Shown piece by piece: positions 1-64,000 of a DNA stretch of 64,000 bases. Location of the stretch: assembly GCA_944474755.1 (NCBI GenBank), contig OX104117.1:76236926-76300925 (forward strand), given 5' to 3'. The position numbers and the translations under genes were made by a program. The notes beneath the pieces were generated by a model. That model made no database searches, had not been told where the DNA came from, and saw nothing but the letters and a program-made list of their open reading frames with translations. The DNA comes from Limnoperna fortunei. Its lineage: Eukaryota > Mollusca > Bivalvia > Mytilida > Modiolidae. Within the stretch, counting starts at the first letter, position 1. Every line of letters begins with the position of its first letter.

Positions 1-3
1 ACT

Positions 4-580
4 ATGCTTAAATATCTTAAACGCTTTTTCAAGAAAAACGGAATAAGACGATATAAATACTTAATTAACCGTGACAGAACTTACGTCGTCAAAACTAAAT
101 CAAATAATAAATATACTGAAGACCAAATCTGTCAAACTTTAGATTTTCTTATTGACAACATATTCGCCATATTTGGAAACATATTTTTCAACAGACTGTT
201 GGTATTCTAATGGGTACTAATTGTGCTCCTCTCCTCACCGACATGTTTTTGTACTCTTATATGCTGAGTTCCTAAAAAGTCTCCTGAAGAAGATTTCACA
301 TTCCGCTATATTTATGACGTTTTATCAATAAACAATGCTAAATTTGGTGACTATTTGCATTCAATCTACGCTAGCGAGCTTAAAAAAAAAGACACCTCCA
401 ATACACTAAGGTCGGTCTCATACTTAGACCTACTTCTAGAAATAGACACGGGAACACAACAAACTAAACTTTACGATGAACGGGTTGATATTGGAAAGTT
501 GAAGTCATCACGACTTCAACTTTCCAATACCAACCTGTTCGTTGATAGCAACATTCTAGCGGCTGCAGCGTATGTTGTGT
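4..580 (+). pseudogene. Penelope-like reverse transcriptase remnant
   Basis: Three reading frames in succession give a recognisable reverse transcriptase core. The first runs to about 210 and includes an LDFLIDNIFAIFG segment. The next carries GTNCAPLL. A third, from about 290, carries RYIYDVLS followed by SYLDLLLEID and KLYDER. This order is typical of Penelope-type elements of aquatic invertebrates. The catalytic box reads YIYD rather than the expected YIDD, and at least two frameshifts separate the segments, so it cannot encode an active enzyme. The 5' part lies outside the window, and a SINE terminates the 3' part at about 581. Assignment to Penelope rather than another retroelement rests on recalled family motifs. 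Confidence 0.6.
478..537. repeat. Near-perfect hairpin inside retroelement remnant
   Basis: Two arms of about 28 nt (478-506 and 512-537) are inverted copies with two mismatches and a 5-nt loop (ATCAC). The core stem of 18 bp is perfect. It lies in the Penelope-like coding remnant just after KLYDER, so it appears to be a local inverted duplication of coding DNA. Confidence 0.8.
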
Positions 581-825
581 TTTTTTGATGTTGTTTGAAT
601 GTTGTTTAACGTCACTTTCAGTAATTTTTCAGCTATATCATAGCGTCCAGTTTTTATTGGGGGAGGAAGCCGGAGTACCCGGAGAAAACCCCCGACCTTC
701 AGTAGGAAAACTGGCAATCCTTGTCAATTAAGGCTCAGTGAGGCTCGAACCCACAATCTCAGTGTTGACAGACCACGTGATCAATAGTAGACGAACTACC
801 TTAACCACTCTGCCACCGAGGGCCC
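581..825 (-). mobile_element. tRNA-derived SINE, copy 1
   Basis: On the minus strand the element begins with a tRNA-like head: a box A like GGCAGAGTGGTTAAGG and a box B like GGGTTCGAGCC. The body contains GTCAACACTGAG and TCCGGCTTCCTCCCCC and ends in an AACATTCAAACA tail. It is flanked by a 13-bp duplication, GCGTATGTTGTGT at 568-580 and GCGTATGGTGTGT at 826-838 (one mismatch), as expected for LINE-mediated insertion. Two further copies of the family lie at 11325 and 61686. Confidence 0.85.
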
Positions 826-838
826 GCGTATGGTGTGT

Positions 839-1619
839 ACATTTTTCATAACTTTTACGTTATTCTAAATCCTGTGATCGGTATTTCGGTGACCGGTCAC
901 TGCTGTTGACTACCAAATTAGTTTATTTTATCCCTTTAGAAGTTCTGTGGTCGTCACATGAATTAATTGATCGCTATATGAAATCAATCTCTCAAAAAAA
1001 CGATCGGACATTTTCACTGAGTCATAGGTAGTCTTTCATGTTCCTGGATTTGACTTTTTCCATACATGACAATGAGTAAATCGGCGGGTGTCTAATTAAT
1101 GACCGGCACTGCTTACTTATCCGGAGCACATGAGTGCACCCATGGTTTTTATTGGGTTTGGGTTACTCCATTTCTGTTTTGCTGTGTTTGGTTTTTGTTT
1201 TGCGTTGTATATATTGTCTACATAAGGATTTGTAATTGTCGCTTGACTTTCGGCTCTTGTTCTGACGGTTTCTTTGCTATTTCTCGTACCATTGTTTTGG
1301 ACATTGACCTTAAGTCCGATGACAGTTTTGCATATTGAACGACAAATTTGGGTCCGGTATTTAAGCATTTTTGACTTTTGAGGTAGGCGTTTGATATTTG
1401 GGCATGTGGGTAGACCATTGGAATACAACATGTTTAATATTTGTGTTGGTGACATTTGACCTCAAACTCAACCTTAACATATTTCCTTTTATCATTACAT
1501 ATTCATGCCTGGGCTATACGTTTTTCTTTTTTTGAGGTGAAATCACAATCTATTTACAGCGGGTCCCAAACAGATGGGCCCCATCTCCCTGATATTTAGT
1601 AGTTTAAGCAATATGCGGG
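839..1619. other. Non-coding stretch, nothing recognised
   Basis: Open frames at 1099-1338 (+) and 1117-1455 (-) overlap on opposite strands and match no family I recognise. Composition is ordinary AT-rich host DNA. No repeat or RNA gene was seen. Confidence 0.5.
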
Positions 1620-2070
1620 TTATATATTACTTTTCAGGTCAATCATGGAAAAAGAGAGATTATATAAACCAGGAAACGTTTGACGGATTTTTATGGGCGT
1701 ATGCTTGTCAAAGAGGAAGTAGTTGTCTAACAGGTCTTCAAATAGTTTACATCGTACAATCCATTAATATTAACCCCTTATGAAATATCCAACCATTCCG
1801 ACTAACGAAAGCCGAGAAATGTTTGACGGAATTTTTTTTATACGTATGGGCGGGCAAACAGGAAGTAGAGGGAAGACAGTCAGAATTGCGTAGAACTAAC
1901 AACCTATTATAATGTAAAAATCGCCATACCAAATATCAAACCATTCCAATTTACAGAAACCGAGAAATGTAAGACTAAAATCATTGTAACGCACATCGGC
2001 TAACAGGAAGTAGGTTTCCGAAATGTGTGAGCACAGCCTATATAAACGTACCATTCATTTGCACAAATTA
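1620..2070. repeat. Diverged tandem repeat, about 145-150 bp unit
   Basis: Three degenerate units each contain a segment like GAAATGTTTGACGGA, then CGTATG, then AGGAAGTAG. The AGGAAGTAG anchor occurs near 1712, 1860 and 2005, giving spacings of roughly 145-149 bp. A related segment (AGGAAGTAGTTGT followed by ACAGGTCT) recurs near 56473, so this is a dispersed family. Confidence 0.5.
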
Positions 2071-3246
2071 CTATATCTATCATCAAAATATTCTGATTTA
2101 CGAAAGCCCAAAAGAGTAACGAAATTATTGGACGTTCTAACCTATTGCACATAGTAACGGACATTATTAAATTATTAAATCGCCTGTGGGGCGATGACAT
2201 AAAAATAGAGACAATATTCTATGATATCGTTAAAAGCTGGGTTATTATTATTATTATTTTTATAGAATAATAATGAACGAAAACGGCTGCTAAAACCATA
2301 AATATAAATGCTTTTTTAATGTAGACTTGTGTTAATAGTCTCTTAACAGACTCGTAATTCTCTGTTGTGTAGCTTCAGGTGCCTACATGTGTAATACGCG
2401 ATGAAAATTATGCGGTACTTCGATCAATTAAGATCAATTTCGCGGTCTGTTTGAATGATATAATATTGTCATTTAGTGACTTCGTGTCTTGGAAGTTTTC
2501 CTTTTCATTTTTTAAGTGAAAGATAATTGTGAAATTCTAAAAATATTCGCAACCGATAGTGCTTTAAACTATTAGACATAGAAAGTCCCAGTGCTACATT
2601 TTAAATACGACGTATTCATTCTATTCTTGAGATAACTTCTCATTTGTACTTTAAATCACAATTTACATTTTCCCTCGGAGTCTTTATTATAAATTGTTAG
2701 CAGCCCATGTTTGCCCAGAGTCATACCGTATAAGTTTTATAAAAGTTTACATAAATATATAGATCTGTCCAGTTGATGTTGATGTTCGTATTGTTCAGTT
2801 TGAATACTATTTGATGTCGGCATAGCATGAAATATTTGTAAAATTTCATTGCTCTTTATGTTGTTATTCGTTAATGGGTTCGAACTCATGGTAGAGCGTT
2901 ATCCACATTTAAAAAGAGTTCTGCTTAAGCCCGCTTCTAAGACCGTCTTAATGAGAGCATTTTCTTTATGTTTAAGCGCTGCTCCGTTGCTTTTTACCTT
3001 TTCCCATATGTATTAATTTTTTATGTCAAGAATTTATATATCCTATAGTCATATGTAGTAACAATTGTGGACTTTTTGTATAATATTCAATGATATACAG
3101 ACAATAGTTGTACAAAGTTATTGAAATGCCATGGTATATGACAAACTGATAGTTGACGGCCGACCATATGAACCAACAACCCGCAATGACCCCCCGTTAA
3201 TACATAATCGATAGTACAGCGCATCAGATAATGGATTTGTAAATAA
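2071..3246. other. Non-coding stretch, nothing recognised
   Basis: AT-rich sequence with a short ATT run near 2243-2265. No open frame of note, RNA gene or repeat was identified. Confidence 0.5.
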
Positions 3247-3464
3247 ACATAACAATACTCATCTGAATGTCTGTGGACTTACAGCTAAGCTTATTGAACC
3301 CCGATTTTAACTTACTTATTAACACATATGATATTCTTGTTTTTACTAAAACAAAACCTTGTAAATTTGATGAATTTAAATTACCAAATGAATATTCTTA
3401 TTACAGTAAACATAGGAAACAAGTACTATCTTTAAAAAAGATAACCGACGCAGTAAAGATATAA
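3247..3464 (+). pseudogene. LINE endonuclease fragment, N-terminal part
   Basis: Conceptual reading from about 3260 gives CGLTAKL, then after a frame slip PDFNLLINTYDILVFTKTK and NEYSYYSKHRKQ. This matches the start of an APE-type endonuclease of a non-LTR retrotransposon, where a TETK-like motif normally carries the metal-binding glutamate. Here it reads TKTK, so the catalytic residue is lost. It is probably the 5' part of the same decayed LINE that continues at 4690 and 5806. Confidence 0.6.
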
Positions 3465-4689
3465 ATTGAGTTATGCATTGAACTACGAATCGCCTTTATT
3501 GTCATACAAATTCCCCCGTTTCAATAGACCAGTAATGTTTGGTAGAAATTTTTTTCTTTGGGGGGGTACTGACGGACAATTATTACTACGTGAATGAAAT
3601 CATGAACCTATAAATTAACACTAGTCCCAGGTGAAACGAGTTTGAAATTATTCATTTATACATGTGTGACCCCTTTTATTTACGTGTGTTCGATATTAAC
3701 AGATTTACCAAGCATACAGTTAACCTAAAATTGATAATGTACATGTACATACAACTACATGTACTTTGCTGTACATGTACATGTATTCCAGAAAGTTTAT
3801 TGCTATTATGTATTGAAACCCAATGCCTAAGATATAGAAATGAAGTTTTTCTGCGAGCACCAAAGCAGTTATACAATAATGTAAACAAATTGAATATTAG
3901 AAATTTTTTAATAAAATGTTTATAGCTTAAAATTTACTGAATAAGCAAAGTATACTTTACAATTAGAGCCACAACTCTCTATCTATGTGTGTACTACGAC
4001 GGACGCCCAAGAACAATAATACATTTGATTTAATATCAACATGAATATAAAATGATTGTTAATTTGTATTTAGAAATTAATTAAAATTTCTTCTCTTCGT
4101 CTTTTTTACCCTCCATAAAAGCCCGCTAAAATCCAGCGTGTTAATATGCATTTAATTTGCGCTGTACTTCAGATAAAAAAATATTTAACATTTTTGTACA
4201 AGTTGTTTGATATAAAATTTTACAAACTGCAGCTCATCTCTATCGTTCTTTATACTTAAATTGCACTATGAAATAATTTGATAAACAAACAGACGGCAAA
4301 ATCTAATAATAATAGTACACAATTTGAAAGGTGAATTACCATCCTGTTCCGAGCCCCTGTCCAATTTACCACCCTGTTCCGAACCCCCGTCCAATTTGTT
4401 TTTAACCAATCAAGAAACAGAATTACTAGAGGTGAAGTGTCATGAGGTCAAAGGGTAAAAAGTGAATATAATACCGACTGCGTCGGAAAAATGTGACAAG
4501 AAATCAGGTGGTATCATTGTTATTTATAAAAAGAATTTAGAAAAATACCTACATTTATAAAATTGTGATTCTGAATTTGTTTTATGGTTAGAAATATCAC
4601 ATGAGCTTACACAGCTCAATGAAAACTTTTAATAGGTTGTATCTATGTGCAAAGTAATAATCTGTTATAACAAATTATAAAAAGTAAAT
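3465..4689. other. Non-coding stretch with ACATGTAC clusters
   Basis: No gene recognised. Around 3738-3787 the self-complementary motif ACATGTAC or TACATGTA recurs several times. The two open frames at 3662-3925 (+) and 3676-3888 (-) overlie this low-complexity region and are not credible genes. Confidence 0.5.
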
Positions 4690-4893
4690 TTTAGGACACT
4701 GAAGAAGCGTTTACTGAAATTGAAAATGTATCAATAAATTTAACACAAAATACAAAATTTGTTGAACTTATAGGTGACTTTAATTCTAAAAGTGCTAAAT
4801 GATAGTGTGATACCTGATGAAAATCTGTTTGATATTTTAACTATCTCCGACGATATTATTGTAAACAATGAAAACAATTCTTTCTATGTATAT
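4690..4893 (+). pseudogene. LINE endonuclease fragment with GDFNS motif
   Basis: The translation near 4700-4800 reads EEAFTEIENVSINL and then LIGDFNSKSAK, the GDFN catalytic motif of APE-type LINE endonucleases. A later frame gives PDENLFDILTISDDIIVNN. Frame breaks and a stop after SAK show it is dead. A fold-back element interrupts it at 4894. Confidence 0.6.
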
Positions 4894-4970
4894 GTAAGAA
4901 TATGATAATTCCTGTCTTCATGATTAAGATTAAGCGAGTAACATGAAGACAGGGATTATCATTTTCTTAC
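4894..4970. mobile_element. Short fold-back element
   Basis: Arms of 29 nt (4894-4922 and 4942-4970) are inverted with two mismatches, around a 19-nt spacer. It interrupts a LINE remnant, so it probably inserted or arose after the LINE. Confidence 0.7.
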
Positions 4971-5526
4971 AAATTAAGACCATTGTAAAGTGCTCAAGAG
5001 ATTATAGCAATCATGATACCAAATAATAGGTGATTAGATTTTGTCATTTTTTAGTGCAACTACTAATACAATAGGTTAAATTTACCATAAACAAGATAAA
5101 CCTTCTAGAGAGAAGATTCGGAGGGTAAGATAATCCATTTTCTATGCTACCAAGCTTGAAAAAGTGCTTCATTTTCCTTTTAAATAACATAAAATGTTCA
5201 TTTGTATGCATACAATTTTAAAATCTATTATGATTCTAAACTTCAATTTTGAGGGAGACTTTATTTTTATATTTGCTATAATGGAAAAAGATAATGCCAC
5301 TTGTAAGTTAATTTGGGCCCTACCTTATAGTTTTCATTTTGTTTGTCTGTCCGTCCGTCCAAATTTTTTTTAAAACGTTACAATTAAACAATTATAGGAA
5401 TCATTTCCGATGGTGATTTAGTACTATTTTAGGATTTGCAAATTTCAATTTCATGCAAATCCATCGTATATTTTGTGAAAAAACTTTATTTTGCTTTGTT
5501 GTTGTTTTTTTTCAGAAGAATTCGAA
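4971..5526. other. Non-coding stretch, nothing recognised
   Basis: AT-rich. It contains a TGTCTGTCCGTCCGTCC run near 5345 typical of dispersed repeats, but no gene or defined element edges could be supported. Confidence 0.4.
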
Positions 5527-5787
5527 AATGAAATTGTCCCATTTTTTGTGTCATATTCATAAAGATCTCCGGACTTTCATGGCCTTAATAATATGGGGTA
5601 TTACCCACTTAAAGAATTATCTTTGTTCAAAATATGTCTGCATTCTTTTTTGTTGAATTTCAGCTCACAATTGTTACACATCTTTAATGAGCCTCAGGCA
5701 AGGTTATGTATTAAGCAGACTAATTTTGAACAAAAGATAATATGCCACGGTCTTCATGAATAAGACACAAAATTTGACAATTTCATT
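5527..5787. mobile_element. Fold-back MITE inside LINE
   Basis: The left arm starts AATGAAATTGTC and includes TTTTGTGTCATATTCAT and TTATCTTTGTTCAAAAT. The right arm is its imperfect reverse complement, ending GACAATTTCATT. The pair folds into a roughly 120-bp imperfect stem around a short centre. It separates LINE endonuclease fragments at 4690 and 5806. Confidence 0.65.
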
Positions 5788-5805
5788 GGTCGAGAGCACT
5801 TTACT

Positions 5806-6850
5806 GTGGTCTTAGAAACAATTATATACAGTGGTATACCATTGGATCGTTATAGCAAAGACAATAATAGAGTAAATAAATATGGTCTAAAATTAATAGA
5901 ATTATGTAAGAGATGTAACCTTTGTATAGCTAATGGCCGACTCCACAATGGCAAATTTATTGGTCAAACACCATGTACGGGGGTAAGTCTTGTTGATTAT
6001 TTATTACTCATTCCGTGTGTTTTGAAATTAGTTTCTGAATTTGAAATTGTACAATTTAATCCAATGTTTTCTGACGTTCACAATATAATTTAACCTTCCA
6101 TTTTCCAAATAATGTAATCCCAAAAGTTAATCCATCGGATAATTGAAGTGAAAAAATTAATATACGTGTAGTTTGGAAGAGAGAAAAAACACAGGTATTT
6201 TTTACAGGTGTAATCGAGCAGTCCCGGTTATTAAAGAAGAATAACATTGACGATTACACTTTATTAACTTCTGATCACGTGACTGATATTGTGAATAAAA
6301 TCGAAACTTTGTTAACTTCCAGTGCTTCGTCAGTGTTTGTATAGAAATAGATTTAAAAATAAAAATGCTGATAATAAACCATGGTTTAATTAAAAATGCA
6401 AAATCAAGCGGGATTAGCTCCACAAAGTAAATATAAGCAAGATAAGTCAACTGAAACAAAAAATCTCTTAAATCTAAAGGCGAAAGAATTTAGACAAGAA
6501 CTGAACAATGCTTTGCATTATATCAAGCCAAATATGCAAATGAATTACGTACATTGTCAAAAAAATCTAAAATATTTATGGAAAACTTTAAATAAATATT
6601 CTATGAATAAAAAATTGAAAATAGACATCCGAATTGATACATTTTTTGAGTATTTCAAACAATTGAATACATATGATGAAGACGTGGATGAATATGATGT
6701 TAATGTAGATTCTGTATGTGGTAATCCAATTTTAAAATGTATTTTAAATGGCGAAATTACAGAAGGTGAGAATTTGATGCAATAGAAGACTTAAAAAACA
6801 ACAAATTACCAGGTATTGATAACATTGTGAATGAATATTTAAAAAACTCT
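5806..6850 (+). pseudogene. LINE ORF2 remnant: endonuclease C-terminus to start of RT
   Basis: The frame at 5806-6093 contains LIELCKRCNLCIANGRL and VSLVDYLLL, the C-terminal endonuclease region. The usual SDH motif is degraded to SDVHN. The frame at 6396-6785 continues with the linker between endonuclease and reverse transcriptase. Sequence from 6785 reads AIEDLKNNKLPGIDNIVNEYLK, the first conserved block of the reverse transcriptase. Several frameshifts occur. It leads directly into the 87-bp array at 6851. Confidence 0.65.
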
Positions 6851-9112
6851 CCTCCTGCCTTGATATCGGTCTATTGTAAATTGTTCAATGCTGTTCTCAA
6901 TACAGGTATTATTCCGTAAAGCCGGACACTTGGTATTCCTCCTGCCTTGGTATCGGTCTATTGTAAATTGTTCAATGCTGTTTTCAATACAGGTATTATT
7001 CCGTAAAGCTGGACACTTGGTATTCCTCCTGCCTTGATTTCGGTCCATTGTAAATTGTTCAATGCTGTTCTCAATACAGGTATTATTCCGTAAAGCCGGA
7101 CACTTGGTATTCCTCCTGCCTTGATATCGGTCTATTGTAAATTGTTCAATGCTGTTCTCAATACAGGTATTATTCCGTAAAGCTGGACACTTGGTATTCC
7201 TCCTGCCTTGATATCGGTCTATTGTAAATTGTTCAATGCTGTTTTCAATACAGTTATTATTCCGTAAAGCCGGACACTTGGTATTCCTCCTGCCTTGGTA
7301 TCGGTCTATTGTAAATTGTTCAATGCTGTTCTCAATACAGGTATTATTCCGTAAAGCTGGACACTTGGTATTCCTCCTGCCTTGGTATCGGTCTATTGTA
7401 AATTGTTCAATGCTGTTTTCAATACAGGTATTATTCCGTAAAGCTGGACACTTGGTATTCCTCCTGCCTTGATTTCGGTCCATTGTAAATTGTTCAATGC
7501 TGTTCTCAATACAGGTATTATTCCGTAAAGCCGGACACTTGGTATTCCTCCTGCCTTGATATCGGTCTATTGTAAATTGTTCAATGCTGTTCTCAATACA
7601 GGTATTATTCCGTAAAGCTGGACACTTGGTATTCCTCCTGCCTTGATATCGGTCTATTGTAAATTGTTCAATGCTGTTTTCAATACAGTTATTATTCCGT
7701 AAAGCCGGACACTTGGTATTCCTCCTGCCTTGGTATCGGTCTATTGTAAATTGTTCAATGCTGTTCTCAATACAGGTATTATTCCGTAAAGCTGGACACT
7801 TGGTATTCCTCCTGCCTTGGTATCGGTCTATTGTAAATTGTTCAATGCTGTTCTCAATACAGGTATTATTCCGTAAAGCTGGACACTTGGTATTCCTCCT
7901 GCCTTGATTTCGGTCCATTGTAAATTGTTCAATGCTGTTCTCAATACAGGTATTATTCCGTAAAGCCGGACACTTGGTATTCCTCCTGCCTTGATATCGG
8001 TCTATTGTAAATTGTTCAATGCTGTTCTCAATACAGGTATTATTCCGTAAAGCTGGACACTTGGTATTCCTCCTGCCTTGATATCGGTCTATTGTAAATT
8101 GTTCAATGCTGTTTTCAATACAGGTATTATTCCGTAAAGCTGGACACTTGGTATTCCTCCTGCCTTGGTATCGGTCTATTGTAAATTGTTCAATTCTGTT
8201 TTCAATACAGGTATTATTCCGTAAAGCTGGACACTTGGTATTCCTCCTGCCTTGGTATCGGTCTATTGTAAATTGTTCAATGCTGTTTTCAATACAGGTA
8301 TTATTCCGTAAAGCTGGACACTTGGTATTCCTCCTGCCTTGATTTCGGTCCATTGTAAATTGTTCAATGCTGTTCTCAATACAGGTATTATTCCTTAAAG
8401 CTGGACACTTGGTATTCCTCCTGCCTTAATATCGGTCTATTGTAAATTGTTCAATGCTGTTCTCAATACAGGTATTATTGCGTAAAGCCGGACACTTGGT
8501 ATTCCTCCCGCCTTGATATCGGTCTATTGTAAATTGTTCAATGCTGTTCTCAATACAGGTATTATTCCGTAAAGCTGGACACTTGGTATTCCTCCTGCCT
8601 TGATATCGGTCTATTGTAAATTGTTCAATGCTGTTCTCAATACAGGTATTATTCCGTAAAGCCGGACACTTGGTTTTCCTCCTGCCTTGATATCGGTCTA
8701 TTGTAAATTTTTCAATGCTGTTTTCAATACAGGTATTATTCCGTAAAGCTGGACACTTGGTATTCCTCCTGCCTTGGTATCGGTCTATTGTTAATTGTTC
8801 AATGCTGTTCTCAATACAGGTATTATTCCTGAAAGCTGGACACTTGGTATTCCTCCTGCCTTGATATCGGTCTATTGTAAATTGTTCAATGCTGTTCTCA
8901 ATGCAGGTATTATTCCGTAAAGCTGGACACTTGGTATTCCTCCTGCCTTGATATTGGTCTATTGTAAATTGTTCAATGCTGTTTTCAATACTTGTATTAT
9001 TCCTGAAAGCTGGACACTTGATATTCCTCCTGCCTTGATATCGGTCTCTTGTAAATTGTTCAATGCTGTTCTCAATACAGGTATTATTCCGTAAAGCTGG
9101 ACACTTGGTATA
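6851..9112 (+). repeat. 26 x 87-bp tandem array amplified from LINE reverse transcriptase
   Basis: Units starting CCTCCTGCCTTG repeat from 6851 to 9026 at exactly 87 bp (25 periods = 2175 bp, no net indel). In the plus frame a unit reads PALISVYCKLFNAVLNTGII followed by P-stop-SWTLG, an RT segment of the surrounding LINE. The unit is 29 codons, so the frame is kept. Most units have CCGTAAAG, giving a stop. Copies near 8828 and 9001 have CCTGAAAG, the sense form PES. A variant unit (GATTTCGGTCCATTG) recurs at 7036, 7471, 7906 and 8341, exactly 435 bp apart, so the array has a five-unit higher-order repeat. The long minus-strand open frame over the array is a by-product. Confidence 0.93.
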
Positions 9113-10480
9113 ATAAAACCTATATATAAAAATTAAAGGGGATACATTAAAATCCTGACAATTACAGAGCAATAACGTTAATAAGCTGCCTAGGTAAATT
9201 ATTTACTTCGATTCTTAACACCAGACTTGCTTTTTTTGCAGAAAGTAGTATAATTTATTTCAAATAACCAGTATTGTATTGCATTTTCGTAGACTTCAAG
9301 AAAGCATTTGATATGGTTTTGGAGAGTTTGGTTTGTGGAACAAATTGCAGTACAGTGACATAAAGGGTAAATGTTTCAGGCTTATCTTTACTATGTATGA
9401 TGGTATTAAGTCATGTGTGGAATTCAATGATGAAAAATCAGACTTTTTTCCCCCATGTCTTACTGGAGTAAGGCATGGAGAGAACTTATCTTTATTTCTT
9501 TTTTCAGTCTTTCTTAACGATATGGGGATTTTTTTTCGACAACTCAAATGGCTCAACTTTACAATTTGTATATGAAAAATGTCACAATAAATTGCTTGAC
9601 TGTATGTATGGAACTGTTTACGTTACTTTATGCTGATGATACAGTGATATTTGCTGAATCAGAAGAGCAAATGCAGAAAGCTCTAGATATTTTTCAGACA
9701 TATTGTTAAATATGGAAATTAATGTAAACAAAACGACGGTTATGATTTTTAGTAAATGTAAAAGTCAAACTAAGTTTCAATTTAAATTAAATGGTGAAAA
9801 TTTGCAAATTGTAGATCATTACTCATATTTGGGAACTCTTTTGAAATATAACGGAAATTTTGAGGACACGAAAAAAAGTTGGTCGATCAGGCACAAACGT
9901 CTCCGTTTTCCTTATATAAACACTTCAGGAATAAAGCTATTCCATTTGATATTCAACTTAAACTCTTCGACTCTGTCAATGAACCTATTCTGTTATATGG
10001 AAGTGAAATTTGATGCTATGAAAATTTAAAGCAAATTTGAACAAACACACTTAAAACTTTGCCAACCCAAATTTTTACTACTCAAAGTACATCAAGTCAA
10101 CTTTAACTCAATCATTGAGAGATCAATTTATTAAAAAACGGTATAGTGATATAGGATATTCTTCGCGTGGTCAATTTTATTCTAGTTTCAAACAAATATT
10201 TCTGTTTGAATATTATCTTTCGGAAAATAACAGAACTTGGATAACAAAGCTAAGTACGTCTAATTTAAAGATCCCAACTGAAGCGGGTAGATGGAAGAAC
10301 GTTTATGTAATTAATGGAAAAATTTCACTATCTTTTTAACAGTCAATCTAAAGAGTTGTTGAAGTTAAGAAAGACTGTTTATTGACTGATATATCAGTAC
10401 ATTTGAAACAGATTTACAGATTTAAAATGAAAATATTAGTTAAAACAATTGAATTTGTTAATTGACAAATATATGCTAAG
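9113..10480 (+). pseudogene. LINE reverse transcriptase remnant downstream of the array
   Basis: The reading continues from the array's last unit with an IIKPIYK-like block and NYRAITLISCLGKLFTSILNTRL (around 9155-9220). WNKLQYSDIKGKCFRLIFTMYDGIKS follows at 9333. The catalytic box LLYADDTVIFAES is intact near 9630, and EINVNKTTVMIFSK follows at 9715. The 10115-10339 frame is a C-terminal piece. Multiple stops and frameshifts show it is dead. With the pieces at 4690 and 5806 this is one APE-type LINE. Confidence 0.65.
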
Positions 10481-11324
10481 TCTTTTTTACTACACTGTAT
10501 ATACCACAACGAGATTTTAAGTAAGTAGCAATTCGAAAAAGTTACCTGTATACTTGTGTCTTTAACTTGTTTGGATCTTTTTTCATCGTGTCATACTACA
10601 TTTCACCCAAATGATAAAAGTCGGTTGATCGGCGTGAGTTTGTATGGACATAATTCAAACAATTTCGATTCCTCAAAACTTGTGTTAATCTAGACAAACG
10701 CTGATAATTCTCGATAATGGCGGGATTATTGTTATCACTGCCAAATCTTCTTCCTTCCATGTGTAAAAAGGTCATATCCGGTCTAAAGGTTACTTCCTGT
10801 TTAAGTAAAATCGTGTTCGAATAGAAAGGGTTTATTAATTATTAAACCTAATTTGTAAAAAAGTGTGACCTATCAGTCGAGCGATATCCCTTCAATATAG
10901 ATCCTAGGGAAGTTTTCTATAATATAATTTGTAAATAGGTGTGACCTATCAGGCGAGCGATATCCATTCAATATTGATCCTTGGCAGTGACAGTCTATAG
11001 ACATGATAGAACTTGTAGTCTTAGTATATAGACTGTCCCTGTTTGGAAGTGTTCTATAGTATATGTTTTTACCTTAATTTGATGCACGATTTTTAAATAA
11101 TTCATCTGTAATGTTTATGTTATGTGCAACCCCCCCACCCCCAAATGAGACATTGAGATAAAATAATATCAAATTATTAACTTTAAAAGTTATGTGTACA
11201 TCAAAGGGATATAACTAACTCAGGTAATGTGTTAAAATATTTAAAAACAATGGTAAATTAGTATCCCATCTGACTTATCGTCGCTTGGCATAAAAATCCA
11301 TAATTTCCTCCAAAACCATCCTTG
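10481..11324. other. Non-coding stretch with a 77-bp direct duplication
   Basis: Two copies of about 62 bp (AATTTGTAAA, GTGTGACCTATCAG, GAGCGATATCC, TTCAATAT) begin near 10850 and 10927. Directly after, ACAGTCTATAGAC and TATAGACTGT (about 10990-11036) could pair. No gene was recognised. Confidence 0.55.
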
Positions 11325-11586
11325 GGGCCTCAGTGTGGCCGAGTGGTTAAGATGGTTAGTCTACTATTTAACATGGTCTGTCAACCATGATGTTGTGGGT
11401 TCAAGTCTCACTGCTGGTAGGGTGCACTTGACTGCAATTTTTATCTTATATTACATTGATTGCTAGTTTTCTTACCAAATGTCTGGTTTTTCTCCAGGTA
11501 CTACAGCTTCCTCTCCAATTTTAACTGGATGACATGATATAGCTGAAAAATTGCTGAGTGGTGATAAACATTCAAACAAACAAACC
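11325..11586 (+). mobile_element. tRNA-derived SINE, copy 2
   Basis: The plus-strand head GGGGCCTCAGTGTGGCCGAG and GTGGTTAAGATGG gives a tRNA-like box A. TGGGTTCAAGTCTCAC gives a box B. The tail is ATAGCTGAAAAATTGCTGAG then AACATTCAAACAAACAAACC. It is flanked by an 11-bp duplication AACCATCCTTG (11314-11324 and 11587-11597). It belongs to the same family as 581-825 and 61686-61947, with a variable middle. Confidence 0.9.
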
Positions 11587-11597
11587 AACCATCCTTG

Positions 11598-13174
11598 TAA
11601 TTATATACAATTATACTATAGATCATTTTATTTCATTATTGCCATAAAGGGAGAAGCAAGCAAGAGACTCCTGTCACTATTGGGGATGATACTAATGTCA
11701 CACCTGTACATTTTCTGGAACACAGAGTTTGAAGAGTAGACTTTCAATGTAGGCAGTGCTCAACTGCTATTTTAGTTGACAAAGATTGAAAGTTTTCATG
11801 CTAAAGGTCAGGTACTCCAGCATCCTCCTCCAAAAAAACTGTACGCAATGAGATAGTTTCTTCTTGAAAAACTTATTTTTCACCCATGGACTTACAATCC
11901 AAAGAAAGACAAAAGTTTTGAAATATAAAAATTACACTTTGCATTTGTAAGCCATTTAGAACAGAAAAATAAAAACAGTTTAAATTCAGTGGTTAAAATT
12001 AGCATTGTACTGATGGACCACAACTGATATATCTCCCAGTGACCTGGTAACTTTGTGGAAGTTTTAGGAAAAATTGTCTTGTAAATTTTCTTGTAGATTA
12101 ATGTTTTTAAGCATAACATAGCAACAACGGCTGATTAATGATCAGTTATTAACTGTGAGCCTGGTTAAACTATCTCTGTACATTGCACTTGGTTTAGAAT
12201 GTCAAGTACAAACTAGATCAGTCTCAGAAATGGAATCCATCTCTGTGGGTCCAGCTGACCTTGAGGTCAAGGTGTAAGGTTATCAACCATGGTATGCGAC
12301 ACATTGCCTTGATATTACCTACATGAAACCACATACCATATATCAAAAGCCTACCTCAAAAGATAAAAAAGTTATATTAATGATCAGTTAAACTTTCTCT
12401 GAACATTTCACTTGGTTTAGAACAATAAAAATAAAAATAGAAACCTCAAAATAAAGCTTGGTCACTGGCTTCTAATTCATTACATGTATTTTTGTCTTTC
12501 AGTGCTCACTTATTCAGTTGCCTTGATTACAGTAATGTATTTATTGGGACATTTTTGGAAAAATTTTGAATGGTATTGTTTAACTTGATAGCAATATTAT
12601 AATGTTGTTAAAAACTACTACTTTCTAATAATTTTGTTTAAAAAATGTGCATCGCACAATTTGGATTCTTTTGGATAACTGTGGTGGCCCATAACAGGGC
12701 CAAATTGACATATTGTTCATCATTTGTCTCGTCTGCCGTCAAACTGTGGCCGTTTATTCAGTTCAACAATCAGTTTCAGTGTAAGTATTCCTAACTTTAT
12801 ATATGCGTTGGTTCTGCAAGCAAGTAACTATAATTCCAGGATTGATAATTCTGTGTCTTGCTTCTGAAAACTATACTTTTAAGATTTAACAATAAAAATC
12901 ATAACATTATTAATAAAATGTACAAGCTGAACAAGAGCTATTTCTTAAAAGAACACAATTTTTCCTTTTAATTATATCAAAATACAAATAGAACATAACA
13001 TTGTGTGAAAATTATTAAGGTACAGTACAGTAGTACCAGCCTTTTTACTTTTTTTGTGTGAACAGGGACAGTGGTACTCAAAGTGAAAATATTGGTTGTC
13101 TGCATGATGCAAGCTAAATGGCAGGAACTACTTGCTAACTATACTAGACTGGTTAGACTTATAATTCACTTGCT
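11598..13174. other. Non-coding stretch, nothing recognised
   Basis: AT-rich DNA with scattered short open frames (11551-11739, 11892-12119, 13071-13277) that resemble no known family. A palindromic GACCTTGAGGTCAAGG lies near 12250. No gene called. Confidence 0.45.
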
Positions 13175-13291
13175 TAATCTAATTAAAATTAAATCTTTCA
13201 CTTGCTCCCCCTTTTTGTTATTGGTCGCTACAAAGACCAATCTAACAAAAAGAGGGGAGGCGGTCAGAAAGATTTAACTTTAATTAGATTG
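13175..13291. mobile_element. Fold-back element, about 117 bp
   Basis: AATCTAATTAAAATTAAATC at the left pairs with GATTTAACTTTAATTAGATT at the right. The stem continues through CTCCCCCTTTTTGTTATTGGTC against GACCAATCTAACAAAAAGAG. The whole unit folds into one imperfect hairpin with a short loop near 13230-13240. Confidence 0.7.
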
Positions 13292-13855
13292 TCATTTTTT
13301 ATTGTGGCTGTTAAAATTCCGTTAAATGCGAAGATCAGAAAAGAGACGCGCAAAGCGTTATTTTCCCATTACGCAGAGACGAGCAGCGAGAGCGACTGGA
13401 AATGCAACGTCAATGCGCAGTCTGTTTAAATTAAGTTGGAAACGTGCACAAATTGTGCAATCATAATGTAAGAAATAAACACTTACAATCAACAAGATTG
13501 GGTTTGTTTTTTATGAGCCAGGATCAGCAGACGAACTTACACGGCAGACGGTCACAAGTCGTGACAGCAAATATCAAGTCACGTCAATTATCTCAACTAT
13601 CGTCAGAATCCATGTTAGCAAAGTTGACGAAAAATAATTCACGTAAACTATCGTTGCACGTTTTTTGCATAACATCAAAAAATGAAATACTTTGGTTAAA
13701 GAATAAATGTTTTATAAATGTAACATTTTAAAAAAACATATTTCGTCTGTATTTTCTTCTCCTGTCGAGTTTTGCATTTATTTTATGTAGTTGCGATACA
13801 CTAAGTTCAAAGGTATCGAGAAGTCGAGTTAAAACTGATCTAAGAATATATCCAC
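13292..13855. other. Non-coding stretch, nothing recognised
   Basis: The open frame at 13444-13731 has no recognisable motif and no splice or promoter context. Nothing else supported. Confidence 0.4.
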
Positions 13856-14153
13856 TAAGGGACAGACCATTTAACTTGAAGGGGGGGGGGGCCTTGGTTT
13901 TTTGTTTTGGTCAGAAAATTTTTTTTCGCGCAAAGCGCGGACAAAATATTTATTTTTTGAAGGCGTCGCGACAGAATATTTTTTTCATTATTAGCATTAG
14001 TTTATATAGCCGAAATCCTTCTTCAGAATATTTTTTTTCTTACCCTCTGCTTCCAAAATATTTTTTTTCATCCAAAATCATTTTCAGAATATTTTTTAGG
14101 AAAAAACCAAGGCCCCCCCCCCCCCCCCTGCAAGTTAAATGGTCGGTCCCTAA
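13856..14153. mobile_element. MITE with inverted repeats and poly-G/poly-C arms
   Basis: The left end TAAGGGACAGACCATTTAAC TTG plus a G run plus CCTTGG is the inverse of the right end (CCAAGG, C run, CAAGTTAAATGG, TCGGTCCCTAA), about 45-50 bp with few mismatches. The centre is a degenerate repeat of AGAATATTTTTTTTC. There is no transposase, so it is non-autonomous. Confidence 0.75.
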
Positions 14154-14959
14154 ACAGAAAAAAAACACTATAAAAGGAAAAACATTTGAAGTTGTGTTCA
14201 GTTATTTTCGGTTACGAAATTTAAATTCTTGGAACCTAGAAACTGTTTTGTTGCAAAATTTTCTCCTACTACGGAGATTTTTGCGATTTGTGTAGAAATT
14301 GGAGATTAAAATTGCAAACTTCCGATTGCGAGTATTTTTTAAACTTCTATAGTCTATAGGATACCTCTACCATTAATTTAGCAAGCTATCGCTCGCTATA
14401 ATCATCCACTACGTTTGTCTATTTATTTTGAACAAATGAACATTTTAAACATTTGTTTATGCAGTCTGGATACATTTTGACGTATTTGTGTTATCAATGA
14501 ACTTGTAACGCAGGAATGCAGATTTGCCTGGAAGATTGTTGATTGTTTTTTTACAATTAAGTACTGTCCACATTGACTTGCCCGTGGGATATTAGTTTAT
14601 CACTTTTTTCTTGCGTTTAAATGTGTAATAAGTTGTAACAAGCAGTGAATTTGTTTTGTATACTAATAAAGAAGTGCAATAGAGGTTAGTCATAGTCTAT
14701 GACCTGCAGCTAAAACACTGTAACGTAACAGTTACGTATACATTTGCTACACATTGTGAATGTGATTTTGATCCACAGATTGACCATATTTATAATTTAA
14801 TCAACGGTTTATTGTTCCTAAATAAAAACAGTGCTGGTTTTAATTTGTAGATGCATATTAAATGCAATCTGTAGTGGAAAAAACATTTTCTTCCGAGAAT
14901 TTCCGTACTCTTTGATCTGAAATAGAAGTGAACAAGTTGCCAAACAACTGACTAAACAT
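14154..14959. other. Non-coding stretch, nothing recognised
   Basis: No open frame, RNA gene or repeat with clear boundaries. Confidence 0.4.
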
Positions 14960-15200
14960 TGTGATCTGTCTATAATTCATTGGGTCCATTCTGCCTCCTT
15001 CTTCTTATCAAACGGTTTATTGTTCCTAACCGCCATGAGTTAGGAATTTTTCTTATGACATTTATCAAGTTAAATAGTTTTTCAAATATTTCTTTAAATT
15101 TATGCATTGGCGACTTTATATATTCATTAACAATCTTGTCATCTGAACATGCATAATCATTGTTAAACTTTCTTAACAAATTTCATTTGTTGTTATTGGG
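14960..15200 (-). pseudogene. LINE reverse transcriptase fragment
   Basis: The minus frame 15179-14970 reads ACSDDKIVNEYIKS, IFEKLFNLIN and IPNSWRLGTI. This is the same RT block that was tandemly amplified at 6851-9112 (compare IDNIVNEYLK, KLFNAVLNTGIIP and SWTLGI). It is short and truncated at both ends. Confidence 0.65.
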
Positions 15201-15801
15201 CTATTTAGATGACCATTTTGTTCAATACTATACGCTGCATTGTAATGCTCAATGTTTATATTTATATCTCTATATTCATCTTTAGTGTCCGGTTTATAAT
15301 TTCAAAGAAAATGGCAAGGTTTCAAAATCAATATTTGGTTGTTCCCTTTAGTATTTTCCAACACTCTTTTGGTTTCAGTACTTCAGTATTTTTAAAATGT
15401 ACTTGTTCTAGACTATATTTTAATTTTTTTATGTATATATTTCATTTATGTATTCTTTTTTTCTGCAATAATTGCCAGATTTTAAAGATATACAAACATA
15501 TTTTCAACTATAGCATTTACATGAGCTTGATATTCCCAAATTTCGGATGTAAATAAAATCCAATAAATTCATTTTTTTCCCACTTATTTATTTTCTCAGA
15601 TTCAGATTGAACGAGATCCCACAATTTATAGAAAGAATGTAAGTATATTGCTGATCAGCATGGTTGTTGGCTATACCTTAATTATAGTAGTTACAAATTG
15701 TGACACTGTGTTTAAAATATTGGTATTTAATCTTTTACTGTATGTTAAATACACGTGTCATCAGCGAATAGACGGTCTTAACCTTATTTGTCTGTAATAT
15801 G
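15201..15801. other. Non-coding stretch, nothing recognised
   Basis: The open frame 15209-15556 is rich in F, I, Y and S and has no motif. It is probably AT-rich chance coding. Confidence 0.4.
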
Positions 15802-15901
15802 GCAGTATATGGACCGGTTGTTGGCCCCAAAAATTTATATGGACCCAAGCGCATCTGAGGTCCATATATTTTTGGGGGCCACAAACCGGTCCATATACTG
15901 C
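15802..15901. mobile_element. Palindromic fold-back element, 100 bp
   Basis: GCAGTATATGGACCGGTT at the left and AACCGGTCCATATACTGC-like sequence at the right are inverted. The pairing continues through GGCCCCAAAAAT against ATTTTTGGGGGCC and TATATGGACC against GGTCCATATA. The central loop is about 12 nt. Confidence 0.8.
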
Positions 15902-15976
15902 ATTTGACCCGAAGTGTAATGAACTATTTGTTATATTTTACTTTTTGTAAGCTTAAGTGCTATGCTTGCTTATTTT

Positions 15977-15993
15977 CAATCAATCAATCAATT

Positions 15994-16045
<52 letters not shown>
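15977..16045 (+). repeat. (CAAT)n microsatellite
   Basis: About 17 CAAT units with one TTAAT interruption. Similar CAAT tails end the retroposons at 16189 and 18262, so this may be the 3' tail of an otherwise decayed plus-strand retroposon. Confidence 0.9.
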
Positions 16046-16188
16046 TTCTTGTATACCATACTTAGAAAGTTTCTACAGTAAAGCTCTTATACAAACTCTG
16101 TTAAACGATTTGCTTATATCTGCAAAGATACTAATAATCATATGTTTTCATTCTATTGCAATTAGTCTGTGATATGATTCGATGAACA

Positions 16189-16533
16189 GGTTGATTGATT
16201 GATTGGATGTTTGCTTTACGTCCAGCGAGCAGTATTTCAGCTATATTCAGGACGAGAACAAGTTAATAAACGAAAAAAAGGGTGGGATGGGATAAAGGGA
16301 ACACAATTTAGACAGCCACTGGAAAAGTATGGAGTTTTGGGAAGGGGCGGAGAATGTAGCCTTTTGTAGAACGAATAATCGTACCCTCGCTTTTTTGGCT
16401 AGTTAATCCGACAAACCACAAAACTTAAATCGGATTATAACGGCAGTAAAATTCGGCATAAGCCTTTTGTAGCGGCTACAATGAGCCTGCTCTAAATGTA
16501 CAAAAGTAGTCTTTATCGTGCAAGGAGCGTGGC
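16189..16533 (-). mobile_element. Retroposon with (CAAT)n tail, minus strand
   Basis: Read on the minus strand the 3' end is CGTCCTGAATATAGCTGAAA, TACTGCTCGCTGGACGTAAA, GCAAACATCC then CAAT repeats. Upstream, GTAGCCGCTACAAAAGGC and AATTGTGTTCCCTTTATCCC resemble the same parts of the plus-strand copy ending at 18633. Its 5' limit is hidden by the 39-bp minisatellite. Confidence 0.6.
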
Positions 16534-17928
16534 ACTCTATAGTTAGGCAGCAGAGACTCGTCCCGTTAAAAAGGTCTATAGTTAGACAGCAGAGACTTGT
16601 CCCGTCAAACATGTCTATAGTTAGACAGCAGAGACTTGTCCCGTCAAACAGGTCTATACATGTAGTTAGACAGCAGAGACTTGTCAAGTCAAACATGTCT
16701 ATAGGTAGACAGCAGAGACTTGTCCCGTCAAACAGGTCTATAGTTAGACGGCAGAGACTTGTTCGGTCAAACAGGTCTATAGTTAGACAGCAGAGACTTG
16801 TCCCGTCAAACAGGTCTATAGTTAGACGGCAGAGACTTGTCCGGTCAAACAGGTCTATAGTTAGACGGCAGAGACATTGTCCCGTCAAACAGGTCTATAG
16901 TTAGACAGCAGAGACTTGTCCCGTCAAACATGTCTATAGTTTGACAGCAGAGACTTGTACCGTCAAACAGGTCTATAATTAGACAGCAGAGACTTGTCCC
17001 TTCAAACAGGTCTATAGTTAGACAGCAGAGACTTGTCCCGTCAAACAGGTCTATAGTTAGACAGCAGAGACTTGTCCCGTCAAACAGGTCTATAGTTAGA
17101 CAGCAGAGACTTGTCCCGTCAAACAGGTCTATAGTTAGACAGCAGAGACTTGTCCCGTCAAACAGGTCTATAGTTAGACGGCAGAGACTTGTCCGGTCAA
17201 ACTGGTCTATAGTTAGACGGCAGAGACATTGTCCCGTCAAACAGGTCTATAGTTAGACAGCAGAGACATTGTCCCGTCAAACATGTCTATAGTTAGACAG
17301 CAGAGACTTGTTCCGTCAAACATGTCTATAGTTAAACAGCAGAGACTTGTCCCGTCAAACAGGTCTATGGTTAGACAGCAGAGTCTATAGTTAGACAGCA
17401 GAGACTTGTCCCGTCAAACAGGTCTATAGTTAGACAGCAGAGACTTGTCCGGTTAAACAGGTCTTAAGTTAGACAACAGAGACTTGTCCCGTCCGACATG
17501 TCTATAGTTAAACAGCAGAGACTTGTCCGGTTAAACAGGTCTATAGTTAGACAGCAGAGACTCTTGTCCCGTCAAACAGGTCTATAGTTAGACAGCAGAG
17601 ACTTGTCCCGTGAAACAGGTCTATAGTTAGACAGCAGAGTCTTGTCCGGTTAAACAGGTCTAAAGTTAGACAGCAGAGACTTGTCCCGTCCAACATGTCT
17701 ATAGTTAAACAGCAGAGACTTGTCCGGTTAAACAGGTCTATAGTTAGACAGCAGAGACTCTTGTCCCGTCAAACAGGTCTATAGTTAGACAGCAGAGACT
17801 TGTCCCGTCAAACAGGTCTAAAGTTAGACAGCAGAGACTTGTTCCTTCCAACATGTCTATAGTTAGACAGCAGAGACTTGTCCCGTCAAACAGGTCTATA
17901 GTTAGACTGCAGAGACTTGTCCGGATTG
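16534..17928. repeat. 39-bp minisatellite, about 35 units
   Basis: The consensus is GTCTATAGTTAGACAGCAGA then GACTTGTCCCGTCAAACAG (39 bp). Variant blocks (CAGCAG or CGGCAG; CCCGTC, CCGGTC or CCGGTT; AACAGG or AACATG) alternate, and a few units have small indels (16669, 16874, 17385). Because 39 is a multiple of 3 the array stays open in several frames (for example LFDGTSLCCLTID on the minus strand). Frame breaks and lack of flanking coding sequence argue against a protein. Confidence 0.93.
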
Positions 17929-18261
17929 TTGGATTTCTCCGTTGCATCTGATACCAGGTTACAATAACATCAATTCATTTCCAACCGTATTTTCCCAGTA
18001 GGTTTCAGTAACTTTTTGTTTCATTTGTAAGTATAGTCTCCCCTTTTATAACCCAGACGGTGTCAAGAACATGCTAAAATGTATTCTTTTTACACTAGCC
18101 ACCATGGAAGTTCCGTCGTGATCACTTAATTGCTCTTTCGATCAATATTGTATCAACAACTACAGTATTGAATCTGTGATCATTGTTGGATCTAGTAGTG
18201 AAGTTTTACAAGTTCGGGCTTCATAATATTTAGGTTTACTAATTATATTTACAAATCCGTC
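17929..18261. other. Short stretch between repeats
   Basis: No gene is supported. The minus-strand open frame 18160-18429 crosses the retroposon boundary at 18262 and is treated as unproven. Confidence 0.4.
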
Positions 18262-18633
18262 ACAGGGACCATACTTTAATGGTTTCCAGTACTCGGCCCA
18301 CAGGGCGGCCCAGCACGTCCCCAGGTTGCTGACAGGGGAGGCCCTCCCGTTGGGGGCTGTAAGGTCATAATACAAAAAGCCTGGTCGCGTACCATTGTCC
18401 GTGACGTGTTTGGAGAATGCTATGCCCATTTTGTAGATAGAATCTTTTTAGCCGCAACAAAAGGCTAAATGTATCGACCCTACCCAATGCACCATGCTTT
18501 TCCTATGGTAGTCGAAATTGTGTTGCAGTTGTTCCATCCCTTTCTCCGTTGATGTATTGTGTAACATGTTCTCGTCCTGATTATAACTTAAATACTGCTC
18601 GTTGGTGTGAAGCAATCATCCAATCAATCAATC
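18262..18633 (+). mobile_element. Retroposon with (CAAT)n tail and 11-bp target duplication
   Basis: Flanked by ACAAATCCGTC at 18251-18261 and again at 18634-18644. The 3' end is TTCTCGTCCTGATTATAACT, TAAATACTGCTCGTTGGTG, GAAGCAATCATCC then CAAT repeats, the same tail as the minus copy at 16189. The 5' half is GC-rich (GGCGGCCCAGCACGTCCCCA) and matches no tRNA-like head. The duplication supports insertion by target-primed reverse transcription. Confidence 0.65.
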
Positions 18634-18689
18634 ACAAATCCGTCGATTACAAAGATATCTTGAATAGATTGGGTAGAATTATCTAGTTT

Positions 18690-18880
18690 ATCTACATTCA
18701 CAATGCAAACTATTTACCGTTTTTTATTTAGATTCATAGTACAAATTATATTACCGCTTTTTACTAGTATTTAGATCTCCCCTGCAAATGAAAGTACCGT
18801 TTTTCATTTAGATCACCAATGCAAAGTAAGTTACCGCTTCTTTAGATCCCCGTGCAAACTATATTACCGTTTTCATCTTG
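18690..18880. repeat. Degenerate tandem repeat, about 45-50 bp
   Basis: Five loose units each contain a GCAAA(C/G)TA-like word, a TTACCGTTTTT or TTACCGCTTTTT word, and TTTAGATC. It is too diverged for exact boundaries. Confidence 0.5.
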
Positions 18881-19061
18881 TGTCTGCTTAATCGTCTGGT
18901 CAAAGTATTGTCAGAAATAAGTAATACAATGGTCTATAGTTATGTAATGATGAGACATTTTGCTGAAAAACTAATTCAGTTGTTTTATCAAGATCAGGAT
19001 AAGTTATTGACCGTTGCGAAAAGTAAATGTACACTTTGAAAGTTCAATGAAACATCATTTT

Positions 19062-19122
19062 CCCAAGTCAGGGGTTCTGAGTCATCATGGAGCGAACGCG
19101 GACTCAGAACCCCTGACTTGGG
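19062..19122. repeat. Perfect 22-bp hairpin
   Basis: CCCAAGTCAGGGGTTCTGAG TC at 19062-19083 is exactly reverse-complementary to 19101-19122, with a 17-nt loop. The stem is moderately GC-rich, unlike the surroundings. No coding or tRNA context. Confidence 0.9.
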
Positions 19123-20463
19123 AGGATGTGAAACATTACTCTTATTAATTTGGTCGTTAGTTTATACCTCATACATACATGTTTCCTCAGTATTGAATAC
19201 TTTTAAACGAATGAAGCAGCACACTGCAAATGATAGGATTTGTATTTGGATCATTTAGATGTTTATGATTGTTAAGAAAGTTTAATTCTATATCTATTCT
19301 TATATATTTATATTTTGGACAATGGAAAAAAATCCGTCTTCAGTTTTATTCAGGTGTAGGACCACCAAATACCGGGAACCAGTCCTGAGGTTGTAAAAGT
19401 AGTGCTATTAAAAATAGCTGCTCACTGTTATAATTATAACTTTTGAACCATAATAGATATTGGAACAAACTTGGTATTTTTGGAAAGCTGAATAATTTAG
19501 GAAACAAGAGGATAAAGTTGAACTGATGTGTACTAAAGATAAAATTATGTGAGTCATTGGATGACATGGACTATTTTGGGACTGAACTAGAAAGTGAAAG
19601 TAGATTTTTTCAGTGTGTTGACTTCCGGTTGGTCGTACGTTCTTATATGCCATGAAAGTGGTGCTGAAATTTTGAGAGAATACTTAGGGGTTACATGTTG
19701 TCATGGGATAGGAATATTTCTTTATTTGAAACAAGGTAAAATATTCAGAAATATTCAAAATCAACTAATTTTATATAGCCAAAGAGGCGATAAACAATGG
19801 TGGTCCTACCCTTTCATATTGCACATTTTACAAAGCCTATCATTTCTGTTAAATATTTGGGTTTTTTTTATATCTACCCCCTAAATCAGATTCTAGTAAG
19901 TCTAGAATATATTTAGCACTCATTTAACACTCATTTTAAATTTTTTAAAAATTGGTATTTAATAAATATGCATTGATGTCCTAGTCAGATTTTAATTTGC
20001 CGTATAAATAAATTCATTACTATCTGTTAAACAATTCAATTTTTCAAAAAAAATAATTTATCATTTCGATATTAAAGTGTTTTCTTTAAATTTGTGTCAT
20101 TTTATAATTATTTTGATCCTTAAAAGAACGTACATCTTGTATAAATGTAAACCGAGAATAAGTTCCTTTGGAGTGCTGTGATTTGGATTACAAGAAATCA
20201 ATAATATCATTGTTTGATCTAAATAGGTCTCAGTAAAAACACGTCAAATTCCTCAACAGTATTAGATATAATTTTCATTACATAACAATGAAAAATGAAC
20301 AAGTAACCGTCATTTGTGTCGGATGTGCCAGTTGCGCCTGGATTAGTTTCAACATCGCCTGATAATAATAATAAACCACAGAGCAACAAATTTACAGAAT
20401 TAACTCGATCTAAACCAAAACGAAAATGAACCGGTCAACGAAATAGTATATACTGTATTAATA
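19123..20463. other. Non-coding stretch, nothing recognised
   Basis: Open frames at 19346-19653 (-) and 19594-19884 (+) overlap on opposite strands and carry no family motif. No element boundary could be supported. Confidence 0.4.
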
Positions 20464-20783
20464 AAGTCTGGTAAGTGTTCCATAAAGCATGTTATTGATA
20501 AGTCTGGTAAGTGTTCCATAAATCATGTTATTGATAAGTCTGGTAAGTGTTCCATAAAGCATGTTATTGATAAGTCTGGTAAGTGTTCCATAAAGCATGT
20601 TATTGATAAGTCTGGTAAGTGTTCCATAAAGCATGTTATTGATAAGTCTGGTAAGTGTTCCATAAAGCATGTTATTGATAAGTCTGGTAAGTGTTCCATA
20701 AAGCATGTTATTGATAAGTCTGGTAAGTGTTCCATAAAGCATGTTATTGATAAGTCTGGTAAGTGTTCCATAAAGCATGTTAT
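20464..20783. repeat. 36-bp minisatellite, about 9 units
   Basis: The unit is AAGTCTGGTAAGTGTTCCAT then AAAGCATGTTATTGAT. Units are nearly identical (one AAATCATG variant near 20520), suggesting recent expansion. The minus-strand open frames over it are repeat artefacts. Confidence 0.95.
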
Positions 20784-20875
20784 CATATACTTAGTAATAA
20801 TATGTTTGTTTTTGCATATGTAAAACCGACAATGTCAGTCAACTCATATCACAAAGGGGTGTGATAATGATAAAA

Positions 20876-20918
20876 AGGGGTGTGATATGATCTGATATGG
20901 ATGTCATATCACACCCCT
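20876..20918. repeat. Hairpin with GTGTGATATGA arms
   Basis: AGGGGTGTGATATGA (20876-20890) pairs perfectly with TCATATCACACCCCT (20904-20918). The same GGGTGTGATATGA arm word occurs in the fold-back at 24820-24930, so the two share an origin. Confidence 0.8.
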
Positions 20919-21366
20919 AGGAATCCATATCACACCCTTCGCTGAGCTGACATGGATTTACAGTCTGCAGGAAAAAGACTATTTTAAAATTTATTATTTT
21001 TCTGTGTAGCAAATTTACATAACTGGATCCGTTTTGGGTAATCTTATATTATTAGGGGATTTTCCCCTTTATGTGTCGTCTGCTAAACAATTTAATCAAC
21101 GAGAACACAATGTTTGGAGATGAAGTGGACACATATTCTTTCATCGAAACTTAACAGAAAGATACCTCATGTATTATGGAATATGTATTAAGAATTGCAA
21201 AAGACGGTACGTATTTCGTATAATCAACTCCTCCAAAAAAAATTAAACATGTATCGAAGTTGTACACAGGCTATTATAGAATTGTTCAAGGATTATTTTC
21301 CTAATTTTTCAGACGTGGAACCTATTTATTTATCAGAACATTTGCAGAAGATGATTTAATATAATA

Positions 21367-21667
21367 ATATTTTAATTTCGTTTAAATAATCAATACATGA
21401 GCAAAGTTGGTTATTTAGTATAACCTAACTTGGTTTTTTCAGCACGTGACTGATTGTGACGTCATAATAAGATGTATTGATGACGTAGACTATACATGAA
21501 TTCTTCCGCAAACAGCAAGTGACGATACTAAAATAATGAATTGCACATATTATTTGATTACTTGTAAAATATTGTTCTTGTTACTTTATTTTTACTTGCG
21601 AAATACCAAGTTAGGTTATACGAAATACTTTGCTCATGTATTGAGTATTTAAAAGAAATTAAAATAT
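21367..21667. mobile_element. MITE with about 68-bp inverted repeats
   Basis: The left end ATATTTTAATTTCGTTTAAA, then CAATACATGAGCAAAG, then TATAACCTAACTTGG, is inverted at the right end (CCAAGTTAGGTTATA, CTTTGCTCATGTATTG, AAATTAAAATAT). Arms differ at a few positions and there is no coding capacity. The centre contains CACGTGACTG and GTGACGTCATAA. Confidence 0.8.
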
Positions 21668-21779
21668 ATGATAAGAAGGTTATTCGATAATATAAAAAAT
21701 TACTTACTATAGAGTAGCAAAATAATAATTAAAAGTATTAGAAAGCCAATTTAAAGAGACAAGGTGTGCTTCTAAGCAT

Positions 21780-23290
21780 ACAAATTTGGTATCTAGATTT
21801 TTTAATATTACAAAGGAGTTAGACAAGGAGACAGTATTAGTCCTACGCTATTTAATATTTTTATAAATGACTTAATTGATATATTTACTGAAGATGGTTG
21901 CTCACCAGTCTCACTCCTAGAAAGTAAACTTGGATGTCTGCAATTTGCAGATGACCTGATTTTGATATCTGAAGACAAATCAGGTATTCAAAAAAGTTTA
22001 AACAACTTATCTAATTACTGCAATAAATGGCAATTAACTGTGAATGTAAAGAAAACCAAAACAATGATTATACAAAATAAACCAAGAAAATTATTGAATC
22101 TTTTGCAGAATATAATCAACAAAAACTTGAAAACGTTAAGGAATATAAATTTCTGGGATGCCTTATAGTAAACAATGGCAATTTGGCCAAATTGTACATT
22201 AGATTTAGCTAAGAAAGCGAAAAAGGTACTTTTTGCAATAAAATCATATACCTCAACTTATGGTATATTACCTGTAAAAGTTTCATGTAATATGTTTAAG
22301 CAGTTTGTTCAGCCTATTGTGACATATAATGCTGAAATCTGTTTCATGGATAGTTATCTTCCCTTGTACAGAGCTCTAGCTCGAGGGCAAAAAATAGATA
22401 TCCTATCTTTCATAGATAAAACCCCAGTCGAAAAAGTATATCTCAATTTTATAAAAACTACTCTGGGTGTAAAAATATGCACCATATATTGTGTTTCAAG
22501 GGCAGAACTAGAAGCTCTCCCTGTTGAAAGCTTTATAAAAAGCCAAGCTTTAGTCTATCTTTCTGGACTACATAATGAAAATTTAAATCCTCCATGCCAA
22601 GAATATAGTACTCCTGAAAGTTAAGAGCTCCCGAAGAGCTTGTTACACGGTTGATTTCATCGAGAGATTACAGTGCCATACTTTGTAAATGTATCTGACT
22701 CCGTTGACCACATAAATTTATTAGCAGATAGTTAAACAATCATGAGGACCCCAGGTGGTCAGGGGAAGGTTTAATCGTATATTGTTGACATGTTTAAAGG
22801 AGGCATTTGAATTGACAAAACAATTACATTCAGAAAAAGTGTTTTCCTGGTATTCCTTTGTTTCAAATATCTAGTATGAAATAAACTCTAACATTGAACA
22901 GTTTACAGAATGTAAAACTGCCAAACAATCAAAGCACTTAGAACTGAAATAAAAAATAAAATCAACTTCTATTATGAAAATTTAATTCAAAATAAGACTG
23001 AAAATCTTACAATTAATAATAAATATTAATTGTATAAATTTTTGAAATCAAAAACTGGAACACAGAAATTTTATCTTTCAAATCCAAACTATGAAATAAG
23101 AAAACTTTTTTCAAAATTTAGACTTTGATCACTTTCTTAACATAGAAACGGGTAGATATAAAAAGTTGAAAGAGATAAACGAGTTTGTTTAAAATGCAAT
23201 TTGAGTGTCATTTCCTTTTTCATTGTAAAATTTATGTATCTATCAGATCTCAATTGATCAACTATTTATATAATAAATATAATGATTTTT
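21780..23290 (+). pseudogene. LINE ORF2 remnant: RT and C-terminal region
   Basis: The translation near 21815 gives RQGDSISPTLFNIFINDL, then LQFADDLILISEDKSGIQ (catalytic FADD box intact) and LTVNVKKTKTMIIQ. The frame at 22175-22624 contains the downstream thumb region. Around 23105-23280 pieces of ETGRYKK, CLKCNLSV and FLFHCK show the C-terminal Cys-His region. Frameshifts and stops are frequent. The 146-bp-repeat element at 23291 splits it, and the 3' end resumes at 24558. Confidence 0.65.
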
Positions 23291-24557
23291 GTCTCGCCTG
23301 CGACGAAAGTCGCTGGAGGCGAGACATATGTATGGGAATCCGGCGGCGGCGGCGGCGGCGGCGTAAACACTTGACATCTTGCTTCATATCTTTGTAAGCC
23401 CAAGCCCTAGGTCCATCAAATTTGGTCCAGAGGTAGCTTATGATGAGTACTTGCCAGTCAGTCACCTGTCACCTGACCTTGACCTCAATTTCACGGTCCA
23501 GCGACTACGTTAAAGTTTTTGGGTTACGACAGTTCCTCTGTAACTACGCATGGTAGGATGACAATATTTGGTGTATAGGTTGCTGATGACTAGTACATGA
23601 CTGTCTGGTAGGTGTCACCTGACCTTGACCTCAATTTCACGGTCCAGCGACTACGTTAAAGTTTTTGGGTTACGACAGTTCCTCTGTAACTACGCATGGT
23701 AGGATGACAATATTTGGTGTATAGGTTGCTGATGACTAGTACATGACTGTCTGGTAGGTGTCACCTGACCTTGACCTCAATTTCACGGTCCAGCGACTAC
23801 GTTAAAGTTTTGGGGTTACGACAGTTCCTCTGTAACTACGCATGGTAGGATGACAATATTTGGTGTATAGGTTGCTGATGACTAGTACATGACTGTCTGG
23901 TAGGTGTCACCTGACCTTGACCTCAATTTCACGGTCCAGCGACTACGTTAAAGTTTTGGGGTTACGACAGTTCCTCTGTAACTATGCATGGTAGGATGAC
24001 AATATTAGGTGTATAGGTTGCTGATGACTAGTACATGACTGTCTGGTAGGTGTCACCTGACCTTGACCTCAATTTCACGGTCCAGCGACTACGTTAAAGT
24101 TTTGGGGTTACGACAGTTCCTCTGTAACTACGCATGGTAGGATGACAACATTTGGTGTATAGGTTGCTGATGACTAGTACATGACTGTCTGGTAGGTGTC
24201 ACCTGATCTTGACCTCAATTTCACGGTCCAGCGACTGCGTTAAAGTTTTTGGGTTACGATAGTTCCTCTGTAACTACGCATGGTAGGATGACAATATTTG
24301 GTATATAGGTTGCTGATTAATAGTACATGACTGTCTGGTAGGTTCCACCTGACCTTGACCTCAATTTCACGGTCCAGCGACTACGTTAAAGTTTTTGTAT
24401 TAGGACAGTTCCTCTGTAACTATGCATAGTATGCTGACAATATTTGGTATACAGGCCGCTGCTCATAATTAATGCTATTAACGTAATGCTTATGACGAAA
24501 TTTATTTTCGTTACTGATGCGGAATTCAGGCGAGACGTTTTTCTGTGTCCACACTTG
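23291..24557 (+). mobile_element. Non-autonomous element with seven 146-bp repeats, copy 1
   Basis: Ends are inverted GTCTCGCCTG (23291) and CAGGCGAGAC (to 24536), followed by a conserved GTTTTTCTGTGTCCACACTT segment. The left end forms a hairpin (GCGACGAAAGTCGC-like) followed by a CGG run (23341-23362). The core word TGACCTTGACCTC or its variant starts at 23474, 23620, 23766, 23912, 24058, 24204 and 24350, exactly 146 bp apart. No protein is encoded. Copies at 51101 and 55591 are in the opposite orientation. The architecture resembles bivalve elements with central tandem repeats, possibly Helitron-like; this class is a guess. Confidence 0.85.
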
Positions 24558-24660
24558 TTGTTTAAAGTCCGAAATAGAAAAACTAAAAACTATTTTAAAA
24601 CCCTCAACACCTGAAGAAGTCAAAATAATTGTCTCTTTCTTCAAACAGGCATCAGAACTG
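24558..24660 (+). pseudogene. LINE ORF2 C-terminal tail
   Basis: The frame reads SEIEKL-like sequence, then PSTPEEVKIIVSFFKQ and ASELR before a stop at about 24662. This is a plausible end of the LINE ORF2 interrupted at 23291. Confidence 0.5.
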
Positions 24661-24819
24661 AGGTAGGAAGAATCTAATTATTGCTGTCTTTATTTATATA
24701 TTTTTATTATTGACTATTATGTATTGTGTTTTGTATTGTATTAACTATGTACTATGTAATGTACTGCAACCCAATTATGAGTCAATAGTATTTGAATAAA
24801 ATTAAAATTAAAATTATAG

Positions 24820-24930
24820 TTATTATATGGCGATTTTCATATCACACCCAAATCAACCCGAGAGGCGCTCTGGTAGATATGGGGGTCTCGGGTTGATATG
24901 GGGTGTGATATGAAAATCGCCTTATAATAA
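24820..24930. mobile_element. Fold-back element, 30-bp outer arms
   Basis: TTATTATATGGCGATTTTCA then TATCACACCC at the left is inverted at the right (GGGTGTGATA, TGAAAATCGCCTTATAATAA) with one or two mismatches. A second pairing (CAACCCGAGA against TCTCGGGTTG) lies inside, around a 20-nt loop. Confidence 0.85.
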
Positions 24931-25200
24931 CCTCATATTATTACATAATAGTTATTTTTGCTTTTTTCCTATTCGCCTAAACCAATACATGCGACATTCC
25001 ATTTCCTATCATATTGGTTAGCAAAACACCAATTCTGCTCAATAAAAAATTTGATTGGCTATAAATTTTTAGGATAGCTAATCATGAGAGTGCAATAAAG
25101 TGTTTTGTTTAGCAGAGTCGGTGTTTTGCTTTTCATTTTCATCAGAAATAACTATTAAATTACTATTGTTGAATCTCTTTTTGTCATACTAAAAAAGAAG

Positions 25201-28200
25201 GTGGTGTTGCAATTTTTTTGTAAAAAAAAATTAACAAAAGGTTTATCTATAGAGAAGCAAATAGATCATGGTATTATTTTGATAAAAATGAAGCATGACT
25301 TCTTTGGTACTTATCAAGATGTATATATTTGCCTAGCATGCATACCACATGAACGATCAGTCTTTTATGAAAGGGTTGATTTTGACTTTTATGATGTTAT
25401 TGAAACAATTATATTAGATTATAAAGAAAAGGGTATATTTTTTCTTTGTGGTGATTTGAATAGTCGTATTCGCCAAGAATTAGATATTTTACTAATGATA
25501 ATATTGATAAATATGTTCATAGTGCTTTACACGTTGAAGACCCTATAGTTCAGCCGCGTAATTCGTTAACTTGTTCAGCCGCAAGCTCCTACAGTTGTGT
25601 AATAATACGGGACTTACGGTGGCAAATGGTCGATTAGGAAAAGACACATCTTTCATTCATTTCTTTATTTCCTCATATAGAGATTGCAATGATATGATAC
25701 AATTTAACAACAGTACAATAAGTGATGAAAAGTTGTATAGAAAATTTAAATAAATAAGCGGAGTGAAATATATACATGTATATCTATACATTAGAAAGTT
25801 ATAATACGATGTTTATCAATATTCATATTAAATAGGATGCATACTGGCTATGCATCCTGTCCTGCTGCCTGTTTTGCCAGTTTGCCAGCCTATCTAGTCA
25901 AACGACTGTAGATGCTTAGTGCTTTACACGTTGAAGACCCTATAGTTCAGCCGCGTAATTCGTTAACTTGTTCGGCCGCAAGCTCCTACAGTTGTGTAAT
26001 AATACGGGACTTACGGTGGCAAATGGTCGATTAGGAAAAGACACATCTGGAAATCTCACGTTTTGTAATATGAAGGGGAGCAGTGTGAATGACTATCTTT
26101 TGCTTGCACCGGAAGATTATAAGCTTTTAAAAGACTTTGAAATTCTTGATTTTAACGAAATATCGGATCATGCGCCTTTACATTTTACTTTTGACTTTCT
26201 TCTTCACCAAACGGCCGATGATGTAAACACAAAACACCTTTCTAAAATGGGACAATGATAGATCGAATGAATATGTCGATAACTTGCGTACAAAATTAGA
26301 ACAAATTCGTAATCTTACGGACAATATTAACAGCATTAATGATTTAATCAATGCGGTTAATTTAATTACTGAGATTATAAATGACAGTGCGTTTAAAGTA
26401 TTTGGTAGAACTGTTAACATGGTTAGAGTAAACAAGCGCGACCGCCCGAACAACGAATGGTTCGATGCCAACTGTGTGTCAGCCCGTGATAATTTCCATC
26501 GCTCTAGAAACTTTTTCTTCCGGTATCCGTCCGAAGCGAATAGACAATCGTATATATTAACTAGAAACGAGTATAATAAAGTGAAGCGGACAGCTCAGTT
26601 ATCCTTCAACAGGCGAAAAGGAATTGAACTTTGTAACATTGCTTAATCAGAACCAAAAAAGTTTTGGAAAACTATGGGAAAAAGGAAGCCTCCGTCATGC
26701 GAAATTGACAGTGATACGTACAATGTTTAGACATTTTGAATCTATTCTAGGCGGTAACCCCCCCCCCCCCCCCCGATCTTTGTAATGAAGTAGCAAATTT
26801 ACTGAACAATATACATTTTGTTGATATAAATGTGGACATTCTCGATTGTGAAATTTCCGAGGAAGAAATCATAACGGCGATGAATAAATTGAAACCAGAC
26901 AAAAGCGCGGGAAATGATGGCTGTATTAGCGAAATGTTTACTGCTTGACCGAACTTTTTTGCACCTTTCTTTAAGACTATTTTTAATTATATATTTACTA
27001 CGGGAACTTATCCTGAACTGTGGACCAAGTGTATCGTCGTATCTGTACCGAAAAGTGGGGACCTCTCTGATACCAATAACTTTAGACCTATTGTCCTTGT
27101 TAGTGTTTTACCTAAACTGTTTACGTCAATTTTAACCAATAGACTTCTGGAATGGTCTGTGGATAAAGACAAATTGTTGAACAGTCAATTCGGTTTTCGG
27201 CCACGTAAATCTACTGTAGATGCCATTTTCGTACTGCATGGTATTATAACTCATACACTCCAGAAGAAGGAAAAACTGTACACTTCGTTCATAGATTTTC
27301 GTAAGGCATTTGACAAGATCGATAGAAAAATTATTTTCTACAAGCTTTTGTCTAATGGAATAAGCTCTAAATTTGTAACTATAGTGAAATCTGTTTATTT
27401 GTCCGTACAATTGCGGGTCCGATCGGGAGGAATACTTTCTGAACCATTCGATAACTTACTTGTTGTCTAGCAAGGTGAACCTTTGTCACCCTTATTATTT
27501 TTATTCTTTGTGAATGACCTAATAGAAGATATGGACGTAAATCTAGAACAAGATATTGCGAATCTTAACGGTATGCTTATATACTTGATTCTTTTGCGAA
27601 CGATACAGTTTTATTTGCAAAAACTGCCGAAAAGCTCCAGGAATTATTGGACAAACTTTGCACTTACTGCAAAAGGTGGAATATAGAAGTTAATATCGAT
27701 AAGACAAAAATTGTTGTTTTCCGCAATAGATGGCAACCTGTCAATTCAGTTTTTTTAAGTACCATGACAGTCCGTTAGAAATAGTTAACTCATACGTTTA
27801 TCCAGGGATGTTACTCCATTATAATGGGAAAAAAGTCTTAATTATGTATGGTATCAACAATCAAATGAAAATATCTCTATTGACATTATTTATAACACAA
27901 TCAAAGATCAATATATCCAATCATAGCATGAAGAGGTCAAAAATTGTGAAAAGTTGACTTTATATAATATAGTTAAACGAGTTTTTGGTTTTGAAGAATA
28001 TGTAGATCTTTGTTATAACTCACATTTTCTTACTAAAATACGCAGTGGTACAGCAAAGATAAATGTAGAAACTGGTAGATATTTAGATTTGCCGAGAAAT
28101 TTAAGACTTTGTGAATGTTGTAATATGTCTTGTGTTGAAAATGAATACCATTTCCTACTTGTATGTCCAGCCTATAGAGCATTAAGACTTAAGTTTTTAC

Positions 28201-28440
28201 CTAAATATTTTTGTTCATGGCCAAATACGACTAAAATTAGATATTTATTGTCTGGTAATTCCAAAAAGTTAGTTATAAAATTGTGTAATTTTATAAAATT
28301 TGCTTTTGAAAGTAGAAACCGTTTGATATTATAATTTTACTTCATTCATTATGTCTCTCCTGTTGTTCGTCATATGTCACTATTATATACTGTAATTGTG
28401 CTATAGCATATAATGCTTTTGCAAATAAAGACATTCATTC
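25201..28440 (+). pseudogene. Decayed APE-type LINE ORF2
   Basis: The endonuclease begins by 25201, with FFLCGDLNSRI near 25440. It continues at 25968-26258, ending in EISDHAPLHF. The linker lies at 26284-26646. RT blocks follow: NSQFGFRPRKSTVDAIF and FIDFRKAFDKIDR (27180-27330), then PLSPLLFLFFVNDL-like (27480). The catalytic box reads SFANDTVLFAK (about 27590), with N in place of a catalytic D. A C-terminal domain with CECCNMSC and NEYHFLLVCP lies at 27954-28334, in a frame of good length. The 3' end near 28440 has AATAAAGACATTCATTCAAT. Many frameshifts and a poly-C run at 26758-26774 show it is dead. Confidence 0.7.
25520..26048 (+). repeat. 132-bp direct duplication inside LINE with 265-bp spacer
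   Basis: 25520-25651 and 25917-26048 are nearly identical (TAGTGCTTTACACGTTGAAG through to AAAGACACATCT), offset by 397 bp. The copied part is LINE endonuclease sequence. The spacer is not, and holds a short repeat (GGATGCAT, CTATGCATCC). Confidence 0.9.
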
Positions 28441-29307
28441 AATTCAATAAAATTATCGATTGTGTTGATACTTGGTGGTTTAATTAATTTGGTTACTATT
28501 CTTTATATTTTTCAAACTAAGCGTTTCAATGCATTTATAGACCAAATTCTAGAAAATTCTATCTGATGGAAATTATACCCATGTACTACCTTAAATTATA
28601 AAACAGGCTTGCTAAAAGGATGCAAACCCAATCAAAATAGAAAATATAAAAGAAAGATAAAGTATGCTGTATATCTAAAGAAGAAGAAGAAGTAAACGAG
28701 GAATATTTTGCCTGGAGATGTTTTTTACTGATCATTAAGATTACACTACGTATACTTAAACCATTACTGAAATCTGATGACAAATATGATATTTTCTGTG
28801 TTGGTTTAATCCGGTTTTACTAGGAGAACTTTGTTTTCGTGTGACGGACTGCCTACTTTGAGCCTTACATATTTTCTTCCGACACGCAACGGGATAAGTT
28901 GATTAAAAACGTCATTCTTCGTTGAAATGATTCATGAGGGCTATGATGTTGTACTCATTTATACATGGGCGGGGCCTTTATATTCTATTATGTTTTACAG
29001 AGGGATAGCTAGGTAGAAGACAAGAAGATAAAGGCCCTATGTGTGAACGAGTATATAATCATATCTAGAATAAATTATTACAATTCTAGTATGACAAACG
29101 CCTGTGTTTTTCTATTCAAGAGGGCCCTATAGGCCATGATTTTCATGATGAAACATTTTTAGTCTAGAAATCCTTGAAATTTGCACTTTAACCTATAAAT
29201 CAATAGTTAAATAAATAAACAAATAGTAATACTAGTCACAGGTTTGCAATGTAGTACGGTGGACAAAATACACTTAAACAAAGACTTGACACGAGTCCTT
29301 TTGGATG
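28441..29307. other. Non-coding stretch left of the Polinton
   Basis: No gene or element with clear edges. The minus frame 28586-28783 carries no motif. Confidence 0.4.
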
Positions 29308-29351
29308 TTTTGCTATTAGAGAGGTACATCTTTATTATCAACATTTCCTAT
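29308..29351 (+). repeat. Left arm of a palindrome split by the Polinton
   Basis: TTTGCTATTAGAGAGGTACA then TCTTTATTATCAACATTTCC TAT is the inverse of 46473-46516, with about 3 differences over 43 bp. Removing the Polinton and one TCCTAT copy would leave a single fold-back with an approximately 30-bp loop, so the target was itself a fold-back sequence. Confidence 0.8.
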
Positions 29352-29587
29352 AGTAGTAGGGTGTGAGGTTTTTTAGACCCCACAAAAACGCAAGGCGTTC
29401 AGGCGTTCCCAAATATGGGCATGCCCCGCCCCCTTTCTATACACCGGAAGTGCGTCATCGGAAATTCCACCATCGCGCAAAACATACGTTTCTCATGACG
29501 TCACAGGAAGTACGTGAGTCATCGGAGATTCCAGCATCGCGCAAAACCTTATTTGGTCAACAGACATTCCGATTCAATGCGTCATCA
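29352..29587 (+). repeat. Polinton left terminal inverted repeat
   Basis: The outer 210 bp (to GGTCAAC at 29561) match the right end with about 5 substitutions; similarity fades by 29587. The first roughly 110 bp are identical. Two copies of a subterminal motif (CATCGGA(A/G)ATTCCA then CATCGCGCAAAAC) lie inside. A TGACGTCA (29496-29503) and a TGAGTCA (29515-29521) lie between or beside them. Confidence 0.95.
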
Positions 29588-29730
29588 CCTTACACGCCGT
29601 AAGTCAGACGGATGTGCGTTGCCCTTTTTTGGATACACAAATCATAACGTAGATCGATCATTAAATAACCAATGAAAACCCAAAAGGCTAGTTTACAGTA
29701 TCGCGCACTGACGCTACAAACACCATTCGT

Positions 29731-30252
29731 ATGCAAACCGAAATGGAGAACGCACGTTGTAACATCGAATTGGGAAACAACAGATACGTTCGAGCTACGG
29801 AATGGAAAGATCAGATCGGAATCGACATCAGAGAATGGGAGATAAAAGATGGAAAATTAATCCCTACAAAAAAGGGAATCAGTCTGCCCTTACACCGATG
29901 GAAACTATTAGTCGACAGCTTTGAGTTTCTGGATCAAGCCCTGAAGGAAAAGAGAGACTACAAATCACACCTCGGAAGAAACGTTTACGCGACGACACAG
30001 GCCAACAGTCAATACATCAACATCAGGCAGTATTGGTTGCCACCGAACAACACCGATGTCACACCGACCAAGAAAGGAATTTGTCTAAGACCCACAGAAT
30101 ACGCCAAATTAAAAGACACGGCCATGGTGATAGGAGATGCCGTCCCGGAACTGTCTTCCGTCGTGCCCTGCTCCTACAGTTCAGATCATCAGAACCAGTT
30201 GGGTTTCCTACAATGCCCAGAGTGTAACCCCGACCACTGTACGGAATGGTGA
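29731..30252 (+). CDS. Duplicated PC4-like (transcription coactivator p15) protein
   Basis: The 173-residue protein has two homologous halves. Residues about 8-60 contain RYVRATEWKDQIGIDIREW and GKLIPTKKGISLP. Residues about 85-135 contain NVYATTQANSQYINIRQYW and DVTPTKKGICLRP. The pattern of a beta sheet with IDIR, then PTKKGI and a helix, is that of the PC4/Sub1 C-terminal domain, which binds single-stranded DNA and acts in RNA polymerase II initiation. PC4 domains work as dimers, so a fused duplication could form an intramolecular dimer (inference). The end is Cys-rich (CPECNPDHC). A second ATG at 29743 is an alternative start. It is the first gene inside the left terminus, with its own poly(A) signal at 30368. 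It could instead bind ssDNA during replication. Confidence 0.75.
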   Translation: MQTEMENARCNIELGNNRYVRATEWKDQIGIDIREWEIKDGKLIPTKKGISLPLHRWKLLVDSFEFLDQALKEKRDYKSHLGRNVYATTQANSQYINIRQYWLPPNNTDVTPTKKGICLRPTEYAKLKDTAMVIGDAVPELSSVVPCSYSSDHQNQLGFLQCPECNPDHCTEW

Positions 30253-30700
30253 TTGACGAGACGTATTTCTAGTGCTAAATTGAAAGACTGGTGTGTGATA
30301 TATAAATCATGTGTTACATTATTTTGTATATATATTTGTTGTGTAAAAAATTGATCGGAGTATATACAATAAATTGTAGAAGCTTTTCATTCTGTCTTTC
30401 CTTGTTTATTCACGCTACTCTAAGAAGTATTTTTCTGTAGTCAAAAAAGGATACACGGAAAAGTATTTTTTGAAGTATCGGGAAATGTTTGCTATTAAAT
30501 TGTATTAATTTAGATTTATCTCTTCACATACGAAAACAAAATGTCAGTCACGAGTTATTAAATTAAACGTCGATTCCATGAGTCATCCATCACATGGTAT
30601 TAACGTCACGTGATCTAAATTTCACCAATCAAATAAGACCCGAGTAGTATTTGAAAGAGCGACGAATCAACCCTCCCTCATTTCATCGCCATCCTTACGC
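30253..30700 (+). promoter_or_regulatory. Spacer between PC4-like and CARD genes
   Basis: AATAAA at 30368-30373 probably ends the PC4-like transcript. Further on, TGAGTCA (30579-30585) and TCACGTGATC (about 30607) are candidate bZIP and E-box sites 90-120 bp upstream of the CARD start. AAATAAGACC near 30632 is a weak relative of the TATAAGAG motif. Confidence 0.5.
30368..30373 (+). terminator. Poly(A) signal AATAAA for the PC4-like gene
   Basis: AATAAA lies 116 nt after the PC4-like stop, followed by a T-rich and GT-containing stretch. It is placed as expected for 3' end formation. Confidence 0.6.
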
Positions 30701-30973
30701 ATGGACAGACGCGAGGAAAAGAAGCTCCTGAGACATTTAGTGCGATTAGTCGAAGAAACACCCACGGAAGAGGTCGTGAATTATTTGGTAGCACGACGCA
30801 TTTTGACTCCGGACCTCGCCGAGGACATCGTCTATCAAAACACCACTAGACGTAAAAACAGACAGCTGATTTTCACCCTAACGAGAAGAGGACCCCACGC
30901 CTATAGAATCTTCATCGAAGCCCTTCGTGCACTCGAGTGTGTAGAATTGGCAGACTTAGTGGAATGCGCCTGA
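30701..30973 (+). CDS. CARD-domain protein
   Basis: This 90-residue protein is almost entirely one death-fold domain. It shows EKKLLRHLVRLVEE, LVARRILTPDLAEDI, TTRRKNRQLIFTLTRRG and AYRIFIEALRALECVELADL, the helix 2-6 pattern of a caspase recruitment domain. In particular 'IL' before 'AEDI', 'R..RQLI..L.RRG' and 'F..AL' match the family. CARDs mediate homotypic binding in apoptosome, inflammasome and MAVS/RIG-I signalling. A CARD-only protein would be expected to block or hijack such assemblies (inference). The gene sits in the early-type left block. Its last 10 nt overlap the TBP-like start at 30964, suggesting a shared transcript. Confidence 0.8.
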   Translation: MDRREEKKLLRHLVRLVEETPTEEVVNYLVARRILTPDLAEDIVYQNTTRRKNRQLIFTLTRRGPHAYRIFIEALRALECVELADLVECA

Positions 30974-31470
30974 CCAACGTCGTAGTACAAGCGAATTTGG
31001 CATGTTCCATCGATTTACGAGCTTTGATCTACCGATTATCCAACGCACGCTACGATCCTCGATCGTTTTCGGGGCTGATCTGGCAACATCGAAAGATTGG
31101 AGGAAACTGTCTGTTATTTTCTAACGGCACCATTAACTGTAACGGAAAATGCCTGTCCATAAAAGAAGCTCGACGTCGTCTCCGGAGATACGCTAGAGTT
31201 CTACAACGCATGGGTTATGCCGTTCGTCTTACCCCGATAAGAATAGTGACGGCTTCCGCCGTTCATCAGTTGAGCGGACGTATCGATCCCCGAAAACTGC
31301 CGATCGATTTTAGTTACGAACCGGAGATTTTTCCAGCCGTCATGTTTCGACGAAACGGCGTACATTACATCTGTCACCTCTCCGGAAAATTAATGATCAC
31401 GGGATTGAAGTGTTCTCGCGACGTCCACGAAGTGTATCCCGTTCTCTTGGAGATGGAGCTGTACGTATAA
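30964..31470 (+). CDS. TATA-binding-protein-like protein
   Basis: The 168-residue protein has the two-fold repeat of the TBP saddle. The first half reads LTNVVVQANLACSIDLRALI, NARYDPRSFSGLIWQ, NCLLFSNGTINCNGKC and RRYARVLQRMGY. The second half reads IRIVTASAV, FSYEPEIFPAVMF and HYICHLSGKLMITGLKC, then YPVLL near the end. 'F(S/D)YEPE.FP' and 'G..(V/I)(I/C).G.K' are TBP hallmarks. TBP nucleates transcription at TATA boxes. There is no N-terminal extension, as in archaeal or viral TBPs. I start at ATG 30964 because it overlaps the CARD stop, and because residues upstream in the longer frame (30937) are unlike TBP. Its likely target is the TATAAGAG motif of the downstream genes (inference). It is divergent but convincingly related. 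Confidence 0.8.
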   Translation: MRLTNVVVQANLACSIDLRALIYRLSNARYDPRSFSGLIWQHRKIGGNCLLFSNGTINCNGKCLSIKEARRRLRRYARVLQRMGYAVRLTPIRIVTASAVHQLSGRIDPRKLPIDFSYEPEIFPAVMFRRNGVHYICHLSGKLMITGLKCSRDVHEVYPVLLEMELYV

Positions 31471-31473
31471 GAG
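31466..31473 (+). promoter_or_regulatory. TATAAGAG motif before the 68-residue gene
   Basis: TATAAGAG overlaps the TAA stop of the TBP-like gene and lies 23 nt before ATG 31489. It is one of a set of near-identical motifs in this element. Confidence 0.6.
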
Positions 31474-31488
31474 GTCGTCAACAACAAA

Positions 31489-31695
31489 ATGGACCAGACG
31501 TACATATACATCCTCTTTGCGCAGAAACCCAGCGAAATATACGTGGCTCTTACCAAGACGACACAGACGCTGGACCGCATTAAGTCCTATCTTTCGGATC
31601 CCTACTTGGCACAACCATCGTGGAAGTACGATATCATTCGGTCCTTTTTGGACCTCTATAAGAGTAAAATCGACAGTCCACGAAAACGGCCATGA
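31489..31695 (+). CDS. Small protein of unknown function, 68 residues
   Basis: Not recognised. It is basic at the C-terminus (SKIDSPRKRP) with a hydrophobic YIYILFAQ stretch near the N-terminus. Support for reality comes from context: a TATAAGAG motif 23 nt upstream, and a stop that overlaps the integrase start as ATGA (31692-31695), the same arrangement as other gene pairs here. Confidence 0.55.
   Translation: MDQTYIYILFAQKPSEIYVALTKTTQTLDRIKSYLSDPYLAQPSWKYDIIRSFLDLYKSKIDSPRKRP
31657..31664 (+). promoter_or_regulatory. TATAAGAG motif before integrase
   Basis: TATAAGAG lies 35 nt before ATG 31692, inside the coding sequence of the 68-residue gene. Confidence 0.6.
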
Positions 31696-32786
31696 AGTAC
31701 GAAGACTACTTGGAAAAAATTTATTACGACCCTCGTCATCCGGGATCGTACGGAGGAGTGGAAAAACTGTACAGAGCGGTACGCAAGGAAGGAAAATACG
31801 TGTTGGGAAGAAGCAAAATCGAGTCATGGTTAACGGGACAGGAGACGTTCGGACTACATCGTCAAATCAACAGAGCCTTTCGCCGGCGCAAAGTGATTGC
31901 CCCGTACATCGACTACCAGTGGGACGCCGATACCGCCGTCATGAAAACGTTTAGCAAAGAAAACGACGGATACGCTTATTTCGTCGTTACTATCGACGTC
32001 TTTTCGCGATTTGCCCACACGTTTCCGTTACGCTCGACTCAAGGCAAGGAAATGTCGAACGCCTTGCAGACCCTCTTCCGACTTGGAAGGAAACCCAACA
32101 AGCTGAGAATCGACAAGGGAGTCGAATTCCGGAATAGAGACGTTCGGCGAGTGTTAAAAGCCGAGAAAGTGGATCATTTTTACACCCAGAACGAACAGAA
32201 AAGTTCCTACGCCGAACGATGTATCAAGACGATAAAGAGCAAAATCTTTCGTTACCTGTCCCGTCATCAGACGCACCGCTGGATCGACGTTCTGGAAGAA
32301 ATCACCCAAAGCTACAACGGAGCTTATCACCGTTCCATCAAGATGGCTCCTCGTGCGGTGACGAAAAAAGACGAGGCTCGATTATGGAAGATGCAATATT
32401 CAACGGAACGATACCAAGCACCGAGAAGAGGATATGTCTTTAAAAAGGGAGACACGGTACGCCTCTCTCACGTCAGACAGCCCTTCGATCGAGAATACGA
32501 CGAACGATGGACGATGGAATATTTCGTGGTGGACGATCGCGGGATGAAGGACGGTCTTCCTTATTACACGTTAAAGGACACGACAGACGACGCAGTTCGA
32601 GGAACTTTTTATCAATCGGAATTGAACAGGGTGAAAGTCACCGATCAGACAGAGTACCGGATAGAAAAAGTCATTCGTCGTCGACGCCACGATGCAATCG
32701 TCAAATGGATGGGTTGGCCCGCTAAATTCAACAGTTGGATTCCCCTGGCGGATCTGAAAGACTATAAGAGGAAGGACAGAGAATAG
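31692..32786 (+). CDS. Polinton integrase with chromodomain
   Basis: A retroviral-type DDE integrase that inserts the linear element into host DNA, giving 6-bp duplications. The 364-residue frame is intact. The catalytic triad is D80 (WDADTAVM), D141 (LRIDKGVEF) and E175 (YAERCIKTIKSK), with 34-residue spacing between the last two, as in the D,D35E class. The N-terminal zinc-binding H2C2 finger common in retroviral integrases is not evident. Residues about 322-360 form a chromodomain (YRIEKVIRRRRHDAIVKWMG, W, SWIPLADL), which would read histone marks at the target. Overlaps the preceding gene by 4 nt. Confidence 0.95.
   Translation: MKYEDYLEKIYYDPRHPGSYGGVEKLYRAVRKEGKYVLGRSKIESWLTGQETFGLHRQINRAFRRRKVIAPYIDYQWDADTAVMKTFSKENDGYAYFVVTIDVFSRFAHTFPLRSTQGKEMSNALQTLFRLGRKPNKLRIDKGVEFRNRDVRRVLKAEKVDHFYTQNEQKSSYAERCIKTIKSKIFRYLSRHQTHRWIDVLEEITQSYNGAYHRSIKMAPRAVTKKDEARLWKMQYSTERYQAPRRGYVFKKGDTVRLSHVRQPFDREYDERWTMEYFVVDDRGMKDGLPYYTLKDTTDDAVRGTFYQSELNRVKVTDQTEYRIEKVIRRRRHDAIVKWMGWPAKFNSWIPLADLKDYKRKDRE
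32763..32770 (+). promoter_or_regulatory. TATAAGAG motif before the 114-residue gene
   Basis: TATAAGAG lies 33 nt before ATG 32796, within the end of the integrase gene. Confidence 0.6.
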
Positions 32787-32795
32787 GATGTAATC

Positions 32796-33140
32796 ATGAA
32801 TCAATCCAACGTATACGTTCACATTCATTTTTTGAGAGAATTGGGAGAAGCTAATTCGACGACTAGAAAACTTTTGATTCGATACATGACGAGAGGACAA
32901 ATGGAAGCATTGGCCGAAGTCGTGCGTTACATATTGGACGGGTCCTTACCCGTCTTGATTAGAGATTCACCATTCATTAGAGAACGATCGTTATTGTTGC
33001 GTCAAATAATCGATCCCGGAATATCGCTGCACAGGAAACGAAACTCTTTATTGACTTATCAGGACATCGTACCTCGTCTGTTACGAAGACGAAATCTGAA
33101 TCGAGCCATCGTTCTATCCCTACGTCGTGGAGAAACATAA
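32796..33140 (+). CDS. Polinton small protein, helical, paralogue of the 36507 protein
   Basis: A 114-residue basic, helix-rich protein. FLRELGEANSTTRKLLIRYM and QMEALAEVVRYILDGSLPVL align with FLHLLRVARKDQRKALLKTI and QLKALSEIAHNVIKGTIVL of the protein at 36507, so the two are paralogues. The C-terminus is Arg-rich (RLLRRRNLNRAIVLSLRRGE). Function unknown; a virion or DNA-binding role is possible. Its TAA stop is part of the next (C)ATAAGAG motif. Confidence 0.6.
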   Translation: MNQSNVYVHIHFLRELGEANSTTRKLLIRYMTRGQMEALAEVVRYILDGSLPVLIRDSPFIRERSLLLRQIIDPGISLHRKRNSLLTYQDIVPRLLRRRNLNRAIVLSLRRGET

Positions 33141-33143
33141 GAG
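33136..33143 (+). promoter_or_regulatory. CATAAGAG motif before the penton-like gene
   Basis: CATAAGAG overlaps the TAA stop of the preceding gene and lies 38 nt before ATG 33174. Confidence 0.6.
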
Positions 33144-33173
33144 GAAGCTCAACGTCACGGATCCGAATTCGAG

Positions 33174-33596
33174 ATGGATGCATTTTACCTGTTTTTGTAT
33201 TGCGGCGATTCGTTGTCTACCCACGTCGACAACCACGCCGGAGATTTCGTGGTAGATCTCCCCAAAAGGTTCCTGCTGGAAGGAAACTGGGAATGCGCTC
33301 TGACGGAACTCACCCTACCGTCCCAGTTGGAGTATCCGAGTCATCGACTGAACGTCTGCGCCGATATCGTCGAAGAATCGAACGCGCGCAATAGATTTTT
33401 GCCTCTCTTGCGAGTCATCGAGTCCGTGGATCAAGACACGTTGGAGTTTGGCCAACTTTATTACGTCAAATTACGTAATGCCGACCTGAATCGATTGCGT
33501 TTCTTTATAAGAGACGATCGACTAGAACCTTGTCGGTTTAAACTCGACCGTCTGTACTGTACGCTTCACTTCAGAAGACGACGATGGGATCGATAG
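33174..33596 (+). CDS. Penton-like minor capsid protein
   Basis: A 140-residue protein with FYLFLYCGDSLSTHVDNHAG, DFVVDLPKRFLLEGNWECAL and TEL. This resembles the N-terminal beta-sandwich of Polinton minor capsid (penton) proteins, where a short strand is followed by a 'F...LP..L.L.G.WE.AL.E' pattern. It would occupy the capsid vertices as a single jelly roll. The position two genes upstream of the major capsid protein is usual. It is on the short side for a complete penton, so it may be a compact or partial form. The last 13 nt overlap the next start at 33584. Confidence 0.65.
   Translation: MDAFYLFLYCGDSLSTHVDNHAGDFVVDLPKRFLLEGNWECALTELTLPSQLEYPSHRLNVCADIVEESNARNRFLPLLRVIESVDQDTLEFGQLYYVKLRNADLNRLRFFIRDDRLEPCRFKLDRLYCTLHFRRRRWDR
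33506..33513 (+). promoter_or_regulatory. TATAAGAG motif before the 97-residue gene
   Basis: TATAAGAG lies 78 nt before ATG 33584, inside the penton-like gene. The distance is greater than for most other sites. Confidence 0.45.
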
Positions 33597-33877
33597 AAGT
33601 CTATGATCACAAGACACAACGATGGATGCCGTACGTGCCCGATCACAAAAAGTGGGAACAGCATTTCTCGGACCTGTCGGAAGGAAGGGTTCGACCAGAT
33701 CACAAGGGACGTTACATCGTGGGAAGCGGTACCCAGTGGAGATCAGAGACGCCTCAAGTTCAATTGGTGACACCGTTAGCCCAGACGCTCGAGATGGCCA
33801 AGTCCGAACTGGCGCCACCGAAAGTTATAAGAAGCCGCAAACGCCGACGTAGTTTTAACCAACTAGAAGAATCATGA
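33584..33877 (+). CDS. Conserved-position small capsid-region protein, 97 residues
   Basis: Contains RWMPYVPDHKKWEQHFSDLS and HKGRYIVGSG, with a basic RSRKRRR near the end that could be a nuclear localisation or DNA-binding tract. It is wedged between the penton-like and major capsid genes with overlaps of 13 nt and 4 nt (ATGA at 33874-33877). I recall similar small proteins beside capsid genes in other Polintons but cannot assign a function; a capsid cement or core role is plausible. Confidence 0.6.
   Translation: MGSIEVYDHKTQRWMPYVPDHKKWEQHFSDLSEGRVRPDHKGRYIVGSGTQWRSETPQVQLVTPLAQTLEMAKSELAPPKVIRSRKRRRSFNQLEES
33826..33833 (+). promoter_or_regulatory. TATAAGAA motif before the major capsid gene
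   Basis: TATAAGAA, one base off the consensus, lies 48 nt before ATG 33874. Confidence 0.45.
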
Positions 33878-35133
33878 ATCACTTGGAAGAAAATCACGAA
33901 GACGAACTGTCCCTGTTTTCGCCTCCACCGGCCAACACTGGCATCCAGAGGAGAGAATGGATCGAATTTCGACCGACCAATCAAATCTCGGGCGATGGTC
34001 CTTTGGAGTTTACGATTCCACCGCAATCGGCTGCCTACATGGATCTGAAGAGAAGTTCGCTCAAAGTCAAATTACGACTTTTAAATGAAGACGGAACACC
34101 GATCACAAAAGACGCCAACGTTTGCTTAGTAAATTTAGCCCTGCATGCGCTATTTTCAAATGTAGATTGTCATCTGCAGCACACACCCGTATCTCAAATG
34201 GGATCCAACTACCCGTTCAAAGCCTACATCGACACCCTGTTGGAGAGTGGAAAGGACGACACAGTACACCTCAATGCGCAATGTTTTTCTAAAGACACGG
34301 CCGGACACCACGACGACACCAACGTTAAATCCAGTTCCAATGTTGCATTGTACAGACGCTCTATGTTTACGAACGAAGGTCGCATATTAGAGATGGAGGG
34401 CCCCATTCACCTAGACGTATTTAGACAGAACCGTCTGTTGCTGAATGGTATCGCCTTGACCCTAAAGCTGTGGCCCACTCAGAACGCATTTCGCTTGTTG
34501 TCGAGCGATGTCAACGCCGCTTACAGAGTACAGATCTTGGACGCCGCATTCAAATTGTGCCTACAGAAACCCAACGCCGGAGTGCTGATGGCTCATAATC
34601 AGTTGTTAGGAAATGCCACGGCCATGTATCCGTTCGTCAATAGCGATATGAAGATTGCCTCCGTCTCCAAGGGAGAATACGGATTCGTCGAAAACAACCT
34701 ATTCCAAGGAGAAATTCCCAACCAGCTGATCGTCGGCCTGGTTAGCAGCGAAGCGTTCAACGGAAGTTATAAGAAGTCACCCTTCAATTTTCAAGGATTC
34801 GATTGCAATTTTCTGAGCCTGTACATCGACGGACAATCGTATCCGACCCAACCGCTACAACCCAACTTTGCGGGACGCAACTACGTGGACGCTTACAAGA
34901 GACTCGCCGCTTTCAGGGAGGACGTCGACGTGTCTTACTGGGATTTTGCAGGCTATGCCCTGTTCGTTTTCAACATTGACGACCGAGTCGATTTTAATGC
35001 CAAAAGAAGAGGAGACTGTCGTTTGGAAATAAAATTCGGCACGGCTTTACCCGAGAGCGTGACCGTGTTGATGTATGGCAAGTTTCCCAAGGTCATGCAC
35101 GTGGATCAATCCAGACGAGTCTTACTACCATGA
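33874..35133 (+). CDS. Major capsid protein (double jelly roll)
   Basis: The intact 419-residue frame is in the position and size range of Polinton major capsid proteins, which trimerise into hexon-like capsomers. Features include an acidic N-terminus, IEFRPTNQISGDGPLEFTIP and YMDLKRSSLKVKLRL (first beta strands), DVFRQNRLLLNGIALTLKLW (typical of the first jelly roll), and a second half with PFNFQGFDCNFLSLYIDGQS and DFAGYALFVFNID. It overlaps the protease start by 4 nt (ATGA at 35130). The assignment rests on context plus recalled family patterns. Confidence 0.85.
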   Translation: MNHLEENHEDELSLFSPPPANTGIQRREWIEFRPTNQISGDGPLEFTIPPQSAAYMDLKRSSLKVKLRLLNEDGTPITKDANVCLVNLALHALFSNVDCHLQHTPVSQMGSNYPFKAYIDTLLESGKDDTVHLNAQCFSKDTAGHHDDTNVKSSSNVALYRRSMFTNEGRILEMEGPIHLDVFRQNRLLLNGIALTLKLWPTQNAFRLLSSDVNAAYRVQILDAAFKLCLQKPNAGVLMAHNQLLGNATAMYPFVNSDMKIASVSKGEYGFVENNLFQGEIPNQLIVGLVSSEAFNGSYKKSPFNFQGFDCNFLSLYIDGQSYPTQPLQPNFAGRNYVDAYKRLAAFREDVDVSYWDFAGYALFVFNIDDRVDFNAKRRGDCRLEIKFGTALPESVTVLMYGKFPKVMHVDQSRRVLLP

Positions 35134-35600
35134 ACAACGAAGAAATCGAAAGAGCGCTGAAACCTTTAGGAATCCAAGCCGTTTGTGCCGACGAATTGAG
35201 GCGACCGAAAAAACCAAAGACGTACGTCGTCAACACAGATCCGTGTTCCAGACCCGGCACTCACTGGACGGTGTTTCATTTTCCAGCGAAAGGACCACCC
35301 GAATTTTTCGATTCGCTGGGGCACCCACCGAGTGATTACCAGCGTCATTTCGAAGAAGTGCTGGGAACGTCTTATCTGTATACACCGGACGCCATACAAC
35401 CGGAGGACAGCGACACCTGTGGAGCCTACTGCATTCATTTCGTACGCGAGAGACATCGCTCGAGGACTTTTCAAGAGATCCTGAACCGGTTTAGCACCCT
35501 GGATTTAAAGGCCAACGATCGAAAAGTGAAAAACTTCATAAGAGAGAGAAACGACACGACTCTTCAAAATGGAGCGCAAAAGCAGCACGCACAGTACTGA
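35130..35600 (+). CDS. Adenain-like maturation protease (Ulp1-type cysteine protease)
   Basis: The 156-residue protein carries the complete catalytic set of the adenovirus protease/Ulp1 fold: H45 in GTHWTVFHF, D61 in FFDSLG, Q90 in IQPEDSDTCG and nucleophile C97 followed by GAYCIHF. The length is typical of Polinton proteases. It would process capsid proteins during virion maturation. It begins in an ATGA overlap with the major capsid gene and has no TATAAGAG nearby, so it may be translated from the capsid transcript. Confidence 0.92.
   Translation: MNNEEIERALKPLGIQAVCADELRRPKKPKTYVVNTDPCSRPGTHWTVFHFPAKGPPEFFDSLGHPPSDYQRHFEEVLGTSYLYTPDAIQPEDSDTCGAYCIHFVRERHRSRTFQEILNRFSTLDLKANDRKVKNFIRERNDTTLQNGAQKQHAQY
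35537..35544 (+). promoter_or_regulatory. CATAAGAG motif before the membrane protein gene
   Basis: CATAAGAG lies 32 nt before ATG 35569, inside the end of the protease gene. Confidence 0.6.
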
Positions 35601-35796
35601 ACGATGGCCAATGCTGGGAAGTCAACTACCCAAATCGGAAATCGTCTACTTTTGCCAGATGATCATGGTCTTCGTCATCATCGTCACATCGATCGCCAAT
35701 CTGTCCCTGCAAAACGACAAGAGCGAACTATGGATAGCGTTGTTGAGCAGTGCCATCGGATACGCCTTACCCAATCCCACGCTCAAGAAGACATAA
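35569..35796 (+). CDS. Small two-span membrane protein
   Basis: A 75-residue protein with one strong hydrophobic segment (IVYFCQMIMVFVIIVTSIAN, residues 25-44) and a second (LWIALLSSAIGYALP, residues 55-69), then a short basic tail. The order 'membrane span, NLSL, LW..LLS..IGY.LPNP' is one I associate with small membrane proteins of Polinton-related viruses, though without a known activity. It overlaps the protease by 32 nt; the TAA stop forms part of the next motif. Confidence 0.6.
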   Translation: MERKSSTHSTERWPMLGSQLPKSEIVYFCQMIMVFVIIVTSIANLSLQNDKSELWIALLSSAIGYALPNPTLKKT

Positions 35797-35799
35797 GAG
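35792..35799 (+). promoter_or_regulatory. CATAAGAG motif before the packaging ATPase
   Basis: CATAAGAG overlaps the TAA stop of the membrane protein gene and lies 39 nt before ATG 35831. Confidence 0.6.
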
Positions 35800-35830
35800 A
35801 AGATCGACATCTAGATTCGAAACGGGCATC

Positions 35831-36478
35831 ATGGTGTTTTCGTTTTTATCGTGTTCTAGCACGTGCATCGCTGGGCAAACGGGAAGTGGAAAGACGCGGT
35901 TCGTCTACAGGCTGTTGAAACATTTGAAAGAAATGTACCCCGACGAACCTCCCGAAGCCGTCTTGTATTGCTACGGTATACACCAACCGCTCTTTGAAGA
36001 AATGGAAAAGACTATACCTCACCTCTCATTTCACGAGGGGCTACCTTCTATGGAAACGGTTCGAGAATTTACTGTAGACAGACATCATCGCCTGATCGTA
36101 TTAGACGATCTCATGCATCGCGTGGTACGCGACGTCGACATGGAGTTACTTTTCACACAGGGATGTCACCACAGACGACTGAGCGTCTTGTTTTTGACTC
36201 AGAATCTTTACGTTCAAGGAGCTAGATCGAGGACTATTGCCCTGAACACCACGTACTTGGTGTTGATGAAAAACGTCAGAGACGTCTCTCAGATCGCCAC
36301 CTTGGGACGACAACTCTATCCCGGGAAATCTAAAGTACTCACGGAAGCATACGAAGACGCCACGGCGACACCCTATGGATATTTGGTGGTGGACATGTCT
36401 CCGCATTCCGACGACGCATATCGATTGAGGACCCACGTGTTTCCGGGAGAAGACCCGATCGTCTACGTGAAAACATAA
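35831..36478 (+). CDS. FtsK/HerA-type genome-packaging ATPase
   Basis: A 215-residue P-loop ATPase expected to pump the element's DNA into capsids. Walker A is GQTGSGKT at residues 15-22; Walker B is LIVLDDL at 88-94, with the double acidic pair of the HerA/A32 class. A later Gln-containing strand (VLFLTQNLY) fits sensor I, and QGARSRTIALN has Arg candidates for a finger. The frame is open from 35750, but I start at ATG 35831. This leaves a Walker A position typical of the family, excludes a basic leader that overlaps the upstream gene, and lies 39 nt after the promoter motif. Confidence 0.92.
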   Translation: MVFSFLSCSSTCIAGQTGSGKTRFVYRLLKHLKEMYPDEPPEAVLYCYGIHQPLFEEMEKTIPHLSFHEGLPSMETVREFTVDRHHRLIVLDDLMHRVVRDVDMELLFTQGCHHRRLSVLFLTQNLYVQGARSRTIALNTTYLVLMKNVRDVSQIATLGRQLYPGKSKVLTEAYEDATATPYGYLVVDMSPHSDDAYRLRTHVFPGEDPIVYVKT

Positions 36479-36481
36479 GAG
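36474..36481 (+). promoter_or_regulatory. CATAAGAG motif before the 79-residue gene
   Basis: CATAAGAG overlaps the TAA stop of the ATPase gene and lies 33 nt before ATG 36507. Confidence 0.6.
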
Positions 36482-36506
36482 GACGCCAAGAGAACACTCA
36501 AAAGTC

Positions 36507-36746
36507 ATGGGTCGACTACTAGAAGACCAACGTCACTTTCTCCATCTGTTGAGAGTGGCCAGGAAAGACCAGAGAAAGGCCTTGCTAAAAACCATCGACA
36601 AATCGCAACTGAAAGCCTTGAGCGAAATCGCCCACAACGTCATCAAAGGGACGATAGTTCTGACACCGGAGGAGAAACTACGACTGAAGCGATATAAAAA
36701 GACCATCGACGTTTTGGGGAAAAAGTCGTCGACGAGAAAACATTGA
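36507..36746 (+). CDS. Polinton small helical protein, 79 residues
   Basis: A basic, helical protein: HFLHLLRVARKDQRKALLKT, then QLKALSEIAHNVIKGTIVL, LRLKRYKKTIDVLGKK and SSTRKH. It is a shorter paralogue of the protein at 32796. I recall proteins with an 'LxALxEIxxNxxxGxIxL' core in Polintons and related invertebrate elements, but no function is established. High charge and late position suggest a virion core or DNA-binding role (inference). Confidence 0.6.
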   Translation: MGRLLEDQRHFLHLLRVARKDQRKALLKTIDKSQLKALSEIAHNVIKGTIVLTPEEKLRLKRYKKTIDVLGKKSSTRKH

Positions 36747-36805
36747 CTTTGCGTCTTGCAAAGAGGAACCGCTGCCGTCGTGCGCCTTTTAGAAAACTTT
36801 GAGAC

Positions 36806-36955
36806 ATGGAGAAAATGATCCTAATCCCTTACGAACGATACCAAAAACTCCTTGCCGAACAGAAGAAGAAGCAAACGGGAGAAGGAACTAAGAAGAGAAA
36901 ACTCGGACCACCCGGCATTCCGGTCAAAGACAATAAAACTTGGATTTCGCTTTAA
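36806..36955 (+). CDS. Short basic protein, 49 residues
   Basis: The frame begins MEKMILIPYERYQKLL, has a Lys-rich centre (KKKQ and KKRK), and ends LGPPGIPVKDNKTWISL before TAA at 36953. It is followed 20 nt later by AATAAA (36976). The two conserved-looking ends joined by a basic linker suggest a real peptide, perhaps a processed virion component, since GPPGIP-like Pro-Gly segments suit short capsid-bound peptides. I cannot name it. No TATAAGAG precedes it, though TATAAAAAG lies at 36693. Confidence 0.5.
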   Translation: MEKMILIPYERYQKLLAEQKKKQTGEGTKKRKLGPPGIPVKDNKTWISL

Positions 36956-36975
36956 TTGTATCGATATTTTTTTGT

Positions 36976-36981
36976 AATAAA
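36976..36981 (+). terminator. Poly(A) signal AATAAA for the plus-strand gene block
   Basis: AATAAA 21 nt after the last plus-strand stop, then a T-rich stretch (TGTTTTCGCTTGGG). It is the first clear signal since 30368, so the CARD-to-49-residue block (30701-36955) may share one 3' end. Confidence 0.6.
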
Positions 36982-37066
36982 ACATGTAGACTTGATCTAT
37001 CGAGTTTGTTTTCGCTTGGGAGGGGTAACTTTTTCGACAAAAGAAAAACACACGTTACGACATTTA

Positions 37067-37470
37067 TTATATACAAGTCAGTAGGAATATACTTATACTA
37101 TTTACAATACAGAACAAACAACGACATCAAATCTCTAGAAAAATAATCGACGTGAAAAATATTATATACAAGTCAGTATTACATATATCAATACTATTTA
37201 CAATACAGAAAAACTACAACGACATCAAATCTCGAGAAAAAATAATCGACGTGAAAAATATTATATACAAGTCAGTATTACATATATCAATACTATTTAC
37301 AATACAGAAAAAAAAATACAACGACATCAAATTTCGAGAAAAAATAATCGACGTGAAAAATATTATATACAACCCAGTATTACATATATCCATACTATTT
37401 ACAATACAGAAAAAAAAAATACAACGACATCAAGTCGTGAAAAAAAAAATCGACCATAACACGTAAAAAA
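37067..37470. repeat. About 100-bp tandem repeat, four units
   Basis: Units beginning TTATATACAAGTCAGTA, followed by ACTATTTACAATACAGAA, ACAACGACATCAAAT and AATAATCGACGTGAAAAA, recur near 37067, 37161, 37260 and 37361. It lies in the convergent spacer between the plus-strand genes and the polymerase gene. The open frame at 37152-37466 is a repeat artefact. Confidence 0.85.
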
Positions 37471-37499
37471 TATGCACGTTATTTCATTACATTATTGAA

Positions 37500-38330
37500 C
37501 AGATTCAATTCCTTAAATTCTCATTTTCGATCGTTCAAATTTCCAAAGATTCTATTTTTAACCGATGAAAAATCCTACATTATCAAAATTTGGCTCGTCA
37601 TATTTACTATAGAAAAGGCACGGGAACTGATAAAAAATTAAAATTATACGATTTCTAAGTCATCGAAAATCAAATGTTAAGAAAAATAGTCGACTAAAAA
37701 TCAATAACAGGTGAAAATTATACAGGTTCCTATAGGGTTTCTATACATTTTTTGAACACATACATTTCCTTAAATTCTCATTTTCGATCGTTCAAATTTC
37801 CAAAGATTCTATTTTTAACCGATGAAAAATCGTACATTATCAAAATTTGGCTCGTCATATTTAGTATAGAAAAGTCATGGAAACTGATAAAAAATAAAAT
37901 TATACGATTTCTAAGTCATCGAAAATCAAATGTTAAGAAAAATAGTCGACTAAAAATCAATAACAGGTGAAAATTATACAGGTTCCTATAGGGTTTCTAT
38001 ACATTTTTTGATCGCATACATTTCCTTAAATTCTCATTTTCGGTCGTTCAAATTTCCAACGATTCTATTTTTAACCGATGAAAAATCCTACATTATCGAA
38101 ATTTGGCTCGTCATATTTAGTATAGAAAAGTCACGGAAACTGATAAAAAATCAAAATTATACGATTTCTAAGTCATCGAAAATCAAATCTTAAGAAAAAT
38201 AGTCGACTAAAAATCATTAACACGTGAAAAATATACAGGTTCCAATAGGGTTTCTATACATTTTTTGAACAAATACATTTCCTTAAATTCTCATATTTGA
38301 TCGTTCAAATTACTAAACAATCTAATTTAA
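37500..38330. repeat. About 257-bp tandem repeat, three units plus a partial
   Basis: The anchor CCTTAAATTCTCATTTT starts at 37511, 37768 and 38024, and its variant at 38281 (spacings 257, 256, 257). Each unit contains GATGAAAAATC, TTTGGCTCGTCATATTTA and CCTATAGGGTTTCTATACAT. This non-coding block also separates the two convergent transcription units. Confidence 0.9.
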
Positions 38331-38376
38331 AAAAAAGCATACATGATCATAAAACAATAATTCGAGTAACGCTATG

Positions 38377-41300
38377 TCATTCCGAGTCGCTTTCAAAGTT
38401 AGTGTCCAAAAGATGTACGAGGTATCGATCGTGGTCATCGAGGTCGACATCCATCGGTTCTTCGACGTTCTTGGGTTCTTCGGTCCTTAGTTTAAACATA
38501 TTTTATTTGCTCAAATATGCAAATAGGATAAGACACAAGTTAATCAAACTTATGAAGTCTTCTCCAAATATACAGTATGTTACAAAAATATATTGATGGA
38601 GCAGCATACATAGTAATACAATTCAAATTATATTATGTTTGTTAGAAATGAACCTTAAGGGATAAAATAAAACATTTGACAAATATTAAAGAAAAAAAGG
38701 AATAGAGAGAAAATAGAGGATAGATGATAGATGATAGATGTGATGATGAGTGTGATTTAAAAGCATTGTGAAAAGAATCAAACAATCGGGAACCTTTCTG
38801 ACCCTTTAATATACTCAAAGACGTGCTTAAAAACTAGTTCGTTCTGCTCATTAGTCAAAAGCGAATTACCAAATGTAAGAAGTTCTAAATTTACTGGACA
38901 ATAGATTGGCAGCCACTGAAGGTTTTGAAATAATCTATTCCTAATGTTAGCATACTTCGAACATTCCAAGAAGTAATGATTTGAATCTTCACGATCAGAT
39001 CCACATCGACAAGATGGATCAGATAAAATATTTACCCTGTATAGGTCATAATTCAATGTTGATGCTGAACATCTTAATTGGGTTAGGACAATATTAAGTT
39101 TTCGATGACCATATTCATAGTGTTTTGGAACTCTTCTATGTGGGTTCAAGTTTTTTAATTCAGATTTAAATTTAAATATAGAGTCAACATTACGGAGTGA
39201 TAGATCTAAACGGTTCCACTGTCGAATAGTTGAAGGTATGAACGATTCATCAGTCAGGGAAAGTCTACAGAAGGGAGTCATAATATTGTTACCATTGCGC
39301 AAGGGATAAACTGCCGTGCTTTGTATTGTAGGAGGAATTAAGTTACACAGATATGCTGGTGCCGAGTTGTGCTGTATATTATAGAACATTTGTAACTTCC
39401 TGCGTTTTCTGCGCTCATCCAAAGACTCCCACCCAATTTCAGTATAAATATTAATTGCATTAGTAAATATTGGTAGGCCTGTGACTATTCGAGCAGCCTC
39501 GAGTTGTAATTGTTCAAGTTTATTGCAGTAGCTTCACAGGCATATTCAAAAAGTGGTCTTATGAAGACTAAATATAGTTTTTCTAAGTTTTTCCGAGTAA
39601 GTTTATATTTAAGTTTCCTGAGTACGTTCAGGTGCTTTGAAACACTACATATACATATAATATTATCAATGTGTGTATTCCACTTAGCATCACTGCTAAA
39701 GGTGACCCCTAGATGTTTATGAAGATTAGTAATGGGTATATTAATGTCACTTAGTGTAAATCGCATATCCGGTGTTATTATGTTTGAAAATAACATAATT
39801 TCAGTTTTTTCTTCGGTCCTTACGGGGCACAGTTCTATATCTAGTGGAACGGTGGACACGCCGTCATCCAACACTCGTCTCTTACAATAAAAGTAATAGA
39901 ATCCATTCCTCGTTTGATTGTATGTAGAGACGCCGTTATCGATGGCACGGAATCCTTTGAGGGTTCCTTGACCGACGCGTTGTGTGTCGAGGACGTGACG
40001 GAAGGTGGTCATCGGGGCCTTGACACGACGTTTGGTGATCCCTTTCGAACTGAATTTCACTTCCGTGACTTGTCGAGAGTGGTGAACGAGTCGTTTTACG
40101 GGGAGTTTCTTGGCACGTCTCACCAGTTTGTAGGCTGCCATCGCTGTGCTGGATGTGGATACGGTCTTGACCTTTTGCACGATGTAGGTCTTGGAGCAGA
40201 GACCAATCATGACGTCACCATCATACTCGACTGAAAAGATAAAAAATAGAAATATTGAATCTGATGAAAACAAAACAGGGTACTTAAGTGTAATGCCATA
40301 CTACGCTTCGTGCATTTCGGTTAGAGTATTTCGTATAGAATGTTCCACTTGTAAAGTAATGGTTAGAAAAAATGAAAATAAATACCTTTGAAGAGTCCCG
40401 GGGTCCTCTTGTCGTATTTAGCATGTTTCGTACAACAGGTGCGAGGAAACCAGTCGGGATCGTGATCGTCTCTGCAGCATCCGACCAAGGCTCGTTGGTA
40501 AGCTTCACGCATTTCTGGTCGGATGACGGACATGAGATCGGGTCCGGACAGGGCCATGTAGGCGGAATCCGTGTCCATCTCGCAATATTCAAAGTCGGAT
40601 CGATCGACGTAGACGTCCAGGAAATCGTAATAGAACTGGAGCATTCTTAGTTTGGCGTATTGGAGAATGAAGTATCCGATCTGTATGGGAAGGTTGATGT
40701 CGAGGTGTTCTTTCGACTTTTCTACTTCGAAATATTCGTCTTCGTCTACCAGAGTGGTCAACTTTTTAAATTGGGGTTTGTTGGCTTCCATCATGGCCCT
40801 GCCCTCGCCCTCCACGTAGGTAACGGTTTGGAATTTTTCTTGGTCCATGATGGTCCCACCGTAAGCGCTATTGCCGTGAAGTTTAGAAGTTTCGGCGATG
40901 ATGACCTTATCCGGATGGACGTCCCCCAGTCGTCGGTTATCGCTGACTTCACGGACGAAATCCCGGAAACATCGTTGCGGCGTAAATTCCACGACTTGGT
41001 ATATTTTCGTGACCAGCATCCCGTGTTCTAGGTACCATTTTAGGAGTGGAGTGGCGATCAACATTTGACGTCCTCGCATGCCTCCGACTAACAGCCGACG
41101 CGGTTTTTCTGAAAGTTGAAAGCGACGAACGTGGTCCTGCATGTGGTCTCCGATGAGCTCGAAAGGAACGTCGGTGGTACAAAACAGAGGAGACATTTCT
41201 TCAAAGTATTGGTATGGGGTCATGCTCGGATGACGGAAATAGTCTGGCCATTCGTCAGGAACCCGGATGTCGCACTCCACCATACCAAAGAGTTTTCCAC

Positions 41301-44300
41301 TGACTACTCCCTCCAAGATTTCGTTTTCCGTCACGGATCCCTGTGGCGTCGGCGGTTTGCGGGCATCGCAAAAGGCTTTCAGGTGACGATCTCTGCGCAT
41401 GTCATTGCGGAAATGGCATTCCCACTTTTCGACGACCGTATATCCCTGCGTCTGGATCAAAGTGGTGGTCTTGATGGTCTTCTCGTGCTTGGCTTGTCTT
41501 GTTTCGTGCCATTTCTGGTCTTTGACGTTTTTGGTCAGCCAGCATTGGTGTCCGTGCCAGTAACATCCGTGGAACTGATACACGGTGTTGGTATTGGCAT
41601 CGAAACCGTCGACGGGATAAGGTCCGATCTTTTTCTCCTTGCCGGTGTTTAGTTTGTGTTGAATGCGGAGGTGAATGGAATGGTTGAGGAACTCCATCCA
41701 GTCGTACATCAGGGTGTACCGATCTCGTTTCTGCGGCTTGAATCCGTCCTCTTGGCGTCGTCGTACGAAGCTCCCGGTCGGCATCTCTTGGTCGATGGAC
41801 CAAAGGTAGAGGGCGTTGGCATCGAACCCCAGAATCTTCTGACAGGGCTTGACGTTTCGGATGTACGTGTGCCCGACTTCTTGGTGACGATTGAATATGA
41901 TGGACGGGCCACCGGTTAAATTCTGTTTGATGGAAAAGTATAAGTCACTGTTAGCTTCGTCGAATAGGGCAAACGAGGCTCCAGCTTGACGACCGGTGTC
42001 GAACAGCATGCGTCGAGCAAGCCCGGGAACGGAGATTGAAGTCTTGAATAAGTCGATGCCACGGTCGAAATAGAACTGTTGTAGATTTTCCACGGCCTGG
42101 ACGAAGGGACCGACATCGAGATCGTTGTACCAGACGAGAAAGTCACGGAAAGTGGACATGCCCCGGTCGATCCAAACACGTTGACAGAACTGGTACTCTT
42201 CGTCCGAGATGTTGCTGGCTTTCAATGAACTGTAGAAGGCGGCATGCGGAGGCAGAGTAGGATGTTCGAGCTTTTCGGGACCGTCAAACCATTCGTAAGG
42301 AAAGAAGCCTTTGTTTTCGGTGACGTCGAAAGCTTTCAGGAATTGAACGTAGCTGACTCCTGGTGCTAAGTAAGATGTAATGTCCAGAAATTTGAAGGTG
42401 TCGTTAGCCAGACAGGCGTAGCTGTTGTTCCGTTTAACGGTGAATTTTTCTCCCGGGCCGTGCATCTCCAAAGTCTGTGCCAATCGGGTTTTGACCAAGT
42501 TCATGTCGTATTTGGCCGAATTGAATCCCAATACGACGGTTTGGCGACAGTAGGCGTTCAGTTCTTCTTTGAGTTTCTTGAAGACGTTTTTCTCTTTTTC
42601 GTTCACCTCCAGGAGTTCTTCGTCGTCCTCATCTTCGAGAAGTGAACGCATCGGGTTGTCGATGTCTTTATCTAGCCGGTCGAAAGCATCGGCAAATTGT
42701 TGTTGACACAGCTGATAGGTTTTATCGGCGATGCGGGTCATGTACTCCACCATTCGACGGAGAAGAAGCTGAAGATCGGTCTCGACGATACAGTGTGGAT
42801 CGGTAAAGTTGGGAACGTTACTGCAGACGGATACTGAGATCGGTTCGTGTCGTTGGGTCCATGTCAGTTTTGGTGAATTGGATTCTTGAATGGGAACGAG
42901 CATGGCCTCGAAATCGTAGACGATGAAGTATTTGTACAGACGATCGCTGGTAGGAATGTGGATGCCTTGCTCCTCCAACTTGTCGAAAACGGTTTTCGGA
43001 TTACCGTAGAATCCACCTTTAAAGTTGTAGACGGTCTGACCGGTACATTTGAGTTGATGTCGTTTCATGTTGTCTAGTCTATTGAAATGGCGATCGCAGG
43101 TTCCGCATTGGTATTTCTGGGTGTAAGCCGCTAAATTCGAAATGTAGGAAAGATGATGGTCGAATTGATTGACGTGCATGGTATCTTGGTAATGACATCG
43201 AGACTTGTAGACGGTGAGGGCCACACCGTCGTCACGTAGATGGTAGACGTTGACGTTAATCTGGAAACATCGTTCTAAATAGACCATCTGATGGAGTGGC
43301 AGTCCCTGGAAATCGGTTGGATTGACGTCGAGTTGAAGTTCACCGGCAAACTGGACCCATCGGTCGAACAAAGCTTTGGTGTGTGTCTCGAGGCCATCTC
43401 TCAAATGGCCCCGGTGGACGGCCAAACACCGGAAAGCGCAGAGGTGGTCTTTGTATGGTTGTTGTTTGTGCGTGTTCTTGTCCAAGGCCACGATCGATTT
43501 GGACGCTGTTATGTATTCCGGGAGTTGAATGGCGTTCCCCAGCGGATAGTTTAAATTGTATAGGACGAACCGGACGTTGGTGATCAGGTAGGGTTTCCAT
43601 TTGGTATCCGGTCGTTGACGCAAGATGTAATCCGTGATGTCGAATCGTTGAAGACGTAGACGAAGACGGTTGAGATCTCGACGTCTGGAAATGTAGACGG
43701 GACGCTCGAACAGAGACTCGTTCTGGAAAGGTCGGAAGTATCTGTATTCTCCCGTTTCCGTGTGACGTAAAATCAGACCGAATTCCAAGTTGAGGCGAAA
43801 TGCGTGTCCCTGTCGATCGTAGATCCGTTCGGCGTGCTCCATCAATTGTTGGACGGTAAAATCGTTGGTCAGCGGAACGTTATAGGTGGAGGTGACGCTA
43901 CTTTCTTGGTGGTTCTCCAGGATGAGGGGAGCGTTGGCCTCGTAGATGGTCTTCAGAGGTCCGTCTTCTTCCGTCTCCCACGGAGCTTCTCCTTCTGCCC
44001 AAGGTCTTGACTGAAGAGCACCGACTCCGCTCTGGTAGTGGTGTTGCATGCCGTGGAGGTACAGTTGACGTCGATCGGGGAAGCGTGCCGTACACCGTCG
44101 ACATCGGTAGCCTTCCGAAGGACCTGGAGTTGGTTCTGGCGTTGGTTCAGGTTCCGGTTCAATGGACTGCAAATATAAAAGGAAAAACAACAAACACTCG
44201 AATAAATCATTCCGTATTTTAACATTTGACATTATACCCGTGTTAAAGCGTTTTTCCGATAAAAATCAATTAATTCTGTATTTTACGGTATACCCATGTT

Positions 44301-44786
44301 CAGCATTTATCCAAACAAATTAATTTGTACACTCAAAATCAAAATATGTTAAGGGAATACATTTTATCTGATATAGGTAATAACAACAGAACAATAGATA
44401 ATAATTTTATGAAAGGAAAATTCGATACTCTTGTTAACTAAAAAAACATAAATTGAACTTACCATTTGACTGCATTTTTCCTGGTGTTTCTTTAAATCAC
44501 GTTTTTGGGAAAATTTCTTTCCGCATTTTGAGCATATAAATTTCTTGTCTGAGTGTAGAGAACTCACATGAAAGTCTAGATCTGCTTTTTGTTCAAAGTT
44601 AATGTCACAATATTTACACTCGAGTTTACACGAACGATTGTGTTTCAAGAAGTTATCTTTTCTATTAAATTGTTTTTCACATATATCACATGCAAATAGA
44701 CTGGAACCATGTACTGTGTCACTGTGTCTCTGAAGATCGGCTTGTCTTGAGAAAGTTTTGAAACATCTATCGCATTGAAACTCCAT
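38377..44786 (-). CDS. Protein-primed DNA polymerase B with zinc-finger first exon; last exon split by a LINE
   Basis: Replicates the element from protein-primed ends. Exon 1 (44786-44463) encodes four C2H2/C2HC fingers. A GTAAGT donor and TTTGCAG acceptor remove 44462-44167 in phase 0. Exon 2 (44166-40386) holds two further finger-like motifs (YRCRRC near 44105, YQCGTC near 43115), an exonuclease (YDFEAM near 42915; GFNSAKYD near 42515), motif A GFDANALY (about 41820), a Vsr-like insert QFHGCYWHGHQCW (about 41560), motif B KLHGNSAYGG (about 40870), motif C MDTDSAY (about 40575) and KYDKRTPG (about 40405). The intron 40385-40231 (GTATTT...TTTCAG) leads to exon 3 from 40230. A LINE at 38490-39808 breaks exon 3; 32 acidic residues beyond it, with stop at 38379-38377, remain in the original frame. 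The allele as it stands reads about 107 residues into the LINE. All catalytic motifs lie upstream. Confidence 0.92.
38476..38489. repeat. LINE target-site duplication, right-hand copy in gene sense
   Basis: TTCTTCGGTCCTTA, identical to 39809-39822. Confidence 0.95.
38490..39808 (-). mobile_element. 5'-truncated LINE inserted in the polymerase gene
   Basis: A 1319-bp insertion flanked by 14-bp duplications TTCTTCGGTCCTTA. On the minus strand it begins within the RT (KTEIMLF, then HLGVTFSSDAKWNTHI and KLYLVFIRPLFEYA). After one frameshift near 39530 it continues with QLEAARIVTGLP, then the 39422-38778 frame ending in a CRCGSDREDSNHYFLECSKY Cys-His region. The 3' end carries AATAAA near 38505. 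The frame is nearly intact, so the insertion is fairly young. Same structural class as the other LINEs here, but not evidently the same family. Confidence 0.93.
39809..39822. repeat. LINE target-site duplication, second copy
   Basis: TTCTTCGGTCCTTA, identical to 38476-38489, lying within polymerase exon 3. Confidence 0.95.
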
Positions 44787-46207
44787 CGTGAAAATGATTA
44801 TTTGATCTGTTTAGTGACGTTTTTATAGTCATGTTTATTTGTAAGACTTGTTTTTATTGGTCGTTATATAATACGAGCTTTACAATTGGATAGTTCAAAT
44901 TTTCGACATTTGGACATGCGCATGTAGTCGGAAGTGTGTACGCCTTATTTGGCCATCGTATAATGACTCACTAGGATGTATTCATAGGTTTGTCTCGTAC
45001 CCAAGACTGATTACCTTATTCGACCATCGTATGTAGAGGATGACTCATGGTGTATGCATTAGGTAATTTGAAGATACAGATAAACTCAATGGGATAATAA
45101 CAAAATTACCGAACAGGAAAAATATTCGCTAGAAAAATTTATTTCAACGCATTGTATATATTCGTGTATTAAATACTAGTATATGTCAATAAAAGTCATC
45201 TCTATCATCGTGTCGATTGAAAAATATTGATTTTTTAACCAATAAATAATGATACCGGTTAAAAAACCGAATGGTAATTAATTCCTATATAAATAATTAT
45301 TAACAGAAATACCACGGCTTAAAATTTTACCTGTTTATATACCTCAAGCATAGTGTTGATTAAATCAAACAGATGTCCGTGAAAGATTAATCGTTGAAGG
45401 GTAATCTGAGGATAACATAATTAAATTTCGTCTGCTATTTAGAAACCTTTAATCTCTAGAAACTGACCGAAACGTGTATGACCGGATCGCTTTTCGGCGC
45501 TATGTGTGAAATATTTCTTTCATCAATAAATTAATGTTTTATATATATTAATTAAAATAATTATTGACAGAAATACCACCACTTAAAATTGTATCTGTTT
45601 ATATACAGACGGAATATTGCAAATATGAGAACTACATGATATTTCATATAACAGATTTGAAGATAAGCTCTAAATGTTGATTTAATTGAACGTGAAAGAT
45701 TAATCGTACAGGCTATAAATAGGTTCACTAACGTGTTATGACTTGAGTGTATGGTAATTGAATTCGGCGATATGTTTGAAATATTTGATTGTACCAATGT
45801 TTTAAATATAATAATTAAAATAAATACCAATGCTGATAATATATTTGTTTCTGTTTATATACAGAATGATTATTGTTAATAGACAAGTAAATATGAGAAC
45901 TACATGATAACAGATTTGAAGACAAGCTCTACATGTGGATTTAATCGAACGTGAGATTAATCGTATAGGCTATAAATAGGTTCACTGACCGAAACGCGTT
46001 ATGACAGGTGTGTATGACCGGATCGATAATCGGCGCTATGTTTGAAATAATTTATCCAATAAAATGTTTTAGATGTTTAATTAAGCGAATGGTAATTAAT
46101 TCCTTAAAATATACGTTTTCATTAATTGAAACAAATATGGAATGACAATTATACGCCGCGCGATGACTCATGGTCGCGCGTCATGGACGTATCCTTATTA
46201 GCAACCA
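44787..46207 (-). promoter_or_regulatory. Polymerase upstream region with three degenerate repeats
   Basis: TGACTCA sites lie at 44964 and 45041, 180-260 bp upstream of the polymerase start; more lie at 46164 and 46211. From about 45300 to 46090 three diverged units of about 260 bp recur, each with GAAATACCA, TCTGTTTATATAC, GATTAATCGT, (G)TGTATGACCGGATCG and CGGCG(C)TATGTTTGAAAT. No open frame is supported; 45561-45830 (-) is AT-rich noise. The region may hold the polymerase promoter and replication or packaging signals. Confidence 0.5.
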
Positions 46208-46436
46208 CGATGACTCATTGGAATCGGTTGACCAAATAAGGTTTTGCGCGATGATGGAATCTCCGATGACTCACGTACTTCCGGTGACGTCATGAGACAC
46301 GTATGTTTTGCGCGATGATGGAATCTCCGATGACGCACTTCCGGTGTATAGAAAGGGGGCGGGGCATGCCCATATTTGGGAACGCCTGAACGCCTTGCGT
46401 TTTTGTGGGGTCTAAAAAACCTCACACCCTACTACT
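46208..46436 (-). repeat. Polinton right terminal inverted repeat
   Basis: Inverse of 29352-29587. Contains TGACTCA (46211, 46267) and TGACGTCA (46285-46292), and two copies of the GCGCGATGATGGAATCTCCG motif. Confidence 0.95.
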
Positions 46437-46472
46437 TCCTATACTATTCGCATGTGTACACAAGTGGGCAGT

Positions 46473-46516
46473 ATAGGAAACGTTGATAATAAAGATGTAT
46501 CTCTCTGATAGCAAAC
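46473..46516 (-). repeat. Right arm of the palindrome split by the Polinton
   Basis: Inverse of 29308-29351 with about three differences, separated from the Polinton end by the duplication and about 30 bp of loop sequence. Confidence 0.8.
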
Positions 46517-46679
46517 AATTTAAAGGAGCTTTTGGCAAATATAACTTTAACAGTACAGTACGTTTATTATATATATTTTGCAATAAAAGTGCTCTCGACG
46601 CGCTTTATTTATTGACTTTATTTCAATCCGAACTTCATAATTCAGCCGTTAATATCGTGAAGTCGTTAAACGGATAGTT

Positions 46680-47350
46680 TCAGATCTGGCTTCCATTTTG
46701 AAATTATGCCGCCCACTTTAAAAAAAAAATCATTAAAACCCAGTCATTGCTATATTACTCAAGACTACACTGTAGTTATCAATCCTCTTTTTAAAGAAAG
46801 TTTTGACTGGTGCAAGATGTTAGATTCTGAGTATACTTATTCTTGCATGCATAACATATATAAAAGATATTATTTCTGAAACAGATTTATATGTCGAAAT
46901 AGCAAAATCTTGTCAAACAAGTAAAAGTGTTAAATCAAATGCTTCTTATATAAAAACTGGAATTATGATACCATAACTTATAATAAAATATCTAGCTTAA
47001 ACGACCGAAATAAGATATTACTTTACATAAAAAAGAAAAAATTTCTATTTATCTCATTTTGATTTTGAAACTTTCAAAATTGCAAAATGTAGAACATCAG
47101 ACCACTTTTTAGAAATAGAGCGAGGAAGATATAGAACGGTTCCTCGTGAACAACGTATTTGCACTTTTTGTAATCAAAATAGTATTGACAATGAATGCCA
47201 CTTCTTTTTATTGTATATATAAAAATAAACTTTTCATAGATTTTAATACATGAAACTACTTATACCTCTGATCAAGACAATTAAATTATAATACTCTCTC
47301 CGACAAATTTTCGGCAAACTCATAGTCTTGCCTCCTTTATAAAACGGTTA
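46680..47350 (+). pseudogene. LINE 3' fragment
   Basis: Conceptual translation in shifting frames gives TSDHFLEIERGRYR-like text near 47095-47130, then RICTFCNQNSIDNECHFFL near 47160-47210. This is the C-terminal Cys-His region of LINE ORF2. It is heavily mutated. The frame at 46483-46677 may belong to the same or another remnant. Confidence 0.5.
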
Positions 47351-47523
47351 TCAGAACTGAGGATATGAGACTCGTCGACTTTATTTTGTCGTTGTTTGTT
47401 TGTTTGCTTTTTATTTTGTTTTCTGTCACGAATCATTTTAAATATGATTTATTTGATAATAAAGTATATTTATTATGTTTGTACTTAAATGGCCAAAATG
47501 CAAGACTGGGTTAACAAAGGCCC

Positions 47524-48339
47524 TAAAGCCCCGGTCACAACGCGCCGTACTTGCAAGTGCGTGCTGCCTACGTGCAAAAGCGTTCGAATTCAGGGATCCG
47601 TATTTGGTGAGTATCGCTTCCGTAAGGATTTGGGAGCACACAGGCACGCCGTAGCATTTTTAGTGCATGCAAAACTTTCTCTGCCTTCGAGCTGCAGGCG
47701 GGTTACGGATTAACCCCCCCCCCCCCCGCGTAAGGGTGACGTGTGTGCCATGTACGTCCACGAGTGCATAACGCACTGCCTACGCGAGATTTTTTCAAAA
47801 CTCCCATTGTCCGTGCCGGATTTATTTTATTGTAATAAGTGCGTGGTCCGTGCGTTGTAAGTGCATTGTTCTTGCGTGGTCCGTGCTTCCTCCGTAGAGC
47901 CGACAGATTAGTACCAACATTTTGCAGCAACAGAATTTGCAATATCTCATGTTGTAGGGGTGGCATTTCAAGGTAGCGGCAGCTGTGGTTTCTGAGGAGC
48001 ATCAATAGGTCGTCCTTATAAATATCACCCAACAGTCACCGAAAATAACTCACGTTCACCGCACTTGCACGCACTTATAACGTTGCGAGCGAGTAAGAAC
48101 ATCATACTTAAGCAGTACTGCCTCCGTAGATTGACATAGAAATCGCACGGAGATCTTGCGTTCTAGGCACGTTGTCACCAGGTAAAACTCACCACCTACG
48201 GAACGTACGATGCACGCAACCTTTTTTCCCCTAGACGTAGCGTGCGGGCTACGTACTCACACCTTGCGCAACCGCGAGTAACCTCCACAGAACACGTACG
48301 GACAAAAAAGACGCACGGCGGGTTGTGTCCAGGGCTTTA
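47524..48339. mobile_element. CpG-rich inverted-repeat element, about 816 bp
   Basis: The left end TAAAGCCCCGGTCACAACGC and the right end GGGTTGTGTCCAGGGCTTTA are inverted with few mismatches over about 24 bp, and both ends touch a TA. The interior is rich in GTGCG, CGTGC and ACGTAC words and contains a poly-C run (47715-47728). No transposase frame is present, so it is a non-autonomous DNA transposon, possibly with TA duplications. Confidence 0.65.
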
Positions 48340-49403
48340 TGGGAAACTTTCCAATGCCATCTTAGAACTTGCAAAGCTGATCAGAACCATACTGCATATT
48401 CGTTTTAATTAAAGGTATTTTTATTAAGCCGTTTTTCGTAAAAAAAAACATGTTCAATGTTACAATTATAGTTTTATTATAATACAATACTTTAAACCAC
48501 GCAAGAAAGGTTCTGCGTATGACACCATAGTGCCTGAAACAATGACATACTTGCTGTACATGTATGAATTGGAAAAAATATTAACTAAAGCTTCACATTA
48601 CAACACAGACAATATAACACCACATTTGTAACATATATAAACATGCTTTACACTGCGTCCAGAAATATGTTATGCCGGTACATCGAAAGTGTAACCCCCC
48701 CCCCCCCCCCCCGAAAAGTGTAAAAACATCAAACACGCACATGTAGAATGCCGAACAATTCTTCTGCGAATCCATGCTCTGCATCATAATTTGTCTAGAT
48801 TTTTTGTTAGGTCATTTAAATATGGGTTATTTAGGATGTCAATTAGAATTTTCTACACCCTTAATTAAAACATATCAGTTTAACGAGGTATTAAAAATTA
48901 ATATTACATAAAATATAGTCCTTACATGTACAATATTATGACAAACTTTATACCCAATTAACAACTTTTGACAAAATACATGTAGTTATCTAAAACTTTA
49001 AACCCAAAAGTATATGATAATACGATAGAAATAACAAACTGATCCAAGTCGGTTTAAACTGATACAAGCCAATTTAAACTTAAGCATTTTAACATTTTAA
49101 CCTACCTATCTTACAAGCCTATGGGGATTTGTCCAAACGATCAAAGTCAACATGGACTGGTATATTATATATTTACAACAAGCTCTCTATTACAAAAATC
49201 TGAAAAGGAATCTACATTTAATTGATATACCTATAGTAAGCAAATTATGTCTTGATTCTTTTTGAAGTCAATTAGAATTAAAGTAGAAATTTGCGTTGTT
49301 TTTTTCTGTAATTAAAACATAGGATAACTGTAACTATTAGAATTTTTTTAAATTAATGCTTTTTAGCATCTGAATAGTTTGGCCTTCAATATTTATCAAA
49401 TAT
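48340..49403. other. Non-coding stretch with a poly-C run
   Basis: Apart from a poly-C tract at about 48695-48712 and AT-rich DNA, nothing is recognised. The open frame 48593-48787 (-) runs through the poly-C tract. Confidence 0.4.
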
Positions 49404-49513
49404 GGACTTTTAAATAACGAGGTCAATACGTAGTTATATGGACCGTGGAGGAAAATATTGACCGAGGACGAAGTCCATATAACTACGTATTGACAGAGTA
49501 AAAAGTCCTTAAT
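49404..49513. mobile_element. Fold-back element with perfect 22-bp core stem
   Basis: GTCAATACGTAGTTATATGG AC (49422-49443) is exactly inverted at 49473-49494. Outer arms GGACTTTT and AAAAGTCC extend the pairing. The loop GAGGAAAATATTGACCGAGG is 29 nt in full. Confidence 0.85.
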
Positions 49514-49586
49514 TGTTATATTACATATGAATTTTTCTCTATTTAAATTTAGAATAATGAGTCGGAAGAGTATATCCGGATCTATT

Positions 49587-49684
49587 TTTAGAAACAAGCC
49601 TTAAATATGCTTTATAAATAGTAACATGCCTTAAATATGCTTTAAAAATAGTAACAAGCCTTAAATATGCTTCAGAAATAAAAT
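49587..49684. repeat. 34-bp tandem repeat, three units
   Basis: CCTTAAATATGCTT, followed by (T/A)AAAATAGTAACA, occurs three times with a regular spacing of about 33-34 bp. Confidence 0.8.
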
Positions 49685-49689
49685 ATATA

Positions 49690-51100
49690 CACAGAATATT
49701 TTGGGGGACCACGTGACTAAATAATCCAATGAAATTGTAAGAATCATAAACCATATGTAATATAGTGTTTTATTTTTCACTTAAATTACGACTTTAAATG
49801 TTTAACCCCAAAGTTGTATTTTTTAGTTTGCTAAAAAAAGACGACCTGTTTAGGTATTTTATTTTGCAGTTACTTATTTGCTTTTGGTCGGTGCACAGAG
49901 AGTAAAACAGCTTAAGTTTTATAATTAGTTTTATTTCAGTCGCACCATCTAATACACAGGACTGATTCTAAATATTGACCACCTACCTGCATCGCATGGT
50001 CATGTCAAGGGGCATTCACTGGCGATTTTATCCATGTGTTAAAATCCGCCATTTATGTGACAAAAGAAGCAAGCCAAGCTTAACCCTTAATATGCATATG
50101 TGTTCACATGTTATCGACATGACTAAGAACTCTCAACTGGGCGACTTTTACTGACCACAACACAAGGTGTTCCGACCAACCGAACGTTTTAAGATTAAAG
50201 AATTTCCAAAGGCAATAGAAGAAAAAGGTGTAGGGCTACAGACAAGAAATATATTTTTGTTAGTGTGATTTATTGTAAACTTATAAATAATGCCACTGAT
50301 TTACTTATACATACTGTAGGTAAATACGGGTAATAACACCAATAAAACTGTGTTTTATTATTAAATATCGTATATTACTATCACATATTTATAATAACAA
50401 AACACTTTTTATTTGTTATGGTTAATGATGAAGACTTTTGGTCATGCCAAATATTTTGTGCAATTTTTAAGGAAGTGTTAAACCTTGTTTTTGGTTATGT
50501 GTTTAATTTCCTGAGGTTAAATTACACTATTGTAAAATTTCCAATGGAAGTTTTGCACTAGTTCATTTTTTCCATTCACTATATATATATATATATATAT
50601 TGACAGAATAAACTTCCTAGTAAAAAATTGTTGTAAGGAAGAAATACATGCCGGAATAAAAGTACGCTTACACAAGCAGCTCTCTAATAAACTGCTTTCA
50701 GTCTTTCTTAAATTAACATGCCTTTTACAGGAGGACTTTCTATATCTACAGCTCAACGAAGTGATGGTGTTGTTTTATGAAATTATCTTTATCAAGGTGA
50801 TGTATGCCTTCAAATGAAACTAAAACCTTGCAGCTAATTTATCTCTGATTTATTGCACAATATGCATGTATACAATATCTCATTTTAATTCATAAATTAT
50901 TTACATTAATAGGAATGACGCACTATGTTTAAGTTGTACACATGCACTAGCTGATATAACATATTACATATTTCAGCAATAAAGGGATACATCCAAGTGT
51001 CAAAAAAACCAAGCAATTTTAGGAAAAAATACAAGTTTTTTACAGAAACCAAAGAGATTTAATATATGCTAACTGAATGGGTTCTATTAAAAGTATTAAA
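49690..51100. other. Non-coding stretch with an (AT)10 microsatellite
   Basis: An (AT)n run spans 50581-50600. No gene or element edges were recognised elsewhere. Confidence 0.45.
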
Positions 51101-52211
51101 CAAGTGTGGACACAGAAAAACGTCTCGCCTGTATTCCGCATCAGTAACGAAAATAAATTTCGTCATAAGCATTAGGTAAATAGCATTAAATATCCGCAGC
51201 GGCCTGTATACAAAATATTGTCACCATACCCTGCATAGTTGCAGGGGAACAGCCGTAACCCAAAAACTTTAATGTAGTCGATGGACCGCGAAATTGAGGT
51301 CAAGGTCAGGTGACACCTACCAGACAGTCATGTACTAGTCATCAGCAACCTATACACCAAATATTGCCTACCATGTGTAGTTACAGAAGAACTGTCGTAA
51401 CCTAAAAAATTTAATGTAGTCGCTGGACCGTGAAATTGAGGTCAAGGTCAGGTGACACCTACCAGACAGTCATGTACTAGTCATCAGCAACCTATACACC
51501 AAATATTGTCATCCTACCATGCGTAGTTACAGAGGAACTGTCGTATCCCCAAAACTTTAACGTAGTCGCTGGACCGTGAAATTGAGGTCAAGGTCAGGTG
51601 ACACCTACCAGACAGTCATGTACTAGTCATCAGCAACCTATACCCCAAATATTGTCATCCTACCATGCGTAGTTACAGAGGAACTGTCATAACCCAAAAA
51701 CTTTAACATAGTCGCTGGACCGTGAAATTGAGGTCAAGGTCAGGTGACACCTACCAGACAGTCATGTACTAGTCATCAGCAACCTATACACCAAATATTG
51801 TCATCCTACCATGCGTAGTTACAGAGGAACTGTCGTAACCCAAAAACTTTAACATAGTCGCTGGACCGTGAAATTGAGGTCAAGGTCAGGTGACACCTAC
51901 CAGACAGCCATGTACTAGTCATCAGCAACCTATACACCAAATATTGTCATCCTGCCATGCGTAGTTACAGAGGAACTGTCGTAACCCAAAAACTTTAATG
52001 TAGTCGCTGGACCGTGAAATTGAGGTCATGGTCAGGTGACAGGTGACTGACTGGCAAGTACTCATCATAAGCTACCTCTGGACCAAATTTGATGGACCTA
52101 AGGCTTGGGCTTACAAAGATATGAAGCAAGATGTCAAGTGTTTACGCCGCCACCGCCGCCGGATTCCCATACATATGTCTCACCTCCAGCGACTTTCGTC
52201 GCAGGCGCGAC
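51101..52211 (-). mobile_element. Non-autonomous element with six 146-bp repeats, copy 2
   Basis: Opposite orientation to copy 1. It begins CAAGTGTGGACACAGAAAAA then CGTCTCGCCTG, and ends in GACTTTCGTCGCAGGCGCGAC. The core GAGGTCAAGGTCA (variant in the last) starts at 51296, 51438, 51584, 51730, 51876 and 52022. The first spacing is 142 bp; all others are exactly 146. The CGG-type run of copy 1 is shortened to CCGCCACCGCCGCCGG. Confidence 0.85.
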
Positions 52212-52384
52212 AAAAACTGGTATCTGTATAAAAAGAAATATCTTTAATTTGAATACCAGTTTTTGGTTTTTCTCACATACCGGTAATTATAACATCACAA
52301 ACATGTTAATAGGAATCGTTTATTTTATTTACACAGCACTTTCTTCTGGAAGATTTTTCAGGCCACTTTGTTTGAAATTTTTTT

Positions 52385-52610
52385 TTATTGCAATTAATGA
52401 CAATATTATTGTATTTAATACCAATATTATTGCGTTGAATCACAATATTAGGGCATTTAATCACAATATTTTTGGGTTTAACTGCAATAAGTGTTGCGTT
52501 TATTCACAAATTTTTGCACTTAAATGTAAAGTATTGCATTTAATGGCAATAAGTTTGGTGCATAATAGAAAAAGTATTGTGTTTAATCGCAATAATTATT
52601 GTTTAAATGC
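52385..52610. repeat. Degenerate 21-bp tandem repeat
   Basis: Units like AATATTATTGTATTTAATACC recur every 21 nt at first, then degrade. In the plus frame they read as heptads such as NIIVFNT, NIIALNH, NIRAFNH and NIFGFNC. They lie in the likely 3' flank of the FAM241B-like gene. A minus-strand AATAAA near 52384-52390 is a candidate poly(A) signal for that gene. Confidence 0.65.
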
Positions 52611-52765
52611 ATAATTTTTTTTAGAACAACGTGGAGCAAATAAGCTTCCATACTTCCTATCAATTTTGAATAATTGCCCTGTACTTCATGTTAAACACTG
52701 TAATGCATCAATCCAACTGATGATTCAAGTGCTAAAAATTTGCATAAAACTATATTAATAATTTA

Positions 52766-55302
52766 TCAACCTAATCTGTGTCCACCACCCTGATTACCCC
52801 CTCCCATCCTAGTTCCTGCTCCTCCGCCATCTCCTTGACTCCACTGTGATACAAAAAACAATAAAGCTGCAAAAATAAGTCCTGGAATGCCCATAAGTAG
52901 TCCAGCTATCACAAGTCCCACTAAAACAATAGGCTCTACAACATATGGTCCAACATTAAATCGTGGAAGTCCATAACCCAACAGTTTTTGGTTGACGACT
53001 GTAAATATAGACACACTCTGTCCACCCTGTGCCCCCATTCCTCCTTGTTGGTAGTTATTGTCATCGTGTTGAACGTAGCCCTGAAATAAAAAATGAAAGT
53101 AAAGTGTGGATTGTATTTTATGTGCACAACAGACATTTTGTTATCTCTCCATGAAGAAAATATTTTTGTAGTTAATACCTATAAATAAATTCAAATATTA
53201 GAAAAAACTCAACTATTTTATTAGTGTAATTGGTCATTTAAAATAAAAGATATCAACAACCCCCCCCCCTCCCCCCCCCAAGTTTTCGGCAGAGTAATAA
53301 CCAATAAATGCCCACTCATAATCCACCTTGTTGATTATAGTTGGTGCCAAGCACACCTGCCCACAGTAAGGCTTGAAAGGGCATCCTTTGTGTTGACAGG
53401 CACATAAATAGATGACTTACTGCTTTAACCACTCTGCCACCATATCCTTATATGTGTACTTTTTAAATTTATCTTTCAAGAGAACACCCATATCAGAAGA
53501 TTCTACATTTGGCACAGAAATTTAAGCACAATTTAAGTTTTATTTCAACATATGCATGGAATTCCTTCAATTCCAAGCTGATCTTGAAATTTGCTTCATA
53601 GTGTCCAAAACCTCTCATGTAGGCTAGGATGAAAATAGATTGGAACTGACAAAATACTCCCAGATAGATAAGAAATTAGTTAAAATTGGCTGAAATCCCT
53701 AAGCCAAGTCATAAATAAAAAAAAATAGCTTGACTTTTTCCAAATATTACATGATTGGTCAGAAATAGGTTGAAAATAGCCTAATAGCTTTCAATTAGTA
53801 CTCTGAGGTAGGGGTAGGAATAAGTTAAAAAATAGACAATGTTCACACTGTTTGGAATTGTCATGATACTTTGAGGGGGAATTAGCTCAAAAACTGTTTT
53901 AAAATTGTCTGGACACTTGGAGCTTAGCTGAAAGTAGCTAGAAAAAAGAAAGGAATGAGGCATAAATAGCTCTGAAAAAAGCCTTGAATATTCTCGTGTA
54001 GAAATAGCTGGGACCTTGTCTGAATTATATATCAAGGTGACCTGAATTTTGGTGAAAAACGCAAGCCTGCTATTTTAAAATGCTAATAGAGGCTGAGCAA
54101 GGATTTCTCCATGGTAACACTGGACTTGCACAGCTAAAAATAAGTTTCAAAGCAAGAAATTGTGCTCAGCAAATCAAAGTTGCAGGAAGAAAGCCTAGTT
54201 TACACTTTAATTGAAAAAATTGACTTGTTTTCCCACACACGTTACTCCAATAGCACATTTCTTGCCAAATCTTAAGTTATAAAAGCTCTATATAAAAGCA
54301 GCTAAAAAATCTATAAAATAGATCATGTCATATATTACTAAAAATTGAGTTTAACACTAACTACAATTACATGAATATTTTTTTACAATATGTAAGTTAG
54401 CACATTAAAATAGTGTATAGTTGAAATATGTAACCATGTGAAAACTATGTTGAAACATAGGAAGAATAGAAAAAATTCGATCAAAATTTAGTAAAAAACA
54501 AAACAAAAATCTTCCAAAACAGTGAAAACAATGTATGGCTCTCAGCCTCTGTTTATCATGTACATCTTAAAAAAACTTACAGATCTGAAAACAACTTTGG
54601 ACATACATGTACATGTACTACCAAAAGCTTTTTAATTGGAAATTCAGTAAAAAATTACATCACAATTCGACAATAAAAACGCAGAAATAGTGAAAACAAA
54701 AACAAAAATCACCACGAAAACGAAGATAGTCTATGGCAATGGTGATCACTTATACCTTCAGAACACAACACTGTGATATAAAAAAGTGGTTGCAAGAGCG
54801 TCCTTTTGCTGCTTTTTATCCTAGAAGTGCTGAGTTAGGTGGAAACAATTTCTTGATAGGTTTCAAAGGATGTAACTACGGATTTATTTTCCCTGATCCA
54901 TTTATTTCTGTAGGAGTATAGATAAGGGGAAGTAACAATAATTATCTCCCTTGATTACACTTCAAACAATGCTCATACTTTCACATAAATTTGCAGATGA
55001 CATATTTTATGCAAAGTCATAAGACTTAAAGCAATCAAAAGTTAAAGATGTATGACAGGAGGCTTCATTGAGCTTGTAATATTGTGGATTTCTGTACCAA
55101 AATTCTATATTTATCTATTTCAGATAAACATCCCGAGTATGCATTGCTATATTTTATTTTATCTACCACAGTATACATGTGAAAGCAGTCACTTCTATAC
55201 CTGTCTTGGTCTTGCTGAGGAACCACTTGACCTCGATGACCTCTGTTGTGCTCTAGGATCATCATCTGGTACAATATCACCATTACTTAAAATCCTAACC
55301 AT
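52766..55302 (-). CDS. FAM241B: FAM241B-like membrane protein (two coding exons)
   Basis: Exon 1 (55302-55201) encodes MVRILSNGDIVPDDDPRAQQ and a Ser/Arg-rich stretch. It ends at a CAG|GTATAG donor. The acceptor TATTTCAG|GGC opens exon 2 (53080-52766) in phase 0, giving 138 residues. Exon 2 has VNQKLLGYGLPRFNVGPYVV then EPIVLVGLVIAGLLMGIPGL and a second hydrophobic half (IFAALLFFVSQWSQ). The N-terminal 'MVRIL.NG.IV.DDDPR' and the 'LG.P....G...VEP' lead-in to a hydrophobic hairpin match vertebrate FAM241B (DUF4605 family), a small membrane protein without a settled function. The tail is Gly-rich (GGGNQGGGHRLG). The 2120-bp intron holds an old SINE. It is the only clearly cellular gene in the window. 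Confidence 0.82.
53283..53455 (-). mobile_element. Degenerate tRNA-SINE relic in the FAM241B intron
   Basis: On the minus strand GGTGGCAGAGTGGTTAAAGC, followed later by GTGCCTGTCAACACAAAGGA, resembles the head of the SINE family at 581, 11325 and 61686. The body is diverged and no duplication was found. Confidence 0.55.
53456..55200. other. FAM241B intron remainder
   Basis: AT-rich intron DNA. The plus frame 54733-54921 and minus frame 53781-54035 have no recognisable motifs. Confidence 0.5.
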
Positions 55303-55590
55303 GACTTAAGATTTCCTACAATCAATTTAATAACAAATTCTAAATTACAGCAAAGATGTAACAGAACCCATTGTTTCATATTTCTGTTCTTTAATTTAAC
55401 ACATATATATGGCAGGCAGTAGAGTTGATGAGTCAAATTTCAAGCCAAATAAATCATCTAAATAAAAGCCAGGTACCAAGCATTAATATAACACATTATA
55501 AAGTGTAGAGCATTATGTAATCCATGTTAACATGATCAGTACAGTACAGCTAGAATAATTGCTGGTCTATGATAGATTATGTCAGATTAT

Positions 55591-56415
55591 GGACACAGAA
55601 AAACTTCTCGCCTGCATTTTGCATCAGTAACGAAAATAAATTTTGTCATAAGCATTACGTAAATATAGCAATAGTTATCAGCAGCTGCTTGTATACCAAA
55701 TATTGTCACCATGACATGCATAGTTACAGAGAAACTGTCCTAATACAAAAACTTTAACGTAGTCACTGGACCGTGAAATTGAGGTCAAGGTCAGGTGGCA
55801 CCTACCAGACAGTCATGTACTAATCATCAGCAACCTATATACCAAATATTGTCATCCTACCATGCATGGTTACAAAGCAAAAGCCGTAACCCAAAAACTT
55901 TAACGTAGTCACTGGATCGTGAAATTGAGGTCAAGGTCAGGTGGCACCTACCAGACAGTCATGTACTAGTCATCAGCAACCTATATACCAAATATTGTCA
56001 TCCTACCATGCATGGTTACAAAGCAAAAGCCGTAACCCAAAAACTTTAACGTAGTCACTGGACCGTGAAATTGAGGTCAAGGTCAGGTGGCACCTACCAG
56101 ACAGTCATGTACTAGTCATCAGCAACCTATACACCAAATACTGTCATCCTACCATGCGTAGTTACAGAGGAACTGTCGTAACCCAAAAACTTTAACGTAG
56201 GCTATAGGACCGTGAAATTGAGGTCAAGGTCAGGTGACAGGTGACTGACTGGCAAGTACTCATTATAAGCTACCTCAACCAAATTTGATGGACCTAGGGC
56301 TTGGGCTTTCAAATCATGTGCAAATATATGAAACAAGATGTCACATGTTTACGTCGCGGCCGCCAGATTCCCATACATATGTCTCGCTTCCAGCGACTTT
56401 CATCGCAGGTGAGAC
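55591..56415 (-). mobile_element. Non-autonomous element with four 146-bp repeats, copy 3
   Basis: Same orientation as copy 2. It starts GGACACAGAAAAACTTCTCG and ends GACTTTCATCGCAGGTGAGA C. GAGGTCAAGGTCA cores are at 55781, 55927, 56073 and 56220. It lies about 290 bp upstream of the FAM241B-like start codon. Confidence 0.85.
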
Positions 56416-56429
56416 AAAAATCGAAGAAT

Positions 56430-56690
56430 GTGTCCATGGGACACAGATGCCCCCACTAAATGAAGTGACAAACAGGAAGTAGTTGTACGACAGGTCTGAA
56501 GGTCGCTTAGGACATACAACTTGTAAAAAGATACTGAACCACCGTGTCAAATTTTAAATTGTTCTCATGTACAATTCTGAGACAAGCTTGAATGAAATTG
56601 GTACGGACAGAAGTATGGATGGACAGACAGACGTACGGACATGAGTGAAACTTAATGCCCCCCATGTAGTCGTGGGGGCATAAAAAACAC
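56430..56690. mobile_element. Probable dispersed repeat with GCCCCC ends
   Basis: Begins near ACACAGATGCCCCCACTAAA, includes AGGAAGTAGTTGT and GACAGACAGACGTACGGACA, and ends ATGCCCCCCATGTAGTCGTG GGGGCATAAA, which itself folds. The AGGAAGTAG part is related to 1620-2070. No coding capacity. Confidence 0.5.
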
Positions 56691-56699
56691 ATTATTGTA

Positions 56700-58500
56700 C
56701 TGAGTATTGACAGGTGTTTGTTTTCAAAAAATCTTTTTGGTAAATTGTATAACTAATTATTATTTTGAAAATGCGTTAACTGCACATTTCCACTGTAGAC
56801 TTCTGAACTACCTGAACCCAATATTAGTGAGATAAATGAGTTAATGTTGATGAGAACAAAAACCATTCATTAATTAGTGGGTGGCAGGAAGTCTGTCTAA
56901 ATAACAAACTTTAAGGAAGAATTAAGCACTGATCTTTTAAAAATAATGATAGGCTCAAAATGCTTCGTATTCTAAATTACGCATGAATACATGTACCTTA
57001 AATAACAAAGAACAATGTTCACTTTTCTTCAAAAATACATTACTAAATATGTAATAGCTGAACAGATGTGAAAACGAAAAATTCTCCAAAATTTCAAGAA
57101 AATTGATAAAAGAGTTTTAAGTTTCAGTCAAAAACTAAAAATCCCCCTCTTTTAAAGGCCAAACCACATAGTGAAAAATCAGAAATTTACCAAAAACTAA
57201 CATAATTAATATAACAATGGTGTGAAGTTTGAAAGAAATGTGTGATGGCATTCTCATAATGCAGTGGGACATTGGACGACTGATGGGCAGACATATGTAC
57301 ATATACCATAATAAATGGGCACATGAATTTAACTAGGTTAATATTCTGTTTTATTTTTCTGCAAATTATTTGCTGTAAAAATACTTGTTTTTATGTATGG
57401 TCCAGACACATGCTTAAAAAAAAGTGTTTGAAGGCAGATATGATTCTCAAAGTACTGTTTTAGATAGTAGTTTTGTTTTTTGTTAGAGCTGACAACAAAT
57501 ATAAATGTTTAAATTTTGTTTCTTTTCCATAATCTAGTAATGATAATTATTCCTTTTTTGAGGATAAAAGAAAAATCCTTGAGAGTTTTGTTTTCAAATA
57601 TTGTTACCTTGTAAAACAAACATTGAGAGTTTGAATCATAAACATGATAAATATCAATGGAGAGTAGACACAGTCATGTGAAATGTATACTAAAACACAT
57701 TTACCAAGTCTATAACATCAATGATGACTACAACTTTTTTTTACTACCTCAAAAAAAAGAAAAAAAAACGATTACATTTATGGTAAAATTAAGATAATTT
57801 CTTTCATTAAAAACTCTTAATTACCATAAAACTAAAAATTAAGATAATAATGAAAGTCTAATACATACTTTAATTTATTTATGGCTGAAATAAAAAGTTT
57901 AAGCATGATGAGCTTGGAATATAATGACACAAACAATGAAAATAAAATTTTTAACATGGGAGGTAATTTTTACCAAAAATACCAATTTTTAGTACTTTTT
58001 GACCAGTTATTTCACAATAGTCAATAGACAAAACTTTAACTAAGAAAACCCGGTTACCCCATTTTTATTTCCATCACAAAAATGTATACAAACTTCTTGA
58101 CATTACATCGAAAATATTTCCAATGATGGCTGAGGGTTTCAGGTTATTTCGCGCCAACTAACTGTTTGCCCCGAGTCGATTCGCTCGGGTCGTTTCCCAC
58201 CTATAAAGTGAGTCATTTTGCCCAAGGTCTTTTCTCTCCTCTAAATAAAAACAATGTGTATATTTAAGAAAATATTTTCAGAAAAAATTTTGAATACACT
58301 AACAGGCATAAGTCACTGTCACAATCTTATCTCGGTCACATTAAAAGGTCATGTTAACCGACCTAAAAAAGAGTACATAAGATACCACAGCTACAAAAAC
58401 TTTGAAATCACAAATTTCAATGAAGACATATAAAAAATTAACATACATAAACCAACCCTGGAAACATGCTCAAATGAAGAACAACAACTGTAAATAATAT
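56700..58500. other. Non-coding stretch, nothing recognised
   Basis: AT-rich with A and T runs. No gene, RNA or repeat with clear edges. It may contain the 5' flank of the FAM241B-like gene. Confidence 0.4.
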
Positions 58501-58891
58501 GTATGAAAACTAGGAATCAGAGTTTATTAGTGTCTTAGACAAACATGCACCTATCAAATCTCACAAACCAAGGAAAAAACCCCTCCCATGTATGAACAGT
58601 GATTTAAGATCAGCCATTAATAAAAAACACATGCTGTACTCCCAGTATACAAAGTACAAAAATGATAAAACATGGGACAGATATCGTAGACAAAGAAACT
58701 TGGTAACAAATATGAAGAAAAAATCCATGAAAAACTATTTTCTTGAACGTTGTACTGGTGGTTGTAAAAACAAAAATTTTTGGTCAACTATGAAACCTTT
58801 TTTCTCTAAAAAAGACCGACAATATGGGGACAGCCTAAATGCGAGCATCGAACATTTTTCTGTTCATGACATTAAATTAAGAGAACCCTAA
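58501..58891 (+). pseudogene. LINE ORF2 linker fragment
   Basis: The translation reads DKHAPIKSHKPRKKPLPCMN then SDLRSAINKKHMLYSQYTKY and NFWSTMKPFFSKK, the region between endonuclease and reverse transcriptase in L2/CR1-like LINEs. It is truncated on both sides and belongs to a different insertion from the LINE that follows. Confidence 0.7.
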
Positions 58892-60187
58892 CAGTAACAC
58901 AAACTGTTAGATACATGTATCCCATTTTGCTCCTCTCAAGATGAATCAATGTTGGGAAAGTTAATGTGCCAGTTAGAGTCAAAATTTTCAGCCGCACTTG
59001 AAAAGGTATTTAACCAACAAAATGAGAACATTAAACAAATAAATGATTAAGTTGTGAAGCATATTGAAGTATAAAATGATCGATTCTCCCAACTGTTAGA
59101 CAAGTATGATACAGTCACATATACCTTAAAGGAAACTGAAAAACAGAATGCAGAAATGAAGGAACAATTAAAAGGAATAAACTATAAAAACACACCAGAA
59201 AGTGAGATACAAAAACCCAAACTTGAACATAAATATGATCTACGAAGACAACAATATGAGGCTCAGGCAGAGACAGTGTCAAAACTCAAAGTAAAGATGG
59301 AAGAAAAGTTTACTTTTTAATAATAGTTGAAAAACTGGAGGCAGAATGCTACACCTTAAAGAAGACCATCAGTGAGAAGGAAGAGGAGATATTAAGTCTA
59401 AAATTGCATGACAGTCGTGATGACACATCTGGAAAATCATTCGAAAAAGTACAACATGACAAACATAAATACTCACATCAAGGAGAAATTCTCAGGAAAA
59501 AAAGTTACCACATTATAGGAACTTCTAATATCAGTAAAATAGATACAAATATAATTTCATCTCGGTTCACAGCTGAAAAAATTACAGCTTATACATTTAA
59601 TGAAACAGAAACAGCTATAGCTCAGTTAGATCTTAACCCTAATGTTGTGGTATTTCATTTCATTACAAATGATATTAAGGAAAAAAGCCCCCAGGAATGT
59701 GTTGACAAGTTAGATAACATAGTACAATCATTTAAGTGCAAATGCCCAGATTCTAAAATTATTATTTCATTATCTACACCCAGACTCGAATGATTCGACT
59801 CGCTAATGCATCATTAAACAATAAAGCGGCCCAAGTTAGTGCTATGCTAAAGGAACGATTCCAGGATGATAAGGAGGTCAGTACATGTGACAATAGTAAC
59901 TTAGCTTACAAAGAGGAAGCCATACGTAGATATGTAAATGTTGACGATGGAGTACATCATACATCTAGTGGTGTGGCACTTTTTGCAGCCAACATCAGAG
60001 ACAGTATTGACATTGCATTAGAACTCCCAAAACGAATACCAAACAGCAAAAGAGGACACAGCTAGTGCATATCGTTGAAGAGGCAATTATAGTAATCCCA
60101 ACTACAGAGGCTCGGATGGGTATAATACACAGAGACCATACACTTACCGGGGTGGATCTTACAGAGGACGAGGTGGTAGAGGCTAGA
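58892..60187 (+). pseudogene. LINE ORF1 remnant: coiled coil, SGNH esterase, RGG tail
   Basis: 58940-59400 reads as a Gln/Glu/Lys-rich coiled coil in broken frames. The frame 59404-59793 reads YHIIGTSNISKIDTNIISSR, then PNVVVFHFITNDIKEKSPQE, the GxS and xND blocks of an SGNH hydrolase (here GTSN and TND). 59790-60065 adds DDGVHHTSSGVALFAANI, with the catalytic D/H block (DGVH). Sequence to 60187 in another frame ends YRGGSYRGRGGRG, an RGG nucleic-acid-binding tail. Esterase-type ORF1 proteins are known from CR1/L2-like LINEs. Frameshifts make it a pseudogene. Confidence 0.7.
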
Positions 60188-60529
60188 AAATAATATACAT
60201 TACTGGTATAAATTGGTTATATTTGTCACTTGTATTAAAGTGGTATATCTATTATTGGTGTAAATTGATATAACTTACACAGTTTAAAACTTAATCTCAT
60301 TTCTATTTTTCTTTAAGGGTGATAAATAAGAGTCCTTTTATAGTAATTATCTTCATTGTTTTATATACAGCTGATTTTGGTTTTTTGTTTTGTCTATTTT
60401 CAACAAGCACTGTTATTTGGGGCCATTGAGATATATATCTTATAAACATAGGGACAGTCTAGACACAAGATATACTTCTTATGTTAACATCATATTATGA
60501 TAACTATGATAAAAAAGAGAAATAGCTTA

Positions 60530-61300
60530 AATATATGTAGCTGGAATGTAGGTGGTCTAGTATCTGATATTTATGACAAAACAACTGACCATAAAATTTT
60601 TGTCAGAATTTAGAAATATAGAAATAGCTTTACTAACTGAGACCCACATTGGTTATGATAATAATATTACTTTTGATAACTTTTATTTTTACACATTTTG
60701 TAGAGAAAAGTCCAAGAATAATAGATATTTTGGAGGACTGGGTATTTTAATAAGCGTGATAAGAAAAGAGATTAGAGAAGGGATTAAATTTTTAAATAAT
60801 GGTACCTCTGAGTACCAATGGATAAATATGTAAAAAGTTTTTCAGTTTTGATAAAGATATATTTATCTTTGCATGATATACTATGCCCCCAGATCTAATA
60901 TAGATATAATTGAAATAATTGAAAGAGAGATAGTTGAAAAGTACAGCAACTTATGGTGACATTGTTATAGCTGGAGATCTTAATTGTCGCACTGGGTCTG
61001 AAAACGATTATATTGTATATAGGTGATAATATTCAAAATATTCCTATAAACAATTACCATTATGATATTGATATTGTTAGTCAGGGAAGAGTCAGTCAGG
61101 ACAGTACAATTAACTCCAGAGGTAAATCATTGTTAGAATTCTGTATAAGTAAGCAGATACGTATTTTGAATGGAAGAAGTTTTGGCGATAGTTTGGGGAA
61201 ATTTACTTGCTTTAAACCAAATGGTTGCAGTGTGGTTGATTATGTTTTGGCTTCAGAGCAATAACTTGAAAGAATACTTTATATGAATGTTTCTGATTTT
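60530..61300 (+). pseudogene. LINE ORF2 remnant: APE endonuclease
   Basis: Starts with SWNVGG-like text near 60539. The frame 60573-60833 has IEIALLTETHIG (metal-binding E). GDLNCRTGSENDYI is near 60975, and FGDSLGKFTCFKPNG then CSVVDYVLASEQ end at 61264. Several frameshifts. It follows ORF1 (58892-60187) in the correct order for one element. Confidence 0.7.
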
Positions 61301-61669
61301 AAATTAAATTTTTCTCCATGTCATTGCAAAATAAGTTTTAAGATCCTAGCCTCTTTTTAGCGAAAACAGAATGTTCCAATTTACAGGACTTTCCATTATG
61401 TTACATATGGAACTCTCATAATATGCTGAAATTTCAGGAAACTTTTACACACCCAGCTATACTAAATGATATCGAAAAATTTCTTGAAGACAATATAACC
61501 CCAACTGAATCTGGTGTAAACAATGCAACCAAAAACCTATACATGATATATTTGATAAAGTATGCAAATCTTCACTAACAATGACTAAAAAAGAAAATGA
61601 AATCTGATCCCATATACATGATATATATACATGTGAAAAAAAATGGTATGACCATGAATTACAAATGTT

Positions 61670-61685
61670 AAAAAAGTTAATAGAT
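61670..61685. repeat. SINE target-site duplication
   Basis: AAAAAAGTTAATAGAT, repeated at 61948-61963. Confidence 0.95.
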
Positions 61686-61947
61686 TTTTGTTTGAATTGT
61701 GTTTTAACGCCTCTTTCAGCAATTTTTCAGCTATTTCATGGCGTCCAGTTTTTATTGGGGGAGGAAGCCGGAGTACCTGGAGAGAACCCCCAACCTGCGG
61801 TAGGAAAACTGGCAATCCTTGTCAATTAAGATTGGAGTCGAGTACACCCTGCCTGCAGTGAGAATCGAACCTGCAATCTCAGTGTTAACAGACCACATGA
61901 TCAATAGTAGACGAACTACCTTGACCACTCGGCCACCGAGGCCCCTA
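61686..61947 (-). mobile_element. tRNA-derived SINE, copy 3
   Basis: On the minus strand it starts GGGGCCTCGGTGGCCGAGTG with box A, then box B GGTTCGATTC. The body matches copy 1 closely (CAACACTGAGATTG; CTCCGGCTTCCTCCCCC). Perfect 16-bp duplications flank it. It sits in a dead LINE, which dates the SINE as the younger insertion. Confidence 0.95.
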
Positions 61948-62340
61948 AAAAAAGTTAATAGATGAAAAAGCCTTATTAATGACTATGTCTAGATTTCCAA
62001 AAGATCCTGTTGTACGTGGCTCTTTTTTTAAATTAAATAAAAAATATTCTAATATATGAAAAAGAAAAAAAAAAGAAGAGAATTTAACAAAATTCTTGAC
62101 CGCTTAGAATATTTACAATCAGAAAATCCTAAAGAATACTGGGCACTTGTGAAGCAATTAAGAAATGAGAATAAGGAAAACTCAAAAAAAAATATTGATG
62201 GCAGTTCTTGGTACAAATATTTTACGAATTTATAATCAGTACCAAATAAAATAGCTAATAATCTATCTAACTTAGAACAAAAATTAAAACTACTTGAAGG
62301 ACACAAGGGTTTCTCAAGTTTCACATCTCTAGATTTTAAA

Positions 62341-64000
62341 TTTACAAAAACAGAACTTCAAAAAGACTTTTCTAAACTCAAAACTAGAAAAAGCCCAGGA
62401 TTGGACTAATTTTTAATTGAAAACAAAGTGATACATGAAACCCAAATTGGATTCACAAAAGGAGCTCAAACATCAGATCATATTTTTATTCTCAAATGCA
62501 TAATTGAAAAATATTTGTATACTGATAAAAGATTATATACATGTTTTGTAGATTTTCAAAAAGCTTTTGACAAGGTGATTCGTGTTGGTATATTGTATAA
62601 ATTACATAAGTATAATACATGTATTGGTGGATATTTCTATAGAATACTTAAATCTATGTATAGTAATGATAGATTATGTGTTAAAGTTTTTCACATCTGA
62701 AGTAGGAGTCGGACAAGGTGATGTCCAGAGCCCTAATCTTTTTAAAATTTTAATAAATGATCTACCTATGATCTTTGAAAAGGAGTCAAAATGTATATAT
62801 TACTTCAGATGGCAAAAAAATCCCATGCTTATTATATGCAGATGATTTAGTTCTTTTCTCAAACACCAAAAATGATCTTCAACTAAAACTAAATGATATT
62901 TTAAGTAACTATTGTCAAGAATGGTGCATTGAGGTAAATGTTAATAAAACTATAAAAAAATATTATATTTAATAAAACAGTAGACTAATCAAAGAACCAT
63001 TTCATATTAATAATGAAAACATGTCAAACAGTATAAATATCTTGGAATTGTCTTTGATTGATTGATTGATTAATGGTGTTTTATGCCCGAGCAGCAATAT
63101 TTCAGCTATATTCAGGCGATCGAATTGTCTTTGAGAACGGTGGAAAATTTAATGAAGCTAAAAAGCAACCATTTCACAAAGGAATGAAAGCCAGTTTTAA
63201 ACTGTATAGAGACATGAAATCTGCATCACCATCAATAAAATCCCTTCTACACATTTTTGACCATTGTATAAAACCTATTATATTATATGGTTGTGAAAAT
63301 TGGAGTTTTATTAATATTACTAATAAAAGAAGGTCACTATCTTTATATGAAATCTTTAAGGAGTGGGAGGTAGAAAAACTTAATATTAAATTTTGTAAAC
63401 TTAATATTGGGGTTTCAAAGCTATGCTCTAATATAGCTGTTCTTTCAGACCTGGGAAGATTTCCTCTTTACTTATATATGATAGAACACATGTTTCTCTT
63501 CTGGCATAGAATTGAAAAGTAAAAAACTCAACTTCTCAGAGGAGCTCTTCACGAATATAAATCAAACAAAACTACCCTAAAGTCATCCTGGTATGCAAAT
63601 ATACTATTCATAAGTGAAAAGATTGATCTAAAATTACCTATATGTCTCAATTTGAGTCATAATAAATTAAATTTAAGGCTGTACTTAAAAAGCAGTTGAG
63701 AAAAGAATATCTCAATAATTGGAATAAAATTAAAAATAGCTATCTAACAGAAGCTGGTGTTGGGAAACTTCACACTTTCTTTCAATTCAAATCCTCCTTT
63801 AGTCTGAATTTAATTAGATATGAAAGCTATCTAAATATTGTAAACTTTGAGCAAAGGAGAACTTTAGCTAAATATCAAATAAGTAACCAGGCCGTACGAA
63901 TTGAAACTGGCAGATATGAAAAGAAATTAAATCAAATTGATAAACCTGAAATATTACCCAGATGTGAGATACTTTGTCAATATTTTAATTTAAACAAGAT
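62341..64000 (+). pseudogene. LINE ORF2 remnant: reverse transcriptase and C-terminus
   Basis: KTRKSPGLD near 62385 is followed by VIHETQIGFTKGAQTSDHIF and CFVDFQKAFDKVIRVGILYK, then GVGQGDVQSPNLFKILINDL. The catalytic LLYADDLVLFSNTKNDLQ is intact near 62830-62870, followed by EVNVNKT. FKEWEVEKLNIKFCK and QISNQAVRIETGRY-like sequence near 63880-63920 mark the C-terminal part, which continues past the window. Stops and frameshifts abound, and part of the RT between KSPGLD and ETQIGF is missing. Confidence 0.7.
63045..63134 (-). mobile_element. Very short retroposon tail insertion with 13-bp duplication
   Basis: GAATTGTCTTTGA at 63045-63057 is repeated at 63122-63134. The 64 bp between read on the minus strand as TGAATATAGCTGAAATATTG, CTGCTCGGGCATAAAACACC, then ATTAATCAATCAATCA. 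This is the same tail type as the retroposons at 16189 and 18262, severely 5'-truncated. Confidence 0.85.

What the first reader, a model, noticed from the sequence alone, without database searches (positions are those of the whole stretch)
30964..31470. A Polinton encodes its own TATA-binding-protein-like factor
Seen: a 168-residue frame with two TBP-like halves, including NARYDPRSFSGLI and FSYEPEIFPAVMF, inside an otherwise standard Polinton. Known: TBP homologues occur in some large DNA viruses, but I do not know of one as a described Polinton gene. Inference: the element partly replaces host initiation and recognises its own TATA-like motif. Novelty is not checked.
Basis: partly seen in the sequence, partly recalled or inferred. 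Interest (0 to 1): 0.9.

Follow-up and report, generated by a model that had tools for sequence, protein, structure and literature searches.

The report
Polinton with its own TATA-binding protein
A virus-like mobile element, in what is probably a bivalve genome, carries its own version of the TATA-binding protein that starts gene reading in all complex cells, and an unusual TATA-like signal stands before many of its genes, which suggests a private gene switch run on the host's RNA polymerase.

Summary
New here: YATAAGAG occurs 8 times on the coding strand of a 5-kb gene block (0.31 expected), 7 times 23-39 nt before an ORF start, integrase and ATPase included; the capsid gene has only a variant. 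In the same genome TBP lies near 18 of 20 capsid loci of this lineage but 0 of 62 diverged ones. Eight TBP-less elements have 0-2 ATAAGAG in the matching block; eight TBP-bearing copies have 6-8.
In 150 relatives, base-reading residues of TBP are replaced in 138-149 and TFIIB contacts mostly kept. Best reading: an element-encoded TBP directs host Pol II to the element's late genes. Binding, transcription and timing are untested.

The parts
29352..29564 (+). left terminal inverted repeat (core part)
   Evidence: 97% complementary to 46224-46436; a weaker 76% pair lies further out; target-site duplication not defined
46224..46436 (-). right terminal inverted repeat (core part)
29731..30252 (+). 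PC4 coactivator with two PC4 domains
   Evidence: PF02229 2.6e-26, two stretches; PDB PC4 7.3e-7
30701..30973 (+). CARD-only protein, caspase-9-like
   Evidence: PF00619 8.8e-13; PDB caspase-9 CARD 4.5e-7
30964..31470 (+). element-encoded TATA-binding protein (168 aa); its start overlaps the end of the CARD frame
31466..31473 (+). motif TATAAGAG, 23 nt before ORF 31489
31489..31695 (+). 68-aa ORF of unknown function
   Evidence: no Pfam match
31657..31664 (+). motif TATAAGAG, 35 nt before integrase
31692..32786 (+). integrase (rve) with C-terminal chromodomain-like stretch
   Evidence: PF00665 1.3e-10; chromo 7e-4, below its cut-off
32763..32770 (+). motif TATAAGAG, 33 nt before ORF 32796
32796..33140 (+). 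114-aa ORF, unknown
33136..33143 (+). motif CATAAGAG, 38 nt before ORF 33174
33174..33596 (+). 140-aa ORF; relatives between integrase and capsid in 5 of 8 TBP-less loci
33506..33513 (+). motif TATAAGAG, 78 nt before ORF 33584 (outside the usual distance)
33584..33877 (+). 97-aa ORF overlapping its neighbours
33826..33833 (+). variant TATAAGAA, 48 nt before the capsid gene
33874..35133 (+). double jelly-roll major capsid protein
   Evidence: AlphaFold2 pLDDT 91.2; Foldseek to iridovirus, Sputnik, PBCV-1 and mavirus capsids, E to 2.9e-15; 125 homologues
35130..35600 (+). adenovirus-type cysteine protease (weak match); no motif within 90 nt upstream
   Evidence: PF00770 8.7e-4, below its cut-off
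35537..35544 (+). motif CATAAGAG, 32 nt before ORF 35569 and 67 nt before ORF 35604
35792..35799 (+). motif CATAAGAG, 39 nt before the ATPase ATG at 35831
35831..36478 (+). A32-type packaging ATPase
   Evidence: PF04665 2.3e-5, above its cut-off, for the frame 35750-36478
36474..36481 (+). motif CATAAGAG, 33 nt before ORF 36507
36507..36746 (+). 79-aa ORF; relatives in 6 of 8 TBP-less loci (after ATPase in 4, before integrase in 2)
40363..44232 (-). PolB-like frame, truncated at its C-terminal end in this copy; Vsr-endonuclease-like stretch at residues 884-944
   Evidence: no Pfam PolB match; PolB motifs read by eye (recalled)
44364..44786 (-). C2H2 zinc-finger protein, canonical TATAAAAA 41 nt upstream
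   Evidence: PF00096 2.2e-18
30579..30585 (.). AP-1 site TGAGTCA before CARD-TBP; others at 29515, 44964, 45041, 46164, 46211, 46267
29496..29503 (.). CRE site TGACGTCA in the left TIR; its partner at 46285 in the right TIR

Best explanation
The element encodes a genuine but altered TATA-binding protein that serves as the initiation factor of its late genes. SHOWN: the gene is a TBP-family protein in a Polinton; it is open in many copies and under purifying selection; in the block that holds integrase, capsid and ATPase, YATAAGAG stands 23-39 nt before 7 of 12 listed ORF starts; eight Polinton loci of the same genome without TBP lack that array. INFERRED: the block is 'late' (no timing data); host factors (AP-1/CREB-type, host TBP) start the genes near the ends (PC4, CARD-TBP, zinc finger-PolB); the new TBP then binds YATAAGAG, recruits host TFIIB and Pol II, perhaps helped by the element's PC4 and without TFIIA, and switches on integrase, morphogenesis and packaging genes. 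The capsid gene, which has only a TATAAGAA variant at 48 nt, would be read from that or from a transcript begun at 33136 or 33506, since its neighbours overlap. The changed minor-groove residues (human numbering V220N, T222N, N257T, V259S) would let the protein accept or prefer the G-containing box.
For: TBP identity and fold: (52 of 52 aligned proteins match PF00352). Selection: pN/pS 0.19 for TBP over 9 stop-free copies, like integrase 0.19 and ATPase 0.22. Motif: 8 in 5081 bases of the coding strand, 0 on the other; 0 of 2000 shuffles reach 8. A codon-preserving null gives 0.65 where 5 were seen inside ORFs, 0 of 3000. 7 of 8 motifs lie 20-40 nt before a listed ORF start; such windows cover 4.5% of positions (P=3e-9). 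No motif lies within 60 nt before PC4, CARD, TBP, zinc finger or PolB. TBP within 6 kb at 18 of 20 capsid loci of this lineage and at 0 of 62 diverged capsid loci (100 of 157 first-look candidates were scored). ATAAGAG 6-8 per integrase-ATPase segment in 8 TBP-bearing copies (0.3 expected) against 0-2 (0.5-0.7 expected) in 8 TBP-less loci. Residues over 150 of 173 held proteins: N257T 149, V259S 144, V220N/Q 143, T222N/Q 138; F197 and F214 150 each; TFIIB-contact E286 as E/D 147 and E284 as E/D 134; TFIIA-contact E191 to R/K 141 (roles recalled). A host TBP exon covering repeat 1 has canonical V220 and T222 and is 35% identical over 57 residues. TBP and capsid distances correlate over 8 pairs (r=0.74, P=0.0009).
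Against: No binding, expression or TSS data. Five of the 12 listed starts have no YATAAGAG at 20-40 nt: 33584 (78 nt), capsid (none within 90 nt, variant at 48), protease and 36806 (none within 90 nt), 35604 (67 nt). If the box set the start about 30 nt downstream, leaders would be a few nt long, and at ORF 31489 the start would fall behind the ATG. The array was seen in DNA of one element lineage only; motif bases are not significantly more conserved than others among its copies (6 of 511 changed against 887 of 45984, P=0.14), and in the partly deleted copy L019 only 1 of 4 covered sites is intact. One TBP-less locus, L030, has ATAAGAG 51 nt before its capsid start. With no motif fixed beforehand, some 7-mer reaches a count of 8 or more in 3 of 300 shuffles. 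TATAAGAG is also the G(-26) variant that plant TBP binds in a crystal (1qn5; the equivalence uses recalled numbering), so host TBP might use it. F305 is H in this copy and in 53 of the 150 proteins.
Confidence: 0.58

Rival explanations
1. The protein is a TBP, but YATAAGAG is not its target: it is a post-transcriptional signal (termination-reinitiation, since some motifs include the stop codon of the gene before), or an initiator at which transcription starts, like the TAAG of baculovirus late genes (recalled), read by host factors.
For: Three of 8 motifs contain the upstream stop codon (31466, 33136, 36474); motif-to-ATG distances of 23-39 nt suit a leader beginning at the motif; several neighbouring frames overlap.
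Against: The array is missing from 8 TBP-less loci with the same order of main genes, which use the same ribosomes and polymerase; the motif is a TATA-box variant; 5 of 8 motifs do not contain the upstream stop.
Confidence: 0.22
2. The protein is an interference factor: it takes up host TFIIB or host TATA boxes and lowers host transcription, or escapes TBP repressors, and has no promoters of its own.
For: TFIIB-contact residues are kept while a TFIIA-contact residue is reversed in charge (E191R/K 141 of 150; roles recalled); the gene overlaps a CARD gene, a likely cell-death modulator.
Against: Does not explain the motif array or its absence in the TBP-less loci examined, nor the near-fixed change of base-reading residues.
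Confidence: 0.11
3. It is a captured host TBP gene that serves as an ordinary second TBP or is a passenger.
For: Closest by sequence to animal TBP in the PDB.
Against: Only 35% identical to the host's own TBP exon; a large family with its own near-invariant residues; purifying selection; TBP-capsid co-divergence.
Confidence: 0.05

Closest known systems
Cellular TATA-binding protein (PF00352; human TBP core)
   Same: Two-repeat saddle, rmsd 1.6 A over 167 residues; intercalating F197, F214 and F288; TFIIB stirrup mostly kept
   Different: No N-terminal extension, 29% identity, coded by a mobile element without introns; family-wide changes at V220, T222, N257, V259 and E191; F305 often H
Beta/gamma-herpesvirus TBP-like proteins (EBV BcRF1, KSHV ORF24) with TATT-box late promoters
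   Same: Works alike if the model is right: a viral TBP directs host Pol II to late genes through a non-canonical TATA box (PMC4893493, passages; PMC7498053, abstract)
   Different: Those have about 10% identity to TBP and act in a six-protein complex; here a small bona fide TBP in a ~17-kb transposon. The other five proteins were not searched for
Chrysochromulina parva virus CpV-BQ1 (large algal virus)
   Same: Encodes TBP and TFIIB, thought to redirect the host RNA polymerase (PMC12085832, passage)
   Different: It has its own TFIIB genes too; no TFIIB was seen among the Polinton frames I annotated
TBP homologues of giant viruses and mirusviruses
   Same: TBP gene in a eukaryotic dsDNA virus, same fold; mirusviruses 59% of genomes (PMC10132985, passages)
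   Different: Best match in the viral structure library is 22% identical. Megavirus chilensis, for one, carries its own RNA polymerase subunits (PMC11464507, passage)
Polinton/Maverick elements (adintoviruses)
   Same: TIRs, integrase, DJR capsid, ATPase, protease-like and PolB-like frames
   Different: TBP, double PC4 and CARD genes and a repeated motif; no TBP-bearing Polinton found in the paper searches listed in the Full report section

Membership tests
TBP family (PF00352) | Significant profile match over both repeats | tested here: met
   78.6 bits, cut-off 22.9, 2 stretches; 52 of 52 aligned proteins
TBP family (PF00352) | Two-fold saddle fold | tested here: met
TBP family (PF00352) | Four intercalating phenylalanines (roles recalled) | tested here: inconclusive
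   Three of four in the window protein, the fourth is H; over 150 proteins F197 150, F214 150, F288 133, F305 88
TBP family (PF00352) | Canonical base-reading residues as in cellular TBP (roles recalled) | tested here: not met
   V220, T222, N257, V259 replaced in 138-149 of 150; N167 and V169 kept in 147 and 143. Membership in the fold family stands, identity of specificity does not
TBP family (PF00352) | Binds TATA-type DNA | not testable with these tools
   no experiment
Polinton/Maverick | Terminal inverted repeats | tested here: met
   29352-29564 and 46224-46436, 97%
Polinton/Maverick | rve integrase | tested here: met
   PF00665 1.3e-10
Polinton/Maverick | Double jelly-roll capsid protein | tested here: met
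   1 of 54 aligned relatives matches PF21738, the window protein itself does not
Polinton/Maverick | A32-type packaging ATPase | tested here: met
   PF04665 24.4 bits, cut-off 22.8
Polinton/Maverick | Adenovirus-type protease | tested here: inconclusive
   PF00770 8.7e-4, 19.5 bits, cut-off 21.3
Polinton/Maverick | Protein-primed PolB | tested here: inconclusive
   1289-aa frame, truncated; no Pfam PolB match; PolB motifs seen by eye only
Polinton/Maverick | Target-site duplication | not tested
   ends were printed but not resolved
Herpesviral vTBP system | Six-protein viral pre-initiation complex with BcRF1/ORF24 | not tested
   no search with those proteins was made
Metazoan TBPL1/TRF2 | Orthology to TBPL1 | not tested
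   no tree; a source calls P0143 TBPL1, which looks like a label by similarity

The most novel reading that the evidence does not exclude
A transposon-virus has evolved an orthogonal TBP-promoter pair: a TBP with rewired minor-groove residues and a private, G-containing TATA box (YATAAGAG). With it, it runs a late programme on host Pol II, free of TFIIA and of host TBP regulators, with PC4 as partner. TBP-less sister Polintons in the same genome keep host-like A/T-rich promoters.
Probability: 0.42. Interest if true: 0.92.

Novelty: new variant of a known kind. Interest (0 to 1): 0.85.

Why it matters
TBP is among the most conserved eukaryotic proteins, so a natural family of hundreds of TBPs with replaced base-reading residues, apparently paired with a different box, is a ready experiment on how TATA recognition can change. 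It would give Polintons, relatives of many eukaryotic dsDNA viruses, an early-late transcription switch. It would also show that a small element without an RNA polymerase can privatise host Pol II with one protein, where beta- and gamma-herpesviruses use a six-protein complex. Finally, some bivalve genes named TBP-like are probably element genes.

Tried and rejected
Chance frame or coding artefact: rejected. Host TBP retrocopy: rejected by 35% identity over 57 residues to a host TBP exon and by the size and residues of the family. Relatives in virus, phage and GTDB contig collections: none found with TBP or with the capsid or integrase, so no DNA from other species could be tested. Motif conservation among copies of this lineage: not informative (P=0.14). 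Motif in old relics of other TBP copies: L018 and L026 have 2 forward copies each, L024 has 3, L028 has 1, L020-L023 none; L027 has 6 beside reverse-transcriptase-like ORFs (by eye). I do not count these as promoter evidence. A hint from Mytilus edulis P0025: its read-on frame has I-R-V where the window's first motif reads I-R-G, and it ends at the codon where the window's second motif supplies a stop. This fits a conserved motif but is no test. pN/pS could not be scored for the capsid (no ungapped copies). Origin of the TBP (animal, protist or viral) was not resolved; no tree was made. A paper search for the recalled E191R/TFIIA mutant found nothing, so the role of that residue stays recalled. 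On recheck I lowered two odds slightly (0.62 to 0.58, 0.45 to 0.42), because the capsid gene has only a variant of the motif.

Full report

THE ELEMENT. TIRs of 213 bases at 97% lie at 29352-29564 and 46224-46436. Between them are a protein with two PC4 domains (29731-30252), a CARD protein (30701-30973) whose end overlaps the TBP start, TBP, an integrase, a 419-residue capsid protein, a protease-like frame and an A32-type ATPase, and on the other strand a C2H2 protein and a truncated PolB-like frame. The capsid model (pLDDT 91.2) matches double jelly-roll capsids of iridovirus, Sputnik, PBCV-1 and mavirus. The protease match is below its Pfam cut-off and the PolB-like frame has no Pfam PolB match, so these two rest on position and on motifs read by eye.

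COPIES AND SELECTION. The host genome (1.34 Gb, 285 contigs) holds 58 TBP matches, 41 loci after merging within 3 kb; 22 of the 58 rows span residues 1-168 and 15 of these 22 have no stop. Pooled pN/pS among stop-free ungapped copies: TBP 0.19 (9 of 11 copies), integrase 0.19 (7 of 8), ATPase 0.22 (6 of 6), PC4 0.21 (9 of 10), CARD 0.27 (14 of 16), the 114-aa ORF 0.39 (7 of 7), the 140-aa ORF 0.70 (9 of 9), protease 0.74 (7 of 8); the capsid could not be scored. Leaving out copies with stops lowers these ratios somewhat.

THE FAMILY. A single-sequence search gave 88 homologues and an alignment search 349, of which 120 are listed. Sources with an animal name are bivalves: Mytilus, Crassostrea virginica, Pinctada imbricata, Mercenaria. 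Records labelled as Thiodiazotropha or Sedimenticola are probably host DNA in assemblies of bivalve symbionts (inference). Among 149 TBP and 99 capsid rows that I compared, 7 pairs share a source and the exact longest-contig length of 3 kb or more, where 0.15 is the mean at offsets of 1-40 bases. So TBP and capsid genes very probably lie on the same contig in 7 further cases. Over these pairs and the window, TBP and capsid distances correlate (Mantel r=0.74, P=0.0009 over all 40,320 permutations). No DNA of these contigs could be read.

THE MOTIF. ATAAGAG occurs 9 times on the + strand of the 64-kb window, 8 of them within 31467-36475 and none there on the other strand. Keeping proteins and codon usage, 0.65 copies are expected inside ORFs where 5 are seen, 0 of 3000. 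Of 12 ORF starts that I listed in the block, 7 have YATAAGAG at 23, 32, 33, 33, 35, 38 and 39 nt: the 68-aa ORF, integrase, the 114-, 140- and 79-aa ORFs, ATPase, and a 75-aa frame at 35569 that overlaps its neighbours. Five do not: the 97-aa ORF (78 nt), the 104-aa ORF (67 nt), capsid (TATAAGAA at 48 nt), protease and the 49-aa ORF (none within 90 nt). Seven of the 8 motifs fall in the -40 to -20 windows (P=3e-9). PC4, CARD, TBP, zinc-finger and PolB starts have none within 60 nt.

THE CONTROL. The capsid protein finds 101 places in the host genome (100 of 157 first-look candidates scored): 20 merged loci of this lineage (68-100% identity) and 62 diverged loci (28-40%), fragments included. 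TBP lies within 6 kb at 18 of 20 and at 0 of 62, and still 0 of 62 within 20 kb; the two exceptions among the 20 are a capsid in two pieces at C5 and a 71-residue fragment at C6. I fetched 8 of the 62, with open frames. All 8 have integrase, capsid, protease and ATPase matches in the same order; 5 have a relative of the 140-aa ORF between integrase and capsid; 6 have a relative of the 79-aa ORF, after the ATPase in 4 and before the integrase in 2. None has TBP by tblastn (only hits of 13-25 residues at E 1.2-10) or by hmmsearch --max at E<=1, whereas the positive control L012 scores 2.3e-88. Their integrase-ATPase segments have 1, 0, 2, 0, 0, 0, 0, 0 ATAAGAG (0.5-0.7 expected), against 8, 8, 8, 6, 7, 7, 7, 7 in 8 TBP-bearing copies (0.3 expected). 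Those 8 are the copies with most of the block among the 20 TBP loci fetched; of the other 12, L019 keeps part of the block and 1 of 4 covered motif sites. The one copy in L030 lies 51 nt before its capsid start. TBP-less segments are A/T-richer (33-38% GC against 48%), and by eye some have canonical TATA sequences before integrase or ATPase (for instance L031 ATPase, L037 integrase). L033 and L034, which look like sisters, have CARD and PC4 but no TBP, so in this sample the array goes with TBP rather than with PC4 or CARD. The TBP-bearing copies are close relatives: this is one lineage against several, not eight independent cases.

THE RESIDUES. Over 150 of the 173 TBP proteins held (chosen by length, four run-on or fused models dropped) aligned with human TBP (human numbering; roles of residues recalled), F197 and F214 are invariant, F288 is kept in 133 and F305 in 88 (H in 53). 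The TFIIB stirrup is kept (E286 as E/D in 147, E284 as E/D in 134, L287 as L/I/V/F in 149). TFIIA-contact E191 is R or K in 141. The central base readers are changed: V220 to N/Q in 143, T222 to N/Q in 138, N257 to T in 149, V259 to S in 144; N167 (147) and V169 (143) remain. A host TBP exon, covering repeat 1, has canonical V220 and T222 and is 35% identical to the element protein. In TBP-DNA complexes repeat 1 faces the 3' half of the box (recalled), where YATAAGAG has its G; polar residues in place of V and T could tolerate or read the amino group of that G. This is a proposal, not a result. TATAAGAG corresponds to the G(-26) variant of the adenovirus major late TATA box (1qn5; numbering recalled), so it is a box that an ordinary TBP can occupy.

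MODEL. Early: AP-1 sites (6 in 2264 bases of the end regions, 0.20 expected, 0 of 2000 shuffles) and CRE sites in the TIRs suggest that host bZIP factors start PC4, CARD-TBP and zinc finger-PolB; a canonical TATAAAAA stands before the zinc-finger gene. Late: TBP binds YATAAGAG and recruits TFIIB and Pol II. 'Early' and 'late' are labels by analogy; no timing is known. The short distance to the ATG means very short leaders if the box behaves like a host TATA box; an initiator-like role is the main rival.

WHAT IS KNOWN. In beta- and gamma-herpesviruses a TBP-like protein with about 10% identity to TBP binds TATT boxes of late genes (PMC4893493, passages) and acts with five other viral proteins (PMC7498053, abstract and section list). 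A large algal virus, CpV-BQ1, encodes TBP and TFIIB that likely redirect the host polymerase (PMC12085832, passages). TBP is found in 59% of mirusvirus genomes (PMC10132985, passages), sporadically in Cymbomonas elements of putative mirusvirus origin (PMC10675990, passages), and in megavirus chilensis (PMC11464507, passages). None of these passages speaks of a TBP gene in a Polinton. Searches of the held open-access library: Polinton with TATA-binding protein, adintovirus (listing only), Polinton with TBP, with bivalve/CARD/PC4, Maverick with TATA-binding protein, polinton-like virus with TBP and related terms, Polinton with promoter motif/TATA, Polinton with TFIID/TFIIB. The five papers that searches returned were checked by passages. 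Term searches inside PMC11071296, PMC11071308 and PMC8905726 found no mention of TATA or TBP (in PMC8905726 only TATA was asked). accept two of the listed terms and were seen as listings; most subscription journals are outside the library.

VERDICT. The gene and its predicted fold: near certain. Element-borne, selected and lineage-wide: strong. Dedicated factor for the motif-bearing genes: likely, untested. Novelty: a new variant of the viral-TBP strategy, in a kind of element where the searches above found no report.

Noticed in passing
30701-30973: CARD-only protein closest to caspase-9 CARD (4.5e-7), overlapping the TBP start by 10 bases; likely a cell-death or immune modulator.
   Followed up: partly
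29731-30252: Tandem double PC4 gene in a Polinton, present also with CARD in TBP-less loci L033 and L034.
   Followed up: partly
29515, 30579, 44964, 45041, 46164, 46211, 46267: AP-1 sites concentrated in the end regions, CRE sites in both TIRs: host stress signals may start the element.
   Followed up: partly
40363-44232 (-), residues 884-944: Vsr mismatch-endonuclease-like stretch inside the PolB-like frame (1e-4).
   Followed up: no
37150-40300: Repeated ORF sequence and reverse-transcriptase-like ORFs (38778-39422, 39485-40273, by eye) where the PolB-like frame ends, so this copy looks interrupted by another element.
   Followed up: no
P0143, P0038, P0025: Bivalve genes named TBP-like 1, TBP 2-like or TBP in databases belong to this family; one unnamed cluster (P0144) counts 198 members.
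   Followed up: partly
P0063, P0075, P0201, P0253: Polinton-type proteins recorded under symbiotic bacteria of bivalves, probably host contamination of their assemblies.
   Followed up: no
L030-L037: 62 diverged capsid loci, fragments included, point to other Polinton lineages in this genome, many with open capsid frames.
   Followed up: partly
Ranid herpesvirus 2 ORF75 and an abalone asfa-like virus protein show weak TBP-like matches in the viral structure library (TM 0.56 and 0.65).
   Followed up: no
24000-24461 and 51366-51998: Repeat arrays in inverted orientation on both sides of the element region.
   Followed up: no
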